Origin: an uncultured beta proteobacterium
Lineage (GTDB): Bacteria > Pseudomonadota > Gammaproteobacteria > Burkholderiales > Burkholderiaceae_C
Assembly: GCA_903822205.1 (NCBI GenBank)
Contig: CAIJOK010000144.1
Coordinates: 1-55,051, forward strand
Direction: 5' to 3'
DNA: 55,051 bases
Part shown: positions 1 to 55,051 of the stretch, piece after piece
Layout: each line of letters starts with the position of its first letter
Numbering within the stretch: position 1 is the stretch's first letter
Made by a program: the position numbers and the translations under genes
The notes under the pieces: model-generated
The model's database searches: none
Told to the model about the DNA's origin: nothing
Seen by the model: only the letters and a program-made list of their open reading frames with translations

Positions 1-240
1 AACATTTCAAAGGCATCGGACTCAAAACGCTCCGTAAAAAAGCAGGCTGGGGCAACGACGATCTACGGCTGGTTTTGCAACACGGATTTTGATGGGACAG
101 CCCTGAAAACGGTGGTGTCTCACGTTGACATACAAGGTCGTGCTGGGTACGAAATCCATGCCAAAGTTGTCCAAACGCGGTCTGTAACCCCCGCAGACGT
201 GGCGGTTTTGCGACTGTTCCATTCCCATCATCACTTTTGA
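1..240 (+). CDS. Unrecognised open frame, truncated at left edge
   Basis: Frame 1 reads without a stop from the first base to a TGA at 238-240, about 79 codons, ending in an His-rich tail (FHSHHHF). No ATG lies in frame, so if real this is the 3' end of a gene starting outside the window. I recognise no family. An open frame of 82 codons on the opposite strand (22-270) competes for the same bases and is equally unrecognised. The stretch also contains one arm of a 25-bp inverted repeat, so it may instead be mobile-element debris downstream of folD. Confidence 0.2.
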   Translation, partial: NISKASDSKRSVKKQAGATTIYGWFCNTDFDGTALKTVVSHVDIQGRAGYEIHAKVVQTRSVTPADVAVLRLFHSHHHF

Positions 241-282
241 CGCATCATGTTCAGCGCTGTATGTCAACATGAGACACCACCG
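110..282. repeat. 25-bp inverted repeat pair (110-134 / 258-282)
   Basis: The arm at 110-134 begins CGGTGGTGTCTCACGTTGAC. The reverse complement of 258-282 matches it at 24 of 25 positions (the sole difference is C versus T in the middle). The 123-bp spacer carries no recognised gene. The length and near-perfect symmetry resemble the ends of a small non-autonomous element, or a strong transcription-ending hairpin downstream of folD. The function is not established. Confidence 0.55.
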
Positions 283-306
283 AAAATCTGAATTGCTTGT
301 GAATCA

Positions 307-1203
307 TCAGGTTGTACCCAACGATGGGGCCAGACGCTCTGCCGCCAAAACGGTATTGACCAACAGCATGGTGATGGTCATCGGCCCCACGCCACCCGGC
401 ACGGGTGTGATGTAGGCGGCTTTGGTTCGTACCCCATCAAAATCGACATCGCCACACAGTTTGCCTGCATCATCGTGGTTCATCCCGACATCCAGAACCA
501 CCACACCGGGACGCACCATGTCGGTTGTGACCAGGTGGCGTTTGCCGGCTGCTGCCACGATCACATCCGCTTGCAAAGTGAGTGATTTCAAGTCTCGGGT
601 GGCAATGTGGCACATCGTGACTGTGGCGTTTTTTTGCAGCAATAGCAGGGCCATGGGCTTGCCGACGATGTTGCTACAGCCGATGACCACCGCATGTTTG
701 CCGTAGAGGTCATAGCCGATCGAATCGAGAATCTCCATGCAACCATACGGTGTGCAGGGCCAAAAACCAGGCACCCCCGTCATCAGGGCACCGGCGTTGG
801 CCGTATGAAAACCATCCACATCTTTGGCTGGACAAATGGCTGTGATGACCTTGGCCGTATCGATATGGGCGGGCACGGGCAACTGCACCAAAATGCCGTG
901 CGTGGCGGGGTCGTGGTTTAAGGCCTCAATTCGCGCCAACAGGGCAGATTCGCTGAAATGGGCATCGTATTTTTCAAGCCCTGACAGAATGCCGCAATCC
1001 TGACAGGCTTTGACCTTGTTGCGGACATACACCTGGCTGGCGGGATTGTCACCCACCAAAATCACCGCCAATCTGGGCGTGATGCCAAGCAGGTTGAGGG
1101 CCTGAACACGCTGGGTGACACCGGTACGCAGCCGCGATGACAGGGCAACGCCGTCGATGACTTGGGCCGAATGACCGGATGGGTTCATGATGTGTTCATC
1201 CAT
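307..1203 (-). CDS. folD: Bifunctional methylene-THF dehydrogenase / methenyl-THF cyclohydrolase
   Basis: FolD interconverts 5,10-methylene-THF, 5,10-methenyl-THF and 10-formyl-THF with NADP in the cytosol, feeding purine and formyl-methionine synthesis. The family signatures are present in order: YVRNKVKAC with the catalytic Lys, DVDGF, the NADP-binding stretch [11 protein letters not shown], and the C-terminal PGGVGPMT. The length (298 residues from the chosen start) is normal. Three in-frame ATGs lie at 1212, 1203 and 1188. The one at 1203 is preferred because GGTGG sits 9 nt upstream, whereas it abuts the ATG at 1212. The gene start overlaps the end of the response regulator gene by 8 bp, suggesting co-transcription. 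Confidence 0.95.
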
Positions 1204-1840
1204 GTTCGGCATCCACCCACAATGGGGCAGTGGGACGGATCACCAGTTTGATCAGGTCGGCCACGCTGTTGGCGTTGCATTTTTTCATCAGGTGGGCACG
1301 GTGCGATTCAACCGTTTTGATCGTGATGTTCATTTCATGGGCGATCTGTTTGTTTAAGCGGCCCGCCACGATGCGCGTGAGCACGTCGTTTTCGCGGGGT
1401 GTCAAACGGGCCATGAGGGCATCCATTTGTTGAGCTGCTGTGTACTTGGCAAAAGAATGACGTGCCTGTTTGAGCAAATGCTCGACCAATTGGGTGAGCT
1501 GTTTGGGGGTGACTGGCTTTTGGAGGAAATCGATGGCCCCCTTTTTCATCGCTTGGACAGCGACAGGGATATCGCCAAAATCTGTGATAAACGCCAAGGG
1601 TATCGGTGGCGGGTGCTGGATCAACCGGGTTTGAAGTTCTAGCCCCGTCATGCCAGGCAAGTGAACTTCTGTGATCAGACAGGCGATTTCATCGGAGGCA
1701 AACACCGACAAAAATGACTCTGCAGATTCAAAAAGCCTCACGTGATAGCCCCGATCTGCGAGCGCCCTGTACAGCGCTTGGCGCACGATGTCGTCGTCAT
1801 CCACCACATAGACCGTGCCCGTTTTTGTGATCGAAGTCAT
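1196..1840 (-). CDS. FixJ/NarL-type response regulator with Glu at the phospho-site
   Basis: A receiver domain occupies roughly the first 120 residues and a LuxR-type helix-turn-helix the last 65 (LTPREN... and [13 protein letters not shown]). The acidic pocket (VVDDDD) and the conserved Lys in FLQKP are present. The phospho-acceptor position is Glu: the sequence reads LITEVHLPG where this family has T/L-D-V-x-x-P-G. No sensor kinase gene is adjacent. ATG at 1840 is taken as start; a TTG at 1864 would add 8 residues. The gene ends inside the folD start region. It is probably a DNA-binding transcription regulator whose activity no longer depends on Asp phosphorylation; the targets are unknown. 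Confidence 0.85.
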
Positions 1841-1875
1841 GGCGAAACTTGCAAAAACGACCAAGGTAAGAACGG

Positions 1876-2886
1876 TTACACCAAAGGCTGGCGACTGAGT
1901 GCGTTGCTCACCAGTTTTGCTGTGATATCGACAATCTGAATCATGCGGTCGTAGGCCATTCGGGTGGGACCCACCACGCCTAAAGTCCCGACAACCTGGC
2001 CATCCACGTCATACGGCGCACTGACGATGGACAGATCATCAAACGGAACGACCTGGCTTTCTCCGCCGATAAAGATACGCACCCCCTCGGCCTGACCCAT
2101 CACATCGAGCAAACGCATCAATTGGGTTTTTTGTTCAAACAGATCAAAAGCACGCCTCAGATGGGTCATGTCGTTCGACAAATCGCTGACAGCCAACAAG
2201 TTCCTTTCGCCTGAGATGACCACATCGTCGCGTGCCTCAGAAATGGCATCCGTGTTAGCGGTGACGGCTGCATTCATCAAACTGACAATTTCTGCACGGA
2301 TCGATTCGACTTCGGTGGTCAGTTTGTCACGCACGTCTTCGATCGCCAGTCCCACATAATTGCTGTTGAGGTAGTTGGCAGTTTCTGCCAATTGCGATTG
2401 GGTGTAGTCTGATTCTGTAAAGATCACTCTGTTTTGCACATCGCCATCGGGCGACACGATGATCACCAGCAGCCGCCTGTCGGACAGTCGCAAAAACTCA
2501 ATGTGCCTGAAGGTGGATGAACGTCTCGGCGCGATCACGACCCCCACAAACTGTGACAATTTGGACAACAGATGGGCTGCATCAGACAGGACCTTTTGGG
2601 GCTGTCCAGGGGGCAGGCTGGGGGTTTCAAAAGACTCGCGCTGAACCGTCAGCATGGTGTCAACAAACAAACGATAACCACGCGCTGTGGGCACTCGCCC
2701 TGCCGAGGTATGCGGACTGGCGATCAGGCCCAGGACTTCAAGGTCTGCCATGATGTTGCGAATCGTTGCAGATGAAAGCTCAAGCCCGGATGTGCGCAAC
2801 AAGGTGCGTGACCCCACAGGCTGACCATCGGCAATGTAGTGTTCTACCAGTGCTTTCAACAATAACCTGGCGCGATCATCGAGCAT
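1876..2886 (-). CDS. hrcA: Heat-inducible transcription repressor HrcA
   Basis: HrcA represses chaperone operons (groESL, dnaK type) by binding CIRCE operators, and GroEL modulates its activity. At 336 residues the length is typical. The N-terminal winged helix is evident ([24 protein letters not shown] and [18 protein letters not shown]), followed by [20 protein letters not shown], a strong HrcA signature. The start is an ATG at 2884-2886. The response regulator follows 35 bp downstream on the same strand. I found no complete CIRCE site in this window, so its regulated genes lie elsewhere. Confidence 0.95.
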
Positions 2887-2901
2887 ATTGGATATATTGG
2901 A

Positions 2902-3342
2902 TCAAGGTAGGTCTTTGCCAGGTTTGACTGATTTGAGGTGGGTGGGCAGGGGGCCCGTGCCTGGTACTTCCGCAACAAAGTCTTTGGGCTTGGTGTGTCG
3001 TGCTTTGTGGCGTTTGGGTGTCAGTGTGGTGATCACAGGCTCAGACGGTTTGGAGGGATGCTTGGCATCAACCCGGATGGGGTGACGGAGTGCTAAGTTT
3101 TTGCGCTCTTGCACCAAGCGATCAGCCTCCATGGTCTTGGCGGTGTTTTGCTCGCGGCGAATGACCTCGTCGGCTTGTGCTTTTTGCGCGGACGTTCGTG
3201 CATCATCCACGGGAACGGCACTGGCAGCAGGGCAGGGCGTTTGACTGTAGGTATTGCCACAGCGGTACACGGTTTGGGCGCTAAGGGCCGTCGTCACTGC
3301 ATACAACGCTACAAATAGTAGAGCAAAACTCGGTGAATGCAT
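2902..3342 (-). CDS. DUF4124-type secreted/periplasmic protein
   Basis: A 146-residue protein with an N-terminal signal peptide (hydrophobic SFALLFVALYAVTTALSA, probable cleavage near ALSA-QT). A short DUF4124-like segment follows (VYRCGNTYSQTPCP), then a Lys/Arg/Pro-rich, probably disordered tail. The ATG at 3342 is preferred because AGGAG lies 7 nt upstream; a GTG at 3372 would add 10 residues and overlap pth. Proteins of this family are common in Burkholderiales and mostly uncharacterised. The two Cys in the domain could form a disulfide. Confidence 0.75.
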   Translation of the reverse strand: MHSPSFALLFVALYAVTTALSAQTVYRCGNTYSQTPCPAASAVPVDDARTSAQKAQADEVIRREQNTAKTMEADRLVQERKNLALRHPIRVDAKHPSKPSEPVITTLTPKRHKARHTKPKDFVAEVPGTGPLPTHLKSVKPGKDLP

Positions 3343-3368
3343 GAGGAATCTCCTGTAGATGGCCCGGA

Positions 3369-4022
3369 TCACAAAGACCCCGCCTCAATGCTGACAGGGA
3401 CATCCGCCGTGATGTGGATGCCAGGAGGTCGGGGTTTTTTAGGGCGTTGGGGCTGATGGGTGTGGATCACCCGGGTGGCCTGCTCCATGTCGTTGGCCAG
3501 CAAATAGGGCAGGGCGCAGATGGCCCTGTCAATGCTTTGGTCGATAGCGATGCGGTGGTCCAGCGACGGTGTCTGAAGCACCCAATGGATGACATCGTCT
3601 TTGTGGCCTGGATGCCCGATGCCCAGTCGCAGACGCCAATACGAGTCTGTGCCCAGTGCAGCATGGATGTCGCGCAGGCCATTGTGTCCGGCATGGCTGC
3701 CACCCAGTTTAAGTTTGGCCTGACCCGGGACGATGTCCAGGTCATCGTGAGCCACCAGAATGTCTGACGGCACAATTTTGTAAAAACGGGCCACAGAAGA
3801 CACTGCCTGACCGCTATGGTTCATAAAGGTCTGCGGTTGCACCAGCCAGATGGCCTGACCCTCCACCGTGGTACGAGCCACCCGTGCCTGGTGGCTTTTA
3901 TCGAGTGTCCAGTCGGCCCCAAGCTGCTGTGCCAATGCCTCAAGCCACCAAAAACCGGCATTGTGGCGGGTGTTTTGGTAGTTGGGGCCGGGGTTGCCCA
4001 GGCCTGCAAACAGTCTGATCAT
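3369..4022 (-). CDS. pth: Peptidyl-tRNA hydrolase
   Basis: Pth cleaves peptidyl-tRNA released by abortive translation, recycling tRNA in the cytosol. From the ATG at 4022 the protein is 217 residues and starts [12 protein letters not shown], the usual family N-terminus. The catalytic His lies in NTRHNAGF, with FMNHSG and DDLD following as expected. The Gly-rich loop reads [13 protein letters not shown]. The C-terminal tail is rich in Pro/Lys/Arg and slightly longer than usual. An upstream GTG at 4064 would add 14 atypical residues. It lies downstream of rplY on the same strand, the usual pairing of two translation genes. Confidence 0.95.
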
Positions 4023-4120
4023 CGGCAACTGACAAAAGAAAAGTGCTGAGTTGGTACACCTCACCCGCCAAAGTGGGTGGATTGGCAGAGTGGGGGATTC
4101 GCAGGAGCCAAAACTGAAGC

Positions 4121-4816
4121 CTATTTTTTGGCAGCAGGGGCTTTGGCAGGAGCCTTTGCTGCGGCAGTGGCTTTAGCAGGAGCCTTTGCTGCGGGGGGGG
4201 CTTTTGTCTCGGCAGAGGGTTCAGGTGAGGCTGCAGCAGCAGGTTCAGCGCCGCTGATCATGACCACAGAGACAACGACGGGGTTTTTATCGCTGCCATG
4301 CGCAACAACCGTGACACCCTTTGGCAGGGTGATTTCTGATAGGTGCAGTGAGCTTCCTTTTTTAAGGCCGCTTAAATCAACCTGAATAAATTCCGGCAGG
4401 TCTGCGGGCAGACACAACACTTCGATCTCACTGACCACATGGTTGGCAATACAACCCTCGGTTTTGACGGCGGGCGAGTTTTCATCACCGCTAAAGTGCA
4501 GTGGTACTTTCATGTGAAGCTTGGTGGTGGCATCCACACGCTGAAAATCCACGTGCAAAATGAGCTGTTTATAGGGGTGTACCTGCACATCGCGCAGCAA
4601 CACAGGGCTTTCGACCCCGGCCAGGTCCATGCTCAGGACACTGGAATGGAAGGCTTCTTTTTTGAGGGCGTGCCACAGCATGTTGTGATCAAGTTCGATC
4701 ATTTGGGGCGCTGACGTGCTGCCACCATAGACAATCCCGGGGGTGCGACCGGTAATGCGCAGACGGCGGCTCGCACCCGTGCCCTGCTTGGAACGCTCAT
4801 AAGCGGTAAATTTCAT
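4121..4816 (-). CDS. rplY: 50S ribosomal protein L25 / Ctc family
   Basis: The long (Ctc/TL5) form of L25, which binds 5S rRNA in the large subunit. The N-terminal L25 domain (about residues 1-95, with [10 protein letters not shown]) is followed by the TL5 beta-domain (to about 185). A low-complexity Ala/Lys/Pro tail of about 40 residues completes the 231. The tail DNA is internally repetitive (a unit coding AKAPA), consistent with expansion by slippage. AGGAG sits 7 nt before the ATG. It lies between prs and pth, its usual place in betaproteobacteria. Confidence 0.95.
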
Positions 4817-4867
4817 GGGTAATACTCCTGAAGGAAGGGGGCTACACCGCGACCAGTGCCACCCCCA

Positions 4868-4903
4868 TTAAAAAAGCAGGTTATCCCTTCTGGGTGTACC
4901 TGC
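4868..4903 (-). terminator. Rho-independent terminator after prs
   Basis: On the minus strand GCAGGT (4898-4903) pairs with ACCTGC (4876-4881), with an inner CCC/GGG pair, and a run of T follows directly (A-run 4869-4875 on the plus strand). It lies between prs and rplY, so rplY may be read mostly from its own promoter or by partial read-through. Confidence 0.6.
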
Positions 4904-4918
4904 CGCATATCATTCTGA

Positions 4919-5920
4919 TCAAAAAAGGTTTTCTTGGTCAGAAAAAAAACTCATCACCGATTTGCCCTGGGCAATGCGACGGATGGTCTCACCGATGAGC
5001 GGTGCCACACTGAGCTGCCTGATTTTGGGGCAGGCCGCAGCAGATGCCGACAGGGGAATCGTGTTGGAGACAACCACTTCGTCAAGCACATCGCCCAGAC
5101 TGATCCGTTCAATGGCGGGGCCTGAGAAGATGGGATGGGTGCAATAGGCATAGACCTTGTTGGCACCGCGCTGCTTCAAGACATCAGCACCTTTGACCAG
5201 TGTGCCGGCTGTGTCGATCATGTCGTCCATGATGACGCAGTTGCGGCCTTCGATCTCGCCAATCACATGCATGACCTCGCTGACGTTGGCCTTTGGGCGA
5301 CGTTTGTCGATGATGGCAAGGTCACATCCAAGCTGCTTTGCAAGGGCGCGGGCACGAACCACACCACCGACATCAGGAGATACCACGATCAGGTTTTCAT
5401 AATTTTGCTGACGCAAATCGCCCAGCAATACGGGGGACGCATAAATGTTATCGACCGGAATGTCAAAAAAACCCTGGATTTGATCGGCATGCAAATCCAT
5501 GGTCAAAACCCGCGCCACACCGACGGCCTGCAACATGTTGGCGACAACTTTGGCCGAGATGGGCACGCGGCTAGAACGCGGACGGCGGTCCTGGCGGGCA
5601 TAGCCAAAGTAAGGGATCACGGCGCTGATGCGCTCGGCAGATGCGCGTTTGAGTGCGTCCACCATGATCAGAAGCTCCATCAGGTTCTCGTTGGTGGGCG
5701 CACAGGTGCTCTGAACCACAAAAACATCGCGAGCCCGAACATTTTGCCTAATTTCAACGGTGACCTCACCGTCCGAAAAGCGACCAACCTCTGCTGCCCC
5801 CAGCTCAGTGTGTAGGTAGTCTGCTATTTGACGGGATAAAACGGGGTTGGCGTTGCCCGTAAAAACCATGAAATCAGGGGAATGATCGGGGAAACGATCG
5901 GGGAAATGATCGACGTGCAT
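4919..5920 (-). CDS. prs: Ribose-phosphate pyrophosphokinase (PRPP synthetase)
   Basis: Prs makes PRPP from ribose 5-phosphate and ATP for purine, pyrimidine, His, Trp and NAD synthesis. Seen: [23 protein letters not shown] (ATP site), [11 protein letters not shown] and the PRPP loop [14 protein letters not shown]. The conserved part begins at [12 protein letters not shown]. Upstream is an extension reading [14 protein letters not shown], encoded by three 12-bp tandem repeats (about 5872-5914), where relatives have only a few residues. ATG at 5920 is taken as start; ATGs at 5935 and 5869 are alternatives. It follows tRNA-Gln and ispE in the conserved betaproteobacterial order. Confidence 0.95.
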
Positions 5921-5944
5921 GGATACCCAAATCATAAAAATATT

Positions 5945-6021
5945 TGGCAGGGGAAGAAGGATTCGAACCTTCGCATGCTGGAATCAAAATCCAGTGCCTT
6001 AACCAGCTTGGCGACTCCCCT
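5945..6021 (-). tRNA. tRNA-Gln(TTG)
   Basis: Read on the minus strand, the acceptor strands AGGGGAG and TTCCCCT pair (one G-T), followed by G and an encoded CCA at 5945-5947. The anticodon arm CTGGA-TTTTGAT-TCCAG places anticodon TTG at 5985-5987. The T arm contains GGTTCGAATCC. It sits between ispE and prs, its standard betaproteobacterial location. Confidence 0.97.
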
Positions 6022-6045
6022 GCACAGGGTGACCGTAAAACACCG

Positions 6046-6894
6046 TCAACCGAAAAAACCGTCTGCCCAGCCCCGAAGGGGGTGGATCGACATGCTGTTG
6101 CAAACTTTGACTTGAAGGGTAGCGGGTACGCAATTCAAGTTCATGTTGTGCAACGTCCGCGCAAACACCGCACTTCCAGATCCGGTCATTTTGCCGACCA
6201 GCCCCAAGGTATGAAGCCAGTCAACAGCCTGGGAAACACCAGGGCAAATCTGCATGGCAACAGCCTGCAAATCGTTATGACCAAAACCGAAGGGGTCTTG
6301 AGCGAAGTCGCAGAGTGTAGCGGATGGTGTGTTTCTTTGAAGCGACGGATGCGAAAAAATTTGCCTTGTGTCGAGTCCATCGGCGGGCTTGGCGACGATG
6401 AATTGCGCAGCAGGCACAGTTACCGGCGTGATCTGGTCGCCGATGCCCCCCACCCAAGCAGACTGGCCGCCCAAAAAAAAAGGAACGTCTGCGCCCAATG
6501 ACAGGCCAATGCTGGTCAATTGCCAAGCCTTGAGGTCAAGTTCCCACAGGCGGTTAAGCGCCAGCAGGGTAGATGCCGCATCGGATGACCCTCCGCCCAT
6601 ACCCGCCTGGGTGGGAATGCGTTTTTCAACGCTGATGTGGACACCATGGCGAACGCCAGCAAAGCATTGAAGCGCACGAGCGGCACGCACGATCAAATCG
6701 TCAGGAGGCAGTGGCATGGTCAAGTCTTCGCGGCTGATCTGACCGTTGGTGCGAAGCTCAAAATGCAGGGTATCGCACCAGTCGATCAGCGTAAAGACAG
6801 ACTCCAGCAAGTGGTAGCCGTCGGGTCGTCTGCCCACAATGTGCAAAAAAAGATTTAACTTGGCCGGAGCTACGATGTCCAACAAAATTTTCAT
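6046..6894 (-). CDS. ispE: 4-diphosphocytidyl-2-C-methyl-D-erythritol kinase
   Basis: IspE phosphorylates CDP-ME in the non-mevalonate (MEP) isoprenoid pathway. It is a GHMP kinase. The N-terminal APAKLNLFLHIVGRRPDGYH carries the catalytic Lys, the ATP loop reads PTQAGMGGGSSDAAS, the catalytic Asp lies in LGADVPFF, and motif 3 reads GKMTGSGSAVFA. The length of 282 is normal. In relatives an outer-membrane lolB gene usually lies just upstream; here the accessory cassette starts 3 bp before ispE instead, so the island boundary is probably at this gene. Confidence 0.95.
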   Translation of the reverse strand: MKILLDIVAPAKLNLFLHIVGRRPDGYHLLESVFTLIDWCDTLHFELRTNGQISREDLTMPLPPDDLIVRAARALQCFAGVRHGVHISVEKRIPTQAGMGGGSSDAASTLLALNRLWELDLKAWQLTSIGLSLGADVPFFLGGQSAWVGGIGDQITPVTVPAAQFIVAKPADGLDTRQIFSHPSLQRNTPSATLCDFAQDPFGFGHNDLQAVAMQICPGVSQAVDWLHTLGLVGKMTGSGSAVFARTLHNMNLNCVPATLQVKVCNSMSIHPLRGWADGFFG

Positions 6895-6897
6895 AGG

Positions 6898-7203
6898 TTA
6901 TTGGGTTATTGGGTTATCGGAGACCAGAAACAACGGGCTATGGATATCTTTTTGGATTGTCTGGAGTCCAAAAAATTGAAAAGCGCAGCCCACACCAGAG
7001 GCTTGGACGATGACTGGTTGCGTGTCCACGCCCAGTTTGAGTTGTTCTGCCGTATCAGGGTCATAGGGGGTCAGATGAATGCCATCCACGGCATCGGTAA
7101 CAAAAACAGTGTCCCCTTTAACCAGTTTGAATCGGGCTAGTGCCTCTTTGGGCAAAATCACACCCACCGAATTACCGATTTGTGTCAATTTGAGGGCCGT
7201 CAT
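6898..7203 (-). CDS. AbrB/MazE-type antitoxin-like regulator with a replaced C-terminus
   Basis: The first ~55 residues are a swapped-hairpin AbrB/MazE DNA-binding domain (LTQIGNSVGVILPKEALARF ... KGDTVFVTDAVDGIHLTPYD). After EQLKLG the sequence stops resembling the family. The DNA from 7034 down to 6959 is an inverted, diverged copy of a piece of the adjacent restriction gene (7608-7683). The remainder (DNPITQ at the end) is encoded by an 8-bp tandem repeat. A perfect palindrome at 7221-7236 precedes the ATG, as expected for autoregulation. No toxin gene is adjacent. It is probably a derelict or repurposed antitoxin. Confidence 0.7.
   Translation of the reverse strand: MTALKLTQIGNSVGVILPKEALARFKLVKGDTVFVTDAVDGIHLTPYDPDTAEQLKLGVDTQPVIVQASGVGCAFQFFGLQTIQKDIHSPLFLVSDNPITQ
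6959..7034 (+). repeat. Inverted-context duplicate of a restriction-gene segment
   Basis: This 76-bp stretch matches 7608-7683 at 62 of 76 positions by hand count. Read on the plus strand it encodes ESKKLKSAAHTRGLDDDWLR, against ESKKLKSATHTKGFDDGLLR in the nuclease domain of the downstream MmeI-like protein. It therefore appears to be a relic of a second such gene whose end now forms the 3' part of the abrB-like gene. Confidence 0.8.
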
Positions 7204-7220
7204 GGTGGTATCTCAAAAGT

Positions 7221-7236
7221 TATAACAATAGTTATA
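7221..7236. promoter_or_regulatory. Palindromic operator upstream of abrB-like gene
   Basis: TATAACAATAGTTATA is a perfect palindrome (TATAAC-N4-GTTATA) lying 18 bp upstream of the abrB-like ATG. The flanks are AT-rich and contain a -10-like element. AbrB/MazE-type proteins typically autorepress through such sites, and the same site could influence the divergent restriction gene at 7346. Confidence 0.5.
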
Positions 7237-7345
7237 TTACCATCGTGCGTCTGGCCAGCGGCAGACGACACAACTGGCGTTATCTTGTGGGTTCAACCCG
7301 ATCGAAGGGCACTCCGATGATTAAGTTCTTTACAAAGCAGCAGTA

Positions 7346-10300
7346 ATGCAAACCCCCACCCCTGACATCAACATCACCCCCAACCCCAGCGCAGCCCTTG
7401 ACTTTATCGTCCGCTGGAGCGGCATCGCAGCCAGCGAACTGGCCACCGCACAGAGCTTTGTGATCGACTTGTGTGCGTTATTGGGGGTGGACAGGCCCCA
7501 CCCCACGCCGCAGCAGGACTACATGTTTGAGCGCCCCGTCACTTTTTGCCACGGGGACGGCACCACCAGCGCCGGACGCATCGATTGCTATAAGCGCGGC
7601 CATTTTTGTCTGGAGTCCAAAAAGCTGAAAAGCGCCACCCACACCAAAGGCTTTGACGACGGCCTATTGCGAGCGCACGCCCAGGCGCAAAACTATGTCC
7701 GCGCCCTGCCAGCCGGCGAAGGCCGGCCGCCTTTTGTGCTGGTGGTCGATGTGGGCAATGTGATCGAGGTGTTTGCCGAGTTCAGCCAAAGCGGCGGCGC
7801 GTACATCCCTTTCCCAGACCCGCGAAGTTATCGCATCAAACTGACTGACCTGGCCCTGCCCGACATTCGAGAGCGCCTGCGGCTGATCTGGCTGTCACCC
7901 CACACGCTGAACCCCGCCCTGATCAGCGCCAAAGTCACCCGCGTGGTGGCCGACCTGCTGGCGCAATTGGCCACATCGCTTGAATCCAAAACGGCTGCAA
8001 CGCCCGTCGTACCTGCATCTGTAGCTACAGAAACAATAGCATCCTACTTGGCCCGCTGCCTGTTTTCGATGTTTGCCGAGGACATCGGCCTGTTGCCCAA
8101 AAATGCTTTTTTGGGGCTGCTGACCACCCACCAGCAAGACCCCGCTACGCTGCAAATCATGTTGCGCTGCCTGTGGGCGGACATGGACAGCGGCGGGTTT
8201 TGCATGGCATTGGCCAAAAAGGTGATGCACTTCAATGGCAAACTGTTCAAGCACAGCAGCGCTGATGGCTACAGCCTGCTGCTGACCACCGCGCAGATCG
8301 ACCTGTTGATCGCTGCGGCCAAAGCCGACTGGCGATCGGTAGAGCCTGCCATTTTTGGCACTCTGCTTGAGCGTGCCTTAAACCCCGTCGAGCGCCATGC
8401 CCTGGGTGCTCACTACACGCCTCGGGCGTATGTCGAACGGCTGGTGCTGCCCACGGTGATTGAGCCTCTGCGGGCCGAATGGGCCAATGCACAGGCTGCA
8501 GCGCTGGTCTTGGCGCACGACGACAAACTGGCAGAGGCCCGAGACCAGGTCAAACGGTTTCACCGTCGTTTGTGCAGCATTCGTGTGCTGGACCCCGCCT
8601 GTGGCAGTGCCAATTTTTTGTACGTCACGCTGGAGCACTTGAAACGGCTGGAGGGCGAGGTGCTATTGCAAATGGCGCAGTTAGGTGACAGTCAGGATGT
8701 CATGGCGGGGATCGGCGATACGGTCACTCTGCAACAACTGCGCGGTCTTGAGATCAACCCGCGAGCCGCCGCCGTGGCAGAGCTGGTGCTGTGGATCGGC
8801 TGGTTGCAATGGCACATCCGTGCACAAGGCAACGCCGCAGTGGCCGAGCCGGTGATCCATGATTACTGCAACATTGATTGTTGCGATGCCGTGCTGGCGT
8901 GGGATTCGCAAGAACCCGCATACAACGACCAAGGCCGCTTATTGACCCGCTGGGATGGTGTGACGTTCAAAACCCATCCGGTGACTGGCGTGCCCGAACC
9001 CGATGAAGCCGCACAAGTGCCGCAGTGGAAATACCAAAATGCGCGGGCTGCGGTGTGGCCTGAGGCTGACTTTATTGTGGGTAACCCGCCGTTTATTGGC
9101 AAACTCAAAGTGCGTGAGGCCCTGGGCGATGGCTATGTTTTGGCCTTGCGAGCCGCCTGGCCGCAAGTGCCCGACAGTGCTGATTTTGTGATGTACTGGT
9201 GGGCGCAAGCAGCAGCGCGGGTGGCCAGCGGGCGGGCGCAAAGGTTTGGATTGATCACCACCAACAGCATCACCCAGATTTTTAACCGGCAGGTGGTGCA
9301 GGCCGCATTGGACGGATCGCCTGCCTTGGCCTTGACATATGCCATTGCAGATCATCCGTGGGTGGACAGTGCCAATGGTGCTGCCGTTCGCATCGCCATG
9401 ACGGTAGCCGCTCTGTTGGCGACTGCCCCGGACAGCGGCGATCCGGCTGCTGCAAAAGCTGGACGCTTGCAAACTGTGACCCATGAAGTGACTGGCGACT
9501 ATGGCGAAGTGGCCGTGACGCTGACCGAGCAAACTGGCGTGATTCATGCTGATTTGACGATAGGTGTCAATGCCCAGCAGGCCCGACCTCTCAGATCCAA
9601 TCAGCGCATCAGTAGCACAGGCGTGATTCCGCATGGTGCAGGGATGGTGCTGACGTGTGAACAAGCAGCGCAAATGGAGCCGAATGCACCCATAAAACCC
9701 TATTGCAACGGCAAAGATTTGACTGACACCAACCGCCATCTTCGTGTGATTGATTTTTATGGGTTAAGTGCGGGCGATGTGCGTGAGAACTACCCCAAGT
9801 TGTACCAATGGCTACTGACCCGTGTCAAGCCTGCACGTGCTGTCAATCGCGACCGCGACTTGAGGGAAAAGTGGTGGCTGCACCGCCGCAATAACGACGA
9901 TATGCGCCAGTCACTGGCGGGCTTGCCTCGCTACATTGCCACCGTGATGACGGCCAAACACCGTGTATTTCAGTTTTTGGATGGTGTCATCCTGCCAGAT
10001 CAAACCTTGGTTGTTTTTGGACTTGACGATGCATTTGACTTGGGTGTACTGTCAAGTCAATTACATGGAATATGGGCTTTGGTACAAGGTGGAACGTTGG
10101 AGGATCGCCCTCGTTACAACAAAACCCGCTGCTTTGACACCTACCCCTTTCCCACAGAGTCCACCGGCCTGACCCCCGAACTGCGCCAAACAATCAGCGC
10201 AAAAGCCGAGCAAATCGACACCCACCGCAAGCAGGTGTTATCTGCATCGGGCGCGTCCAAAGAATTGACGCTGACCGGCCTGTACAACGTGATGCAAGCC

Positions 10301-10876
10301 CTGCGTGAGGGCCGAGCGCTATCAGCCAAAGAACAATCCATCCACACCCGGGGCATCGTCACCGTCCTGAAAGAACTGCACGATGAACTGGACTCCGCCG
10401 TGCTGGCGGCCTACGGTTGGAGCGACTTACACCCATCCACCGACAGCCAAAAATTGCTTACCCGATTGCTCGCCCTAAACGCCCAACGCGCCGCAGATGA
10501 AGCCAAAGGCACCATCCACTGGCTGCGTCCCGACTTTCAAAACCCGCCAAGCAAGCTATCAAATAAAGAGCAAACAATGCAGGTGCAGCAAGCCTTAGAG
10601 GTCGATCGGCCACAACAGGGGTTGTCCGAACCAGAGGGCAAAACAACCGACCCCAAAACCGCCACACCTTGGCCCGCCACCCTGCCCGAGCAGATCAGCG
10701 CTGTCGCGCAACTGCTGACCGCCGCCCCCACCGCATTCACCTTGGCGCAGATAGAGGCAGCCTTTAAGGGCCGTGGACAGTGGAAAAAGTCTTTGCCTGT
10801 TCTGCTTCAAACGCTGGAAGCAGTGGGCAAGGCACAGCGCAGCGATGCTGACGGTGTGACAGTTTGGCGAGGGTGA
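7346..10876 (+). CDS. MmeI-like type IIL restriction-methylation protein
   Basis: A 1176-residue single chain combining nuclease, adenine methyltransferase and target recognition. The N-terminal PD-(D/E)XK site reads RIDCYKRGHFCLESKK, with D80, E90 and K92 at MmeI-type spacing. A helical linker follows, with HYTPR at about 356-360. The SAM motif I is LDPACGSANF (416-424) and motif IV is GNPPF (579-583). A C-terminal recognition region contains YCNGKDLTD, and the tail (after about 1070) is specific to this protein. Family members recognise an asymmetric site, methylate one strand and cleave at a distance; the recognition sequence cannot be read by eye. The J-domain and HIRAN genes follow in the same direction. 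All catalytic residues I can check are intact. Confidence 0.9.
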   Translation: MQTPTPDINITPNPSAALDFIVRWSGIAASELATAQSFVIDLCALLGVDRPHPTPQQDYMFERPVTFCHGDGTTSAGRIDCYKRGHFCLESKKLKSATHTKGFDDGLLRAHAQAQNYVRALPAGEGRPPFVLVVDVGNVIEVFAEFSQSGGAYIPFPDPRSYRIKLTDLALPDIRERLRLIWLSPHTLNPALISAKVTRVVADLLAQLATSLESKTAATPVVPASVATETIASYLARCLFSMFAEDIGLLPKNAFLGLLTTHQQDPATLQIMLRCLWADMDSGGFCMALAKKVMHFNGKLFKHSSADGYSLLLTTAQIDLLIAAAKADWRSVEPAIFGTLLERALNPVERHALGAHYTPRAYVERLVLPTVIEPLRAEWANAQAAALVLAHDDKLAEARDQVKRFHRRLCSIRVLDPACGSANFLYVTLEHLKRLEGEVLLQMAQLGDSQDVMAGIGDTVTLQQLRGLEINPRAAAVAELVLWIGWLQWHIRAQGNAAVAEPVIHDYCNIDCCDAVLAWDSQEPAYNDQGRLLTRWDGVTFKTHPVTGVPEPDEAAQVPQWKYQNARAAVWPEADFIVGNPPFIGKLKVREALGDGYVLALRAAWPQVPDSADFVMYWWAQAAARVASGRAQRFGLITTNSITQIFNRQVVQAALDGSPALALTYAIADHPWVDSANGAAVRIAMTVAALLATAPDSGDPAAAKAGRLQTVTHEVTGDYGEVAVTLTEQTGVIHADLTIGVNAQQARPLRSNQRISSTGVIPHGAGMVLTCEQAAQMEPNAPIKPYCNGKDLTDTNRHLRVIDFYGLSAGDVRENYPKLYQWLLTRVKPARAVNRDRDLREKWWLHRRNNDDMRQSLAGLPRYIATVMTAKHRVFQFLDGVILPDQTLVVFGLDDAFDLGVLSSQLHGIWALVQGGTLEDRPRYNKTRCFDTYPFPTESTGLTPELRQTISAKAEQIDTHRKQVLSASGASKELTLTGLYNVMQALREGRALSAKEQSIHTRGIVTVLKELHDELDSAVLAAYGWSDLHPSTDSQKLLTRLLALNAQRAADEAKGTIHWLRPDFQNPPSKLSNKEQTMQVQQALEVDRPQQGLSEPEGKTTDPKTATPWPATLPEQISAVAQLLTAAPTAFTLAQIEAAFKGRGQWKKSLPVLLQTLEAVGKAQRSDADGVTVWRG

Positions 10877-10940
10877 CTGCCATGAATCCGGAGCGACACG
10901 CCCGAACGATAAAACTGACCTGTAGCCCGCTGACCTGTTG

Positions 10941-10974
10941 TAGCCCGCATGAAGCGCAAGCGCAATGCGGGGTT
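10941..10974 (+). repeat. REP-like palindromic element
   Basis: CCCGCAT (10944-10950) and ATGCGGG (10965-10971) flank GAAGCGCAAGCGCA, resembling the dispersed 'GTAGCCCGCAT...GCGCAAGCGCAATGCGGG' element of many proteobacteria. A partial copy of its left end (TGTAGCCCGC) lies at 10921-10930. It sits in the gap between the restriction gene and the J-domain gene. Confidence 0.6.
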
Positions 10975-10992
10975 CTTGCCCATACCCCCCCC

Positions 10993-11823
10993 ATGCCAAC
11001 CCCCATCGATCTGCCCCCGTCACTTGACACGCCGCCCGCATTAACGGTCATCGAAACCCTGCGAACCGAGCTGGCCGTGCTGCAAGAGGCCGTGCAGCGC
11101 GTTGAAGTCCATGAAGCGCCCATATTGACGGCACGCTATTTGGCTACTTTGGGTGAACGTGAATACAAGCTGTTGCAGTTGCAGGTGGATGTGCGCGCTT
11201 ACCGGCGTCGCATTGAGCTGGCGCAAGCGGTATGTAACCGTGGCCACAAGTTGGATCTACGTGCTGTGGCTGACATCGATGCCTCTGTCAACACCGAACT
11301 GCAAGAGTGGCATCAAGCACTGAAACAACGTGAACAGGATTTGGTGCTGGCCCACTTCAATCTGAAAACCATGCAACTCTTGCCGGATGACGAAGTACAG
11401 CGAGCCAAACAAGCCTATCGCCAATTGGCACGCTGGCTGCACCCCGATGCCCATCCAGAAAACGCCGCTCTGTTTGCCAGATTCTGGCCCGCCGTTCAGT
11501 CTGCCTATCGGGCCTGCGACGTGGATGAACTTGAAACGCTGGTACAGGTCATCGCCCGTGAATTGCCCGATGTGCCGCCTGTCGCAGACGATGAGGCTTT
11601 GGCGCAGCACCTAAAAGAACTAATTGCCGCGCAGGCACGCCAATTGGCCGACTTGCAAGCGCAGCCCCCCATGTGCTATCGCGTACAGCTTGACGATGCT
11701 GTGTGGGTGGCCAGGCGCTGCGCCGAGATGGACTTGGCCATTCACCTTGAGGCTGCGCAGTTGGCGGCACTGGTGGGGCGTTTTGCTGATTTGACCGCAT
11801 CAGCGGCCCCTGGCCAGGAGTGA
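10993..11823 (+). CDS. J-domain-like coiled-coil protein
   Basis: A protein of 276 residues from the ATG at 10993. The middle carries a J-domain-like helix pair with an intact HPD motif (AKQAYRQLARWLHPDAHPE, HPD at about 150-152) followed by FARFWPAVQSAYRACD. Glu/Leu/Gln-rich helical stretches on both sides look like coiled coil. HPD motifs stimulate DnaK-type ATPases. An upstream in-frame start at 10864 would overlap the restriction gene and translate the REP-like element, so it is disfavoured. The position between a restriction enzyme and a HIRAN protein suggests a role in the same cassette. Confidence 0.7.
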   Translation: MPTPIDLPPSLDTPPALTVIETLRTELAVLQEAVQRVEVHEAPILTARYLATLGEREYKLLQLQVDVRAYRRRIELAQAVCNRGHKLDLRAVADIDASVNTELQEWHQALKQREQDLVLAHFNLKTMQLLPDDEVQRAKQAYRQLARWLHPDAHPENAALFARFWPAVQSAYRACDVDELETLVQVIARELPDVPPVADDEALAQHLKELIAAQARQLADLQAQPPMCYRVQLDDAVWVARRCAEMDLAIHLEAAQLAALVGRFADLTASAAPGQE

Positions 11824-11827
11824 CAGG

Positions 11828-12244
11828 GTGACTTCCCTCTCTCGCAGTCTGGTCGAGATAAAAGACATCAGCCGTGAGCTGATGGAACGCACGTTCAAGT
11901 CCCAAACGCCGGCGCTGCCCTTCACACGCGACCTGTTTTTGATTGAAACCCACGTCGCCGGTTTGGCTCACTACCAAATGGAAACAGTGCAAGCACAGTT
12001 GGCCGCAGGGTTACCGCTGTTGCTGCAACGTGAACCCTTCAATCAACACGATGATCTGGCCATTGAGGTGCTGACTTGCGAGCGTGTCAAGCTGGGCTAT
12101 GTCCCCAAAAACCGCAACCCTGTGCTGGCTCGCCTGATGGATGCCGGCAAATGCCTGATCGCCGAGGTCTGCACCGTGGGCACCTGGGAAGGCTGGAGCA
12201 CCCCGAGCCACGAAGTGCGCTTTCGGATCAGTTTGAGAGAATGA
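11828..12244 (+). CDS. HIRAN-domain protein
   Basis: A 138-residue protein starting with GTG, with AGGAG 9 nt upstream and 4 bp after the preceding stop. From about residue 37 it follows the HIRAN fold pattern: FLIETHVAGLAHYQ, LPLLLQREPFNQHDDLAIEVLT, VKLGYVPKNRNPVLARLMDAGK. HIRAN domains bind DNA ends or damaged DNA and are often fused to or encoded beside helicases, nucleases and restriction systems. Here it is stand-alone and last of three co-directional cassette genes. Confidence 0.8.
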   Translation: MTSLSRSLVEIKDISRELMERTFKSQTPALPFTRDLFLIETHVAGLAHYQMETVQAQLAAGLPLLLQREPFNQHDDLAIEVLTCERVKLGYVPKNRNPVLARLMDAGKCLIAEVCTVGTWEGWSTPSHEVRFRISLRE

Positions 12245-12381
12245 AGCCAATGCGTAGATTCCTGGAAAGCAGCGACAAGAGACGCAAAGATATTGGCTCC
12301 CTGTTTGTTCCTGACATCCAACGCTGTCCAACAACAACCGAAATAACCACTTCGATCACTGGTAGAAGCAATGGTAAATAA
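12241..12381 (+). CDS. Possible small protein overlapping the HIRAN gene
   Basis: An ATG overlaps the HIRAN stop codon (ATGA) and opens a 46-codon frame starting MKPMRRFLESSDKRRKDIG. The 4-bp overlap is typical of translational coupling. There is no recognisable domain, and the tail is Thr-rich. It could equally be chance. Confidence 0.25.
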   Translation: MKPMRRFLESSDKRRKDIGSLFVPDIQRCPTTTEITTSITGRSNGK

Positions 12382-12385
12382 ATCC

Positions 12386-12423
12386 GCAAAAACAAACCTA
12401 ACTTATTGATTTTATTAGGTTTG
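12386..12423 (-). terminator. Terminator downstream of tRNA-Ser
   Basis: CAAACCTAA (12393-12401) and TTAGGTTTG (12415-12423) form a perfect 9-bp stem around a 13-nt loop. Read on the minus strand the stem is followed by TTTTTG, directly after the tRNA 3' end. It is also positioned to stop plus-strand transcription from the restriction cassette. Confidence 0.65.
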
Positions 12424-12516
12424 TGGCGGAAACGAAGGGATTCGAACCCTTGATGGGGCTCTACACCCCATACTCCCTTAGCAGGGGAGCACCTTCGGCC
12501 ACTCGGTCACGTTTCC
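12424..12516 (-). tRNA. tRNA-Ser(GCT)
   Basis: Read on the minus strand, acceptor strands GGAAACG and CGTTTCC pair fully, followed by G and an encoded CCA. The anticodon arm is CTCCCCTGCTAAGGGAG, anticodon GCT. A long variable arm (GTATGGGGTGTAGAGCCCCAT) identifies a class II serine tRNA, and GGTTCGAATCC forms the T arm. Length 93 nt. Confidence 0.97.
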
Positions 12517-12565
12517 TGCACACTCTGTCCAATTATGTCATGACTCTGGCGGGAGAGTACCGCCA

Positions 12566-12601
12566 CAAGCTCATCAAGCTCATCAAGCTCATCAAGCTCA
12601 T
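12566..12601. repeat. 9-bp tandem repeat, four copies
   Basis: CAAGCTCAT is repeated four times exactly in the gap upstream of tRNA-Ser (12517-12747). I see no gene in this gap. A frame on the minus strand would read a poly-LDE tract through the repeat and is judged spurious. Confidence 0.9.
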
Positions 12602-12747
12602 CCAGAGTTCGCCAGGGTTGCGCAGTGCGCAGATCTATGGACTGTTCACAACCGGATGTCCATTCTGTGGGTATGTCTTGATCGCTTGGCATCGTGTCCC
12701 ATAGAATCTGGCCCCCTTCGATTCTTAACTCGCGATTGGAATTTGCC

Positions 12748-13224
12748 ATGACACGTTGGATGCTTTGGACTTTGTCCGTGACTTGTGTGCTGATTTTGAC
12801 GGCCTGCGCTACCAGCAGTCCGGATGTGGTTCAGCGTGAGGATGCCCAGCGTTTGTCACAGGTTCAAGACGGCGTGGTGCTCACAGTGCGCCCTGTGGTC
12901 GTGGACGGTAGCCAGACCGGTATTGGCGCTGCCGTGGGTGGCATCACAGGTGCTGTCGCGGGTTATAGCGGTAGCGGTGTGCCACGCGAAGCCCAGGTGC
13001 TGGGGCTTTTGGCCGGTGTGGCCGGTGCAGCAGCAGGCAACGCCGTCGAACGTCTGACTACGCGTGAAGATGCCGTTGAAATTGTGATCCAGCTTAAGGG
13101 CGGCGAACGCCGCGCCATCGTTCAGGCGAAGGGCAACGAGACCTTTGTCCCGGGTGATGCCGTTATTTTGGTCACCAGCAGCGGCAAAGTCCGCGTCGCC
13201 AAGGCCCCCAAGATCGCTCCGTAG
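12748..13224 (+). CDS. Glycine-zipper outer-membrane lipoprotein (SlyB/Pcp-like)
   Basis: A 158-residue protein with a lipoprotein signal: MTRWMLWTLSVTCVLILTAC, lipobox LTAC, lipidated Cys at residue 20. The mature part holds a Gly-zipper membrane-associated segment (TGIGAAVGGITGAVAGYSG ... GLLAGVAGAAAGNAVE) as in the 17-kDa antigen/SlyB family, then a small beta-rich domain. Such proteins sit in the outer membrane and support envelope integrity. It is monocistronic, convergent with dcd. Confidence 0.85.
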   Translation: MTRWMLWTLSVTCVLILTACATSSPDVVQREDAQRLSQVQDGVVLTVRPVVVDGSQTGIGAAVGGITGAVAGYSGSGVPREAQVLGLLAGVAGAAAGNAVERLTTREDAVEIVIQLKGGERRAIVQAKGNETFVPGDAVILVTSSGKVRVAKAPKIAP

Positions 13225-13314
13225 TCAGCGATGGGGCTGTGTGCATCCTGGATGCGCGGCGCATACAAGGCTTGCGCAGCTTGATCGATCGGATGGATCG
13301 ATCGGGTTGATTCA

Positions 13315-13884
13315 TCAAGTCTTTGGCAGGGTAACGCCACTTTGCCCTTGGTATTTGCCGCCACGATCCTTGTAGCTGGTTTCACACACTTCATCGCTTT
13401 CAAAAAACAAGACTTGGGCGCAGCCCTCGCCAGCGTAGATTTTGGCCGGCAACGGTGTCGTGTTGCTGAATTCAAGGGTGACGTAACCTTCCCATTCAGG
13501 CTCAAAGGGGGTCACGTTCACAATGATGCCGCAGCGGGCGTAAGTGCTTTTGCCCAAGCAGATCGTGAGCACATTGCGCGGAATGCGAAAGTACTCCACG
13601 GTGCGCGCCAATGCAAAACTGTTGGGCGGGATGATGCAGACTTCGCTGTCAAAATCCACAAAACTGTGCTCGTCAAAGTTTTTGGGGTCAACCACCGTGC
13701 TGTGAATGTTGGTGAATACCTTGAACTCTGGCGCACACCGGATGTCGTACCCGTAGCTGCTGGTGCCGTAGCTGACGATCTTTTGACCATTGGCATTTAA
13801 GCGAACCTGTCCAGGCTCAAAAGGCTCGATCATCTTGTGCGCCAACGCCATGCGACGAATCCATCGATCGCTTTTAATGCCCAT
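13315..13884 (-). CDS. dcd: dCTP deaminase
   Basis: Dcd converts dCTP to dUTP, which Dut hydrolyses to give the dUMP precursor of dTTP. The sequence shows [32 protein letters not shown] (active-site and trimer region, with the catalytic Glu in TLEFSN) and the C-terminal [17 protein letters not shown]. The length of 189 matches the betaproteobacterial form. The gap to the convergent lipoprotein gene (13225-13314) contains two GATCGATC palindromes 5 bp apart, possibly part of a shared terminator. Confidence 0.95.
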
Positions 13885-14004
13885 GTTTCTTCCTGATAGG
13901 ACTGAGCGCCCTTAAACACCAAGTTCTTGATAGATGACGAGCCTTGACCCCGGCACTGGCTTGAAGATCAGGGCTGCTTGGTTCCCCACCTGACCCGGTC
14001 GACC

Positions 14005-14019
14005 CCCGCACCATGCGGG
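14005..14019 (-). terminator. Hairpin downstream of hemL
   Basis: CCCGCA and TGCGGG pair around a CCA loop in the 186-bp gap between hemL and dcd. It has no clear T-run on the minus strand, so it may be a weak or Rho-assisted stop. The palindrome GGTCGACC lies just beside it. Confidence 0.3.
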
Positions 14020-14070
14020 AAGGCCCGTCGGTTTGGATTGTAAGTGACCCCGGGTGTTGTCTGAAAAACG

Positions 14071-15375
14071 CTATACCCCCTGAAAGGCCTCTGCTGCTGC
14101 TGCTACGGTGTCTGCAATGTCCTGATCGGTATGCGCGGCACTGACAAAACCGGCCTCAAACAACGCAGGTGCCAAATAAACATTGCGGTTCAACATGCCA
14201 TGAAAAAACTGGTTAAAGCGTTTGCCGTCTGACTGCATCACCTGGCGGTAGTTTTGCGGCAGAGTTGCCTGAATAAAAAACCCCATCATTCCGCCCTCGC
14301 TGTCTCCGCAAAACGGGACACCTGCTGCTGCGGCGCTCTGTTTCAGGCCACTGATCAGGGCGCGGGTTTTGCGTGACAGGTCTTCATAAAACCCCGTGCG
14401 GCTGACTTCACGTAAAGTGGCTAGACCGCAAGCCGTGGCCACAGGGTTGCCAGACAGCGTACCGGCTTGATAGACAGGGCCCAACGGGGCCAAGTGTTCC
14501 ATCACAGCACGCTTGCCCCCAAAGGCCGCTAACGGCATACCGCCGCCGATGACCTTGCCCATGACGGTTATATCCGGCGCAAAGCCAGGAATGGCGCGGG
14601 CATAGATACTTTGGGCACCACCTGCTGCTACCCTAAAGCCCGTCATCACCTCATCAAACACCAGCAGGGCACCGTGCTGGGTGCAAAGCTCACGACAGCG
14701 TTTGACAAACGCGACGCTGGCACGAACAAAGTTCATGTTGCCGCCAATAGGCTCCATCATCAGGCACGCAATGTGACTGCCTTGGGTCGCAAAGGCCTGC
14801 TCCAACTGCTCAATGTTGTTGTACTCCAGCACCAGAGTGTGCTGCGCAACCTCTGGCGGGACACCGGCACTGGTGGGGTGGCCAAAGGTGGCCAGGCCTG
14901 AGCCTGCCCTGACCAGCAAAGAATCGGCGTGACCGTGGTAGCAGCCTTCAAATTTGATGAACTTGCTGCGGCCTGTTGCGCCTCGGGCCAGGCGGATGGC
15001 GCTCATCGCGGCCTCGGTGCCAGAGCTGACCAGCCTGACCATGTCCATGGACGGCATCAGCGCCAGAATGTGTTCGGCCAGCTCAAGCTCGCGCTCGGTG
15101 GGTGCGCCATAGGAGAACCCATCCAGTAGGGCGCGCTGAACGGCCTCAACCACGGCTGGGTGGCCGTGGCCCAGGATCATCGGCCCCCATGAGCCTATGT
15201 AATCAATGTAGCGCTGCCCGTTGGCATCCCACATATAGGCACCTTGGGCACGCTGGATAAAACGAGGAGTGCCACCTACGGCGCGAAAAGCGCGCACGGG
15301 AGAATTAACCCCGCCGGGGATGACTTTTTGGGCGCGATCAAACAGGGCAACATTGCGATCAGATGGGAGGTTCAT
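14071..15375 (-). CDS. hemL: Glutamate-1-semialdehyde 2,1-aminomutase
   Basis: HemL, a PLP enzyme, converts glutamate 1-semialdehyde to 5-aminolevulinate in the C5 route to heme. The N-terminus reads [18 protein letters not shown]. The cofactor Lys lies in [17 protein letters not shown] (K274), the PLP-ring Asp in [12 protein letters not shown], and the Gly/Ser phosphate site in SSGTEAAM. At 434 residues it is complete. In many relatives thiD and a rubredoxin gene lie between hemL and pilG; neither is visible here. Confidence 0.96.
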
Positions 15376-15823
15376 GGATCAAATAAGGGTATGGGTGAGG
15401 TAATAGTGCAGCAATCATTAGAGCAAGTGTATGCAAACGTGATCTATGTGACCATGACACCGATCGTTTGCAAAGGTCAGATTCCTACAGGGCTGCTGCC
15501 ACAAATTTGACCATTTTAGGGGGCATCTGTGCTGTGATGGGCCGGTGTTGGCTTGCATCAAATGGGTTCCAGACCCAAAATCTACTGGTAAACTGCCAGG
15601 CCAAAGCGGGATACTCAAAGCGCAAAGATTTTCGTGCCGAGGGTGTACGCTTGACGCGCCGATAAGCCCGATAAGCTCGATAGGCACTACGTACTGATGC
15701 CCACAAAACAGCCCGTTGGCTTGGAACCTGCACAGCCATCATGGAAGATTTTGCATCAGCCCTCAAAGCAACCCCTCACGGGTTCGTTTGCCATTTAACT
15801 GGCCCATTCAGGAGCAATCTCTG
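15376..15823. other. Gene-poor gap between hemL and pilG with 9-bp repeats
   Basis: 448 bp without a convincing gene. Three 9-bp units begin at 15661, 15670 and 15679 (GATAAGCCC, GATAAGCTC, GATAGGCAC). A minus-strand frame at 15485-15766 (about 93 codons, Arg/Tyr-rich through the repeat) has no recognised domain and no ribosome-binding site. The hemL and pilG promoters must lie in this gap, but I see no strong match. Confidence 0.6.
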
Positions 15824-16222
15824 ATGAATCCTCCAGACGCACCTTTGAAAATTCTGGTTGTTGATGACAGCAACACCATCCGTCGCAGCGCTGAAATATT
15901 TCTGAAGGCTGGTCAATACGAGGTCGTACTGGCTGAGGATGGTTTTGATGCCTTGGCCAAGGTCAGCGACTACCGTCCGGACTTGATCTTTTGTGACATT
16001 CTCATGCCACGGCTGGATGGCTACCAGACATGCGCCATCATCAAGCAAAACGCCAGGTTTGCCAAGGTTCCTGTTGTGATGCTCTCGTCCAAAGACGGTG
16101 TTTTTGACAAGGCACGTGGCCGCATGGTCGGTGCCCAAGATTATTTGACCAAACCCTTTACCAAAGATCAGTTGTTGCAGGCGGTTGAACAGTTTGGAAA
16201 TTTGGTACATGGAGATATCTAA
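15824..16222 (+). CDS. pilG: Twitching-motility response regulator PilG
   Basis: A 132-residue single-domain receiver, first gene of the Pil-Chp chemosensory operon, which controls type IV pilus extension/retraction. Acidic pocket VVDDS, phospho-acceptor Asp in IFCDILMPRLDGYQ, switch Ser in VVMLSSKDG and Lys in LTKPF are all intact. AGGAG lies 9 nt upstream of the ATG at 15824. PilG output (PilB-driven extension, FimL/adenylate cyclase in Pseudomonas) is family knowledge, not visible here. Confidence 0.93.
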   Translation: MNPPDAPLKILVVDDSNTIRRSAEIFLKAGQYEVVLAEDGFDALAKVSDYRPDLIFCDILMPRLDGYQTCAIIKQNARFAKVPVVMLSSKDGVFDKARGRMVGAQDYLTKPFTKDQLLQAVEQFGNLVHGDI

Positions 16223-16587
16223 TGGCTATTCATAACATACTCGTGATCGATGATTCAAAAACGGAATTGATGTTTTTGACAGACATACTCCAAAAAAAAG
16301 GCTTTGCCGTTCGCACCGCTGAAAACGCAGAAGACGCTCTACAGCGCCTGTCCGATGCAAAACCCGATTTGATTTTGATGGATGTCGTGATGCCCGGGCA
16401 AAATGGTTTCCAACTGACACGCTCGATCAACCGCAACCCCGACTATGCGGATATTCCAATCATCATGTGTACCAGCAAAAACTTGGAGACCGACCGCGTC
16501 TGGGGTCTGCGCCAAGGTGCGCGTGACTACATCACCAAGCCCGTCAATGCACGCGATCTGATGGCCAAAATCAAGGCTCTTGGCTGA
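16222..16587 (+). CDS. pilH: Twitching-motility response regulator PilH
   Basis: A 121-residue CheY-like receiver sharing one base with the pilG stop (TAATG), indicating coupled translation. Acidic pocket VIDDSK, phospho-acceptor Asp in LILMDVVMPGQNG, CTSK and ITKPV are present. In the Pil-Chp pathway PilH works as phosphate sink or retraction regulator opposite PilG. Confidence 0.93.
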   Translation: MAIHNILVIDDSKTELMFLTDILQKKGFAVRTAENAEDALQRLSDAKPDLILMDVVMPGQNGFQLTRSINRNPDYADIPIIMCTSKNLETDRVWGLRQGARDYITKPVNARDLMAKIKALG

Positions 16588-16597
16588 TGGATGACAT

Positions 16598-16632
16598 ACG
16601 TATTTTCAAAAAATTAAATACGTCATTTTTTT
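16598..16632 (+). terminator. Terminator between pilH and pilI
   Basis: ACGTATTT (16598-16605) pairs with AAATACGT (16616-16623) and is followed by CA and then eight T. It lies 11 bp after the pilH stop, so pilGH may be transcribed in excess over pilIJ-chpA. The AT-rich rest of the 138-bp gap could hold a secondary promoter. Confidence 0.65.
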
Positions 16633-16725
16633 TGTCAAGTTGGCACTAATGCACGTCATTGCTGCATGAGATGCTATAAATTTGTAATTTGATTAAGTAT
16701 TTAACTTTTTATAGACAGCTTATTT

Positions 16726-17313
16726 ATGGCTAACCGGACTGCCCTTCGGGAACTTCAGACACGCTTGGCCGCTCGCCTACAGGCTGCACGCGAAGAGACC
16801 GTGCTGGTGTCGTGGCTGGCTGTCAGGGCGGGGCCACACAAGCTCCTGTTTCCGCTAGCGCAGGCCGGAGAGATTTTTATGGTCACCCATATTGCCTCCG
16901 TCCCTTACGCAAGAGACTGGTTTGAAGGCGTTGTCAGCTTGCGTGGCGGTCTTTTTGGGGTGGTTGATGTGGCTGGTTTTCTGGCCGCCATGCTTACGCC
17001 AGGGGTTCCTTTTAGAGCGCGCCCTTTGTCAGCCCTGTCCAGTCTGGTGACATTCAACGAACACCTTGATCTGAATTGCGCCCTGTTGGTGGACGGCCTG
17101 GTGGGACTGCGCAGAGAAGATTCTTTTGTCAGTCAACAAGCGCCAGCGGAAGATATGCCAGATTACTATGGAAACTTGTTTGTAGATGCCAGTGGTGTGC
17201 CATGGCAAGAAATCAAGCTTCAAACCTTGTCCCAATGCTCCGAGTTTCTTGGTATTGGTATTGGTATTGGTATTGGTGCTGGTGCTGGTGTTGGCGCTGG
17301 TGTTGGCGCATAA
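16726..17313 (+). CDS. pilI: CheW-like adaptor PilI with a repeat-coded tail
   Basis: A 195-residue CheW-domain protein (residues ~25-170; VSLRGGLFGVVDVAGFL is the signature) linking the PilJ receptor to the ChpA kinase. The last 20 residues are Gly-Ile/Gly-Ala/Gly-Val, encoded by ten consecutive hexanucleotides (17251-17310). This is a length-variable low-complexity tail not expected in the family. Hexamer gain or loss keeps the frame. Confidence 0.9.
   Translation: MANRTALRELQTRLAARLQAAREETVLVSWLAVRAGPHKLLFPLAQAGEIFMVTHIASVPYARDWFEGVVSLRGGLFGVVDVAGFLAAMLTPGVPFRARPLSALSSLVTFNEHLDLNCALLVDGLVGLRREDSFVSQQAPAEDMPDYYGNLFVDASGVPWQEIKLQTLSQCSEFLGIGIGIGIGAGAGVGAGVGA
17251..17310 (+). repeat. Hexanucleotide repeat in pilI 3' end
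   Basis: Four exact GGTATT units, then six degenerate units (GGTGCT, GGTGCT, GGTGTT, GGCGCT, GGTGTT, GGCGCA), running directly into the stop codon. Confidence 0.95.
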
Positions 17314-17334
17314 ATTTTTACTGTAGGTCATGCA

Positions 17335-19599
17335 ATGGCTGTCGTTCATCAATTCAAAAACCTATTTTCAAGAAACGTACACGGTCGTGAACAAGATACC
17401 CACTTTAGTCTGGGTGATTCGGGTATTTCCATCTTGCAAAGCGACGAGGAAATCAAGTCAGCCCAGTCCGGTTACGGCACACTGTCTCGCAAACCGTCAC
17501 GGGCCGATACCCCCAAAACACGGGGTACGTCCGATCAGATCACGCTGCCGTTTCTAGGCGCAAAAGCAGTGGTACTGCATCAGCGCGTCCTGTCCATGAC
17601 ACTGGGACTGTCCCTGATACTGTTGACTGTGGTCACAGTTTTGGGACTCAACCAGTCTGAGCGGGTGGCACAACAACTGCACGCTGCCGGTCGAGCGCAG
17701 ACACACTCGCAACGCTTAGCCAAAGAAGTCACGCAAGCCCTCTTTGGACGGAGTCAGTCGTTTACGGATATGACCGAGAGTGCGCAAATTTTGTCCGATT
17801 CGGTTCGGGGAATGCGAACGAGCGATGCAGGGCGCTGGGTTCGCTTGTTCAACGTCGAAAGTCAGCCTTTGCTGGAGCGACTGACCCCCTTGCTCGACCG
17901 CACCGCAGCCAATGCCGCCACCTTCATGGCCCAAAAAAACAATTTGATCCAAGCCAATGGCGCTTTGCGGTTGATTACGCAACAGTCGGCTGACATGCTG
18001 AGCGCGGCTGATACCGTATTTGTCGCCAAACTTCAGCAAAACGTGCCTCAGGCAGAGTTGCTGGCGGCCCACCAGTTGGTGGTTTTGACACAGCGTATCA
18101 GCCGGTCTGCCAATCAATTGCTGACCATGGATGGGGTCGATCAAGATGCTGCTGGCTTGTTAGCCAAAGACCTGAAATTGTTTGGCGACATTCTGACCGG
18201 CCGTCAAGAAGGCAGTCCCGAGCTGCGTCTGTCGGTCAGTTCGGATGCCAAAATTCGCGATCAATTGAACACCCTGCAAAAGCTTCATGCGCAAAACCAA
18301 GCCCGCGCATCCAGTATTTTGGGCTACTTGCCCAGCCTGGTATCTGCCCGTGAAGCCCAGTTCGCCATTTTGACGGACAGTTCGCTCATTCGCCAAGAGC
18401 TTGAATCCCTCCAGGTGGCCCTGTCTTCGCACACCGATTTAAGCACTCTGGTGCTGATCATCCTGCTTTTGGCCGTCCTGCTGGCACTGCTCAGCGCAGC
18501 GGGGTTGTCGTATGTGCAACTGCAAGACAGTCGTCAGCGCCAAGTGGCAGCAGAGTCCTTGCAGCAGGAGGCCAGACATCATGAGCAAGAAGCCAAGCGT
18601 GTCAATGATGCCAATCAAGCCGCCATTTTGCGATTGATGAACGAGCTTCAAACCGTCGCAGAGGGTGACTTGACCCAAGAGGCCACCGTTACCGAGGACA
18701 TCACCGGAGCCATTGCAGACTCTGTGAATTACACCATCGAAGAACTTCGCTCTCTGGTGGGGCATGTCCAGAGCATGGCCGCCAGGGTGGCGCAGACCAC
18801 CTCAGATGTGGATGCCAATTCAACCGAGCTTTTGGCTGCGTCCAACGAACAGCTCCATGAAATTCGCGAGACCGGTCGCTCCGTGCTGGACATGGCCACG
18901 CGCATCAACCAAGTGTCCGTGCAAGCCCAGGAGTCTGCCCTGGTTGCCCGCCAATCCCTCAAGGCCGCCGATCTTGGCTTGCAGGCTGTGCAAAACTCCA
19001 TCGGCGGCATGAACACCATTCGTGACCAGATTCAGGAGACTTCCAAACGCATCAAGCGCCTGGGTGAGTCTTCACAGGAGATCGGTGAGATCACCGAACT
19101 GATTTCGGACATCACCGAACAAACCAATATCCTGGCGCTGAATGCAGCCATTCAGGCTGCATCAGCCGGAGATGCCGGGCGCGGATTTTCAGTGGTGGCC
19201 GAAGAGGTTCAACGTCTGGCTGAGCGCTCAGCCGATGCAGCTCGCCAGATAGCAGCGCTGGTCAAGGCCATTCAGACCGACACCCAGGATGCCACCGGTG
19301 CCATGGAACGCTCTACGCAAGGTGTCGTCGAAGGTGCCAAACTGTCTGACAACGCCGGTACAGCGCTGACCGAGATCGACCATGTATCACGACATCTGGC
19401 CGATCTGATCGAGCAGATTTCCTCATCCACCCTGCGTGAGGCCAAGCAAGCCAACGACATGGCCGGAAACATCCAGCATATTTTTGCTGTGACCGAGCAA
19501 ACCGTTGAGGGCACCCGGTCCACCGCCACCCAGGTTCGCAGCCTGTCCAAAATGGCCGAAGATCTGCGACAGTCCGTCGCACGATTCCGCATTGCCTGA
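17335..19599 (+). CDS. pilJ: Pilus methyl-accepting chemoreceptor PilJ
   Basis: A 754-residue inner-membrane receptor. A cytoplasmic N-terminal ~80 residues precede TM1 (~86-106), then a periplasmic PilJ domain with two helical repeats and TM2 (~371-394). A HAMP-like stretch (~395-450) leads to the signalling domain, whose hairpin tip reads ITEQTNILALNAAIQAASAG (from ~597) and matches the kinase-contact consensus. PilJ senses pilus- or surface-derived signals and controls ChpA through PilI. It lies 21 bp after pilI and 21 bp before chpA, in one operon. Confidence 0.95.
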   Translation: MAVVHQFKNLFSRNVHGREQDTHFSLGDSGISILQSDEEIKSAQSGYGTLSRKPSRADTPKTRGTSDQITLPFLGAKAVVLHQRVLSMTLGLSLILLTVVTVLGLNQSERVAQQLHAAGRAQTHSQRLAKEVTQALFGRSQSFTDMTESAQILSDSVRGMRTSDAGRWVRLFNVESQPLLERLTPLLDRTAANAATFMAQKNNLIQANGALRLITQQSADMLSAADTVFVAKLQQNVPQAELLAAHQLVVLTQRISRSANQLLTMDGVDQDAAGLLAKDLKLFGDILTGRQEGSPELRLSVSSDAKIRDQLNTLQKLHAQNQARASSILGYLPSLVSAREAQFAILTDSSLIRQELESLQVALSSHTDLSTLVLIILLLAVLLALLSAAGLSYVQLQDSRQRQVAAESLQQEARHHEQEAKRVNDANQAAILRLMNELQTVAEGDLTQEATVTEDITGAIADSVNYTIEELRSLVGHVQSMAARVAQTTSDVDANSTELLAASNEQLHEIRETGRSVLDMATRINQVSVQAQESALVARQSLKAADLGLQAVQNSIGGMNTIRDQIQETSKRIKRLGESSQEIGEITELISDITEQTNILALNAAIQAASAGDAGRGFSVVAEEVQRLAERSADAARQIAALVKAIQTDTQDATGAMERSTQGVVEGAKLSDNAGTALTEIDHVSRHLADLIEQISSSTLREAKQANDMAGNIQHIFAVTEQTVEGTRSTATQVRSLSKMAEDLRQSVARFRIA

Positions 19600-19620
19600 C
19601 CCTTGCCTGACTGACTTTCC

Positions 19621-22600
19621 ATGCAGACTTCTGTGGTTTCTGTGGCTTCCGTTGCCTTAGTCGCTCCAAGCGATTCACGTGATGCAGTTCTTCCTGACCT
19701 TGGGCCTATGGCGTGGGTTCTGGATGAACTTCAAAAGTCGCTTGACGGTGCCACCAAAGCCCTGCGCCGATTTGTCCGCGATGCTGAACTGGCAAGAGGC
19801 TCTGATATTGCAGCGCTGGATACCAGTCATTTGCGTATCGCCCGCCAGCAATTGCACCAGGCTGTCGGTGCCCTTGAGATGGTGGGGCTTGAGATACCGG
19901 CCAAAATGCTGCGGGCCATGGAGGCTCTGACGCAAAAATTTGTTCAGTCTCCGCAGTCATGCAGCGACATTGCCGCACAAAAGCTGGAGCGCGCCAGCTT
20001 TGCCTTGATTGACTATTTGTTTGGCCTGCTTAAGGGTCGGCAAACCTCATCGGTGGCCTTGTTTCCGCAGTACCGCAGCGTGCTGGAGTTGCTTGGCAGT
20101 GACCGCATTCATCCGGCTGACCTATGGGCATGCAACTGGCACTGGGCCGATGTACCCGTGCCGACATCGGTCGCCCCACTGTCTTACAACGACACGGTCC
20201 GAACGCACATCGACACTTACGTGCTCAACGTGGTCAAGACCGGCCATGTCCCCTCGGCCCATGCCATGCACGACATCAGCCTTGGCTTTGCGGCTGCGCA
20301 AACAGGGCTGCATGAGCGTGTCTTTTGGTGTTTGGCTGCAGCGTATTTTGAGGCTGTGGCGACCAACCGGTGTCCGTCTGACAACTACACCAAGCGTGCG
20401 GCATCGCAGATTCTGGCCCAGTACCGATCCCTGGCCAAGGGCGGCAGCGATGTGTCTGAGCGACTCTTGCAGGACTTGCTGTTTTTTTGTTCACGTGCCA
20501 CCCCTGACCCCACGCAAGCTGATGGCACACTGGTGGCTGTTCGTGCGGCCTATGGCCTGACCACCCCGTCCAACGCACGGGCGACCGATTACGAAACGCC
20601 GCAATATGGCCGTTTTGATCCTGCCTTGTTGGTGCAGGCACGCAAACGCATTGCAGCGCTGACCGAGACCTGGTCTGCACTGTCAGGGGGTGACACCAAC
20701 CGAATCAAAGCTTGCGCCGACCAGTTCAGCCTGGTCGCCGACTCCATCACCAAACTACACCCTGACGGTGCAGAGCTGGCGGCTTCGCTGTCGCGTTCCA
20801 TCGACAGCATCGTCCAGACAGGCCAGGCTCCGTCGCCGGCGCTGGCCATGGAGGTCGCCACAGCCGCGCTGTACCTTGAAGCAGCCTACGACGACATGGA
20901 CTCCTCCGACGAGACTCTGCTGGTGCGCTGCCACCATCTGGCGTTGCGTCTGGATCGTGTCATCGCGGGGGGGCAGCCTGAGCCTCTGGACACTTGGATG
21001 GAAGAGCTTTACCGCCGTGTGAGCGACCGTCAGACCATGGGTAGCGTGGTTGGTGAGCTGCGTACCGCACTGGGTGAGGTTGAAACCGCCCTGGATGCAT
21101 TTTTTCGCCAGCCTGATACGCCGTCATCGCTGCATGCTGTACCCGGCAAACTGGCCCAAATGCGCGGCGTATTTTCGGTTTTGGGTCTGGATCAGGCGGC
21201 CCTGGCAACCTTGCGCATGCGAAACCACGTTGAGCAGTTCTGGGTGGATGCCCCCTACGCCAAAGCTGATCAGTTTGGTGTCTTTGAAAAACTGGGCAAC
21301 AGCCTAGGCGCACTTGGATTTTTGGTCGATATGCTGGGTTACCAGCGCGAGCTGGCCAAAAAACTGTTTGTCTATGATGAGGATTTGGGCGAGTTCAAAT
21401 TTTTGACAGGCCGGCAAAAAACGCCGCTGGTCGCGCCCCCCGCGCCGCCAGCTTTCGTGCTGGACTTTCCGGATCCCCCATCTGGCGCGGCAGAAGTTCC
21501 TTCTGCGGCTGCCGTCTTGTCATTTGTGCCACCCCCCCCGCCAGACGATGAAGACGACAACCAAGAGCTGCGCGAGATTTTTCTGGAAGAGGCCACAGAG
21601 GTCATTCAAAATGGTCTTTTGGCTATCTCGGCACTGGCTGCCGATCCATCTGACACTGACCAGCAGATGACCTTGCGGCGGGCTTTTCACACCCTTAAAG
21701 GCAGTTCACGCATGGTGGGCCTAACCGAGTTTGGCGAGGCTGCCTGGTCATTTGAGCAGTTGCTCAATGCCTGGCTGCCTCAGCAAAAGCCTGTCAGCTC
21801 TGACATGTTGCAACTGACCCAAAAAGCCATGGATGGGTTTGGTCGTTGGGTCGCAGACATTGCAGCCAACACCGATCAACGCTGGGCTGCCCTGCCTTTT
21901 CGCCGTGCTGCGGACAGTTTGCGACTGGACAACGCGCCCATGGGTCTCTTGTTACCTGAAGATACCCCCCCTGACATCGCTCCACCCCCATCGGATGTCT
22001 CTGAGGCTGCAACGCCCCCCCAAGCCCCCGTTGTTGCTGTATCCGATACGATGCCAACAACCGGCGCGATGGAGGATGGGGATGAGGATGCCCAAGCCAC
22101 CGTGCCTGGTGACCTGTTTTTTGCATCTGTCCCGTCCGTATTACCCGTACCCATCGTCACAGAATTGTTAGATTTTTCGCAGCCAGGCTTCATGTGGCCC
22201 GACCTTGCACTGCCCCCCCCACCAGAGTCTTCGCCAGAGTCGCCGCCGACCCCAACACCGGCAACGGATCAACCGATGGATCAGGTCGATCAGGTAGATC
22301 AAATGGCTCAGGTGGATCAGGTCGATCGGGAAACTCAGGAAGATCAGTCGAGTTCACAGGCACAGCCACAGCCAGTCACCACAGACGAGGTCGATCTGTC
22401 TGACTTACCGCTCGATTTTGTCTTGCCTGATGCCAGGGATGTCTCCGAACAGCAGTCAGACTCCATCTCCTCGGCTGATGCCACAGATGCTGATGCCACG
22501 GATGCCACAGTTGCCACAAGTCTCACAGATGCCGTAGAGATAACCGACCCATCAGACGCTGATACGACCACATCCGAAGACCTTGATCTCAATTTGGACT

Positions 22601-25600
22601 TTGCGCCTGATTCCAGGTTTGCGCCTGACGACAAAGTGATCGGTACCTTGCGCATCGGCTTGGCACTCTACAACGTCTATCTGAACGAAGCCGAAGAATG
22701 GTCACAAAGGCTGTTGGGTGAGCTTGTCTTGTTGTCGATGCAGCCCAGACGGCCACTGTCTGACGCACCCGTGACATGGGCGCATTCGCTGGCCGGCAGC
22801 TCTGCCACCGTGGGCTTCATGGAGTTATCGGGGTTGGCGCGTGCTCTCGAACATGCGCTGCTGCATGTCCAATCGCGTGAGTTAGGCTTGTCTGAGCACC
22901 TGCCCGTGTTTGTCCAAGCCGCCCAAAACGCAAGGCACTTACTCCAACAGTTTGCGATAGGCATCCTGGAGTCGCCTGAACCTGCCTTGCTGTCGGCACT
23001 GCGGGACATTTTGGACATTGAACCTGCTACGGCGTTTGCGGTCGATCTGGACATGACGCTGGCGTATGACCCTGTCAGTCATGCTGGTACTGGTACTGAG
23101 GCTGATGCTGATGCTGATGCTGATACCCATTTCGCCGATGCAGACAATGCTTTGCCAGTCATTGATCTTGATATTGGCTTTGATCTGCTGTGGCCTGATC
23201 CTGCACCAAGCCCTGTGCCCGCAGCAGTGCCTGATGAACCGCCTGATGCACCGTCCGATGCACTGCCTCTTGTGCCCCCACCAGCCCCTGTTGCGGTAAC
23301 ACCGACCATGTTGGCGAACCTAGCGCCAGTCCAACCTGCACCACCACTTGACAGCGATGAACTGGATGCCTTCGATGTGCTGGACATCGATCTGTTTCCC
23401 ATCTTTGACGAAGAAGCCCAAGAACTCATGCCAAGGCTGAGTGCCGCTTTGCGGCAATGGTTGGCCTATCCAGGCGATGTGACAGCACGTCATGATGTCC
23501 TGCGGGTTTTGCATACCCTCAAAGGCAGTGCCCGTCTGGCCGGTGCCATGCGACTGGGTGAAATGGCGCACCACCTTGAATCTGCCGCCTTGCAGATCGC
23601 CGCTGATACCGCTACCGCACCACAGATTGATCCTTTGCTCACCCGCTTGGACCATCTTCAGAGCCATCTGGATACCTTGCGGCTCATGCCCATTCAGTCG
23701 ATGGTCTTACCAGAGGCTGAGCCTCGGTTGCCCGAGACGGTGGATGTGTTACCTGCTTCTGAGCAGACTGAGTTGGACCCCACCACCACCCCACCGGATG
23801 CAGCCACAGCCGCCCCAGTGCCGGAACTGCCGACACTGCCGACATCAAAAGCCTCCGCAGCAGCGTCACGCATACCGTCAACCGCCCCCACGGTGGGCAC
23901 TCGTCGCGCCTTGTCCCCCACGCTCAGAATTCGTTCCAACTTGCTGGATCGCATGGTCAATCAGGCCGGCGAAGTCATCATCACACGCACCCGGCTAGAG
24001 TCCCGTCTGGGCCAATTGCAGGGGTCTTTGGGTGATCTCAGCAGCAGTCTGGACCGCCTGCGAACCCAATTGCGAGACCTTGAATTGCAATCCGAATCGC
24101 AGATGCAATCGCGTTTGGCGCAGACCAAAGACCTGGCTAAAAGCTTTGATCCGCTTGAGTTTGATCGATTTACCCGGGTGCAAGAACTCACCCGCATGAT
24201 GGCCGAATCAGTCCACGATGTCGCCACCTTGCATCGCACCCTGCAACAGACCACCGCAGGCGTTGAAGACGACCTGATCGCACAGGCCCGCCAAACCCGC
24301 GAGCTTCAGCATGATCTGTTGCGAACCCGCATGGTTGAGTTTGAAAGCATCGCCGAGCGCCTGTATGGCGTGGTACGCCAGGCTGCCAAGGACACCGGCA
24401 GGCAAGTCAAACTCGACATCATGGGTGGTGCGCTTGAGATGGACCGCAGTGTGCTTGAGCGCATGGCCCCCTCGTTTGAGCACTTGTTGCGCAACGCAGT
24501 GGCCCATGGCATTGAGGATGCCCCCACCCGTGCCGCCGCCGGCAAGCCTGCGACAGGCAGCATCAGCATCATCTTGACGCACCAGGGCAATGATGTCAGT
24601 GTCAGCTTGAGCGATGACGGTGCCGGTCTCAACCTGGATCTGATTCGCGCCAAGGCCATCGCACTGGGGCACATCGCCCCTGACCAAGACTTGTCTGATG
24701 ATCAGATAGGTGATTTGATCTTTACGCCCGGGTTTTCTACTGCCGCCCGTGTGTCTGAACTTGCAGGACGCGGTGTGGGCACCGACGTGGTACGCACCGA
24801 GGTCCACGCTCTGGGTGGCCGAATTGAACTGAACACCCTGCGCGGGCAAGGCACTCGGTTCAATCTGGTCTTGCCGCTCACGACCGCTGTCACGCAGGTG
24901 GTGTTGTTGCGCATCGGCGACCTGGTGCTGGGGGTGCCCACCAATTTGGTGGAACTGGTTAAACGGGTGCCCAGGGCCGGTTTGGATACGGCCTATCAAT
25001 CCGGCCACTTTATGCACGATGGACACAGCTTGGCGTTTTATTGGGCGGGAGCATTGCTACAGATGTCAAGCACCAGCACGGACTCGGCTACCAGGTCTGC
25101 GTCCGTGGTGATCTGTCGCAGTGCAGGCCAACAAGTGGCCATGCACGTCGATGAGGTTCTGGGCAACCGTGAGGCTGTGGTTAAAAACCTGGGGCCACAG
25201 TTGTCACGCCTGCCTGGCCTGGCTGGCGTGACTGTGCTGGCATCAGGCGCAGTGGTCTTGATCTATAACCCCGTCGCACTGTCCACCATTTATGGTGACA
25301 AGGCACGCAGCTTTGGCAGATCCCTACCGGTTGATTCATCCGTTGACGCGCTGGCGCAACCACCAACCCATGCCGCTGCGTCTTTCGATCCCGCCCATGA
25401 GGTCAGTGCCGATCAGCCTCCGCTGATCCTGGTGGTCGATGACTCCATCACGGTGCGACGCGTCACGCAGCGTTTGCTCAAACGCGAAGGCTACCGTGTG
25501 GCCCTGGCCAACGACGGCTTGCATGCGCTTGAAGTCTTGCAAAACGAAAAGCCTGCGGTCGTTCTGTCCGATATCGAGATGCCCAGAATGGATGGGTTTG

Positions 25601-25812
25601 ACCTGGTGCGCAACCTTCGCCACAACCCCTATTGGGCCGATCTGCCGATCATCATGATCACGTCTCGCATTGCCCAAAAACACCGTGATTACGCACGTGA
25701 GCTTCAAGTCGATCATTACCTGGGCAAACCCTACCCTGAGGACCAACTGCTTGAACTCCTGCGCCAGTATTGCGCCGATACCACGGGTACCACGGCTGAT
25801 TCAGCCGATTAG
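19621..25812 (+). CDS. chpA: Chemosensory histidine kinase/response regulator ChpA (PilL)
   Basis: A 2063-residue multidomain CheA that phosphorylates PilG and PilH. An N-terminal helical FimL-like region (~1-600) is followed by three Hpt domains with intact His: H690 in FHTLKGSSR, H1055 in AHSLAGSS, H1298 in LHTLKGSAR. Then come dimerisation (~1440-1580), HATPase (HLLRNAVAHG, SDDGAGLNLD, GRGVGTDVVRTEV), CheW-like (~1750-1900) and receiver domains (~1935-2055, phospho-Asp D1984 in LSDIEMPRMDG). The Hpt domains are joined by long acidic Pro/Asp/Ala-rich linkers, one with a VDQ repeat and one with an AD repeat. Family members have up to eight phosphotransfer domains, so this is a mid-sized form. 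Confidence 0.95.
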   Translation: MQTSVVSVASVALVAPSDSRDAVLPDLGPMAWVLDELQKSLDGATKALRRFVRDAELARGSDIAALDTSHLRIARQQLHQAVGALEMVGLEIPAKMLRAMEALTQKFVQSPQSCSDIAAQKLERASFALIDYLFGLLKGRQTSSVALFPQYRSVLELLGSDRIHPADLWACNWHWADVPVPTSVAPLSYNDTVRTHIDTYVLNVVKTGHVPSAHAMHDISLGFAAAQTGLHERVFWCLAAAYFEAVATNRCPSDNYTKRAASQILAQYRSLAKGGSDVSERLLQDLLFFCSRATPDPTQADGTLVAVRAAYGLTTPSNARATDYETPQYGRFDPALLVQARKRIAALTETWSALSGGDTNRIKACADQFSLVADSITKLHPDGAELAASLSRSIDSIVQTGQAPSPALAMEVATAALYLEAAYDDMDSSDETLLVRCHHLALRLDRVIAGGQPEPLDTWMEELYRRVSDRQTMGSVVGELRTALGEVETALDAFFRQPDTPSSLHAVPGKLAQMRGVFSVLGLDQAALATLRMRNHVEQFWVDAPYAKADQFGVFEKLGNSLGALGFLVDMLGYQRELAKKLFVYDEDLGEFKFLTGRQKTPLVAPPAPPAFVLDFPDPPSGAAEVPSAAAVLSFVPPPPPDDEDDNQELREIFLEEATEVIQNGLLAISALAADPSDTDQQMTLRRAFHTLKGSSRMVGLTEFGEAAWSFEQLLNAWLPQQKPVSSDMLQLTQKAMDGFGRWVADIAANTDQRWAALPFRRAADSLRLDNAPMGLLLPEDTPPDIAPPPSDVSEAATPPQAPVVAVSDTMPTTGAMEDGDEDAQATVPGDLFFASVPSVLPVPIVTELLDFSQPGFMWPDLALPPPPESSPESPPTPTPATDQPMDQVDQVDQMAQVDQVDRETQEDQSSSQAQPQPVTTDEVDLSDLPLDFVLPDARDVSEQQSDSISSADATDADATDATVATSLTDAVEITDPSDADTTTSEDLDLNLDFAPDSRFAPDDKVIGTLRIGLALYNVYLNEAEEWSQRLLGELVLLSMQPRRPLSDAPVTWAHSLAGSSATVGFMELSGLARALEHALLHVQSRELGLSEHLPVFVQAAQNARHLLQQFAIGILESPEPALLSALRDILDIEPATAFAVDLDMTLAYDPVSHAGTGTEADADADADTHFADADNALPVIDLDIGFDLLWPDPAPSPVPAAVPDEPPDAPSDALPLVPPPAPVAVTPTMLANLAPVQPAPPLDSDELDAFDVLDIDLFPIFDEEAQELMPRLSAALRQWLAYPGDVTARHDVLRVLHTLKGSARLAGAMRLGEMAHHLESAALQIAADTATAPQIDPLLTRLDHLQSHLDTLRLMPIQSMVLPEAEPRLPETVDVLPASEQTELDPTTTPPDAATAAPVPELPTLPTSKASAAASRIPSTAPTVGTRRALSPTLRIRSNLLDRMVNQAGEVIITRTRLESRLGQLQGSLGDLSSSLDRLRTQLRDLELQSESQMQSRLAQTKDLAKSFDPLEFDRFTRVQELTRMMAESVHDVATLHRTLQQTTAGVEDDLIAQARQTRELQHDLLRTRMVEFESIAERLYGVVRQAAKDTGRQVKLDIMGGALEMDRSVLERMAPSFEHLLRNAVAHGIEDAPTRAAAGKPATGSISIILTHQGNDVSVSLSDDGAGLNLDLIRAKAIALGHIAPDQDLSDDQIGDLIFTPGFSTAARVSELAGRGVGTDVVRTEVHALGGRIELNTLRGQGTRFNLVLPLTTAVTQVVLLRIGDLVLGVPTNLVELVKRVPRAGLDTAYQSGHFMHDGHSLAFYWAGALLQMSSTSTDSATRSASVVICRSAGQQVAMHVDEVLGNREAVVKNLGPQLSRLPGLAGVTVLASGAVVLIYNPVALSTIYGDKARSFGRSLPVDSSVDALAQPPTHAAASFDPAHEVSADQPPLILVVDDSITVRRVTQRLLKREGYRVALANDGLHALEVLQNEKPAVVLSDIEMPRMDGFDLVRNLRHNPYWADLPIIMITSRIAQKHRDYARELQVDHYLGKPYPEDQLLELLRQYCADTTGTTADSAD
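22275..22332 (+). repeat. 9-bp repeat coding a VDQ linker in chpA
   Basis: Degenerate GATCAGGT(C/A/G) units encode MDQVDQVDQMAQVDQVDR in a disordered linker between Hpt domains 1 and 2. Confidence 0.85.
23101..23124 (+). repeat. Hexanucleotide repeat coding an Ala-Asp tract in chpA
   Basis: GCTGAT is repeated four times exactly, in the linker between Hpt domains 2 and 3. Two GGTACT units lie just upstream. Confidence 0.9.
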
Positions 25813-25878
25813 TCTCGCGATAACGCTCGTCAATAGGGCATTGTTTGCTATCACGATGATACTAATTCTGTAATATCT

Positions 25879-27015
25879 GTGGCCACTCCATCCCACCCAT
25901 CACCGCCACGATCGGCTGCTGTGTCTATCCTGTCAGCCCTGGGTGCTGCTGTTCTGTTTGGCCTGAGCACCCCCCTGGCCCGGCAATGGGTCCAGGATAT
26001 GTCCGCCTGGTATCTGGCGGGGCTGCTCTATTTGGGCAGTGCGCTGGGGCTCATGGGACTCATGGGGCTGTGTTCATGGCAAGGTCGCAGTGGGTTTCAG
26101 GTGGCCTTGTCTGGCCGCGAGTGGCCCTGTTTGGCGGGGGCCATCGCCTGTGGTGGCGTGGCCGGTCCGGTTTTGTTGATGCTGGGACTGGCGCAAATGG
26201 GGGCAGCGCAGGCCTCACTGCTGCTTAACCTGGAGGGGGTTTTGACGGCACTGGTGGCATGGGTGGTGTTCAAAGAAAACACCGACCGCCGCATGGTGCT
26301 GGGCATGGCACTTATCGTGGCAGGTGCTTTTGTGTTGTCTTGGCCCACGACAGCCCCCATCGGCGGAACAGGCACCAGCATCACCAGCATCACGGGCATC
26401 ACGGGCAGTTGGCTGATCGCTGCAGCCTGCCTGTGCTGGGCGCTGGACAACAACCTGACGCGCCAGGTGGCCCATGCTGATGCGAAGGTGATCGCCGGTA
26501 TCAAAGGAGGCTGCGCTGCGGTGGTCAATCTTGCCCTGGCCCAAGTGCTAGGGCACAACGCGCCCTCGTGGACTGCGGCAAGCTGTGTCATGCTGATCGG
26601 TTTTGCGGGCTATGGCATCAGTCTGGTGCTGTTTGTCGTCGCCTTGAGGGGCTTGGGGGCTGCCCGCACCGGTGCATATTTTGGAATTGCACCGTTTGTG
26701 GGGGCCTTGGTGGCCATCCTGGTCTTTGGGGAATCGCCAACGCCCTTATTCTGGACTGCGGGCCTGCTGATGGGCATAGGGGTCTGGCTGCACCTGACCG
26801 AGCACCATGCACATAGTCACCAGCACACGCTACTGCACCACAACCACCCCCATCGGCACGACGAACACCACCTGCACAGCCACCCCGCAGATACCGTGCC
26901 CGGTACTTTTCAAACGCCCCCAAACGCTACTCATACTCATCCCCATACCCACGCACCGCTGTGTCACAGTCACCCGCACTATCCTGATATTCACCATCGG
27001 CATGAGCATTCATGA
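25879..27015 (+). CDS. EamA/DMT-family transporter with His-rich C-terminal tail
   Basis: About ten hydrophobic segments in two EamA repeats span residues ~12-310 (SALGAAVLFGLSTPLARQWV ... GAARTGAYFGIAPFVGALVAI). A cytoplasmic tail of ~65 residues contains some 24 His, with motifs such as HAHSHQH, HRHDEHHLHSH and HTHPHTH. DMT proteins export metabolites or other small molecules; the tail suggests binding of Zn, Ni, Co or Cu, so metal-linked export or sensing is plausible. The start is GTG at 25879 with no clear Shine-Dalgarno. It lies 66 bp after chpA, but its function is unrelated. Confidence 0.85.
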   Translation: MATPSHPSPPRSAAVSILSALGAAVLFGLSTPLARQWVQDMSAWYLAGLLYLGSALGLMGLMGLCSWQGRSGFQVALSGREWPCLAGAIACGGVAGPVLLMLGLAQMGAAQASLLLNLEGVLTALVAWVVFKENTDRRMVLGMALIVAGAFVLSWPTTAPIGGTGTSITSITGITGSWLIAAACLCWALDNNLTRQVAHADAKVIAGIKGGCAAVVNLALAQVLGHNAPSWTAASCVMLIGFAGYGISLVLFVVALRGLGAARTGAYFGIAPFVGALVAILVFGESPTPLFWTAGLLMGIGVWLHLTEHHAHSHQHTLLHHNHPHRHDEHHLHSHPADTVPGTFQTPPNATHTHPHTHAPLCHSHPHYPDIHHRHEHS

Positions 27016-27444
27016 TGACCTAACCCCAGGATCATGGACTCTGCTTTCAATCCCCCCATGTTCAAAATCAGCGTCTCCCACAGCCTGACATCTGATGCCA
27101 AGGTCGCGCTATAGATGCTTTCTTTTGCCACCATGATCTGCTCTTTTTTTTTGTGGGCTGGGTTTTGGCTTGCATCCCGCTGATCGAAAACCATCGCATC
27201 CGTCTACGACAATACGCTTACCTAGCCTCAAATTTTTGGCTTCCCTTGCGTGCAAAATGCGCAGCAATCACCCCGCCAAAAAGTGATGCCAAAAGCTACG
27301 CCACGGCGCAAAGTGTCGCTGGGCCTAAACGGGCAGATGCCGCGTAAGCAATACGCCTGAGTTGATGCAATGTGATGCCAGCTTTTGATTGTTGACGATG
27401 ATAAAAGTGATTGAAATCAACGGGTTATAAGGATTTTTTATTGC
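27016..27444. other. Gap without a supported gene
   Basis: 429 bp between the transporter and the dehydrogenase. I see no domain-like frame; a 64-codon plus-strand frame (27153-27347) has no recognisable features. A T-run at 27143-27151 has no stable stem before it. The dehydrogenase Shine-Dalgarno (AAGGA) is at the right end. Confidence 0.5.
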
Positions 27445-28452
27445 ATGAACATAGTGATTCTCGATGACTACCAAGATGCCGTCCGTAAACTGGCTTGTGC
27501 CGCCAAACTTGAACCCTACCAAGCCAAGGTTTATACCAACACCGTCAAGGGCTTGGGCCAGTTGTCCGTGCGACTCAAAGATGCCGATGTGATCGTGCTG
27601 AACCGTGAGCGAACGCATATTTCACGCGCCCTGATCGACAAGTTGCCACGGCTTAAACTGATCGTCCAGACGGGCCGTATCGGTGTTCACGTGGATGTTG
27701 CCGCATGCACTGAACGCGGCGTTGCGGTCGCCGAAGGCACAGGCTCACCGGTGGCACCCGCAGAGCTGGCGTGGGCGCTGATCATGGCATCGGCGCGTCG
27801 GCTGCCTCAGTACATCGGCAACCTCAAGCACGGAGCCTGGCAACAGTCCGGTCTCAAATCAAGCGCCATGCCCCCTAATTTTGGTTTGGGCACGGTGCTG
27901 AGAGGCCGCACGCTGGGCATCTGGGGGTATGGCCGCATCGGTCAGATTGTGGCTGGTTATGGCAAGGCCTTTGGCATGAATGTCCTCATCTGGGGGCGTG
28001 TCCCCAGCCGTGAACGCGCTGTTCAAGATGGTTTTGTGGCCGCCAACAGCCGCGAAGAGTTCTTTGGCCTGTCCGATGTCCTGACCCTGCACCTGCGCCT
28101 GAATGATGACACGCGCGGCACCATCGGGCTTTCAGACCTTTCTCTGATGAAACCCACCGCGCTGCTGGTCAATACCTCATGCGCCGAAATCATCGAGCAC
28201 GATGCCTTGATCAGCGCACTCAACCGAGGCAGACCGGGTTTGGCCGCAATGGATGTCTATGAAAACGAACCCATTTTGCAGGGACACGCCCTGCTGCGCC
28301 TTGAGAACTGCATCTGCACACCGCACATTGGCTATGTTGAGCAAGACAGTTATGAGCTTTACTTCAGTGCGGCCTTTGACAATGTGGTCAACTTCATCAA
28401 GGGCCGCCCCACCAACATCGTCAATCCTGGTGCCTTGCAGGTCAGGCGCTAG
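27445..28452 (+). CDS. D-2-hydroxyacid dehydrogenase family protein, catalytic Arg replaced
   Basis: A 335-residue cytosolic protein of the D-isomer-specific 2-hydroxyacid dehydrogenase family. The substrate domain flanks a Rossmann domain with the NAD loop GIWGYGRIGQIVAGYGKAFG. The catalytic Glu (DVYENEP) and His (TPHIGYV) are present. The catalytic Arg, normally in NxSRxE/NxxRGxx, is Cys246 here (VNTSCAEIIEHDAL, codon TGC). The substrate cannot be inferred. The protein is either inactive as a dehydrogenase, has altered chemistry, or is in early decay; the rest is well preserved. Confidence 0.85.
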   Translation: MNIVILDDYQDAVRKLACAAKLEPYQAKVYTNTVKGLGQLSVRLKDADVIVLNRERTHISRALIDKLPRLKLIVQTGRIGVHVDVAACTERGVAVAEGTGSPVAPAELAWALIMASARRLPQYIGNLKHGAWQQSGLKSSAMPPNFGLGTVLRGRTLGIWGYGRIGQIVAGYGKAFGMNVLIWGRVPSRERAVQDGFVAANSREEFFGLSDVLTLHLRLNDDTRGTIGLSDLSLMKPTALLVNTSCAEIIEHDALISALNRGRPGLAAMDVYENEPILQGHALLRLENCICTPHIGYVEQDSYELYFSAAFDNVVNFIKGRPTNIVNPGALQVRR

Positions 28453-28462
28453 GCTATCCAGC

Positions 28463-28476
28463 GCGGGCAAGCCCGC
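28463..28476. terminator. Short hairpin between convergent genes
   Basis: GCGGGC and GCCCGC separated by AA, in the 44-bp gap between the dehydrogenase and the end of the atp operon. It probably ends transcription in one or both directions, though there is no strong T-run. Confidence 0.4.
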
Positions 28477-28496
28477 ACGTACGAAGCCCGTCCTGA

Positions 28497-28913
28497 CTAC
28501 TTGTGCTTGATGTACCGGTGCAGGGCCGCCATTTGGGCGGTCATCACAGCCAACTCAGCACTGGCCTTGGCCAGGTCCATGTCGGTGCTGGCATTGCTCA
28601 GGGCCTCTTCGGCTGCCTGACGGGCGGCGTTGGCTTTTTCATGGTCCAGGTCTTCACCGCGAATGGCGGTATCTGACAGCACGGTCACACTGTCGGGCTG
28701 AACCTCCAAAATGCCGCCGGCCACAAAGATGAACTCTTCCCCACCGTCTGCTTTGTCTATGCGCACTGCCCCCGCCTTGATGCGGGTGATCAGCGGGGTG
28801 TGTCGGGGGTAGATGCCCAGTTCGCCACACTCGCCCGGCAGTGTCACAAACCTGGCCTCACCGGCAAAGATCGAGGATTCTGCGCTGACCACATCGACGT
28901 GGAAGGTCTTCAT
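28497..28913 (-). CDS. atpC: ATP synthase F1 epsilon subunit
   Basis: A 138-residue epsilon subunit of the F1 central stalk. It has the N-terminal beta-sandwich ([36 protein letters not shown], the family signature) and a C-terminal helical hairpin able to inhibit hydrolysis. It is the last gene of the operon, 3 bp after atpD. Confidence 0.95.
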
Positions 28914-28916
28914 GGC

Positions 28917-31306
<2,390 letters not shown>

Positions 31307-31364
31307 CAGGGTCTCCGATCAGGATTGACAGGGGTGATCAAGGGTAATCAGGAAGTGAACAAGA

Positions 31365-32918
31365 TCAAGCGAAGGTGGTCTTGAAGGCTGCAATGGCGGC
31401 GTTCAGTTCTGCCTCTGCATCCTTGTCCAGCGCTTGGCGGGCCTCCAGTCTGGACAGCAATGCGGCACATTTGTCTCTGAGGTAGCCATGCAGACCGTGC
31501 TCAAACGCCAGCACTTTGGGGATCGTCACATCGTCCAGGTAGCCCTTATTGACGGCAAACAAGGACGCTCCCATCAGAGAGATGGACAGCGGGCTGTATT
31601 GAGCCTGTTTGAGCAGCTCAGTCACCCGTGCGCCACGGTCCAACTGCTTGCGGGTGGCCTCATCCAGGTCGGATGCAAACTGCGAAAACGCTGCCAGTTC
31701 ACGGTACTGGGCCAAGTCGGTGCGGATACCGCCGGACAGGCTCTTGATCAGCTTGGTTTGTGCTGCGCCCCCCACCCGCGACACCGAAATACCGGCGTTG
31801 ATGGCGGGACGAATGCCGGCGTTGAACAAACTGGTTTCCAAAAATATCTGGCCATCGGTGATCGATATCACATTGGTTGGCACAAAAGCCGACACGTCAC
31901 CCGCTTGGGTTTCGATGATGGGCAAAGCAGTCAAAGAACCGGTTTTGCCCTTGACTGCGCCCTGGGTGAAGGCCTCGACGTAAGCGGCATTGACGCGGGC
32001 GGCACGTTCAAGCAGACGGCTGTGCAGGTAAAACACGTCGCCAGGATAGGCCTCACGGCCTGGCGGACGGCGCAACAGCAGTGACACCTGGCGATAGGCC
32101 ACAGCCTGTTTGCTCAGGTCGTCATAGACGATCAGGGCATCTTCACCCCGGTCGCGAAAGTATTCACCCATGGTGCAGCCTGAGTAGGCCGCCACGTATT
32201 GCATGGCGGCAGACTCAGAGGCGGTTGCGGCCACCACAATGGTGTAAGCCATGGCACCTGCTTGTTCAAGTGCACGCACGACGTTTTTGACGCTGGAGGC
32301 TTTTTGGCCAATCGCGACATAAACGCAGCTCATGTTTTGACCTTTTTGGTTGATGATGGTGTCGATGGCAACCGCCGTTTTGCCAGTTTGGCGGTCGCCG
32401 ATGATCAGCTCGCGCTGACCACGCCCCACCGGCACCATCGCGTCAATGGACTTGAGGCCGGTCTGCATGGGCTGGCTGACCGACTGACGGGCGATCACAC
32501 CCGGTGCCACTTTTTCGATCACGTCGGTCAGTTTGGCGTTGAGTGGCCCCTTGCCGTCAATGGGCTGCCCCAGGGCGTTGACCACACGGCCTTTTAGCTC
32601 AGGGCCAACTGGCACTTCAAGGATGCGCCCCGTGCATTTGACCGTGTCGCCTTCGCAGATGTGCTCGTAAGCGCCCAAGATCACAGAACCCACAGAGTCG
32701 CGCTCCAGGTTTAAGGCCAGACCAAAACACGATTGACCCTCCGCATCGGCTGGAAACTCAAGCATTTCACCCTGCATCACATCAGACAAACCGTGAATGC
32801 GGCAGATGCCGTCGGTCACGGACACCACAACGCCCTGATTGCGAATTTTGGCCGTCTGAGACAGCCCTTGAAGACGGCTTTGAATCAGTTCAGATATTTC
32901 AGCGGGATTAAGCTGCAT
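31365..32918 (-). CDS. atpA: ATP synthase F1 alpha subunit
   Basis: The regulatory nucleotide-binding subunit, 517 residues from the ATG at 32918 ([12 protein letters not shown]). It has the P-loop [42 protein letters not shown] and the family signature SRVGGAAQ. An upstream in-frame ATG at 32942 would add 8 residues and includes the purine-rich ribosome-binding region, so it is disfavoured. Confidence 0.97.
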
Positions 32919-32986
32919 GGGGGTTTCTTCTTTCAAAAACAAGCGACAGGACTGAACCGTCGAAGAGAGTGGTGCGCAAAGGTTAA

Positions 32987-33015
32987 ATCAAGGCAAGATC
33001 AAGGCAAGATCAAGG
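32987..33015. repeat. 11-bp tandem repeat between atpA and atpH
   Basis: ATCAAGGCAAG occurs twice exactly, followed by ATCAAGG, in the spacer between the two operon genes. Confidence 0.9.
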
Positions 33016-33025
33016 TTCTGTGCCA

Positions 33026-33589
33026 TCAAACTAAAGGAACACGCAGGGACTGGCGGCGATCACTGGTTAGGGCGGTTTTCATCTGCTCCAGATGCCCCTT
33101 GACCGAATCATCAAGCACCAAGTCACCCACGACCACCCGAATACCACCGATCAGATCAGGCTGTCGTTGCACGGACACATTGAGCTTGCGGGCAAAGCGT
33201 CGTTCCAGCGTGACCGACAGATCGGCCAAGGCGGCAGCGTCCATGTCAAACGCGCTATAGACCACAGCGTCCGTGCAGCCTGCCTGTTCGTTCTTCAGCA
33301 CGCGAAACTGGTCGGCAATGGCTGGCACGATGCCGATGCGGCGGTTGTCGATCACGGTACGCAAAAAGTTAAAGGCCAGTACCGGCAGGGGCGCTGAACA
33401 CACGCTGGTGACCAAGTCAAACACTTGCTCGGCTGTGGTGGCGGGGTGGCCAGCAAATTGAAGCAATGAGCGGTTTTGGGTGATGACCCGCAAAGCCTCC
33501 AGCCACATCAGTGTGATGTCCAGATCAGGGGATGCCGCCGCAAACAGGGCTTCGGCGTAAGGGCGGGCGACGGTGGCAAGTTCAGCCAT
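33026..33589 (-). CDS. atpH: ATP synthase F1 delta subunit
   Basis: The 187-residue peripheral-stalk subunit (OSCP homologue). The helical N-terminal domain ([15 protein letters not shown]) and C-terminal [26 protein letters not shown] are typical. It connects atpF (b) to the top of the alpha3beta3 ring. Start ATG at 33589. Confidence 0.95.
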
Positions 33590-33612
33590 GATGATTCTGG
33601 GTCAAGGTCAGG

Positions 33613-34083
33613 TTAAAGCTCGGACTTCAGGCGGTCCAGCAGTTCGGCGTGAACAGCGGGGTTAACCTCGCGCTGCAAAATTTGCTCGGCACCCTTGACG
33701 GCCAGCGTGGCCACCTGGTCACGAAGGGTTTGGCGTGCCCGGATCAACTGCTGTAGGGCATCGGCTTTGGCCTCGGCGATGATTTTGTCAGCCTCAATGG
33801 CGGCCCGGGTTTTGGCCTCTTCGATGATGGCCTGACCACGGCGCTCGGCATCGGTCAGTCGGGCGGTGGACTCGACGCGGCATTTGGCCATCTCGGCCTC
33901 CACTTGCTTGTTGGCTGACGATAACTCTAACCGCGCCATATCCGCTGCGGCCAGGCCATCGGCAATTTTGCGGGCACGATCGTCCAGCGCGGCGGTGATC
34001 GGCGGCCACACAAATTTCATCGTAAACCATACCAATAACGCAAAAACAATGGCTTGCGCCAAAAGGGTTCCATTAATACTCAT
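33613..34083 (-). CDS. atpF: ATP synthase Fo b subunit
   Basis: The 156-residue peripheral stalk. It has one N-terminal membrane helix ([25 protein letters not shown]), then a long charged helix rich in Ala/Glu/Lys ending LLDRLKSEL. The ATG at 34083 has no strong Shine-Dalgarno; an upstream start would add 11 non-family residues. The spacer to atpE is replaced by a DNA methyltransferase gene, which ends 40 bp before this start. Confidence 0.95.
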
Positions 34084-34122
34084 GACAATTATTTCTTGAT
34101 GTCTTAAACTATTCAATAATGC

Positions 34123-34926
34123 TCAAACGGTAACCAAGAGTTTGGATTGGTTCATCCCCATCTCGGTTTCTATTCTCTTTTGTGCCAGTTGCAAATACTC
34201 GTCGCTTAGTTCAAACCCCACAAAGCGTCTGCCCAGTCTGGCGGCCATCACCCCCGTGGTGCCACTGCCACAAAAGGGGTCAAGAATCATGTCGCCCACA
34301 TTGGATGCAGACCGAATAATGCGGTCCAGCAAAGCCACGGGTTTTTGGGTGGGGTGTTTTCCAAACTGTTTCTCGACGGGCTTGGGCGGGGAAATACTCC
34401 ACAAGGATTGCATTTGCTTTCCCTGATTGTCTGCCTTCATCAGGTCATAATGAAAAAGATGCTTGGCTTTTTCGCCTTTGCGCGCCCACAAAATGGTTTC
34501 GGTGGCGTGGGTAAAATAACGACACGCCAGATTGGGGGGCGGGTTGATTTTGAACCATGCAATATCATTCAAAATTTTATAACCCAGCGACTGCATGGCA
34601 AAGCCCACGCTGTAAATGTTATGCGAGGTTCCTGATACCCAAATCGTTCCATTAGGCTTAAGCACCCTGTGGCACGCTTTTAACCATTGCATGTTAAATG
34701 AATGAATCTCTTCAAGCGAAGGGGCTGCATCCCATTGACCCTTATTGACACTGACCATTTGTCCGCTTTGGCAAGTGATGCCGCCGTTGGACAAAAAATA
34801 AGGGGGGTCCGCAAAAATCAGATCGAACTCACCATCACCAGCCTTGCCCAGCAGATCAAGCGCATCGCCTTGGTACAGGCTGATGCCAAAATCAGCAGAT
34901 TCAAAAAACGGCGTTGACAGGGTCAT
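34123..34926 (-). CDS. Solitary DNA methyltransferase inserted in the atp operon
   Basis: A 267-residue beta-class amino-methyltransferase. The catalytic motif IV DPPY (40-43) comes first and the SAM motif I DPFCGSGT (216-223) is near the C-terminus. The flanking sequence PPYFLSNGGITCQSG and VSVNKGQWD resembles N6-adenine methyltransferases of the DpnA/M.DpnII-B type (GATC), which is an inference. No restriction endonuclease is next to it. It lies in operon orientation, 16 bp after atpE and 40 bp before atpF, so it should be co-transcribed with ATP synthase. Start is ATG at 34926 (a TTG precedes it). Confidence 0.9.
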   Translation of the reverse strand: MTLSTPFFESADFGISLYQGDALDLLGKAGDGEFDLIFADPPYFLSNGGITCQSGQMVSVNKGQWDAAPSLEEIHSFNMQWLKACHRVLKPNGTIWVSGTSHNIYSVGFAMQSLGYKILNDIAWFKINPPPNLACRYFTHATETILWARKGEKAKHLFHYDLMKADNQGKQMQSLWSISPPKPVEKQFGKHPTQKPVALLDRIIRSASNVGDMILDPFCGSGTTGVMAARLGRRFVGFELSDEYLQLAQKRIETEMGMNQSKLLVTV

Positions 34927-34942
34927 CAAAAATAAAAATCAA

Positions 34943-35215
<273 letters not shown>

Positions 35216-35228
35216 CTAGATAATATAA

Positions 35229-35276
35229 AACAAAAAATCAAAAAAATCAAAACAAAAAATCAAAACAAAAAATCAA
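35229..35276. repeat. A-rich 13-bp repeats between atpE and atpB
   Basis: AACAAAAAATCAA occurs at 35229-35241, 35251-35263 and 35264-35276; the last copy contains the atpB stop codon. Confidence 0.85.
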
Positions 35277-36169
35277 TGAGCATCATGCGCCTGACCAATA
35301 TAAACCAAAGTCAGCATCATAAAAACAAAAGCCTGCAACAAAATAATCAGGATGTGAAATACCGCCCACGCCCAGCCTGACACCACGTGCAATAGCAGCA
35401 GCATCAAGCCGCCAGGGGTTACAGAGAATGCCCAAGAACCTCCCAGCAAAGCGATCAGCATAAAGATAAGCTCGCCAGCGTACATATTGCCAAATAAGCG
35501 CATCCCGTGCGACACGGTTTTGGCGGTAAATGAAATCAACTGTTCGGCCAGATTGACCACCGCCAAAATAAGCGCAAACACGGGGTTTTTGCTGGTGCCA
35601 AACGGAGCCGTCACAAGCTCGTGCGCCCAACCACCCAGGCCCTTGATCTTGATGTTGTAAAACAGGCAGATCAGCAGCACCGACACCGACAGCCCCATCG
35701 TGACGGACAAATCGGATGTCGGTACAAAACGCAAATAAGCGTGACGGGGGTCATGGCCTGCCGCGCCGTACAACCCTTGCCAGACCCGTGGCAATAGGTC
35801 AAGCGGCAGCAAATCCATCGCGTTGAGCAAAAACACCCAGACAAACACGGTCAGCGCCAAAGGTGCAACAAGCCTGCGACTGGCGGCGTTGTGAACGATG
35901 GCCTTGGCTTGGGTGTCAACCATCTCGATCAAAATCTCTAGCGCTGCCTGAATGCGCCCTGGAACACCCGACGTGGCGCTGCTGGCAATACGCCACAACA
36001 AGTAGCAGCCCAACACGCCCAAAGTGATTGAAAAGAAAAGGGAATCAAGGTTAAAAACCGAAAAATCAACGATGCCTTTTTGGGGGTGGTTTTGCCAGTG
36101 GGTTAGGTGGTGGACGATGTAATCACTGGCCGAAGGGGCTGTGGTTTCAAGTGGGGCGGTAGCGGACAT
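35273..36169 (-). CDS. atpB: ATP synthase Fo a subunit
   Basis: A 298-residue polytopic membrane protein forming the proton half-channels against the c-ring. The essential Arg lies in HGMRLFGNMYAGELIF, with LISFTAKTVS before it and a final hydrophobic helix (LIILLQAFVFMMLTLVYIG). The start ATG at 36169 follows atpI by 11 bp. Confidence 0.96.
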   Translation of the reverse strand: MSATAPLETTAPSASDYIVHHLTHWQNHPQKGIVDFSVFNLDSLFFSITLGVLGCYLLWRIASSATSGVPGRIQAALEILIEMVDTQAKAIVHNAASRRLVAPLALTVFVWVFLLNAMDLLPLDLLPRVWQGLYGAAGHDPRHAYLRFVPTSDLSVTMGLSVSVLLICLFYNIKIKGLGGWAHELVTAPFGTSKNPVFALILAVVNLAEQLISFTAKTVSHGMRLFGNMYAGELIFMLIALLGGSWAFSVTPGGLMLLLLHVVSGWAWAVFHILIILLQAFVFMMLTLVYIGQAHDAH

Positions 36170-36180
36170 GGTGAAGTGTT

Positions 36181-36612
36181 TTAGTTCTTAATTTTTGAAT
36201 GAGACGGGCGCAGCGCAAGCCAATACACCTGGGTGGTCAGCACCAGTCCAGCCAGCATGGCGGGCCAGCTCAAACCCTGCACCACCTGCGGGGCCACCAT
36301 GAGCATGGCAATGCTGGCGCAAACCTTGACGGCCTGCCAGATAAAGAAGGCCGATACAGCGGTCATGGCGTTGATTGCCGCCAACCGACCTGATAGCCCA
36401 CGTGCCAAAAGCAAAGCCGGAATGACGACCACCAGAGCGCCATAGACGACCGACAGCGTGACCTGTGCATCGCGGGTGGCCCACCAGGCAACGACGGCGG
36501 CCACAACACCCACGCCGACCTGCTGCAAAACCACCTGCCACGGTGATAAGCTTCGCTGGACAGACCGTGCCACGAACGGGGCTGCGGCTAGGTCAAGGCG
36601 GTGATGCGGCAT
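36181..36612 (-). CDS. atpI: ATP synthase assembly protein AtpI
   Basis: A 143-residue small membrane protein with four hydrophobic helices (QVGVGVVAAVVAWWA, VVYGALVVVIPALLLARGL, FIWQAVKVCASIAMLM, MLAGLVLTTQVYWLAL), first gene of the operon. AtpI helps assemble the c-ring. ATG at 36612 is preferred over a TTG 24 bp upstream. Confidence 0.88.
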   Translation of the reverse strand: MPHHRLDLAAAPFVARSVQRSLSPWQVVLQQVGVGVVAAVVAWWATRDAQVTLSVVYGALVVVIPALLLARGLSGRLAAINAMTAVSAFFIWQAVKVCASIAMLMVAPQVVQGLSWPAMLAGLVLTTQVYWLALRPSHSKIKN

Positions 36613-36733
36613 GGCAATCGGCAAAGTGGTCTCCAAAACGGTTTCAAAAAAGTCAAAAATCGGACAGAGCAGTCAGCTCGCTGGGTGACAAGGATGCGGC
36701 TCAAGGATGCGGCTGGACGGCGAAAAGCGGGCG

Positions 36734-36739
36734 ATTATA
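36734..36739 (-). promoter_or_regulatory. Probable -10 element of the atp operon
   Basis: The minus strand reads CACCCCTATAATCGCC, with TATAAT about 120 bp upstream of atpI. The -35 region (ACTTTG or TTGTGC) is weak. The leader between it and atpI contains a perfect 13-bp tandem duplication (CAAGGATGCGGCT at 36689-36701 and 36702-36714). The rest of the 380-bp gap up to 36992 is AT-rich with further TATAAT-like sites (36805-36810, 36903-36908) and a GCCCG/CGGGC hairpin near 36844-36858. Confidence 0.45.
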
Positions 36740-36992
36740 GGGGTGAGCTTTTTGCACAAAGTACACACCGGAACAGGGAACTCTAATAAATAAAATTTAT
36801 ACACTATAATCCATGAAGAACCCACCATGAATATGCCATAGATGCCCGATTGACGGGCGTTACAGGCTATTTTGCACTTTGGTTTAGGCTGTTGATGATG
36901 TATATAATTTATTAGAAATTAACTTCTATCCATCTGTCCGCCGGGAGATGATCGCCGATGCTCACGCACGCTTTTTGACTTTGACTACAGGC

Positions 36993-37289
36993 ATGTCCAC
37001 ACCCGCTGACCCCACCACCCACAACCACGCCGATGCGTCCTTGATCCAGTTTCCATGCGCGTTTCCCGTCAAGGTGATGGGGGTCAAAAGCGATGCTTTG
37101 CTGCCCACCGTCATCGCCCTGGTGCGACAGTTTGACCCTGCTCTGGACGAGAGCACACTGGAGCTACGCCAGAGCAAAGGGGGCAAGTACCAAGGGATCA
37201 CGCTCACCCTGACCGCCACCAGCCGTGCGCAGTTGGATGACCTGTATCGTGCGTTGTCGGGTCACCCACTCGTCAAGATGGTTTTATAG
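36993..37289 (+). CDS. DUF493/YbeD family protein
   Basis: A small (98-residue from the ATG at 36993) ACT-like-fold protein: IQFPCAFPVKVMGVKSDALLPTVIALVRQF ... ESTLELRQSKGGKYQGITLTLTATSRAQLDDLYRALSGHPLVKMVL. The family is often encoded before lipB, but not here. Its role is unknown (YbeD has been linked to lipoate metabolism by context). An ATG at 36948 would extend the N-terminus by 15 residues. Confidence 0.85.
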   Translation: MSTPADPTTHNHADASLIQFPCAFPVKVMGVKSDALLPTVIALVRQFDPALDESTLELRQSKGGKYQGITLTLTATSRAQLDDLYRALSGHPLVKMVL

Positions 37290-37406
37290 AAAACAATGAT
37301 GTTTTTTACTCGATAAATCCTATAAATATAGCGCCATACGCAATACAGTAGCGCATGTATGGCAACATATTGACAATAATGATGTAGATAATTTAATGAA
37401 AATTGT

Positions 37407-38462
37407 TTACACCAAAACCACCGCAGCACCGTTGCTGGCGGGCGCTATCACCCCGATCTCATAGACAGTTTCACCTAAGTTGCGCAAAGTAGCGGCACAG
37501 GCTGGGGCGCTGTCAGCGTCGATGACGGCCACCATTCCGATGCCGTTGTTAAAGGTTCGATTCATCTCGTAGTCATCGATGCCCGCAGTGGCCTGTAACC
37601 AGGCAAATAGCTCAGACTGCGGCCAACTGCCTTTGACCAGGTGGGCAGCCATGCCGGTGGGCAACACGCGGGGGATGTTGTCCAACAAGCCGCCACCGGT
37701 GATGTGGGCCAGTGCCTTGACGGGGTGTTGCGCCAGGGTGGCCAGCACATTTTTGACATACAAACGAGTGGGCATCATCAGTGCCTGCCTAAAGGGCAAA
37801 CCGTCAAGCGTGGCGGGGGCCGATGTGCCGGCGCGTGCCAGGCATTGGCGAATCAAGCTAAAACCGTTGGAATGCGCGCCGCTGCTGGCCAGGCCCAACA
37901 CCACGTCGCCCGGGGCAATGCCTTGGCCCGTCAAAATTTGGGACTTTTCAACCACCCCCACGGCAAAACCGGCTAGGTCGTATTCGCCTGCGGGGTACAT
38001 GCCGGGCATCTCGGCAGTTTCACCGCCAATCAGTGCGCAGCCTGAGAGTTCGCAACCCCGTGCCACCCCCGCCACCACGGCCGTAGCGGTATCCACATCC
38101 AGATGACCGCAGGCAAAATAATCCAAAAAAAACAAAGGCTCTGCGCCCGATACCAGCACATCATTGACGCTCATGGCCACCAGGTCGATGCCCACGGTAT
38201 CGTGCATGTCCCACTCAAAGGCCAGTTTGAGCTTGGTGCCCACACCGTCTGTGCCGCTGACCAGCACGGGCTGGGCGAAGCGTTTGGGCACTTCAAACAG
38301 GGCACCAAAGCCCCCAATACCGGCCAAAACGCCTGCTCGCAGGGTTTTTTGGGCCAGAGGCTTGATGCGCTGAACCAGGGCATCGCCGGCATCGATATCG
38401 ACACCAGCATCTTTGTAGGACAGGGGGCTATGGGAGGGGAGGGGAGGGTTTGGGGGGGTCAT
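37407..38462 (-). CDS. purM: Phosphoribosylformylglycinamidine cyclo-ligase (AIR synthetase)
   Basis: PurM closes FGAM to AIR using ATP, the fifth step of purine synthesis. It is 351 residues, with [20 protein letters not shown] at the N-terminus, [35 protein letters not shown] and [15 protein letters not shown]. It is divergent from the genes to its right; the 229-bp gap 38463-38691 shows nothing I can name. Confidence 0.96.
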
Positions 38463-38691
38463 AAAACGGTGAGATCAAAACACAGGGCAACGAGAAAAAC
38501 AGTGGGCGCACACCAGCCCAAACATGCCGCGCCTGATGGCCCAAAATGGCCAGAGGGTTAAGAGGCGGCGGATTCTAGGAGGCAAGCCCTGTGAGGTGGG
38601 ACTGACTTTTCGGGTCGCCTGGCATGATGAAACTGGCTTGTGATGACACGTCAAATAGGCAGCAATCGCTGAAATTCCCTACAATGAATGG

Positions 38692-39081
38692 ATGCGATCG
38701 TTTTGCCTTTTCCTGTGTTTTAGCCTTTTCAGTAGCCTGTTCCATGTGGCAGCGATGCCTGTGGAAACAATTTCGACATATGACACCCATCAGGTGAATG
38801 TACAGGTGAATGTACAGGTGAATGTACATGTGAATTCACAGGTGACTGCTCACGTGACGGGCCATTGTGATGAACAAGCAAACACCTCGGCATTACCTGC
38901 TGTCAAATGTTCCCAACTCGGACATTTATGCTGCTTTGGGCTGATGGCAATCGTCACACCATTCTCGCGTAACTTTAATGTGGATATCGGTGGACTTATC
39001 AACCCCATGGTGTCCACCCTTGATCTTCAACATCGTCCCAACAAGTTGTACAAGCCGCCAAAGTTCTTTCTCCTTTCTTAA
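38692..39081 (+). CDS. Small secreted Cys-containing protein with VNVQ repeats
   Basis: A 129-residue protein with an N-terminal signal-like hydrophobic stretch (CLFLCFSLFSSLFHVAA). Next is a 24-residue tract of alternating Gln/His-Val repeats encoded by 12-bp units, then a Cys-bearing segment (HCDEQ ... KCSQLGHLCCFGLMA). The C-terminus reads QHRPNKLYKPPKFF. The Cys pattern and 'RPPK' end resemble small DUF2946-like exported proteins near copper genes, but this is weak. It lies just upstream of the DUF6803-like gene, probably transcribed with it. Confidence 0.5.
   Translation: MRSFCLFLCFSLFSSLFHVAAMPVETISTYDTHQVNVQVNVQVNVHVNSQVTAHVTGHCDEQANTSALPAVKCSQLGHLCCFGLMAIVTPFSRNFNVDIGGLINPMVSTLDLQHRPNKLYKPPKFFLLS
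38791..38856 (+). repeat. 12-bp tandem repeat within a secreted-protein gene
   Basis: Three exact CAGGTGAATGTA units (38791-38826) are followed by degenerate units (CATGTGAATTCA, CAGGTGACTGCT, CACGTGACGGGC), giving a four-residue protein repeat. Confidence 0.95.
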
Positions 39082-39132
39082 AGCTTCTTTTTGACCTGAT
39101 GGGTCGGGTTACTTTTATTATTGGAGAAATTT

Positions 39133-39639
39133 ATGAACATGACGCATTACATGGAATTGCTGTCCGTTAATCAGCCTTGGAACTTGTTGCTTTTTATGGG
39201 GATACCTGTGGTATTCGCAGAAACCCTGGCCATCACAGAGTTGTACGTGCTCTTTACAAGAAAATGTACCGGTTGGGTTCAAGGCTTGAATCGTGCTGCC
39301 GGTATTTTTGTGGGGCTTTACTTCATCGGCGTGATTGTTTACCTGATGGCAACTGCCGTTGTGCCCATCACCAAGGCAGGTGAGTGGCGCACCGCGATTG
39401 ACGTGATTGCCGTGGGTAGCTATTTGATTGCCGGATTGCCGCTGATCTACATCGCCATGCAAGAGCTTGGCATCGTCAGCCGAAGTGCCAGTCAAGAGCA
39501 AAAGAAAAAGGTTCACGCCATTTGTGTGGCAATTTTCTTGGTATTTGGTCACGTTGCGATGATCGCAGGGATGCTTGATCCTTCGCTGCTTGGCTATGGC
39601 GCTGCAGCCGAACATGGCATGCATATCGGGCAACAATGA
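39133..39639 (+). CDS. DUF6803-like integral membrane protein
   Basis: A 168-residue protein with five hydrophobic segments (NLLLFMGIPVVFAETLAI, AAGIFVGLYFIGVIVYLMATAV, VIAVGSYLIAGLPLIYIAM, ICVAIFLVFGHVAMIAGML). The N-terminus MTHYMELLSVNQPWN and the ending GMLDPSLLG fit the DUF6803 pattern as I remember it. GGAGA lies 7 nt before the ATG at 39133. Function unknown. A strong hairpin follows at 39646-39681. Confidence 0.7.
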   Translation: MNMTHYMELLSVNQPWNLLLFMGIPVVFAETLAITELYVLFTRKCTGWVQGLNRAAGIFVGLYFIGVIVYLMATAVVPITKAGEWRTAIDVIAVGSYLIAGLPLIYIAMQELGIVSRSASQEQKKKVHAICVAIFLVFGHVAMIAGMLDPSLLGYGAAAEHGMHIGQQ

Positions 39640-39645
39640 CCCTCG

Positions 39646-39681
39646 TTGGACGGCATCTGTGGTTTCACAGATGCCGTCCAA
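39646..39681 (+). terminator. Perfect 16-bp hairpin
   Basis: TTGGACGGCATCTGTG and its exact reverse complement flank a GTTT loop, 6 bp after the membrane-protein stop and 22 bp before the dioxygenase start. There is no T-run, so it may act as a processing or attenuation signal rather than a classical terminator. Confidence 0.6.
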
Positions 39682-39703
39682 TGATGACGATGGCATTGGA
39701 TTG

Positions 39704-40525
39704 ATGATGAGTACCAGCACAAAGTCTCCTGTATTTTTTTTATCGCATGGCGCTCCCACTTTTGCAATTGAGCCTGGAGCACTGGGTTCTACTTTACAAA
39801 TACTGGGTGAGCAGTTGTCAAACCTCAGAGCTGTGTTAGTTTTGTCACCACATTGGCAGACAAAAAATCTAGCGATCATGAGCACGATTTTGCCAAAAAC
39901 GATGCATGATTTTGGTGGTTTTCCTTCAAAATTGTATGACTTGCAGTATCAGGCTAAAGGTCAACCAGATATTGCCAAAGAGGCTGCCATACTGCTGGCC
40001 ACTGCGGGTTGGACCACGCAATTCGATGACCACCGTGGGTTTGATCATGGTGCTTGGGTTCCACTGATGCACTTGCTGCCAAAGGCCCATATTCCAGTAT
40101 TTCAGGTATCCATGCCTTTTGATCTGAACACCCAACAGGCTTTCAAGTTGGGACAAACGTTGGAACCATTGCGTCATCATGGCGTGCTCATCGTTGCCTC
40201 TGGCAATATGACGCACAATCTGGGTGAGTTACGCTCGCCAGACAGCCTGCCAGTAGACTATGCCCAGGAATTTGCAAGCTGGGTCAAAACCAAGCTTATT
40301 TCCAACGCGATCAATTCGCTGATGCTATACCGGACTGAAGCGCCATACGCCGAGCGTGCTCACCCCACCGAAGAACATTTTTTGCCTCTGTTGTTCGCCT
40401 TGGGCACACTGGGCACTCGTGATGCAGTGCAATTTATCGCAGGTGGAACGACCTACGGTGTGCTGTCGATGGATTCATACGCATGGGGTATGCCCAATCA
40501 CGGAACGGTTCGATCGTTGGTTTAA
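39704..40525 (+). CDS. LigB/DODA-type extradiol dioxygenase family protein
   Basis: A 273-residue cytosolic protein. FLSHGAPTFAIEPG, LSPHW, DFGGFPSKLYDLQY, DDHRGFDHGAWVPLMHLLP, VASGNMTHNLGEL and AHPTEEHFLPLLFALG provide the His/Glu metal ligands of the class III extradiol dioxygenase (4,5-DOPA dioxygenase-like, YgiD) family. The physiological substrate is unknown. The last codon and the stop fall in a 12-bp tandem repeat (40513-40548), so the C-terminus has been altered by repeat expansion. ATG at 39704 or 39707. Confidence 0.88.
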   Translation: MMSTSTKSPVFFLSHGAPTFAIEPGALGSTLQILGEQLSNLRAVLVLSPHWQTKNLAIMSTILPKTMHDFGGFPSKLYDLQYQAKGQPDIAKEAAILLATAGWTTQFDDHRGFDHGAWVPLMHLLPKAHIPVFQVSMPFDLNTQQAFKLGQTLEPLRHHGVLIVASGNMTHNLGELRSPDSLPVDYAQEFASWVKTKLISNAINSLMLYRTEAPYAERAHPTEEHFLPLLFALGTLGTRDAVQFIAGGTTYGVLSMDSYAWGMPNHGTVRSLV

Positions 40526-40548
40526 TCGTTGGTTTAATCGTTGGTTTA
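40513..40548 (+). repeat. 12-bp tandem repeat over the dioxygenase stop codon
   Basis: Three exact copies of ATCGTTGGTTTA; the stop TAA (40523-40525) spans the junction of the first two copies. Confidence 0.95.
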
Positions 40549-40628
40549 GCAAAGCTAACAAGATCGTTTGTCTCTATCGGGCATCGTCCCTGCCCTGCTT
40601 TATTGTCCTATTTGATTTTTCCCACTTG

Positions 40629-41726
40629 ATGTCCTTGATGTCCTTAACCTTTCCCCAAAAAAGAGCCTTGGTTTGGCTGATGCTGCTGGTGGGCACGGCT
40701 TACGTTTTGTGGCTGTTGGCCCCTGTGCTGACACCGTTTGTGGTGGCCGCCATTTTGGCCTATGCCCTGACCCCCTTGGTGGACCGGCTCACAGCCATTG
40801 GCCGGGGCCGGCTGCCTCGCGTTCTGGCTGTCACAGCCGTTTTGCTGGTGTTTATCGTGCTGGTGCTGGCCTTGGCTTTGCTGATCGTGCCAATTTTGCT
40901 CAAGCAATTGCCCCTGCTGCGCGCCCAGTTGCCCCCCTTGCTGGACCACCTGAGTACGCGGGTGCAGCCGGTGTTGGCGCAATTGGGTCTGCCGGTTGCG
41001 CTGGATGTTTCAAGTCTCAAGGCTTTTTTGATGGAGCACCTCAGTGCCAACCTGCAAGACAGCGTGGGGCCTTTGCTGGCATCGGTCAAACTGGGTGGCA
41101 GTGTGGCAATGTCTGTGCTGGGCAACGCCGTGCTGATCCCTGTCGCCTTGTTTTACTGGCTGCTGGAGTGGCATCGTCTGGTAGCCACCTTGCAGTCTCT
41201 GGTGCCGCAGCGCCTGCGCCCCTCTGTTGTGCGCTTTTGCCTGGAGTCTGACCTGGTGCTGGGGCAATACCTGCGTGGTCAGTTGATGGTCATGCTGGTG
41301 TTGGCGGTCTATTACAGCGTGGCGCTGGCGCTGTTTGGACTGGACTTGGCCCTGCCCATCGGGGTGCTGACCGGGCTGCTGATCGCTATACCCTATGTGG
41401 GGTTTGGGCTGGGCCTGATCTTGGCCACTTTGGCGGGTTTTCTTGAGTTTTCAACGCAAACGGGTCACGTCAGTGCGCTGGTCATGGTGGCGGTGGTCTA
41501 TGGCCTGGGGCAAGGGGTCGAAAGCCTGATCCTCACCCCCAAGCTGGTGGGTGACCGCATCGGTCTGCATCCGCTGGCGGTCATTTTTGCGCTGCTGGCG
41601 TTTGGACAGGTGCTGGGCATGGTGGGCATCCTGGTGGCGCTGCCGGTCAGTGCCGTGCTGCTGGTGGCCATGCGGCGCGTCCACCAGGCCTATTTGGACA
41701 GCAGCCTGTACAGGGACGCATCGTGA
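40629..41726 (+). CDS. AI-2E/PerM family permease
   Basis: A 365-residue polytopic inner-membrane protein. N-terminal helices (ALVWLMLLVGTAYVLWLLAPVLTPFVVAAILAYALTPLVDRL) lead to an amphipathic region, followed by C-terminal helices with GVLTGLLIAIPYVGFGLG and the family-typical LTPKLVGDRIGLHPLAVIFALLAFGQVLG...LVALPVSAVLLV. Members transport small molecules or Na+/H+; the substrate is unknown. Two ATGs (40629, 40638) come from a 9-bp duplication TTGATGTCC. In relatives hda usually follows; here an istB remnant does. Confidence 0.9.
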   Translation: MSLMSLTFPQKRALVWLMLLVGTAYVLWLLAPVLTPFVVAAILAYALTPLVDRLTAIGRGRLPRVLAVTAVLLVFIVLVLALALLIVPILLKQLPLLRAQLPPLLDHLSTRVQPVLAQLGLPVALDVSSLKAFLMEHLSANLQDSVGPLLASVKLGGSVAMSVLGNAVLIPVALFYWLLEWHRLVATLQSLVPQRLRPSVVRFCLESDLVLGQYLRGQLMVMLVLAVYYSVALALFGLDLALPIGVLTGLLIAIPYVGFGLGLILATLAGFLEFSTQTGHVSALVMVAVVYGLGQGVESLILTPKLVGDRIGLHPLAVIFALLAFGQVLGMVGILVALPVSAVLLVAMRRVHQAYLDSSLYRDAS

Positions 41727-41805
41727 TGCGGGTGAGACGCAGGTGACAGGCAGCATCATTCGGGGGCACTGCCTGCTGAGCCGATACAGTGGATGGTGAG
41801 TTCGA

Positions 41806-42009
41806 CCGCAGCGACTCGCCGGCCAAATTGAAGCGGTGATTGTTTTGAATCACCCGATCCCGAATCGCATCGGCAACAGTGGCATCGCCAATCCACGCAT
41901 GCCAGTGCTCAATGGGCAACTGGCTTGTGATGATGGTGGCCTTGTGGCGCAAGCGCATCAAAATCCAGCGCTCTACCACCTGCGCGGCATCACGGGTTGG
42001 TCGTGGCAA
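41806..42009 (-). pseudogene. IS21-family istB remnant
   Basis: The minus strand encodes QVVERWILMRLRHKATIITS, then QLPIEHWHAWIGDATVADAI and RDRVIQNNHRFNLAGESLR. This is the C-terminal third of an IstB/DnaC-type transposition helper ATPase. Walker A and B regions, istA and intact ends are absent. The frame then runs on into sequence antisense to the permease. It marks an old IS21 insertion/deletion at the edge of the accessory region. The following 42010-42192 holds no gene. Confidence 0.8.
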
Positions 42010-42192
42010 AACCAGACCGCATCTGGCAGTACGATGAAGTGGTGGTGTCTTGTGTGATCAGCGTTTAGGGGGCATCGTTGGGGCCAGTTTTTTTCACATA
42101 TTTCAGGTAAGGGGCACAGTAACGACACAACCTGTCAAAGGCCCCTGTTAAATTAGCCGCATCGCTTTGAATTAAATCCTAAATCATCTGCC

Positions 42193-42402
42193 ATGCCCAT
42201 TGCGCCACCAGCTATCCACTACACCTGCACCGCCTGCGGCTGGTCCAAAACCGTATCACCGCGCAGCGATGCCCTGATGTTGGGCGACTATTATTCTGCA
42301 TGCCCCCAGTGTGACCATGAATCACTGACAGCCCGCCAAGCCAATGTGGCCGAGGTGGCGATTGGGCAGTTAGGCGATTTGCTCCAGCGCCTTTGGCGTT
42401 AA
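42193..42402 (+). CDS. Small zinc-ribbon protein
   Basis: A 69-residue protein with two CxxC pairs (YTCTACGW ... SACPQCDH), a likely zinc ribbon, and a C-terminal helix (VAEVAIGQLGDLLQRLWR). Function unknown. It lies 87 bp before the HerA-type ATPase gene in the same direction; a separate promoter for that gene is possible at 42447-42474. Confidence 0.7.
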   Translation: MPIAPPAIHYTCTACGWSKTVSPRSDALMLGDYYSACPQCDHESLTARQANVAEVAIGQLGDLLQRLWR

Positions 42403-42446
42403 TCGACGGCTAATCAACGGCCAATAAGCGGCTGGTTATGGCAAGT

Positions 42447-42474
42447 TTGACTGCAATTTTTTCTTTGTAATGAT
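42447..42474 (+). promoter_or_regulatory. Candidate promoter of the HerA-Hsp70 cluster
   Basis: TTGACT (42447-42452, 5 of 6 to the -35 consensus), a 16-bp AT-rich spacer, then AATGAT (42469-42474, 4 of 6 to the -10). It starts 43 bp and ends 15 bp before the ATPase ATG. The close spacing implies a short leader. Confidence 0.35.
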
Positions 42475-42489
42475 CGGAAACCCACCCCC

Positions 42490-45400
42490 ATGACACCTAA
42501 CAAACCCACCCAGACCAGTCTCAAAACCCAAACCACCGAATTGGCGTGGAATGCGCCCGCGTTTCATGCCATGACGCAGTTACCCAACCCGGGTGGCAGC
42601 GAAACCCGTTTTCGCCTGTTTCACGTCACCGAGATCGGTGAAGGCAAAGCCGGAGCCTACCGCCTGGCAATGGCCAATGTGATCGCCGGTATCAATGACC
42701 CGCGCTGCAAAGCCATCTACATTTTGTCCGGTACGCCAGAGGGCGTGGCTTTGTACATTGGCATTGCCAGCACCGAGCTTTCAGACGAAGCCCTGCATGA
42801 AATGGCCAAAACATTGCGCGCATCGTTTGAGGGTAACTTTTTGGGTGCCAAACTTGAAGACATCAAAAAAGGCAATGCGGCGGTCGATGCCATGATGGCC
42901 TCGTCCAAACATCTTGGCCGGATCACGGGTGTGCCCTCATTTAACGAAGATGCCAGCCATGTGGGCGATGAAGACTTTCAGGGTATTGAACGCCTGGCCA
43001 ACAGTCTGGTGGGCGAAACCTGGCAACTGATTGTGGTGGCCGAGCCTGGCACCGACGACGAAATTCGCGCAACACTGGACCACATTTACAAATTTTCAAC
43101 CGACTTATCGTCTCGTCAAAAACAATCCGTGCAACATTCTGAAAACACGGGCTGGAGCAAGACGGACACCAAGGGCACATCCACCAGTGATACCTACGGC
43201 ACAAATGTCTCGGATACTCGTAGCAAAAATGACGGTGGTAGCACCAGTACGGGCAAAAACTCTGGCACCAGTTCAGGGTCATCCAGCAGTCGCAGTGAGG
43301 GAACAAACTCCAGTGAAACCAAAACCTTCGGCACCAATGAATCTCGCACCAGTGGCACCAGTGATTCCAATACAAAAGGAAAGAGCGACTCGCTGTCACA
43401 AGGAACGACGGGCGGCAAGGGCCTGTCCTATACCAGTGAGCGCATTGACAAACGGGTGGAGGAGGTGCAAAAACATATCAGCGAAAACCTGATCACGCGA
43501 TTTCAGCAGGGTTTGAGTAAAGGTATGTTTCGCACCGCCCTGTACGTCAGCGCCAAAGAGCAAGCCACTTACGACCGCCTGACCCGAAGCGTTTTGTCCA
43601 TCTTTCAGGGCAATGAGTCCACCATGACCCCCCTGCGTTCGGAGAAACTGGCGGTCATATCCACAGGCTTGCCTTTATCTATTCGGCGCTATTCCCGCCA
43701 AAATGCTGACACCAGTGGTGCGCTGGTCTATAGTGTGCCGTTCGAGGCCGGTACACGCGAAGTGATGGGGGCCACCTGGCTGAGTACCAAAGAGTTGTCC
43801 CTGGTAGCGGGCTTGCCTGCCAAAGAATTACCCGGGATCAAAATACGCAAAAGCGTGGACTTTGCCTTGAATACGGCTGACATCACCGGTGCGGGGGACG
43901 TCTTGACCTTGGGGTGCATTATTCAGCATGGCCGAGAACTGCCCCACAAACAGGTGCATCTGCCATTGGCTGATTTGACCAAGCACGTATTTGTGACCGG
44001 TGTCACAGGTTCTGGCAAAACCACCACGTGCATGAAGCTGCTGATGGAATCCAAATTACCCTTCATGGTGATTGAACCTGCCAAAACCGAGTACCGCGCC
44101 CTGCATGCACTCGACGACCATATTGAATATTACATATTGGGGCGCGAAGACCTGACACCGTTTCGGCTCAATCCATTTGAGTTGGTGTCTCGGCAAGAAA
44201 GCCTGTCCGGCCATATTTCCACGCTCAATGCCACGCTGGGGGCTGTATTTCCAATGGAAGCGGCCATGCCGTATCTGGTGGAAGAGGCCATTATCAAAGC
44301 CTATAAAGTCAAAGGCTGGGATATTCACACCAACGATAATTTTTTGGTCGATGACCCCTGGGCTTTGGGTAGTGATGCCTGGCCCACCTTTGGCGACATG
44401 ATCGGAGAATTGGAGGGCATTATCAAATCCAAAGGCATGGGCAAAGAATTTGAAGAAAAATACCTGGGTTCGCTGGTAGGCCGGCTGACCAATCTGACGC
44501 TCGGTGTCAAAGGCCGCATGCTCAACACCCGCCACTCGCTTGATTTTGATCAGTTACTGGATACAAGGGTTGTGATCGAACTGGAAGAACTGAAAGATGA
44601 GCAAGACAAAGCCCTGTTCATGGGCCTCATTCTGACCCGCTTGGCCGAGTGCATGAAGCACCGTCACCGCCATACCCCCGCATTCCGACATCTCACGCTG
44701 GTCGAAGAAGCGCACCGCTTGCTGTCCCGCTCCGAGCCTGGCGACCCTGGTTCCAAGAAACTGGGTGTGGATACTTTTGCCAATCTGCTGGCCGAGGTGC
44801 GCAAATATGGCGAGGGGCTGATCATTGCCGACCAAATCCCCAATAAACTGGTGTCGGATGTGATTAAAAATACCCACACAAAAATCGTTCACCGACTATT
44901 TTCTGCCGACGACCGCAATACCATCGGCGATGCCATGGGTCTGTCCGACGAACAAAAAGATTTTTTGCCCTTGCTGCAAACCGGCGAAACGATTATGTAT
45001 TGCGGGGGATGGCATGCGCCGGTGTGGGTCAAAATTGAAGAAAAAGCCAAAACCGACCGACCAGAAATTGCCGAAGAAACCATGCAGGCCAAAGGTATCG
45101 CGCAACTGTGGGCGCAACGCAGCCGATTGTTTCCCAAACTCGCGGTACGCCCTGAAATGAGCAGCGGCGCGGTGTTAGCTTGTTTTGCCAGCGAGGGCAT
45201 CAAACTGATCAATATGCTGTTGGCGGTCAATGCCGGTATAGGCGATGCCAAACGTTCTGAATATGTCGTCAAGGTTCAGCAACGTTATGCCAAAAATTAT
45301 GTCGCATCAGACAAGCAGTCGGGTTTGGATGCGGCCACCAACGCACAATTGTTAAGCTGTTTGTTTTTTGATGTCTCAGGATTTACCAGCACGGATAAAA

Positions 45401-45546
45401 CAGAAGCCTTGATGCGCGAGGTATTGCCGGTTGCTTTTGAAACACTGGCTACCTCGGTGGAGGCTTTCAAAGCGTATTGGACTGTCAATCCGGGAAAATT
45501 GATTTTGCAAAATGACGTTCAGTTCAAGAAAATGGAATCTTTTTAA
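42490..45546 (+). CDS. HerA/DUF87-type ATPase with long Ser/Thr-rich linker
   Basis: 1018 residues. The N-terminal domain (~30-210; FRLFHVTEIGEGKAG, IYILSGTPEGVALYIGIAS) leads into a low-complexity Ser/Thr/Gly/Asn/Lys linker (214-315). A HerA/VirB4-like motor follows: Walker A GVTGSGKT (504-511), Walker B LTLVEEAH (735-742), then FANLLAEVRKYGEGLIIADQIPNKLVSDVIKNTHTKIVHRL, which holds the sensor/arginine-finger region of hexameric translocases. A C-terminal ~180-residue region is unrecognised. HerA-fold motors pump DNA or protein in conflict, repair and secretion systems. No TM segment is evident. A 17-bp gap to the next gene, which has AGGAG, argues for an operon. Confidence 0.85.
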   Translation: MTPNKPTQTSLKTQTTELAWNAPAFHAMTQLPNPGGSETRFRLFHVTEIGEGKAGAYRLAMANVIAGINDPRCKAIYILSGTPEGVALYIGIASTELSDEALHEMAKTLRASFEGNFLGAKLEDIKKGNAAVDAMMASSKHLGRITGVPSFNEDASHVGDEDFQGIERLANSLVGETWQLIVVAEPGTDDEIRATLDHIYKFSTDLSSRQKQSVQHSENTGWSKTDTKGTSTSDTYGTNVSDTRSKNDGGSTSTGKNSGTSSGSSSSRSEGTNSSETKTFGTNESRTSGTSDSNTKGKSDSLSQGTTGGKGLSYTSERIDKRVEEVQKHISENLITRFQQGLSKGMFRTALYVSAKEQATYDRLTRSVLSIFQGNESTMTPLRSEKLAVISTGLPLSIRRYSRQNADTSGALVYSVPFEAGTREVMGATWLSTKELSLVAGLPAKELPGIKIRKSVDFALNTADITGAGDVLTLGCIIQHGRELPHKQVHLPLADLTKHVFVTGVTGSGKTTTCMKLLMESKLPFMVIEPAKTEYRALHALDDHIEYYILGREDLTPFRLNPFELVSRQESLSGHISTLNATLGAVFPMEAAMPYLVEEAIIKAYKVKGWDIHTNDNFLVDDPWALGSDAWPTFGDMIGELEGIIKSKGMGKEFEEKYLGSLVGRLTNLTLGVKGRMLNTRHSLDFDQLLDTRVVIELEELKDEQDKALFMGLILTRLAECMKHRHRHTPAFRHLTLVEEAHRLLSRSEPGDPGSKKLGVDTFANLLAEVRKYGEGLIIADQIPNKLVSDVIKNTHTKIVHRLFSADDRNTIGDAMGLSDEQKDFLPLLQTGETIMYCGGWHAPVWVKIEEKAKTDRPEIAEETMQAKGIAQLWAQRSRLFPKLAVRPEMSSGAVLACFASEGIKLINMLLAVNAGIGDAKRSEYVVKVQQRYAKNYVASDKQSGLDAATNAQLLSCLFFDVSGFTSTDKTEALMREVLPVAFETLATSVEAFKAYWTVNPGKLILQNDVQFKKMESF

Positions 45547-45563
45547 TTGAAGGAGTGATTATC

Positions 45564-46244
45564 ATGGGATGGTTTAGCGATTGTTGTAGCAGTGTAGGTA
45601 GTTTCTTTAGCAGCGTGGGGAGTTCAATTTGCTCAGGTTTCAGCGCCGCAGCCAGTTGGTGTGGAGAGAAATTCAGTGCCATCGTGAATGCTGGAGTTGG
45701 CATACTCAGTAGCGTAGGCAGCGTGGCCGCTAATTTACTACAGGGCTTGGGCCTGTGGGGCAAAAAAGAAACCCCCGAGGACATAGGCGACAGAGCCTTT
45801 CAAGCGCATGAGCAGGGTATATTTCCTGACACGTTTGAGAACTTTGGTCAATACATGGACAGTCTGCGTAATTTTGATCTGGACCCCAAAAAGTCCGCAG
45901 AAAGTACGACCGAACAAAAAATATTCAAAGGGCTTGAAGTTGCAGGCAGGGCCTTGGAGGATAAATACAATGCGCCAACGGGCAGTATGGCCAACGTCTG
46001 GGTATTGGCCGCAGCCAATCCAGAATACTTTACATCGGACAGGTTTCAATCCATGTTGAACTCGGGTGTGGATATTGCTTCCGTTGTCGATTATTTTGAA
46101 GGAAAATTAGGTGGGGGCGAATCACTAGAGATTGAAGACCAACTGGTGGACATCGATCAACAAACGCATGCCGACAAAAGCGAAGAAGCAAGCCGTGAAG
46201 AAATTTACGCAGCCGTTGAAACTGCCAAAAATATCTTGAACTAA
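45564..46244 (+). CDS. Hydrophobic-N-terminus small protein A
   Basis: 226 residues. The N-terminal ~65 are Ser/Gly/Ala/Val/Cys-rich and hydrophobic (CCSSVGSFFSSVGSSICSGF ... AGVGILSSVGSVAANLLQGL), likely membrane-inserting or amphipathic. The C-terminal ~150 form a charged domain shared with the next gene: IGDRAFQAHEQGI, LDPKKSAE, LAAANPEYF, VVDYFEGKLGGGESLEIEDQLVDID. No known family. The ATG at 45564 is chosen because AGGAG (45551-45555) lies 8 nt upstream. The architecture suggests a membrane-active effector or anchor with a common recognition domain. Confidence 0.8.
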   Translation: MGWFSDCCSSVGSFFSSVGSSICSGFSAAASWCGEKFSAIVNAGVGILSSVGSVAANLLQGLGLWGKKETPEDIGDRAFQAHEQGIFPDTFENFGQYMDSLRNFDLDPKKSAESTTEQKIFKGLEVAGRALEDKYNAPTGSMANVWVLAAANPEYFTSDRFQSMLNSGVDIASVVDYFEGKLGGGESLEIEDQLVDIDQQTHADKSEEASREEIYAAVETAKNILN

Positions 46245-46257
46245 GGAGCCATAAATC

Positions 46258-46935
46258 ATGATTTTCCCTTTCATTGCCGTCGCATTTTCCGCCATTGCTT
46301 CGGCAGTCGCCAGTATCGGCCCGGCTGTGGCGGGGTTTTGTGCCAATGTGCTACCCAGATTGGCCCCTTTGCTTGCAAAGGGTATGGACGCACTCAGGGT
46401 GGTTGAGAAAATTGCCGACACGGTTTCTCACGCGATGGGTATTTTTACCGGTAAAGATACCGCTGGTGACGTGGGCGACCGCGCCCTTCAGGCATCAGAC
46501 CAAGGCATTACGCCCGACCAGTTTGAAAATCATGCCGACTACATGGATGCACTGCGTCATATTGACTTGGACCCGGACAAATCGGCAAAACTGACCGATG
46601 CCCAAAAGATCGTATCGGGACTGGCGGTGGCTGGGCGCGGTCTGGACGATAAATTTGGCAGCCCCGAGGGTACGATGGGCAATCTGTTTTGGCTGGCTGC
46701 GGCCAATCCAGATTATTTTAATGCCGACAAATTAACCCAGTACCTTAAAACAGGCCAGGATATTATGTCCATCGTTGATTATTTTGATGGCAAACTGGGT
46801 GGGGGTGAATCACTTGAAGTGGAGGATGATCTCGTTCAATTGGACAAGAGCATACAACCCGACGCAGATGAAAAATCCATTCGCCAACAAATCTATGCGG
46901 CGGCTGATACGGTGCAAGGGGCGGGCCGTGAGTGA
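46258..46935 (+). CDS. Hydrophobic-N-terminus small protein B (paralogue of A)
   Basis: 225 residues, 13 bp after its paralogue, with AGGAG 10 nt before the ATG. The N-terminus is a different hydrophobic stretch (FPFIAVAFSAIASAVASIGPAVAGFCANVLPRLAPLLAKG). From VGDRALQASDQGI onward it follows protein A closely (DLDPDKSAKLTDAQKI, LAAANPDYF, IVDYFDGKLGGGESLEVEDDLVQLD), by eye somewhat over half identical. Conserved C-terminal domain with variable hydrophobic head; function unknown. Confidence 0.8.
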   Translation: MIFPFIAVAFSAIASAVASIGPAVAGFCANVLPRLAPLLAKGMDALRVVEKIADTVSHAMGIFTGKDTAGDVGDRALQASDQGITPDQFENHADYMDALRHIDLDPDKSAKLTDAQKIVSGLAVAGRGLDDKFGSPEGTMGNLFWLAAANPDYFNADKLTQYLKTGQDIMSIVDYFDGKLGGGESLEVEDDLVQLDKSIQPDADEKSIRQQIYAAADTVQGAGRE

Positions 46936-47006
46936 ATGGCATAGCGGTCGTTATTGTTGTAACCCCAATGCATCATGCCATTATCCCTGCGAGGGCAATA
47001 AAAACA

Positions 47007-47142
47007 TCGTCATTCCCGCGAAGTGTCACCATTTAGACACGCAGCCTAAATACCGTCATTCCCGCGAAGGCGGGAATCCAGTGTATTTTTGTTTTTTTTG
47101 GATACCAAGACAGTCTGGATTCCCGCCTTCGCGGGAATGACG
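47007..47142. repeat. Palindromic repeat element (28-bp inverted repeats)
   Basis: CGTCATTCCCGCGAAGGCGG and its continuation at 47054-47081 is the exact reverse complement of 47115-47142. A partial extra left arm lies at 47009-47024. The GTCATTCCCGCGAAGGCGGGAATCCAG sequence, read in pieces, is a well-known dispersed proteobacterial repeat. It occupies the only large gap (279 bp) of the cluster. The loop contains a T-run, so it could attenuate transcription between the small proteins and the downstream genes. Confidence 0.9.
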
Positions 47143-47214
47143 ATTATGGGGGTATAAACACCTACACCCTTATCGTCCAGTTTTTAACTCCTCACATCTC
47201 ACCACAGGCCATCT

Positions 47215-48048
47215 ATGAAACTTGCAATTTTTGTTCAACACCAAAAAGTTGTTTGCTACAACTGCGATCCATCCGGTCAATGGGAACGCCGACGCATCAA
47301 AGGTGAAACGTCGGTGGACATCCCCCCAGATAAAGCCGCCGTCGTGCTGCGGCAAATCATCAAAGACCAAAGCGACCTGATCAACCAGCAAAACGACTTG
47401 CGCGATGTTGAGATTCACCTGATCTACGGCGTGGCCGATGTGGGGGCGATGGCAGAGGCCCCCAAAATTTTGGCCGAACTACAGTGCATCACCTGGCAAA
47501 TTCTGAGGTTAGAGCCTCTGCTGGAGCGTGCCGCCGTCGCACGGGGTCTGACTCAGGCACTACCTCTGGACGGTGACGACAAGTGGCTGAGAACTGTGCT
47601 GCTTCCTATTTTGGCCAGCACGTTTGCTTATTCCAACCATGCCTTTCAAGCCGAAGAGGCACGGGCGCGGCACGAGCATGAGGAAACCATGGACACCCTG
47701 CGTGCCGATGTGCAGGCCAAGCATCAAGAGGTGGCACGACTGCAAGCCCGCATCAATGCCCTGCAACTGCCGGGTGTCGAGCATTTGCTGGTCTATCTGC
47801 CTGCCATTTACCGCAACTTTTGGGGCGTGGTGCGGCCTGACGAATTGGCTCTGCTGGCGGGTACGCTGACGGTTCCTGTGATCGCGTCGCCCTATCCTGA
47901 CCCTTCACCAGACACCGTGGTGATGCTGAAACGCCGGTTTTTGCAACTGCCGGAACTTGACCGCGAGCGCGTGCTGGGGTTTTGCCGCGAGCTACCGCAC
48001 CGGCTGGATGTGCGTGTGGAAATGAAAGATTTATTTGGGGAGATTTGA
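47215..48048 (+). CDS. Unrecognised cluster protein with coiled coil
   Basis: 277 residues, soluble. The N-terminal part begins MKLAIFVQHQKVVCYNCDPS and contains DLRDVEIHLIYGVADVGA. The middle has a charged coiled coil (AEEARARHEHEETMDTLRAD to ARLQARINAL, ~145-185). The C-terminal region has FWGVVRPDELALLAGTL and RRFLQLPELDRERVLGFCREL. I recognise no family. It abuts the next gene with no spacer and so is presumably co-translated. It is a candidate adaptor between the ATPase and the Hsp70-like proteins. Confidence 0.7.
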   Translation: MKLAIFVQHQKVVCYNCDPSGQWERRRIKGETSVDIPPDKAAVVLRQIIKDQSDLINQQNDLRDVEIHLIYGVADVGAMAEAPKILAELQCITWQILRLEPLLERAAVARGLTQALPLDGDDKWLRTVLLPILASTFAYSNHAFQAEEARARHEHEETMDTLRADVQAKHQEVARLQARINALQLPGVEHLLVYLPAIYRNFWGVVRPDELALLAGTLTVPVIASPYPDPSPDTVVMLKRRFLQLPELDRERVLGFCRELPHRLDVRVEMKDLFGEI

Positions 48049-48840
48049 ATGGAGACCGACATGGACAAAGATGAACGTAAGCGGCTTGAACGCTTGCAAG
48101 AAGATGGCCCCAAAGGGGTGAAAGGTTGGGGGTTGGTGGATTTGACCTATCCCGACCTCCAATTGCTGTTGGTGGCCGACCCAAAGATTCGAAAGCTGAT
48201 CCGCCAGATCATCCAACCCATGTTGGCTGCGCCAGCGGGAGACAAGGCCACAGCCGCAGCATCTGACGAGAATGTGTCGGAGACAGAGACTGTCAGTCGT
48301 CAGGTGGAACCTCCCTCCCCCCCGCCCCCAATCATCAAGATTGAAAAGGTGATTGAATCGGTGATCCAAAAAGTCCCCTACGAGGTGCGTGTGGAGGTGC
48401 CGGTACATGACCCACTGCGCGGCCAGTTGGCACCCGAGATCAAGCTGCTTCAGGCTGTCAAGGCCGATGCCGAATTGGCTGGCAATTGGCTATGGGCGGA
48501 CGAGAGCGAAGGGCGGCAACTGGTGCGGTTGATGGCCGTGTTATCCGACTGGGACGAGGTGCTTAGCCTGTGGGGCCGTTTGGCTGACCGCTGCAAACGC
48601 GATCAACGCGCAGTCACAACCACCGAGCTGGCCATTTTGCAAGCCGCGCTGGCGCTGCATAACCTGCGATGGCGTGACCGTGCGGCCCAATGCGTGCAGG
48701 CCCAGATTGGTGCAGCGTTTCACCACGAAACGATGGAGCGCGGCACACCCAAGGGCAACACCGTAGCCGAGGTCTGGTTACTTGGTCTGGACAACGCCGC
48801 CGGGCAAGTCCAAAAAAAGCCAGTCGTCAAAACCCACTGA
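48049..48840 (+). CDS. Unrecognised cluster protein with Pro-rich hinge
   Basis: 263 residues starting directly after the previous stop; an in-frame ATG at 48061 is an alternative. A basic N-terminus is followed by a disordered Ala/Ser/Pro segment (about 60-95, with EPPSPPPP). A predicted beta/helix stretch (IIKIEKVIESVIQKVPYEVRV) and a helical C-terminal domain (VRLMAVLSDWDEVLSLWGRLADRC, ILQAALALHNLRWRDRAAQC) complete it. No family recognised. It precedes the first Hsp70-like gene by 21 bp. Confidence 0.7.
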   Translation: METDMDKDERKRLERLQEDGPKGVKGWGLVDLTYPDLQLLLVADPKIRKLIRQIIQPMLAAPAGDKATAAASDENVSETETVSRQVEPPSPPPPIIKIEKVIESVIQKVPYEVRVEVPVHDPLRGQLAPEIKLLQAVKADAELAGNWLWADESEGRQLVRLMAVLSDWDEVLSLWGRLADRCKRDQRAVTTTELAILQAALALHNLRWRDRAAQCVQAQIGAAFHHETMERGTPKGNTVAEVWLLGLDNAAGQVQKKPVVKTH

Positions 48841-48861
48841 CCTCAACAGAAAGACAAAACC

Positions 48862-51540
48862 ATGGATGCCACCATCACCCAATTGATCAACCAGTCAGCG
48901 GTGCTCAAAGAACTCGATGCTCGATCGGGGCTGATCAGGCAGGCCTTGCGGGCCAACTTGACGGCGGCCATTAAAGCGATCGAGCAACAGACTTTTTGGC
49001 ATGTCAAAACGCCCCAACATGCCGCTGATGCTACGCCATGGCTATTTGAAAGCAAAACCGGCAAGCTGTGGTACGCCGTGTCCAAAGACGAAAAGTTTGC
49101 TACACAGTACACACCTGATGGGGGCCGTCAACAGCTCAAAACTCTGCAAGCCGTCGGCAAGGCTTTGTGGCGCTTGCCAGAACCCGAAGAATTGCGAGCC
49201 TTTGCCTGGGACAGCTCACCACCTTGGCGGTCGGGGGGTAATGGAGCATTTTTGACTCAGGTTTTGTGGCTGGCCAGCACCGGTGGCTTGAATTTGAACC
49301 AAAACAACACCATCATCTGGCACCCCTCTGGGTATCTCCTCGCCATCGCCGATAACTTTTGCGGCAAGACACCCCAATTTATGGCCCATGCCGCCAGCCA
49401 GCAGTGGGTGGTGACTGCGCAGGGTGATGCCAAGAACACCAATCTGCTCAAGGATTTTTACGCCACGGCCCGTGATGTGCGCCCCATATTCAAAGCCATC
49501 GACACCCACAGCGCCAAGTTGCCTGCGCTGGAGCCAGCAGACTTTACCGACCCCAACAAAGGTCTCTGGGAGTTTTGGGGACTGGATGCCGCCGAGCTTG
49601 AGGCACTGGGCCTGCGCGCCCGCAACCCTGCCGATGACGTGCAGCAAGGCATGGTAGCGATCGACTTTGGCACCAGCAGCACGGTGGTGGCGTTTGAGCA
49701 AAACGGCGTTGGGCAACTGCTGCGCATCGGTGTCACCGACTTTTGGGAAACCCCAAAGCCCTCGCATTACGAAAACCCCACGGTGCTGGAACTGGTCGAT
49801 CTGGCCGCTTTGCTCAAACCGTGGCAAAGCGTGGCCTACCGACCCGATGTGGCCTGGAACGATGTGCGCTGTTCGCATGAAGCCCTGCACAACTTTCGCA
49901 ACAACCAGACCAAGCCCGAGGTCGTGGCCAGCGTACTGACCAAAATCAAACAATGGGCGCTGCGTGAGGGCGACGGCACACGGGTGCGGCTAACCGACCA
50001 GACCGGCCGCATCGAACACGAACTGGCCCCGCTGACACTGCGCCAGCCGGTCAAGGGCAAGCCACTGACCGTCAGCCAGGCCGATCCGTTTGACCCCGTC
50101 GAGCTGTACGCCTGGTTTTTGGGCCTGACCATCAACTGGCGCAGACGCGGTATTTTTTTGCGCTACTACATGAGCTTTCCGGTGGACTACCCGCGTGAGG
50201 TCAAGGACAAAATTTTGGCCTCGTTCAGGCGCGGCCTGCAACGCAGCCTGCCCGCCACGCTGGTGACTCAGCCCGTTTTTGAACGGTTCACGGTTGAAGA
50301 GCGGGCCTCTGAGCCTGCTGCTTATGCCGCCATCGCTCTGCCTACGCTGGGCATCGTTCCGACCGACGAGGGCGTGGCCTACGCGGTGTTTGACTTTGGC
50401 GGCGGAACGACAGACTTTGACTTTGGCTACTACCGCCGCGCCACCGAGACCGAAGAGCGGGCCGGTGTCGAGCAGGTGCTGGAGCATTTTGGCAATGGCG
50501 GCGACAAGTTTTTAGGCGGCGAGAACCTGCTGGATCACCTGGCCTACCTCACTTTTTGCCACAACAAAGAGGTCTGCCGCAGCAAACATATCGCCTTCAC
50601 CAAACCGCTTGACGCGGTGGACTTCAATGGCTCAGAGATGTTTTTGGAACGCACCCAGGCCGCAGCCACCAACATGCTGATGCTGGTAGCGCGCCTGCGA
50701 CCGTTTTGGGAAATCGGCAAGGAGGGCAACAATACAGGGAGTGAAAAGATCGACCTGATCGACCGCGAAGGCAAAAAAGTTCCCTGCGAGTTCACCGTGC
50801 CCTACCCAGAGCTAAAGACTTTTTTGCAGACCCGCATTGAGCAGGGCACGCACAACTTTTTTACCACCCTCAAAAAGGCCTTTGGCAACGAGCTGCCGAC
50901 GCAGGTGCAAGTGCTGTTGGCCGGCAATGCCAGCCGGTCCAGCATTGTGCTGGGCCTGTTTGGTCTGCTGCCTGACGACCATGAACTGGCCGTTCTGCAA
51001 GATCGCACCAAGGCATTCCTCTGCACCCTGTTTGATGAGAACGGCCCAAAGTTCATTGCCCATGCCCCGCTGGCCGCAGACGACAACGATGTCAATCGCC
51101 CCACCTGCAAAACCGGCGTGGCGCTGGGCTTGTTGGAGCTTTGCCCTGGCAGCGCCACCCGTGTGATCAACCATGCAGTCAAAAACGCCACAGGCGACGC
51201 GCCGTTTCAGCACTATGTGGGGCGCATACGGCAAAAGAAATTTCACGTCAGCCTGAGCCAGTGCGGGGGCTATCAGCAGTGGGTGGAGCTGGGGCCGGTG
51301 TCGGACGACCGGGTGTTCAAGCTGTTTCACACCCAGGCCGCCCGTGCCCTCAGTGGCGACATGGCTTTGGGCGATGCCGCGCTGATCCTCAAAACGCTTG
51401 AATTTGCCGGTGATACCAACTGTCTGCATGTCTTTGTGCGACCCGTCAAACCGCACGAGATCGAGGTCTGCACTGCGGCCTCGCTGGAGACTGCGGCGCA
51501 AGGCCAGATTGGCAATAGCCGCGTTTTGAAATTAATTTAA
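48862..51540 (+). CDS. Hsp70/actin-fold ATPase A with N-terminal DUF1566-like domain
   Basis: 892 residues. An Hsp70/actin-type nucleotide-binding core is clear: phosphate 1 IDFGTSSTVVAF (D268), phosphate 2 VFDFGGGTTDFDFG (D511), adenosine motif VLLAGNASRSSIV (684 on). It lacks a recognisable DnaK substrate-binding domain; the ~130-residue C-terminus after the core is its own. Residues ~55-165 contain WLFESKTGKLWYAV, WRLPEPEELRAFAW and WHPSGYLLAI, resembling DUF1566 (Lcl-like) domains. The next gene is a paralogue lacking this domain. It is probably a nucleotide-dependent switch or chaperone of the cluster. Confidence 0.85.
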   Translation: MDATITQLINQSAVLKELDARSGLIRQALRANLTAAIKAIEQQTFWHVKTPQHAADATPWLFESKTGKLWYAVSKDEKFATQYTPDGGRQQLKTLQAVGKALWRLPEPEELRAFAWDSSPPWRSGGNGAFLTQVLWLASTGGLNLNQNNTIIWHPSGYLLAIADNFCGKTPQFMAHAASQQWVVTAQGDAKNTNLLKDFYATARDVRPIFKAIDTHSAKLPALEPADFTDPNKGLWEFWGLDAAELEALGLRARNPADDVQQGMVAIDFGTSSTVVAFEQNGVGQLLRIGVTDFWETPKPSHYENPTVLELVDLAALLKPWQSVAYRPDVAWNDVRCSHEALHNFRNNQTKPEVVASVLTKIKQWALREGDGTRVRLTDQTGRIEHELAPLTLRQPVKGKPLTVSQADPFDPVELYAWFLGLTINWRRRGIFLRYYMSFPVDYPREVKDKILASFRRGLQRSLPATLVTQPVFERFTVEERASEPAAYAAIALPTLGIVPTDEGVAYAVFDFGGGTTDFDFGYYRRATETEERAGVEQVLEHFGNGGDKFLGGENLLDHLAYLTFCHNKEVCRSKHIAFTKPLDAVDFNGSEMFLERTQAAATNMLMLVARLRPFWEIGKEGNNTGSEKIDLIDREGKKVPCEFTVPYPELKTFLQTRIEQGTHNFFTTLKKAFGNELPTQVQVLLAGNASRSSIVLGLFGLLPDDHELAVLQDRTKAFLCTLFDENGPKFIAHAPLAADDNDVNRPTCKTGVALGLLELCPGSATRVINHAVKNATGDAPFQHYVGRIRQKKFHVSLSQCGGYQQWVELGPVSDDRVFKLFHTQAARALSGDMALGDAALILKTLEFAGDTNCLHVFVRPVKPHEIEVCTAASLETAAQGQIGNSRVLKLI

Positions 51541-51552
51541 GGGAGGTGTGAG

Positions 51553-53859
51553 ATGGCGAGTGTGTTTTCTTCTTCGGATTTCAGTTCGATTCTGGCAGCA
51601 TTGGATGCGCTATCGACAGCAAAAACAGGCGCGATGCCCGTCAAACCTGCTGAGGTTGCTGCAAATATTGCAAAGCTTGCTACAAATATTGCAAAACCTG
51701 TCAAACAACAAGAAGCCGCTGAGGTGCTGGAGGTCTTGAAAAAACGCTACAGCGCATGGATACCGCCCGATGTGGCGGTGATGTCTGCTGCTGATCTACG
51801 AGCTAAGTTTCAGGCTATCGACACCCGCAGCGCCAGGCTGCCGTTGCTGGATGCCACCCAGTTCACCGACCCCAACAAAGGGATGTGGGAATTTTGGGGC
51901 CTGAACGCCCTGGGATTGCAACAGTTGGGTGTGCGTGCCCGTAACCCGGTGGCCGATCTGCGTGACTGCAATGTGGCGATCGACTTTGGCACCAGCAGCA
52001 CGGTGGTGGCATTCGACGACAACGGCATCCACAAACTGCTGCGCATCGGTGTCACCGATTTTTTGGAGGCCAGCAAAACCGCCCACTACGAAAACCCGAC
52101 CGTGCTGGAGTTTGTCGATTTTGCGGCCATGCTAAACCCTTGGCGCAGCGAGGCCTACCGCCCGGGTGTGCTGTGGGACGATGTGCGTTGCTCGCATGAG
52201 GCACTGCACAACTTTCGCAACAACGAAACCAAGCCCGAGGTGGTCGCCAGTGTGCTGACCAAAATCAAACAATGGGCACTGCGTGAGGGCAACGGTACGC
52301 GGCTGCGGGTAACCGACCAAACGCACCGCGACGAGCGTGAACTGGACGCACTGACTCTGCGCCAGCCGGTCAAGGGCCAGCCACTGACCGTCAGCCAGTC
52401 CGACCCGTTTGACCCCGTCGAGCTGTACGCCTGGTTTTTGGGATTGACCATCAACTGGCGTGGACGGGGCCTGTTTTTGCGCTACTACATGACCTTTCCG
52501 GTGGCTTACCCCAAGGATGTCAAAGAAAAAGTGCTGGCCTCGTTCAGGCGCGGTTTGCAGCGCAGCCTGCCCGCCAGCCTGATCCATCAGCCCGAGTTTG
52601 AGCAGTTCACGGTTGAAGAGCGGGCCAGCGAACCTGCGGCCTACGCTGCGACTGCCCTGCGCTGTTTGGGCATTGAGCCTACCCCGCAGGGCGTGGCCTA
52701 CGCGGTGTTTGACTTTGGCGGCGGCACCACCGACTTTGATTTTGGCTTCTACCGGCTGCCCACCGAGACCGAGGCTGACGACGAAGGCTGGGAAACCGTG
52801 TTTGAGCATTTTGGCAGCGGTGGCGATGCTTTTTTAGGCGGCGAGAATTTGTTGGAGCATCTGGCTTACCGCAGTTTTTGTCACAACATCGAGGTGTGCC
52901 GCAAAAACAAAATCAGCTTTACCAAGCCGCTGGACGCGCAGGATTTTCCTGGCTCCGAGCTGTTTTTGGAACGCACCCAGGCCGCAACCACCAATTCGCT
53001 GATGTTGATGGCGCGGCTGAGAACATTTTGGGAAACCGGCGAGAGCAGCAACAAAACCGGCATCAAAAAGATAGACCTGCTGGGGCGCGATGGCAAAAAG
53101 CTGCCGTGCGAACTGTTGATCCCGTTGGATGCACTGAACCAGTTTTTGCAGGAACGTATCGAGGTGGGTGTGCGCAACTTTTATGCAGCGCTCAAAAAAG
53201 CCTTTGCGGATCAAACCCCTGAGCAGGTACAGGTGCTGTTAGCCGGCAACGCCAGCCGGTCCAAAATTGTGCAAGGTTTTTTTGGTTTGCTCGATGTCAA
53301 AGACCCATTGCAGGCGATCAAAAGTCGCACCGATGAATTTGTGGCCGGCTTGTTTGGCCAGCAACCGCCACAGTTCATCGTCCATCCGCCCCTGGCAGCG
53401 GATGAATCGGATGTCTATCGCCCCACCGGCAAAACCGGCGTGGCCCTGGGACTGCTGCGGCTGTGCCCCGGCAGCCCGACGCTGGTGATCAACCATGCTG
53501 AGCGCAACGTGATGGGCGATGCCCCGTTTTTGCACTACCTTGGGCGCATTCGACTGGGCAAGTTTCACGTCTGCCTGCCGCAAGGTGCGCCCTACCAACA
53601 GTGGGTGGAGCTGGGGCCGGTGCGTGAGCGGGTGTTTGTTCTGGTGCATAGCCAGGAGCCACGCGCTTTGCTGGGTGACATGAAAGAGGGTGACATCGGC
53701 CTGCAACAAAAGCGACTTGATCTGGCGGGCAACACCAACGGCCTGCGCGTCTATGGCCGCGCCGTGTCGCCGCATGAGATCGACTTGTGTACGGCAGCAT
53801 CAGCCGTCGCCGCTGAAAACGGGCAGATCGAAAACCAGCGCCGCATCAGGCTGGGGTAA
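51553..53859 (+). CDS. Hsp70/actin-fold ATPase B (tandem paralogue)
   Basis: 768 residues, 12 bp after its paralogue, with GGGAGGTG before the ATG. Core motifs: IDFGTSSTVVAF (D144), VFDFGGGTTDFDFG (D387), VLLAGNASRSKIV (561 on). From FTDPNKGMWEFWGL onward it follows protein A almost colinearly, with long near-identical DNA stretches. The DUF1566-like domain is missing, replaced by ~85 residues including a 21-bp DNA repeat (51656-51697) encoding an NIAK motif. Both copies keep all ATP-site residues, so both are probably active. Confidence 0.85.
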   Translation: MASVFSSSDFSSILAALDALSTAKTGAMPVKPAEVAANIAKLATNIAKPVKQQEAAEVLEVLKKRYSAWIPPDVAVMSAADLRAKFQAIDTRSARLPLLDATQFTDPNKGMWEFWGLNALGLQQLGVRARNPVADLRDCNVAIDFGTSSTVVAFDDNGIHKLLRIGVTDFLEASKTAHYENPTVLEFVDFAAMLNPWRSEAYRPGVLWDDVRCSHEALHNFRNNETKPEVVASVLTKIKQWALREGNGTRLRVTDQTHRDERELDALTLRQPVKGQPLTVSQSDPFDPVELYAWFLGLTINWRGRGLFLRYYMTFPVAYPKDVKEKVLASFRRGLQRSLPASLIHQPEFEQFTVEERASEPAAYAATALRCLGIEPTPQGVAYAVFDFGGGTTDFDFGFYRLPTETEADDEGWETVFEHFGSGGDAFLGGENLLEHLAYRSFCHNIEVCRKNKISFTKPLDAQDFPGSELFLERTQAATTNSLMLMARLRTFWETGESSNKTGIKKIDLLGRDGKKLPCELLIPLDALNQFLQERIEVGVRNFYAALKKAFADQTPEQVQVLLAGNASRSKIVQGFFGLLDVKDPLQAIKSRTDEFVAGLFGQQPPQFIVHPPLAADESDVYRPTGKTGVALGLLRLCPGSPTLVINHAERNVMGDAPFLHYLGRIRLGKFHVCLPQGAPYQQWVELGPVRERVFVLVHSQEPRALLGDMKEGDIGLQQKRLDLAGNTNGLRVYGRAVSPHEIDLCTAASAVAAENGQIENQRRIRLG

Positions 53860-53909
53860 GCAGATCGCACGTCCATCGCGGGCGACCATGACAGACCTGA
53901 TTATTTTTT

Positions 53910-54821
53910 ATGACACCACCTGAAACATTCGACACCAGCAACCCTGTCCTGCTTGACCCCAAAAATGATTTTGTCTTCAAAAAGCTATTTGCCAGTTCGC
54001 CCGAGTTGCTGGCAAACCTGATCAACGCCGTGCGTCCCAACGCCCGTCCGGTCACGGTGATTGAAGTACTCAATCCCAACATCACGCCCGAAGACCTGGC
54101 TGGCAAATTCATCGTTTTGGATATTTTGGCGGAAGATGATCAGGGACTGCGTTACAACATCGAAATGCAGGTGCGCCGCCACAAAGCCTACAGTGCTCGC
54201 AGTATTTACTATTTGGCACACACCTTGATCGGGCAATTGGGCGGTGGGCAGAATTACCTTCAACTCAAAGGTGTGATCGGCATTCACCTGCTGGACTATG
54301 ACCTTTTTAAGGCTCCAAGGCAAGACAAGCAGGCCGTGTGGTGCTTTGAAATGCGTGACCACTTGCAGCCTGATGTCAAACTGGGTGATGAACTGCAACT
54401 CATCATCATTGAGATGCGAAAAGCCGACCGGCTCAAATTGGCATCTCCCGCACTGGCTGATTTATTGACATTTTTTGAACATTGGAAAGAGGATTCCATC
54501 ATGAACCAAATGACATCCATCCCGATACAGCAAGCTATGGCGCAGCTCAAGGCACTAAGCGCTGATGCGGCGACACGCCAAACAGCGTGGAATCGTGAAC
54601 GTGCGCTGATCAGCGAAATCACTGAAAGACTCGCCGAACGAGAAGAAGGCAAGCTGGAAACCCAAATCACGATGCTGCACAAACTGCTTGCCAAACGCTT
54701 TGGTCACCTGCCTGAAGACACACTCGAGCGAATTAACAGAGCCTCACCGGAACAACTTGAATACTGGATTTTGGCGGTGATTGATGCGCCTTCGCTTGCA
54801 GCCGTGTTTGTTGAGTACTGA
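53910..54821 (+). CDS. Rpn-family PD-(D/E)XK nuclease / transposase-like
   Basis: 303 residues of the recombination-promoting nuclease (Rpn, PD-(D/E)XK transposase-like) family: LLDPKNDFVFKKLFA at the N-terminus, then the catalytic D71 in FIVLDILAEDD and E85/Q87 in YNIEMQV, with SARSIYYLAHTLIGQL after. The C-terminus has the DUF4351-type helical tail (ITMLHKLLAKRFGHLPEDTLERINRASPEQLEYWILAVIDA). It lies 50 bp after the Hsp70 pair, is common in mobile regions, and may be a neighbour rather than a component. Confidence 0.88.
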   Translation: MTPPETFDTSNPVLLDPKNDFVFKKLFASSPELLANLINAVRPNARPVTVIEVLNPNITPEDLAGKFIVLDILAEDDQGLRYNIEMQVRRHKAYSARSIYYLAHTLIGQLGGGQNYLQLKGVIGIHLLDYDLFKAPRQDKQAVWCFEMRDHLQPDVKLGDELQLIIIEMRKADRLKLASPALADLLTFFEHWKEDSIMNQMTSIPIQQAMAQLKALSADAATRQTAWNRERALISEITERLAEREEGKLETQITMLHKLLAKRFGHLPEDTLERINRASPEQLEYWILAVIDAPSLAAVFVEY

Positions 54822-54910
54822 CCAATGTTGATAAGCATTCTTATCCATCAACTCACCCTCAGCCCCATGCTGTGGTGGGGCGGCGTGTCATTGGGGTAGA
54901 GAGCGTAGCC

Positions 54911-55051
54911 ATGAAAAAATTCAACACCGCCGGGCCGTCTATTGCAGACGACCATTACCTGATCGACCCGCTCACGCGATTTGATTTGCCCGAGATTGAA
55001 TCGCTGATCGACGACAAACGTTACTTTGTCCTTCACGCCCCACGTCAGACT
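54911..55051 (+). CDS. AAA-ATPase-like protein, truncated by window edge
   Basis: 47 codons from the ATG to the end of the window: MKKFNTAGPSIADDHYLIDP, LTRFDLPEIESLIDDKRYFV, LHAPRQT. The end is the start of a P-loop (HAPRQTGKT expected next), as in AAA-like ATPases often fused to a PD-(D/E)XK nuclease domain. The 89-bp gap before it holds a GCCCCA/TGGGGC hairpin (about 54869-54884). Confidence 0.7.
   Translation, partial: MKKFNTAGPSIADDHYLIDPLTRFDLPEIESLIDDKRYFVLHAPRQT

What the first reader, a model, noticed from the sequence alone, without database searches (positions are those of the whole stretch)
42490..53859. Candidate undescribed system: HerA-type ATPase, paired hydrophobic proteins and tandem Hsp70-like ATPases
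Seen: seven co-directional genes with spacings of 17, 13, 279 (filled by a repeat element), 0, 21 and 12 bp. They encode a HerA/DUF87 motor, two paralogous small proteins with different hydrophobic heads, two unrecognised proteins, and two Hsp70/actin-fold ATPases with intact nucleotide sites. Known: HerA-type motors (Sir2-HerA, DUF4297-HerA) and Hsp70-like proteins both occur in conflict systems, and the region is flanked by an istB remnant and an Rpn nuclease. Inference: a nucleotide-driven defence or membrane-acting system in which the Hsp70-like pair gates the hydrophobic proteins and the HerA motor acts on DNA or protein. I do not recognise this gene set as a named system.
Basis: partly seen in the sequence, partly recalled or inferred. 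Interest (0 to 1): 0.9.

Follow-up and report, generated by a model that had tools for sequence, protein, structure and literature searches.

The report
Hsp70-guarded HerA motor with membrane-like cargo
A mobile bacterial gene cluster pairs Hsp70-like proteins with a HerA-type pump and its small hydrophobic partner, a set conserved across several phyla that looks like an undescribed toxin-handling conflict or defence system, although nothing about its function has been tested in the laboratory.

Summary
In detail: seven co-directional genes at the stated places, probably preceded by an eighth (zinc ribbon, 42193-42402). HerA, small protein, 277-aa, 263-aa and Hsp70 homologues recur in order on an Acinetobacter plasmid and in Azonexus, Ignatzschineria, Chromatium and Pseudomonas saxonica; a reordered or partial core recurs in Bacillota, Bacteroidota and Campylobacterota. 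In 398 genomes of the phylum, HerA and the small protein occur in the same four, all of which carry the Hsp70.

The HerA plus small-protein pair is partly known as an extension of type III-A CoCoNuTs; nine paper searches found no description of the Hsp70-based set. Two comparisons suggest a function. Some relatives of this HerA have a nuclease toxin gene directly 3', where the small hydrophobic protein sits here. And the 263-aa/Hsp70 pair also occurs beside a WXG100/FtsK/HNH-toxin module and in operons with VgrG-type genes.

Best reading (inferred): the HerA motor loads or translocates the membrane-active small protein, held in check by Hsp70-like and coiled-coil partners. Phage defence or bacterial rivalry remains open. 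The tandem Hsp70 pair is a local duplication, not essential.

The parts
42193..42402 (+). small zinc-ribbon-like protein (69 aa), probable first gene of the cluster
   Evidence: homologues upstream of HerA in L035 (1.5e-17) and L021 (2.7e-4, with the L035 protein as query), another in the own-genome locus L140 (9.3e-6)
42490..45546 (+). HerA-family motor, 1018 aa: N-terminal domain, Ser/Thr/Gly-rich insert near aa 206-310, Walker A at aa 504, HerA-type ATPase
   Evidence: PADLOC HerA 9.2e-19; alignment A5; insert and Walker A
45564..46244 (+). small helical protein A (226 aa) with hydrophobic MGWFS... head; the ORF caller starts it 9 bp upstream at a GTG (45555)
   Evidence: head/body comparison
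46258..46935 (+). small helical protein B (225 aa), paralogue of A with a different hydrophobic head
   Evidence: AlphaFold2 model pLDDT 89.6, pTM 0.86, all helical; hydrophobic head
46936..47214 (.). spacer with a genome-wide palindromic repeat (matches at 47058-47077 and 47119-47138)
   Evidence: not part of the mechanism
47215..48048 (+). 277-aa protein: N-terminal actin/RNase H-type half-domain, coiled coil, C-terminal helical part
48049..48840 (+). 263-aa partner of the Hsp70-like proteins; some relatives carry a long coiled coil (seen by eye)
   Evidence: 27 ORFs in 24 loci; 23 of 27 directly beside an Hsp70-like gene
48862..51540 (+). Hsp70-like ATPase a (892 aa), with an N-terminal extension
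   Evidence: motifs intact; family profile to DnaK 3e-23
51553..53859 (+). Hsp70-like ATPase b (768 aa), sister of a
   Evidence: 69% identical over the shared part; sisters in tree
41647..42009 (-). IstB (IS21) remnant flanking the cluster
   Evidence: PF01695 3.8e-14
53910..54821 (+). Rpn-family PD-(D/E)XK nuclease/transposase, flanking, not a conserved member
   Evidence: clustered with nothing

Best explanation
A mobile conflict module. A HerA-family motor (hexameric by analogy) handles a dedicated protein cargo, the small all-helical protein with a hydrophobic head, which is most likely a membrane-active toxin or effector. Hsp70-like ATPases, with the 263-aa partner and the 277-aa half-actin coiled-coil protein, form a chaperone-like platform that keeps cargo and motor inactive until a trigger, then releases them so that the motor pushes the cargo into or through a membrane. 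Shown: gene set, conservation, nucleotide motifs, predicted folds, HerA/small-protein pairing, and nuclease toxin genes in the same place in some relatives. Inferred: protein cargo, membrane action, gating by Hsp70, nature of the trigger.
For: HerA and the small protein occur in the same 4 of 398 genomes, all four carrying the Hsp70. In the 14 Hsp70-linked HerA loci with readable sequence beyond HerA, the small protein follows in 14. In 4 of 9 plasmid regions that hold HerA relatives the next gene is a nuclease toxin (LHH or WHH/Colicin-DNase), with an annotated SMI1/KNR4 gene behind it in 3 of those 4; these four HerAs align with the window's over 851-948 positions at 27-28% identity and have a similar Ser/Thr/Gly-rich stretch (46-56% in 80 aa, window 66%). 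The 263-aa/Hsp70 pair also sits beside a WXG100-like, WHH/Colicin-DNase toxin, SMI1 and FtsK gene set on a Helicobacter plasmid and in four selenomonad loci with VgrG-type genes, three of which also have DUF4280. Heads are hydrophobic and mostly poor in charge. Distances of HerA, small protein, 263-aa and Hsp70 correlate at 0.75-0.90. Context: type I R-M, kinase/VWA/PP2C triad, WYL, CoCoNuT.
Confidence: 0.45

Rival explanations
1. DNA-directed defence: the HerA motor translocates invading DNA, and the other proteins sense or hold it, as in nuclease-HerA systems.
For: The motor's named matches are HerA and CedD, a DNA-translocating ATPase (9.2e-19; 2.7e-22, below cut-off); its matches among solved structures are HerA or DUF87-type ATPases; R-M genes adjoin L035. 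I raised this from 0.20 to 0.22 after adding the CedD match.
Against: No nuclease or NADase found in the conserved set; some relatives sit beside colicin-type toxins; the constant partner is a hydrophobic helical protein.
Confidence: 0.22
2. Contact or secretion weapon: the small protein or associated toxins are exported to rival cells, and the Hsp70 platform is a secretion chaperone.
For: Next-gene nuclease toxins with SMI1/KNR4 genes; WXG100/FtsK/HNH toxin and VgrG/DUF4280 beside the same Hsp70 pair.
Against: No immunity gene recognised next to the small protein; no outer-membrane or channel component in the window cluster; R-M and CoCoNuT neighbours fit defence better.
Confidence: 0.22
3. 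Stress or proteostasis module with no conflict role.
For: Hsp70-like proteins of this family occur in many genomes without HerA (40 of 44).
Against: Patchy: 1 of 41 genomes of the genus; plasmid copies; toxin and defence neighbours.
Confidence: 0.1

Closest known systems
[quoted passage not shown]
   Same: The Photobacterium damselae locus L025 carries a HerA 36% identical to the window's over 853 aa, followed by a homologue of the small helical protein; the paper describes an ATPase with a variable insertion and a small helical protein.
   Different: The window cluster has no recognised McrB GTPase, DUF2357 protein or TerY-P gene; it has separate Hsp70-like, 277-aa and 263-aa proteins. The Hsp70-like profile does not match the Photobacterium DUF2357 protein.
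Unnamed WYL/dynamin/HerA/HNH operons on plasmids (E. coli, Lactococcus, Treponema; Exiguobacterium without dynamin)
   Same: Homologous HerA with Ser/Thr/Gly-rich stretch, 27-28% identity over 851-948 positions.
   Different: Nuclease toxin, in 3 of 4 with a SMI1/KNR4 gene, in place of the small protein; dynamins in place of Hsp70.
T7SS-like FtsK/EssC-WXG100 modules (PMC3482391 passages; CoCoNuT extension, PMC11090510)
   Same: FtsK/HerA-superfamily motor beside small helical substrates; one such module on a Helicobacter plasmid sits beside the same Hsp70/263-aa pair.
   Different: No WXG100 protein or EssC recognised in the window cluster.
Sir2-HerA and DUF4297-HerA defence systems
   Same: HerA-type motor.
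   Different: No Sir2 or DUF4297 partner found.
GTPase-centred conflict systems with HSP70 (PMC7159879, passages)
   Same: Hsp70-family protein as a component of a conflict system; dynamin-family genes adjoin this Hsp70 family in L033, L059 and L060 (Pfam for L059).
   Different: Those use TRAFAC GTPases, tubulins or GrpE/DnaJ; the one mention of HerA found there is in the reference list.

Membership tests
Type III-A CoCoNuT | EccE3-HerA ATPase with small helical protein | tested here: met
   homologous pair in the Photobacterium CoCoNuT-type locus; the EccE3 resemblance itself was not tested
Type III-A CoCoNuT | McrB-type GTPase and DUF2357/McrC protein | tested here: not met
   no such hit in the seven proteins, Rpn or zinc ribbon (Pfam)
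Type III-A CoCoNuT | TerY-P triad in the operon | tested here: not met
   none in the window cluster; a kinase/VWA/PP2C triad lies beside the relative L029
Nuclease/NADase-HerA defence systems | HerA-type ATPase | tested here: met
   PADLOC HerA 9.2e-19
Nuclease/NADase-HerA defence systems | Sir2, DUF4297 or NurA partner | tested here: not met
   no such hit among the cluster proteins
Hsp70 superfamily | actin-type nucleotide-binding domain with phosphate and adenosine motifs | tested here: met
   DnaK profile match 3e-23
DnaK-type chaperone | substrate-binding domain and GrpE/DnaJ partners | tested here: inconclusive
   PDB profile match covers the nucleotide-binding part only; Pfam gives no HSP70 hit for the two window proteins
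Type VII secretion | WXG100 substrates and EssC motor | tested here: not met
   none among the cluster proteins
Conjugation/type IV secretion | relaxase and mating-pair genes beside the motor | tested here: not met
   only sub-threshold TrwB, TraD and VirB4-type hits to the motor's ATPase region and no other parts among the cluster proteins; the rest of the window was not scanned

The most novel reading that the evidence does not exclude
A family of Hsp70-like proteins with a dedicated 263-aa partner forms a reusable chaperone chassis that bacteria plug into unrelated toxin-handling machines: a HerA motor with a membrane-active small protein, a FtsK/WXG100 module with an HNH toxin, and VgrG/PAAR-like injection genes. 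The same hydrophobic MGFWSS-type head also occurs in a Zorya-like operon of the same genome, so the head may be a shared membrane-inserting or motor-recognised signal used by several defence systems.
Probability: 0.35. Interest if true: 0.88.

Novelty: new variant of a known kind. Interest (0 to 1): 0.7.

Why it matters
If right, it gives a role for Hsp70-like proteins as gatekeepers of toxin-type cargo in bacterial conflict, suggests what the EccE3-HerA plus small-protein extension of CoCoNuTs may carry, and links three export machines through one chaperone pair. It also names a small set of testable proteins: the small proteins, the 263-aa and 277-aa proteins and the two Hsp70-like proteins have no hit above a curated cut-off in Pfam or NCBIfam and none in PADLOC.

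Tried and rejected

In one search, L038's shorter Hsp70 ORF and weaker hits were left out, and L138 and L139 were labelled HerA-linked although their HerA lies on another contig. Many loci end at contig ends. My ORF caller is simple and starts may be wrong (as in L021). The head scan left out 17 duplicate loci and missed many family members, so it is specific rather than sensitive.
Full report
What is there. The window holds seven co-directional genes from 42490 to 53859, with spacings of 17, 13, 279, 0, 21 and 12 bp. A zinc-ribbon-like ORF at 42193-42402 probably starts the cluster: its homologues precede HerA in Pseudomonas saxonica (1.5e-17) and Acinetobacter (2.7e-4 to the Pseudomonas protein). 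The 279-bp gap holds a palindromic repeat with 55 matches in the genome and means nothing for function. An IstB remnant and an Rpn gene flank the cluster.

Conservation. The five protein families recur in the order HerA, small protein, 277-aa, 263-aa, Hsp70 on a plasmid of Acinetobacter piscicola and in L028, L029, L030 and L035; in the Bacillota and Bacteroidota loci with HerA, an Hsp70 gene directly precedes HerA. Of 53 loci with an Hsp70 of this family, 16 have HerA; many of the rest end early, and others are different settings. In the 14 Hsp70-linked HerA loci with readable sequence beyond HerA the small protein follows in 14, in Acinetobacter after a 78-aa ORF that has the same head; L038, L044 and L061 end within or just after HerA and could not be tested. 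Of 27 copies of the 263-aa family, 23 lie directly beside an Hsp70 gene; that sample was chosen by Hsp70 or HerA, so it does not show how often the 263-aa gene occurs alone. In 398 genomes of the phylum, the small protein is in 4 (E up to 1e-3), HerA in the same 4 (E up to 1e-40), Hsp70 in 44 including these 4 (E up to 1e-30); three of the four are of one family, so the independent events are few. In the genus only 1 of 41 genomes has the Hsp70, which fits acquisition by transfer. Pairwise distances of HerA, small protein and Hsp70 (11 loci), and of these with the 263-aa protein (9 loci), correlate at 0.75 to 0.90 (permutation p 0.001 or less); shared host ancestry can add to this.

Hsp70 tree. 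HerA linkage (26 of 67 rows) is scattered over the tree with 11 changes, at least 8 of them forced by well-supported branches; the label 'none' includes loci that end early, so some changes may be artefacts. Nine loci have two rows in the tree: the two are sisters in six (window, L021, L029, L039, L058, L024), near-identical but grouped with a third row in L137, and apart in L043 and L068. In the window the pair is therefore a local duplication (or kept alike by gene conversion), and L028, L030 and L035 show one copy.

What the neighbours say. This is the main argument for mechanism. Nine plasmid regions with HerA relatives were viewed (L021, fetched through its Hsp70, and L025, L026, L027, L152-L156), of 88 records with a match. 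The next gene is the small protein in L025 and, after the 78-aa head-bearing ORF, in L021. In L026, L027, L152 and L153 it is a nuclease toxin (LHH 1.2e-25; WHH 1e-15; Colicin-DNase 5.2e-25 and 2.1e-34), with a SMI1/KNR4 gene annotated behind it in L026, L152 and L153. In L154, L155 and L156 the next gene is uncharacterised. So nuclease toxins can occupy the place of the small protein. Separately, the 263-aa/Hsp70 pair lies beside a toxin module on a Helicobacter plasmid (WXG100-like at 4.8e-5, below cut-off; WHH/Colicin-DNase toxin and FtsK_SpoIIIE at 3.6e-38; SMI1 as annotated). It also lies in co-directional runs, with gaps of 9-10 bp after Hsp70 in L064 and L067 and about 300 bp in L050, with genes that carry VgrG-type domains in the selenomonad loci L046, L050, L064 and L067, and with DUF4280 genes in L050, L064 and L067 (the L067 hit below cut-off) and in Ureibacillus L037. 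DUF4280 as PAAR-like is recalled, not from a call. Other partners are dynamin-family genes in L033, L059 and L060 (Pfam for L059), a kinase/VWA/PP2C triad in L029 and a type I R-M system in L035, and WYL regulators in L021 and beside the toxin-type HerA loci L027 and L153.

A second locus in the same genome (contig C57) encodes a 442-aa protein with the same MGFWSS head between an IetA-like AAA ATPase and ZorA-like and ZorB-like proteins (3.2e-29, 5.4e-12 and 1.8e-17 to PADLOC). A rule-based scan of 1.85 Mb of fetched loci returned 17 hits: nine in the small-protein family (two of them in one gene), this protein, and seven that I judge to be chance frames. A same-genus relative keeps the head; a family-level relative (L148) has a different start of the head.

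Mechanism. Most likely the HerA motor handles the small protein as cargo and the Hsp70-like, 263-aa and 277-aa proteins restrain and release it; membrane action is inferred from the hydrophobic head. Only anatomy and co-occurrence are shown. The lack of a recognised immunity gene and of a channel, and the motor's resemblance to DNA-handling ATPases, are real weaknesses. A DNA-directed role and an export weapon remain possible.

Known or new. The HerA plus small-protein pair matches the third extension of type III-A CoCoNuTs as read in PMC11090510 section 10, whose authors suggested conjugation or secretion. Passages of PMC7159879, PMC12839542 and PMC3482391 describe related conflict systems but, in what I saw, not this set; other papers were seen only as search listings. 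Nine paper searches found no description; most subscription papers are outside that library. I call it a new variant of a known kind.

Noticed in passing
G000:C57:820-5277 (locus L140): Zorya-like operon of the same genome: AAA (IetA-like), 442-aa protein with the same MGFWSS-type head, ZorA-like and ZorB-like genes; same-genus relative in L147.
   Followed up: partly
L021:8593-8829: 78-aa ORF on the Acinetobacter plasmid that shares only the hydrophobic head with the small protein next to it.
   Followed up: partly
L142, L143, L144, L145, L032, L034: Forty of 44 Hsp70-positive genomes in the phylum survey have no HerA at the threshold used; the four sampled (L142-L145) group with Magnetococcales loci in the tree and show no 263-aa or HerA gene in about 20 kb.
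   Followed up: partly
L026, L027, L153: Unnamed plasmid operon of two dynamin-family proteins, HerA-like motor and nuclease toxin, with SMI1/KNR4 in L026 and L153 and a WYL gene upstream in L027 and L153; worth its own study.
   Followed up: partly
L022:5100-13810: Helicobacter plasmid with 263-aa/Hsp70 homologues directly before a WXG100-like, WHH nuclease toxin, SMI1 and FtsK gene set.
   Followed up: partly
window 19621-25812: 2063-aa ORF, not examined.
   Followed up: no
L058:7407-8889: Two tandem paralogous proteins of about 250 aa lie between the 263-aa and Hsp70 genes in a Campylobacteraceae locus.
   Followed up: no
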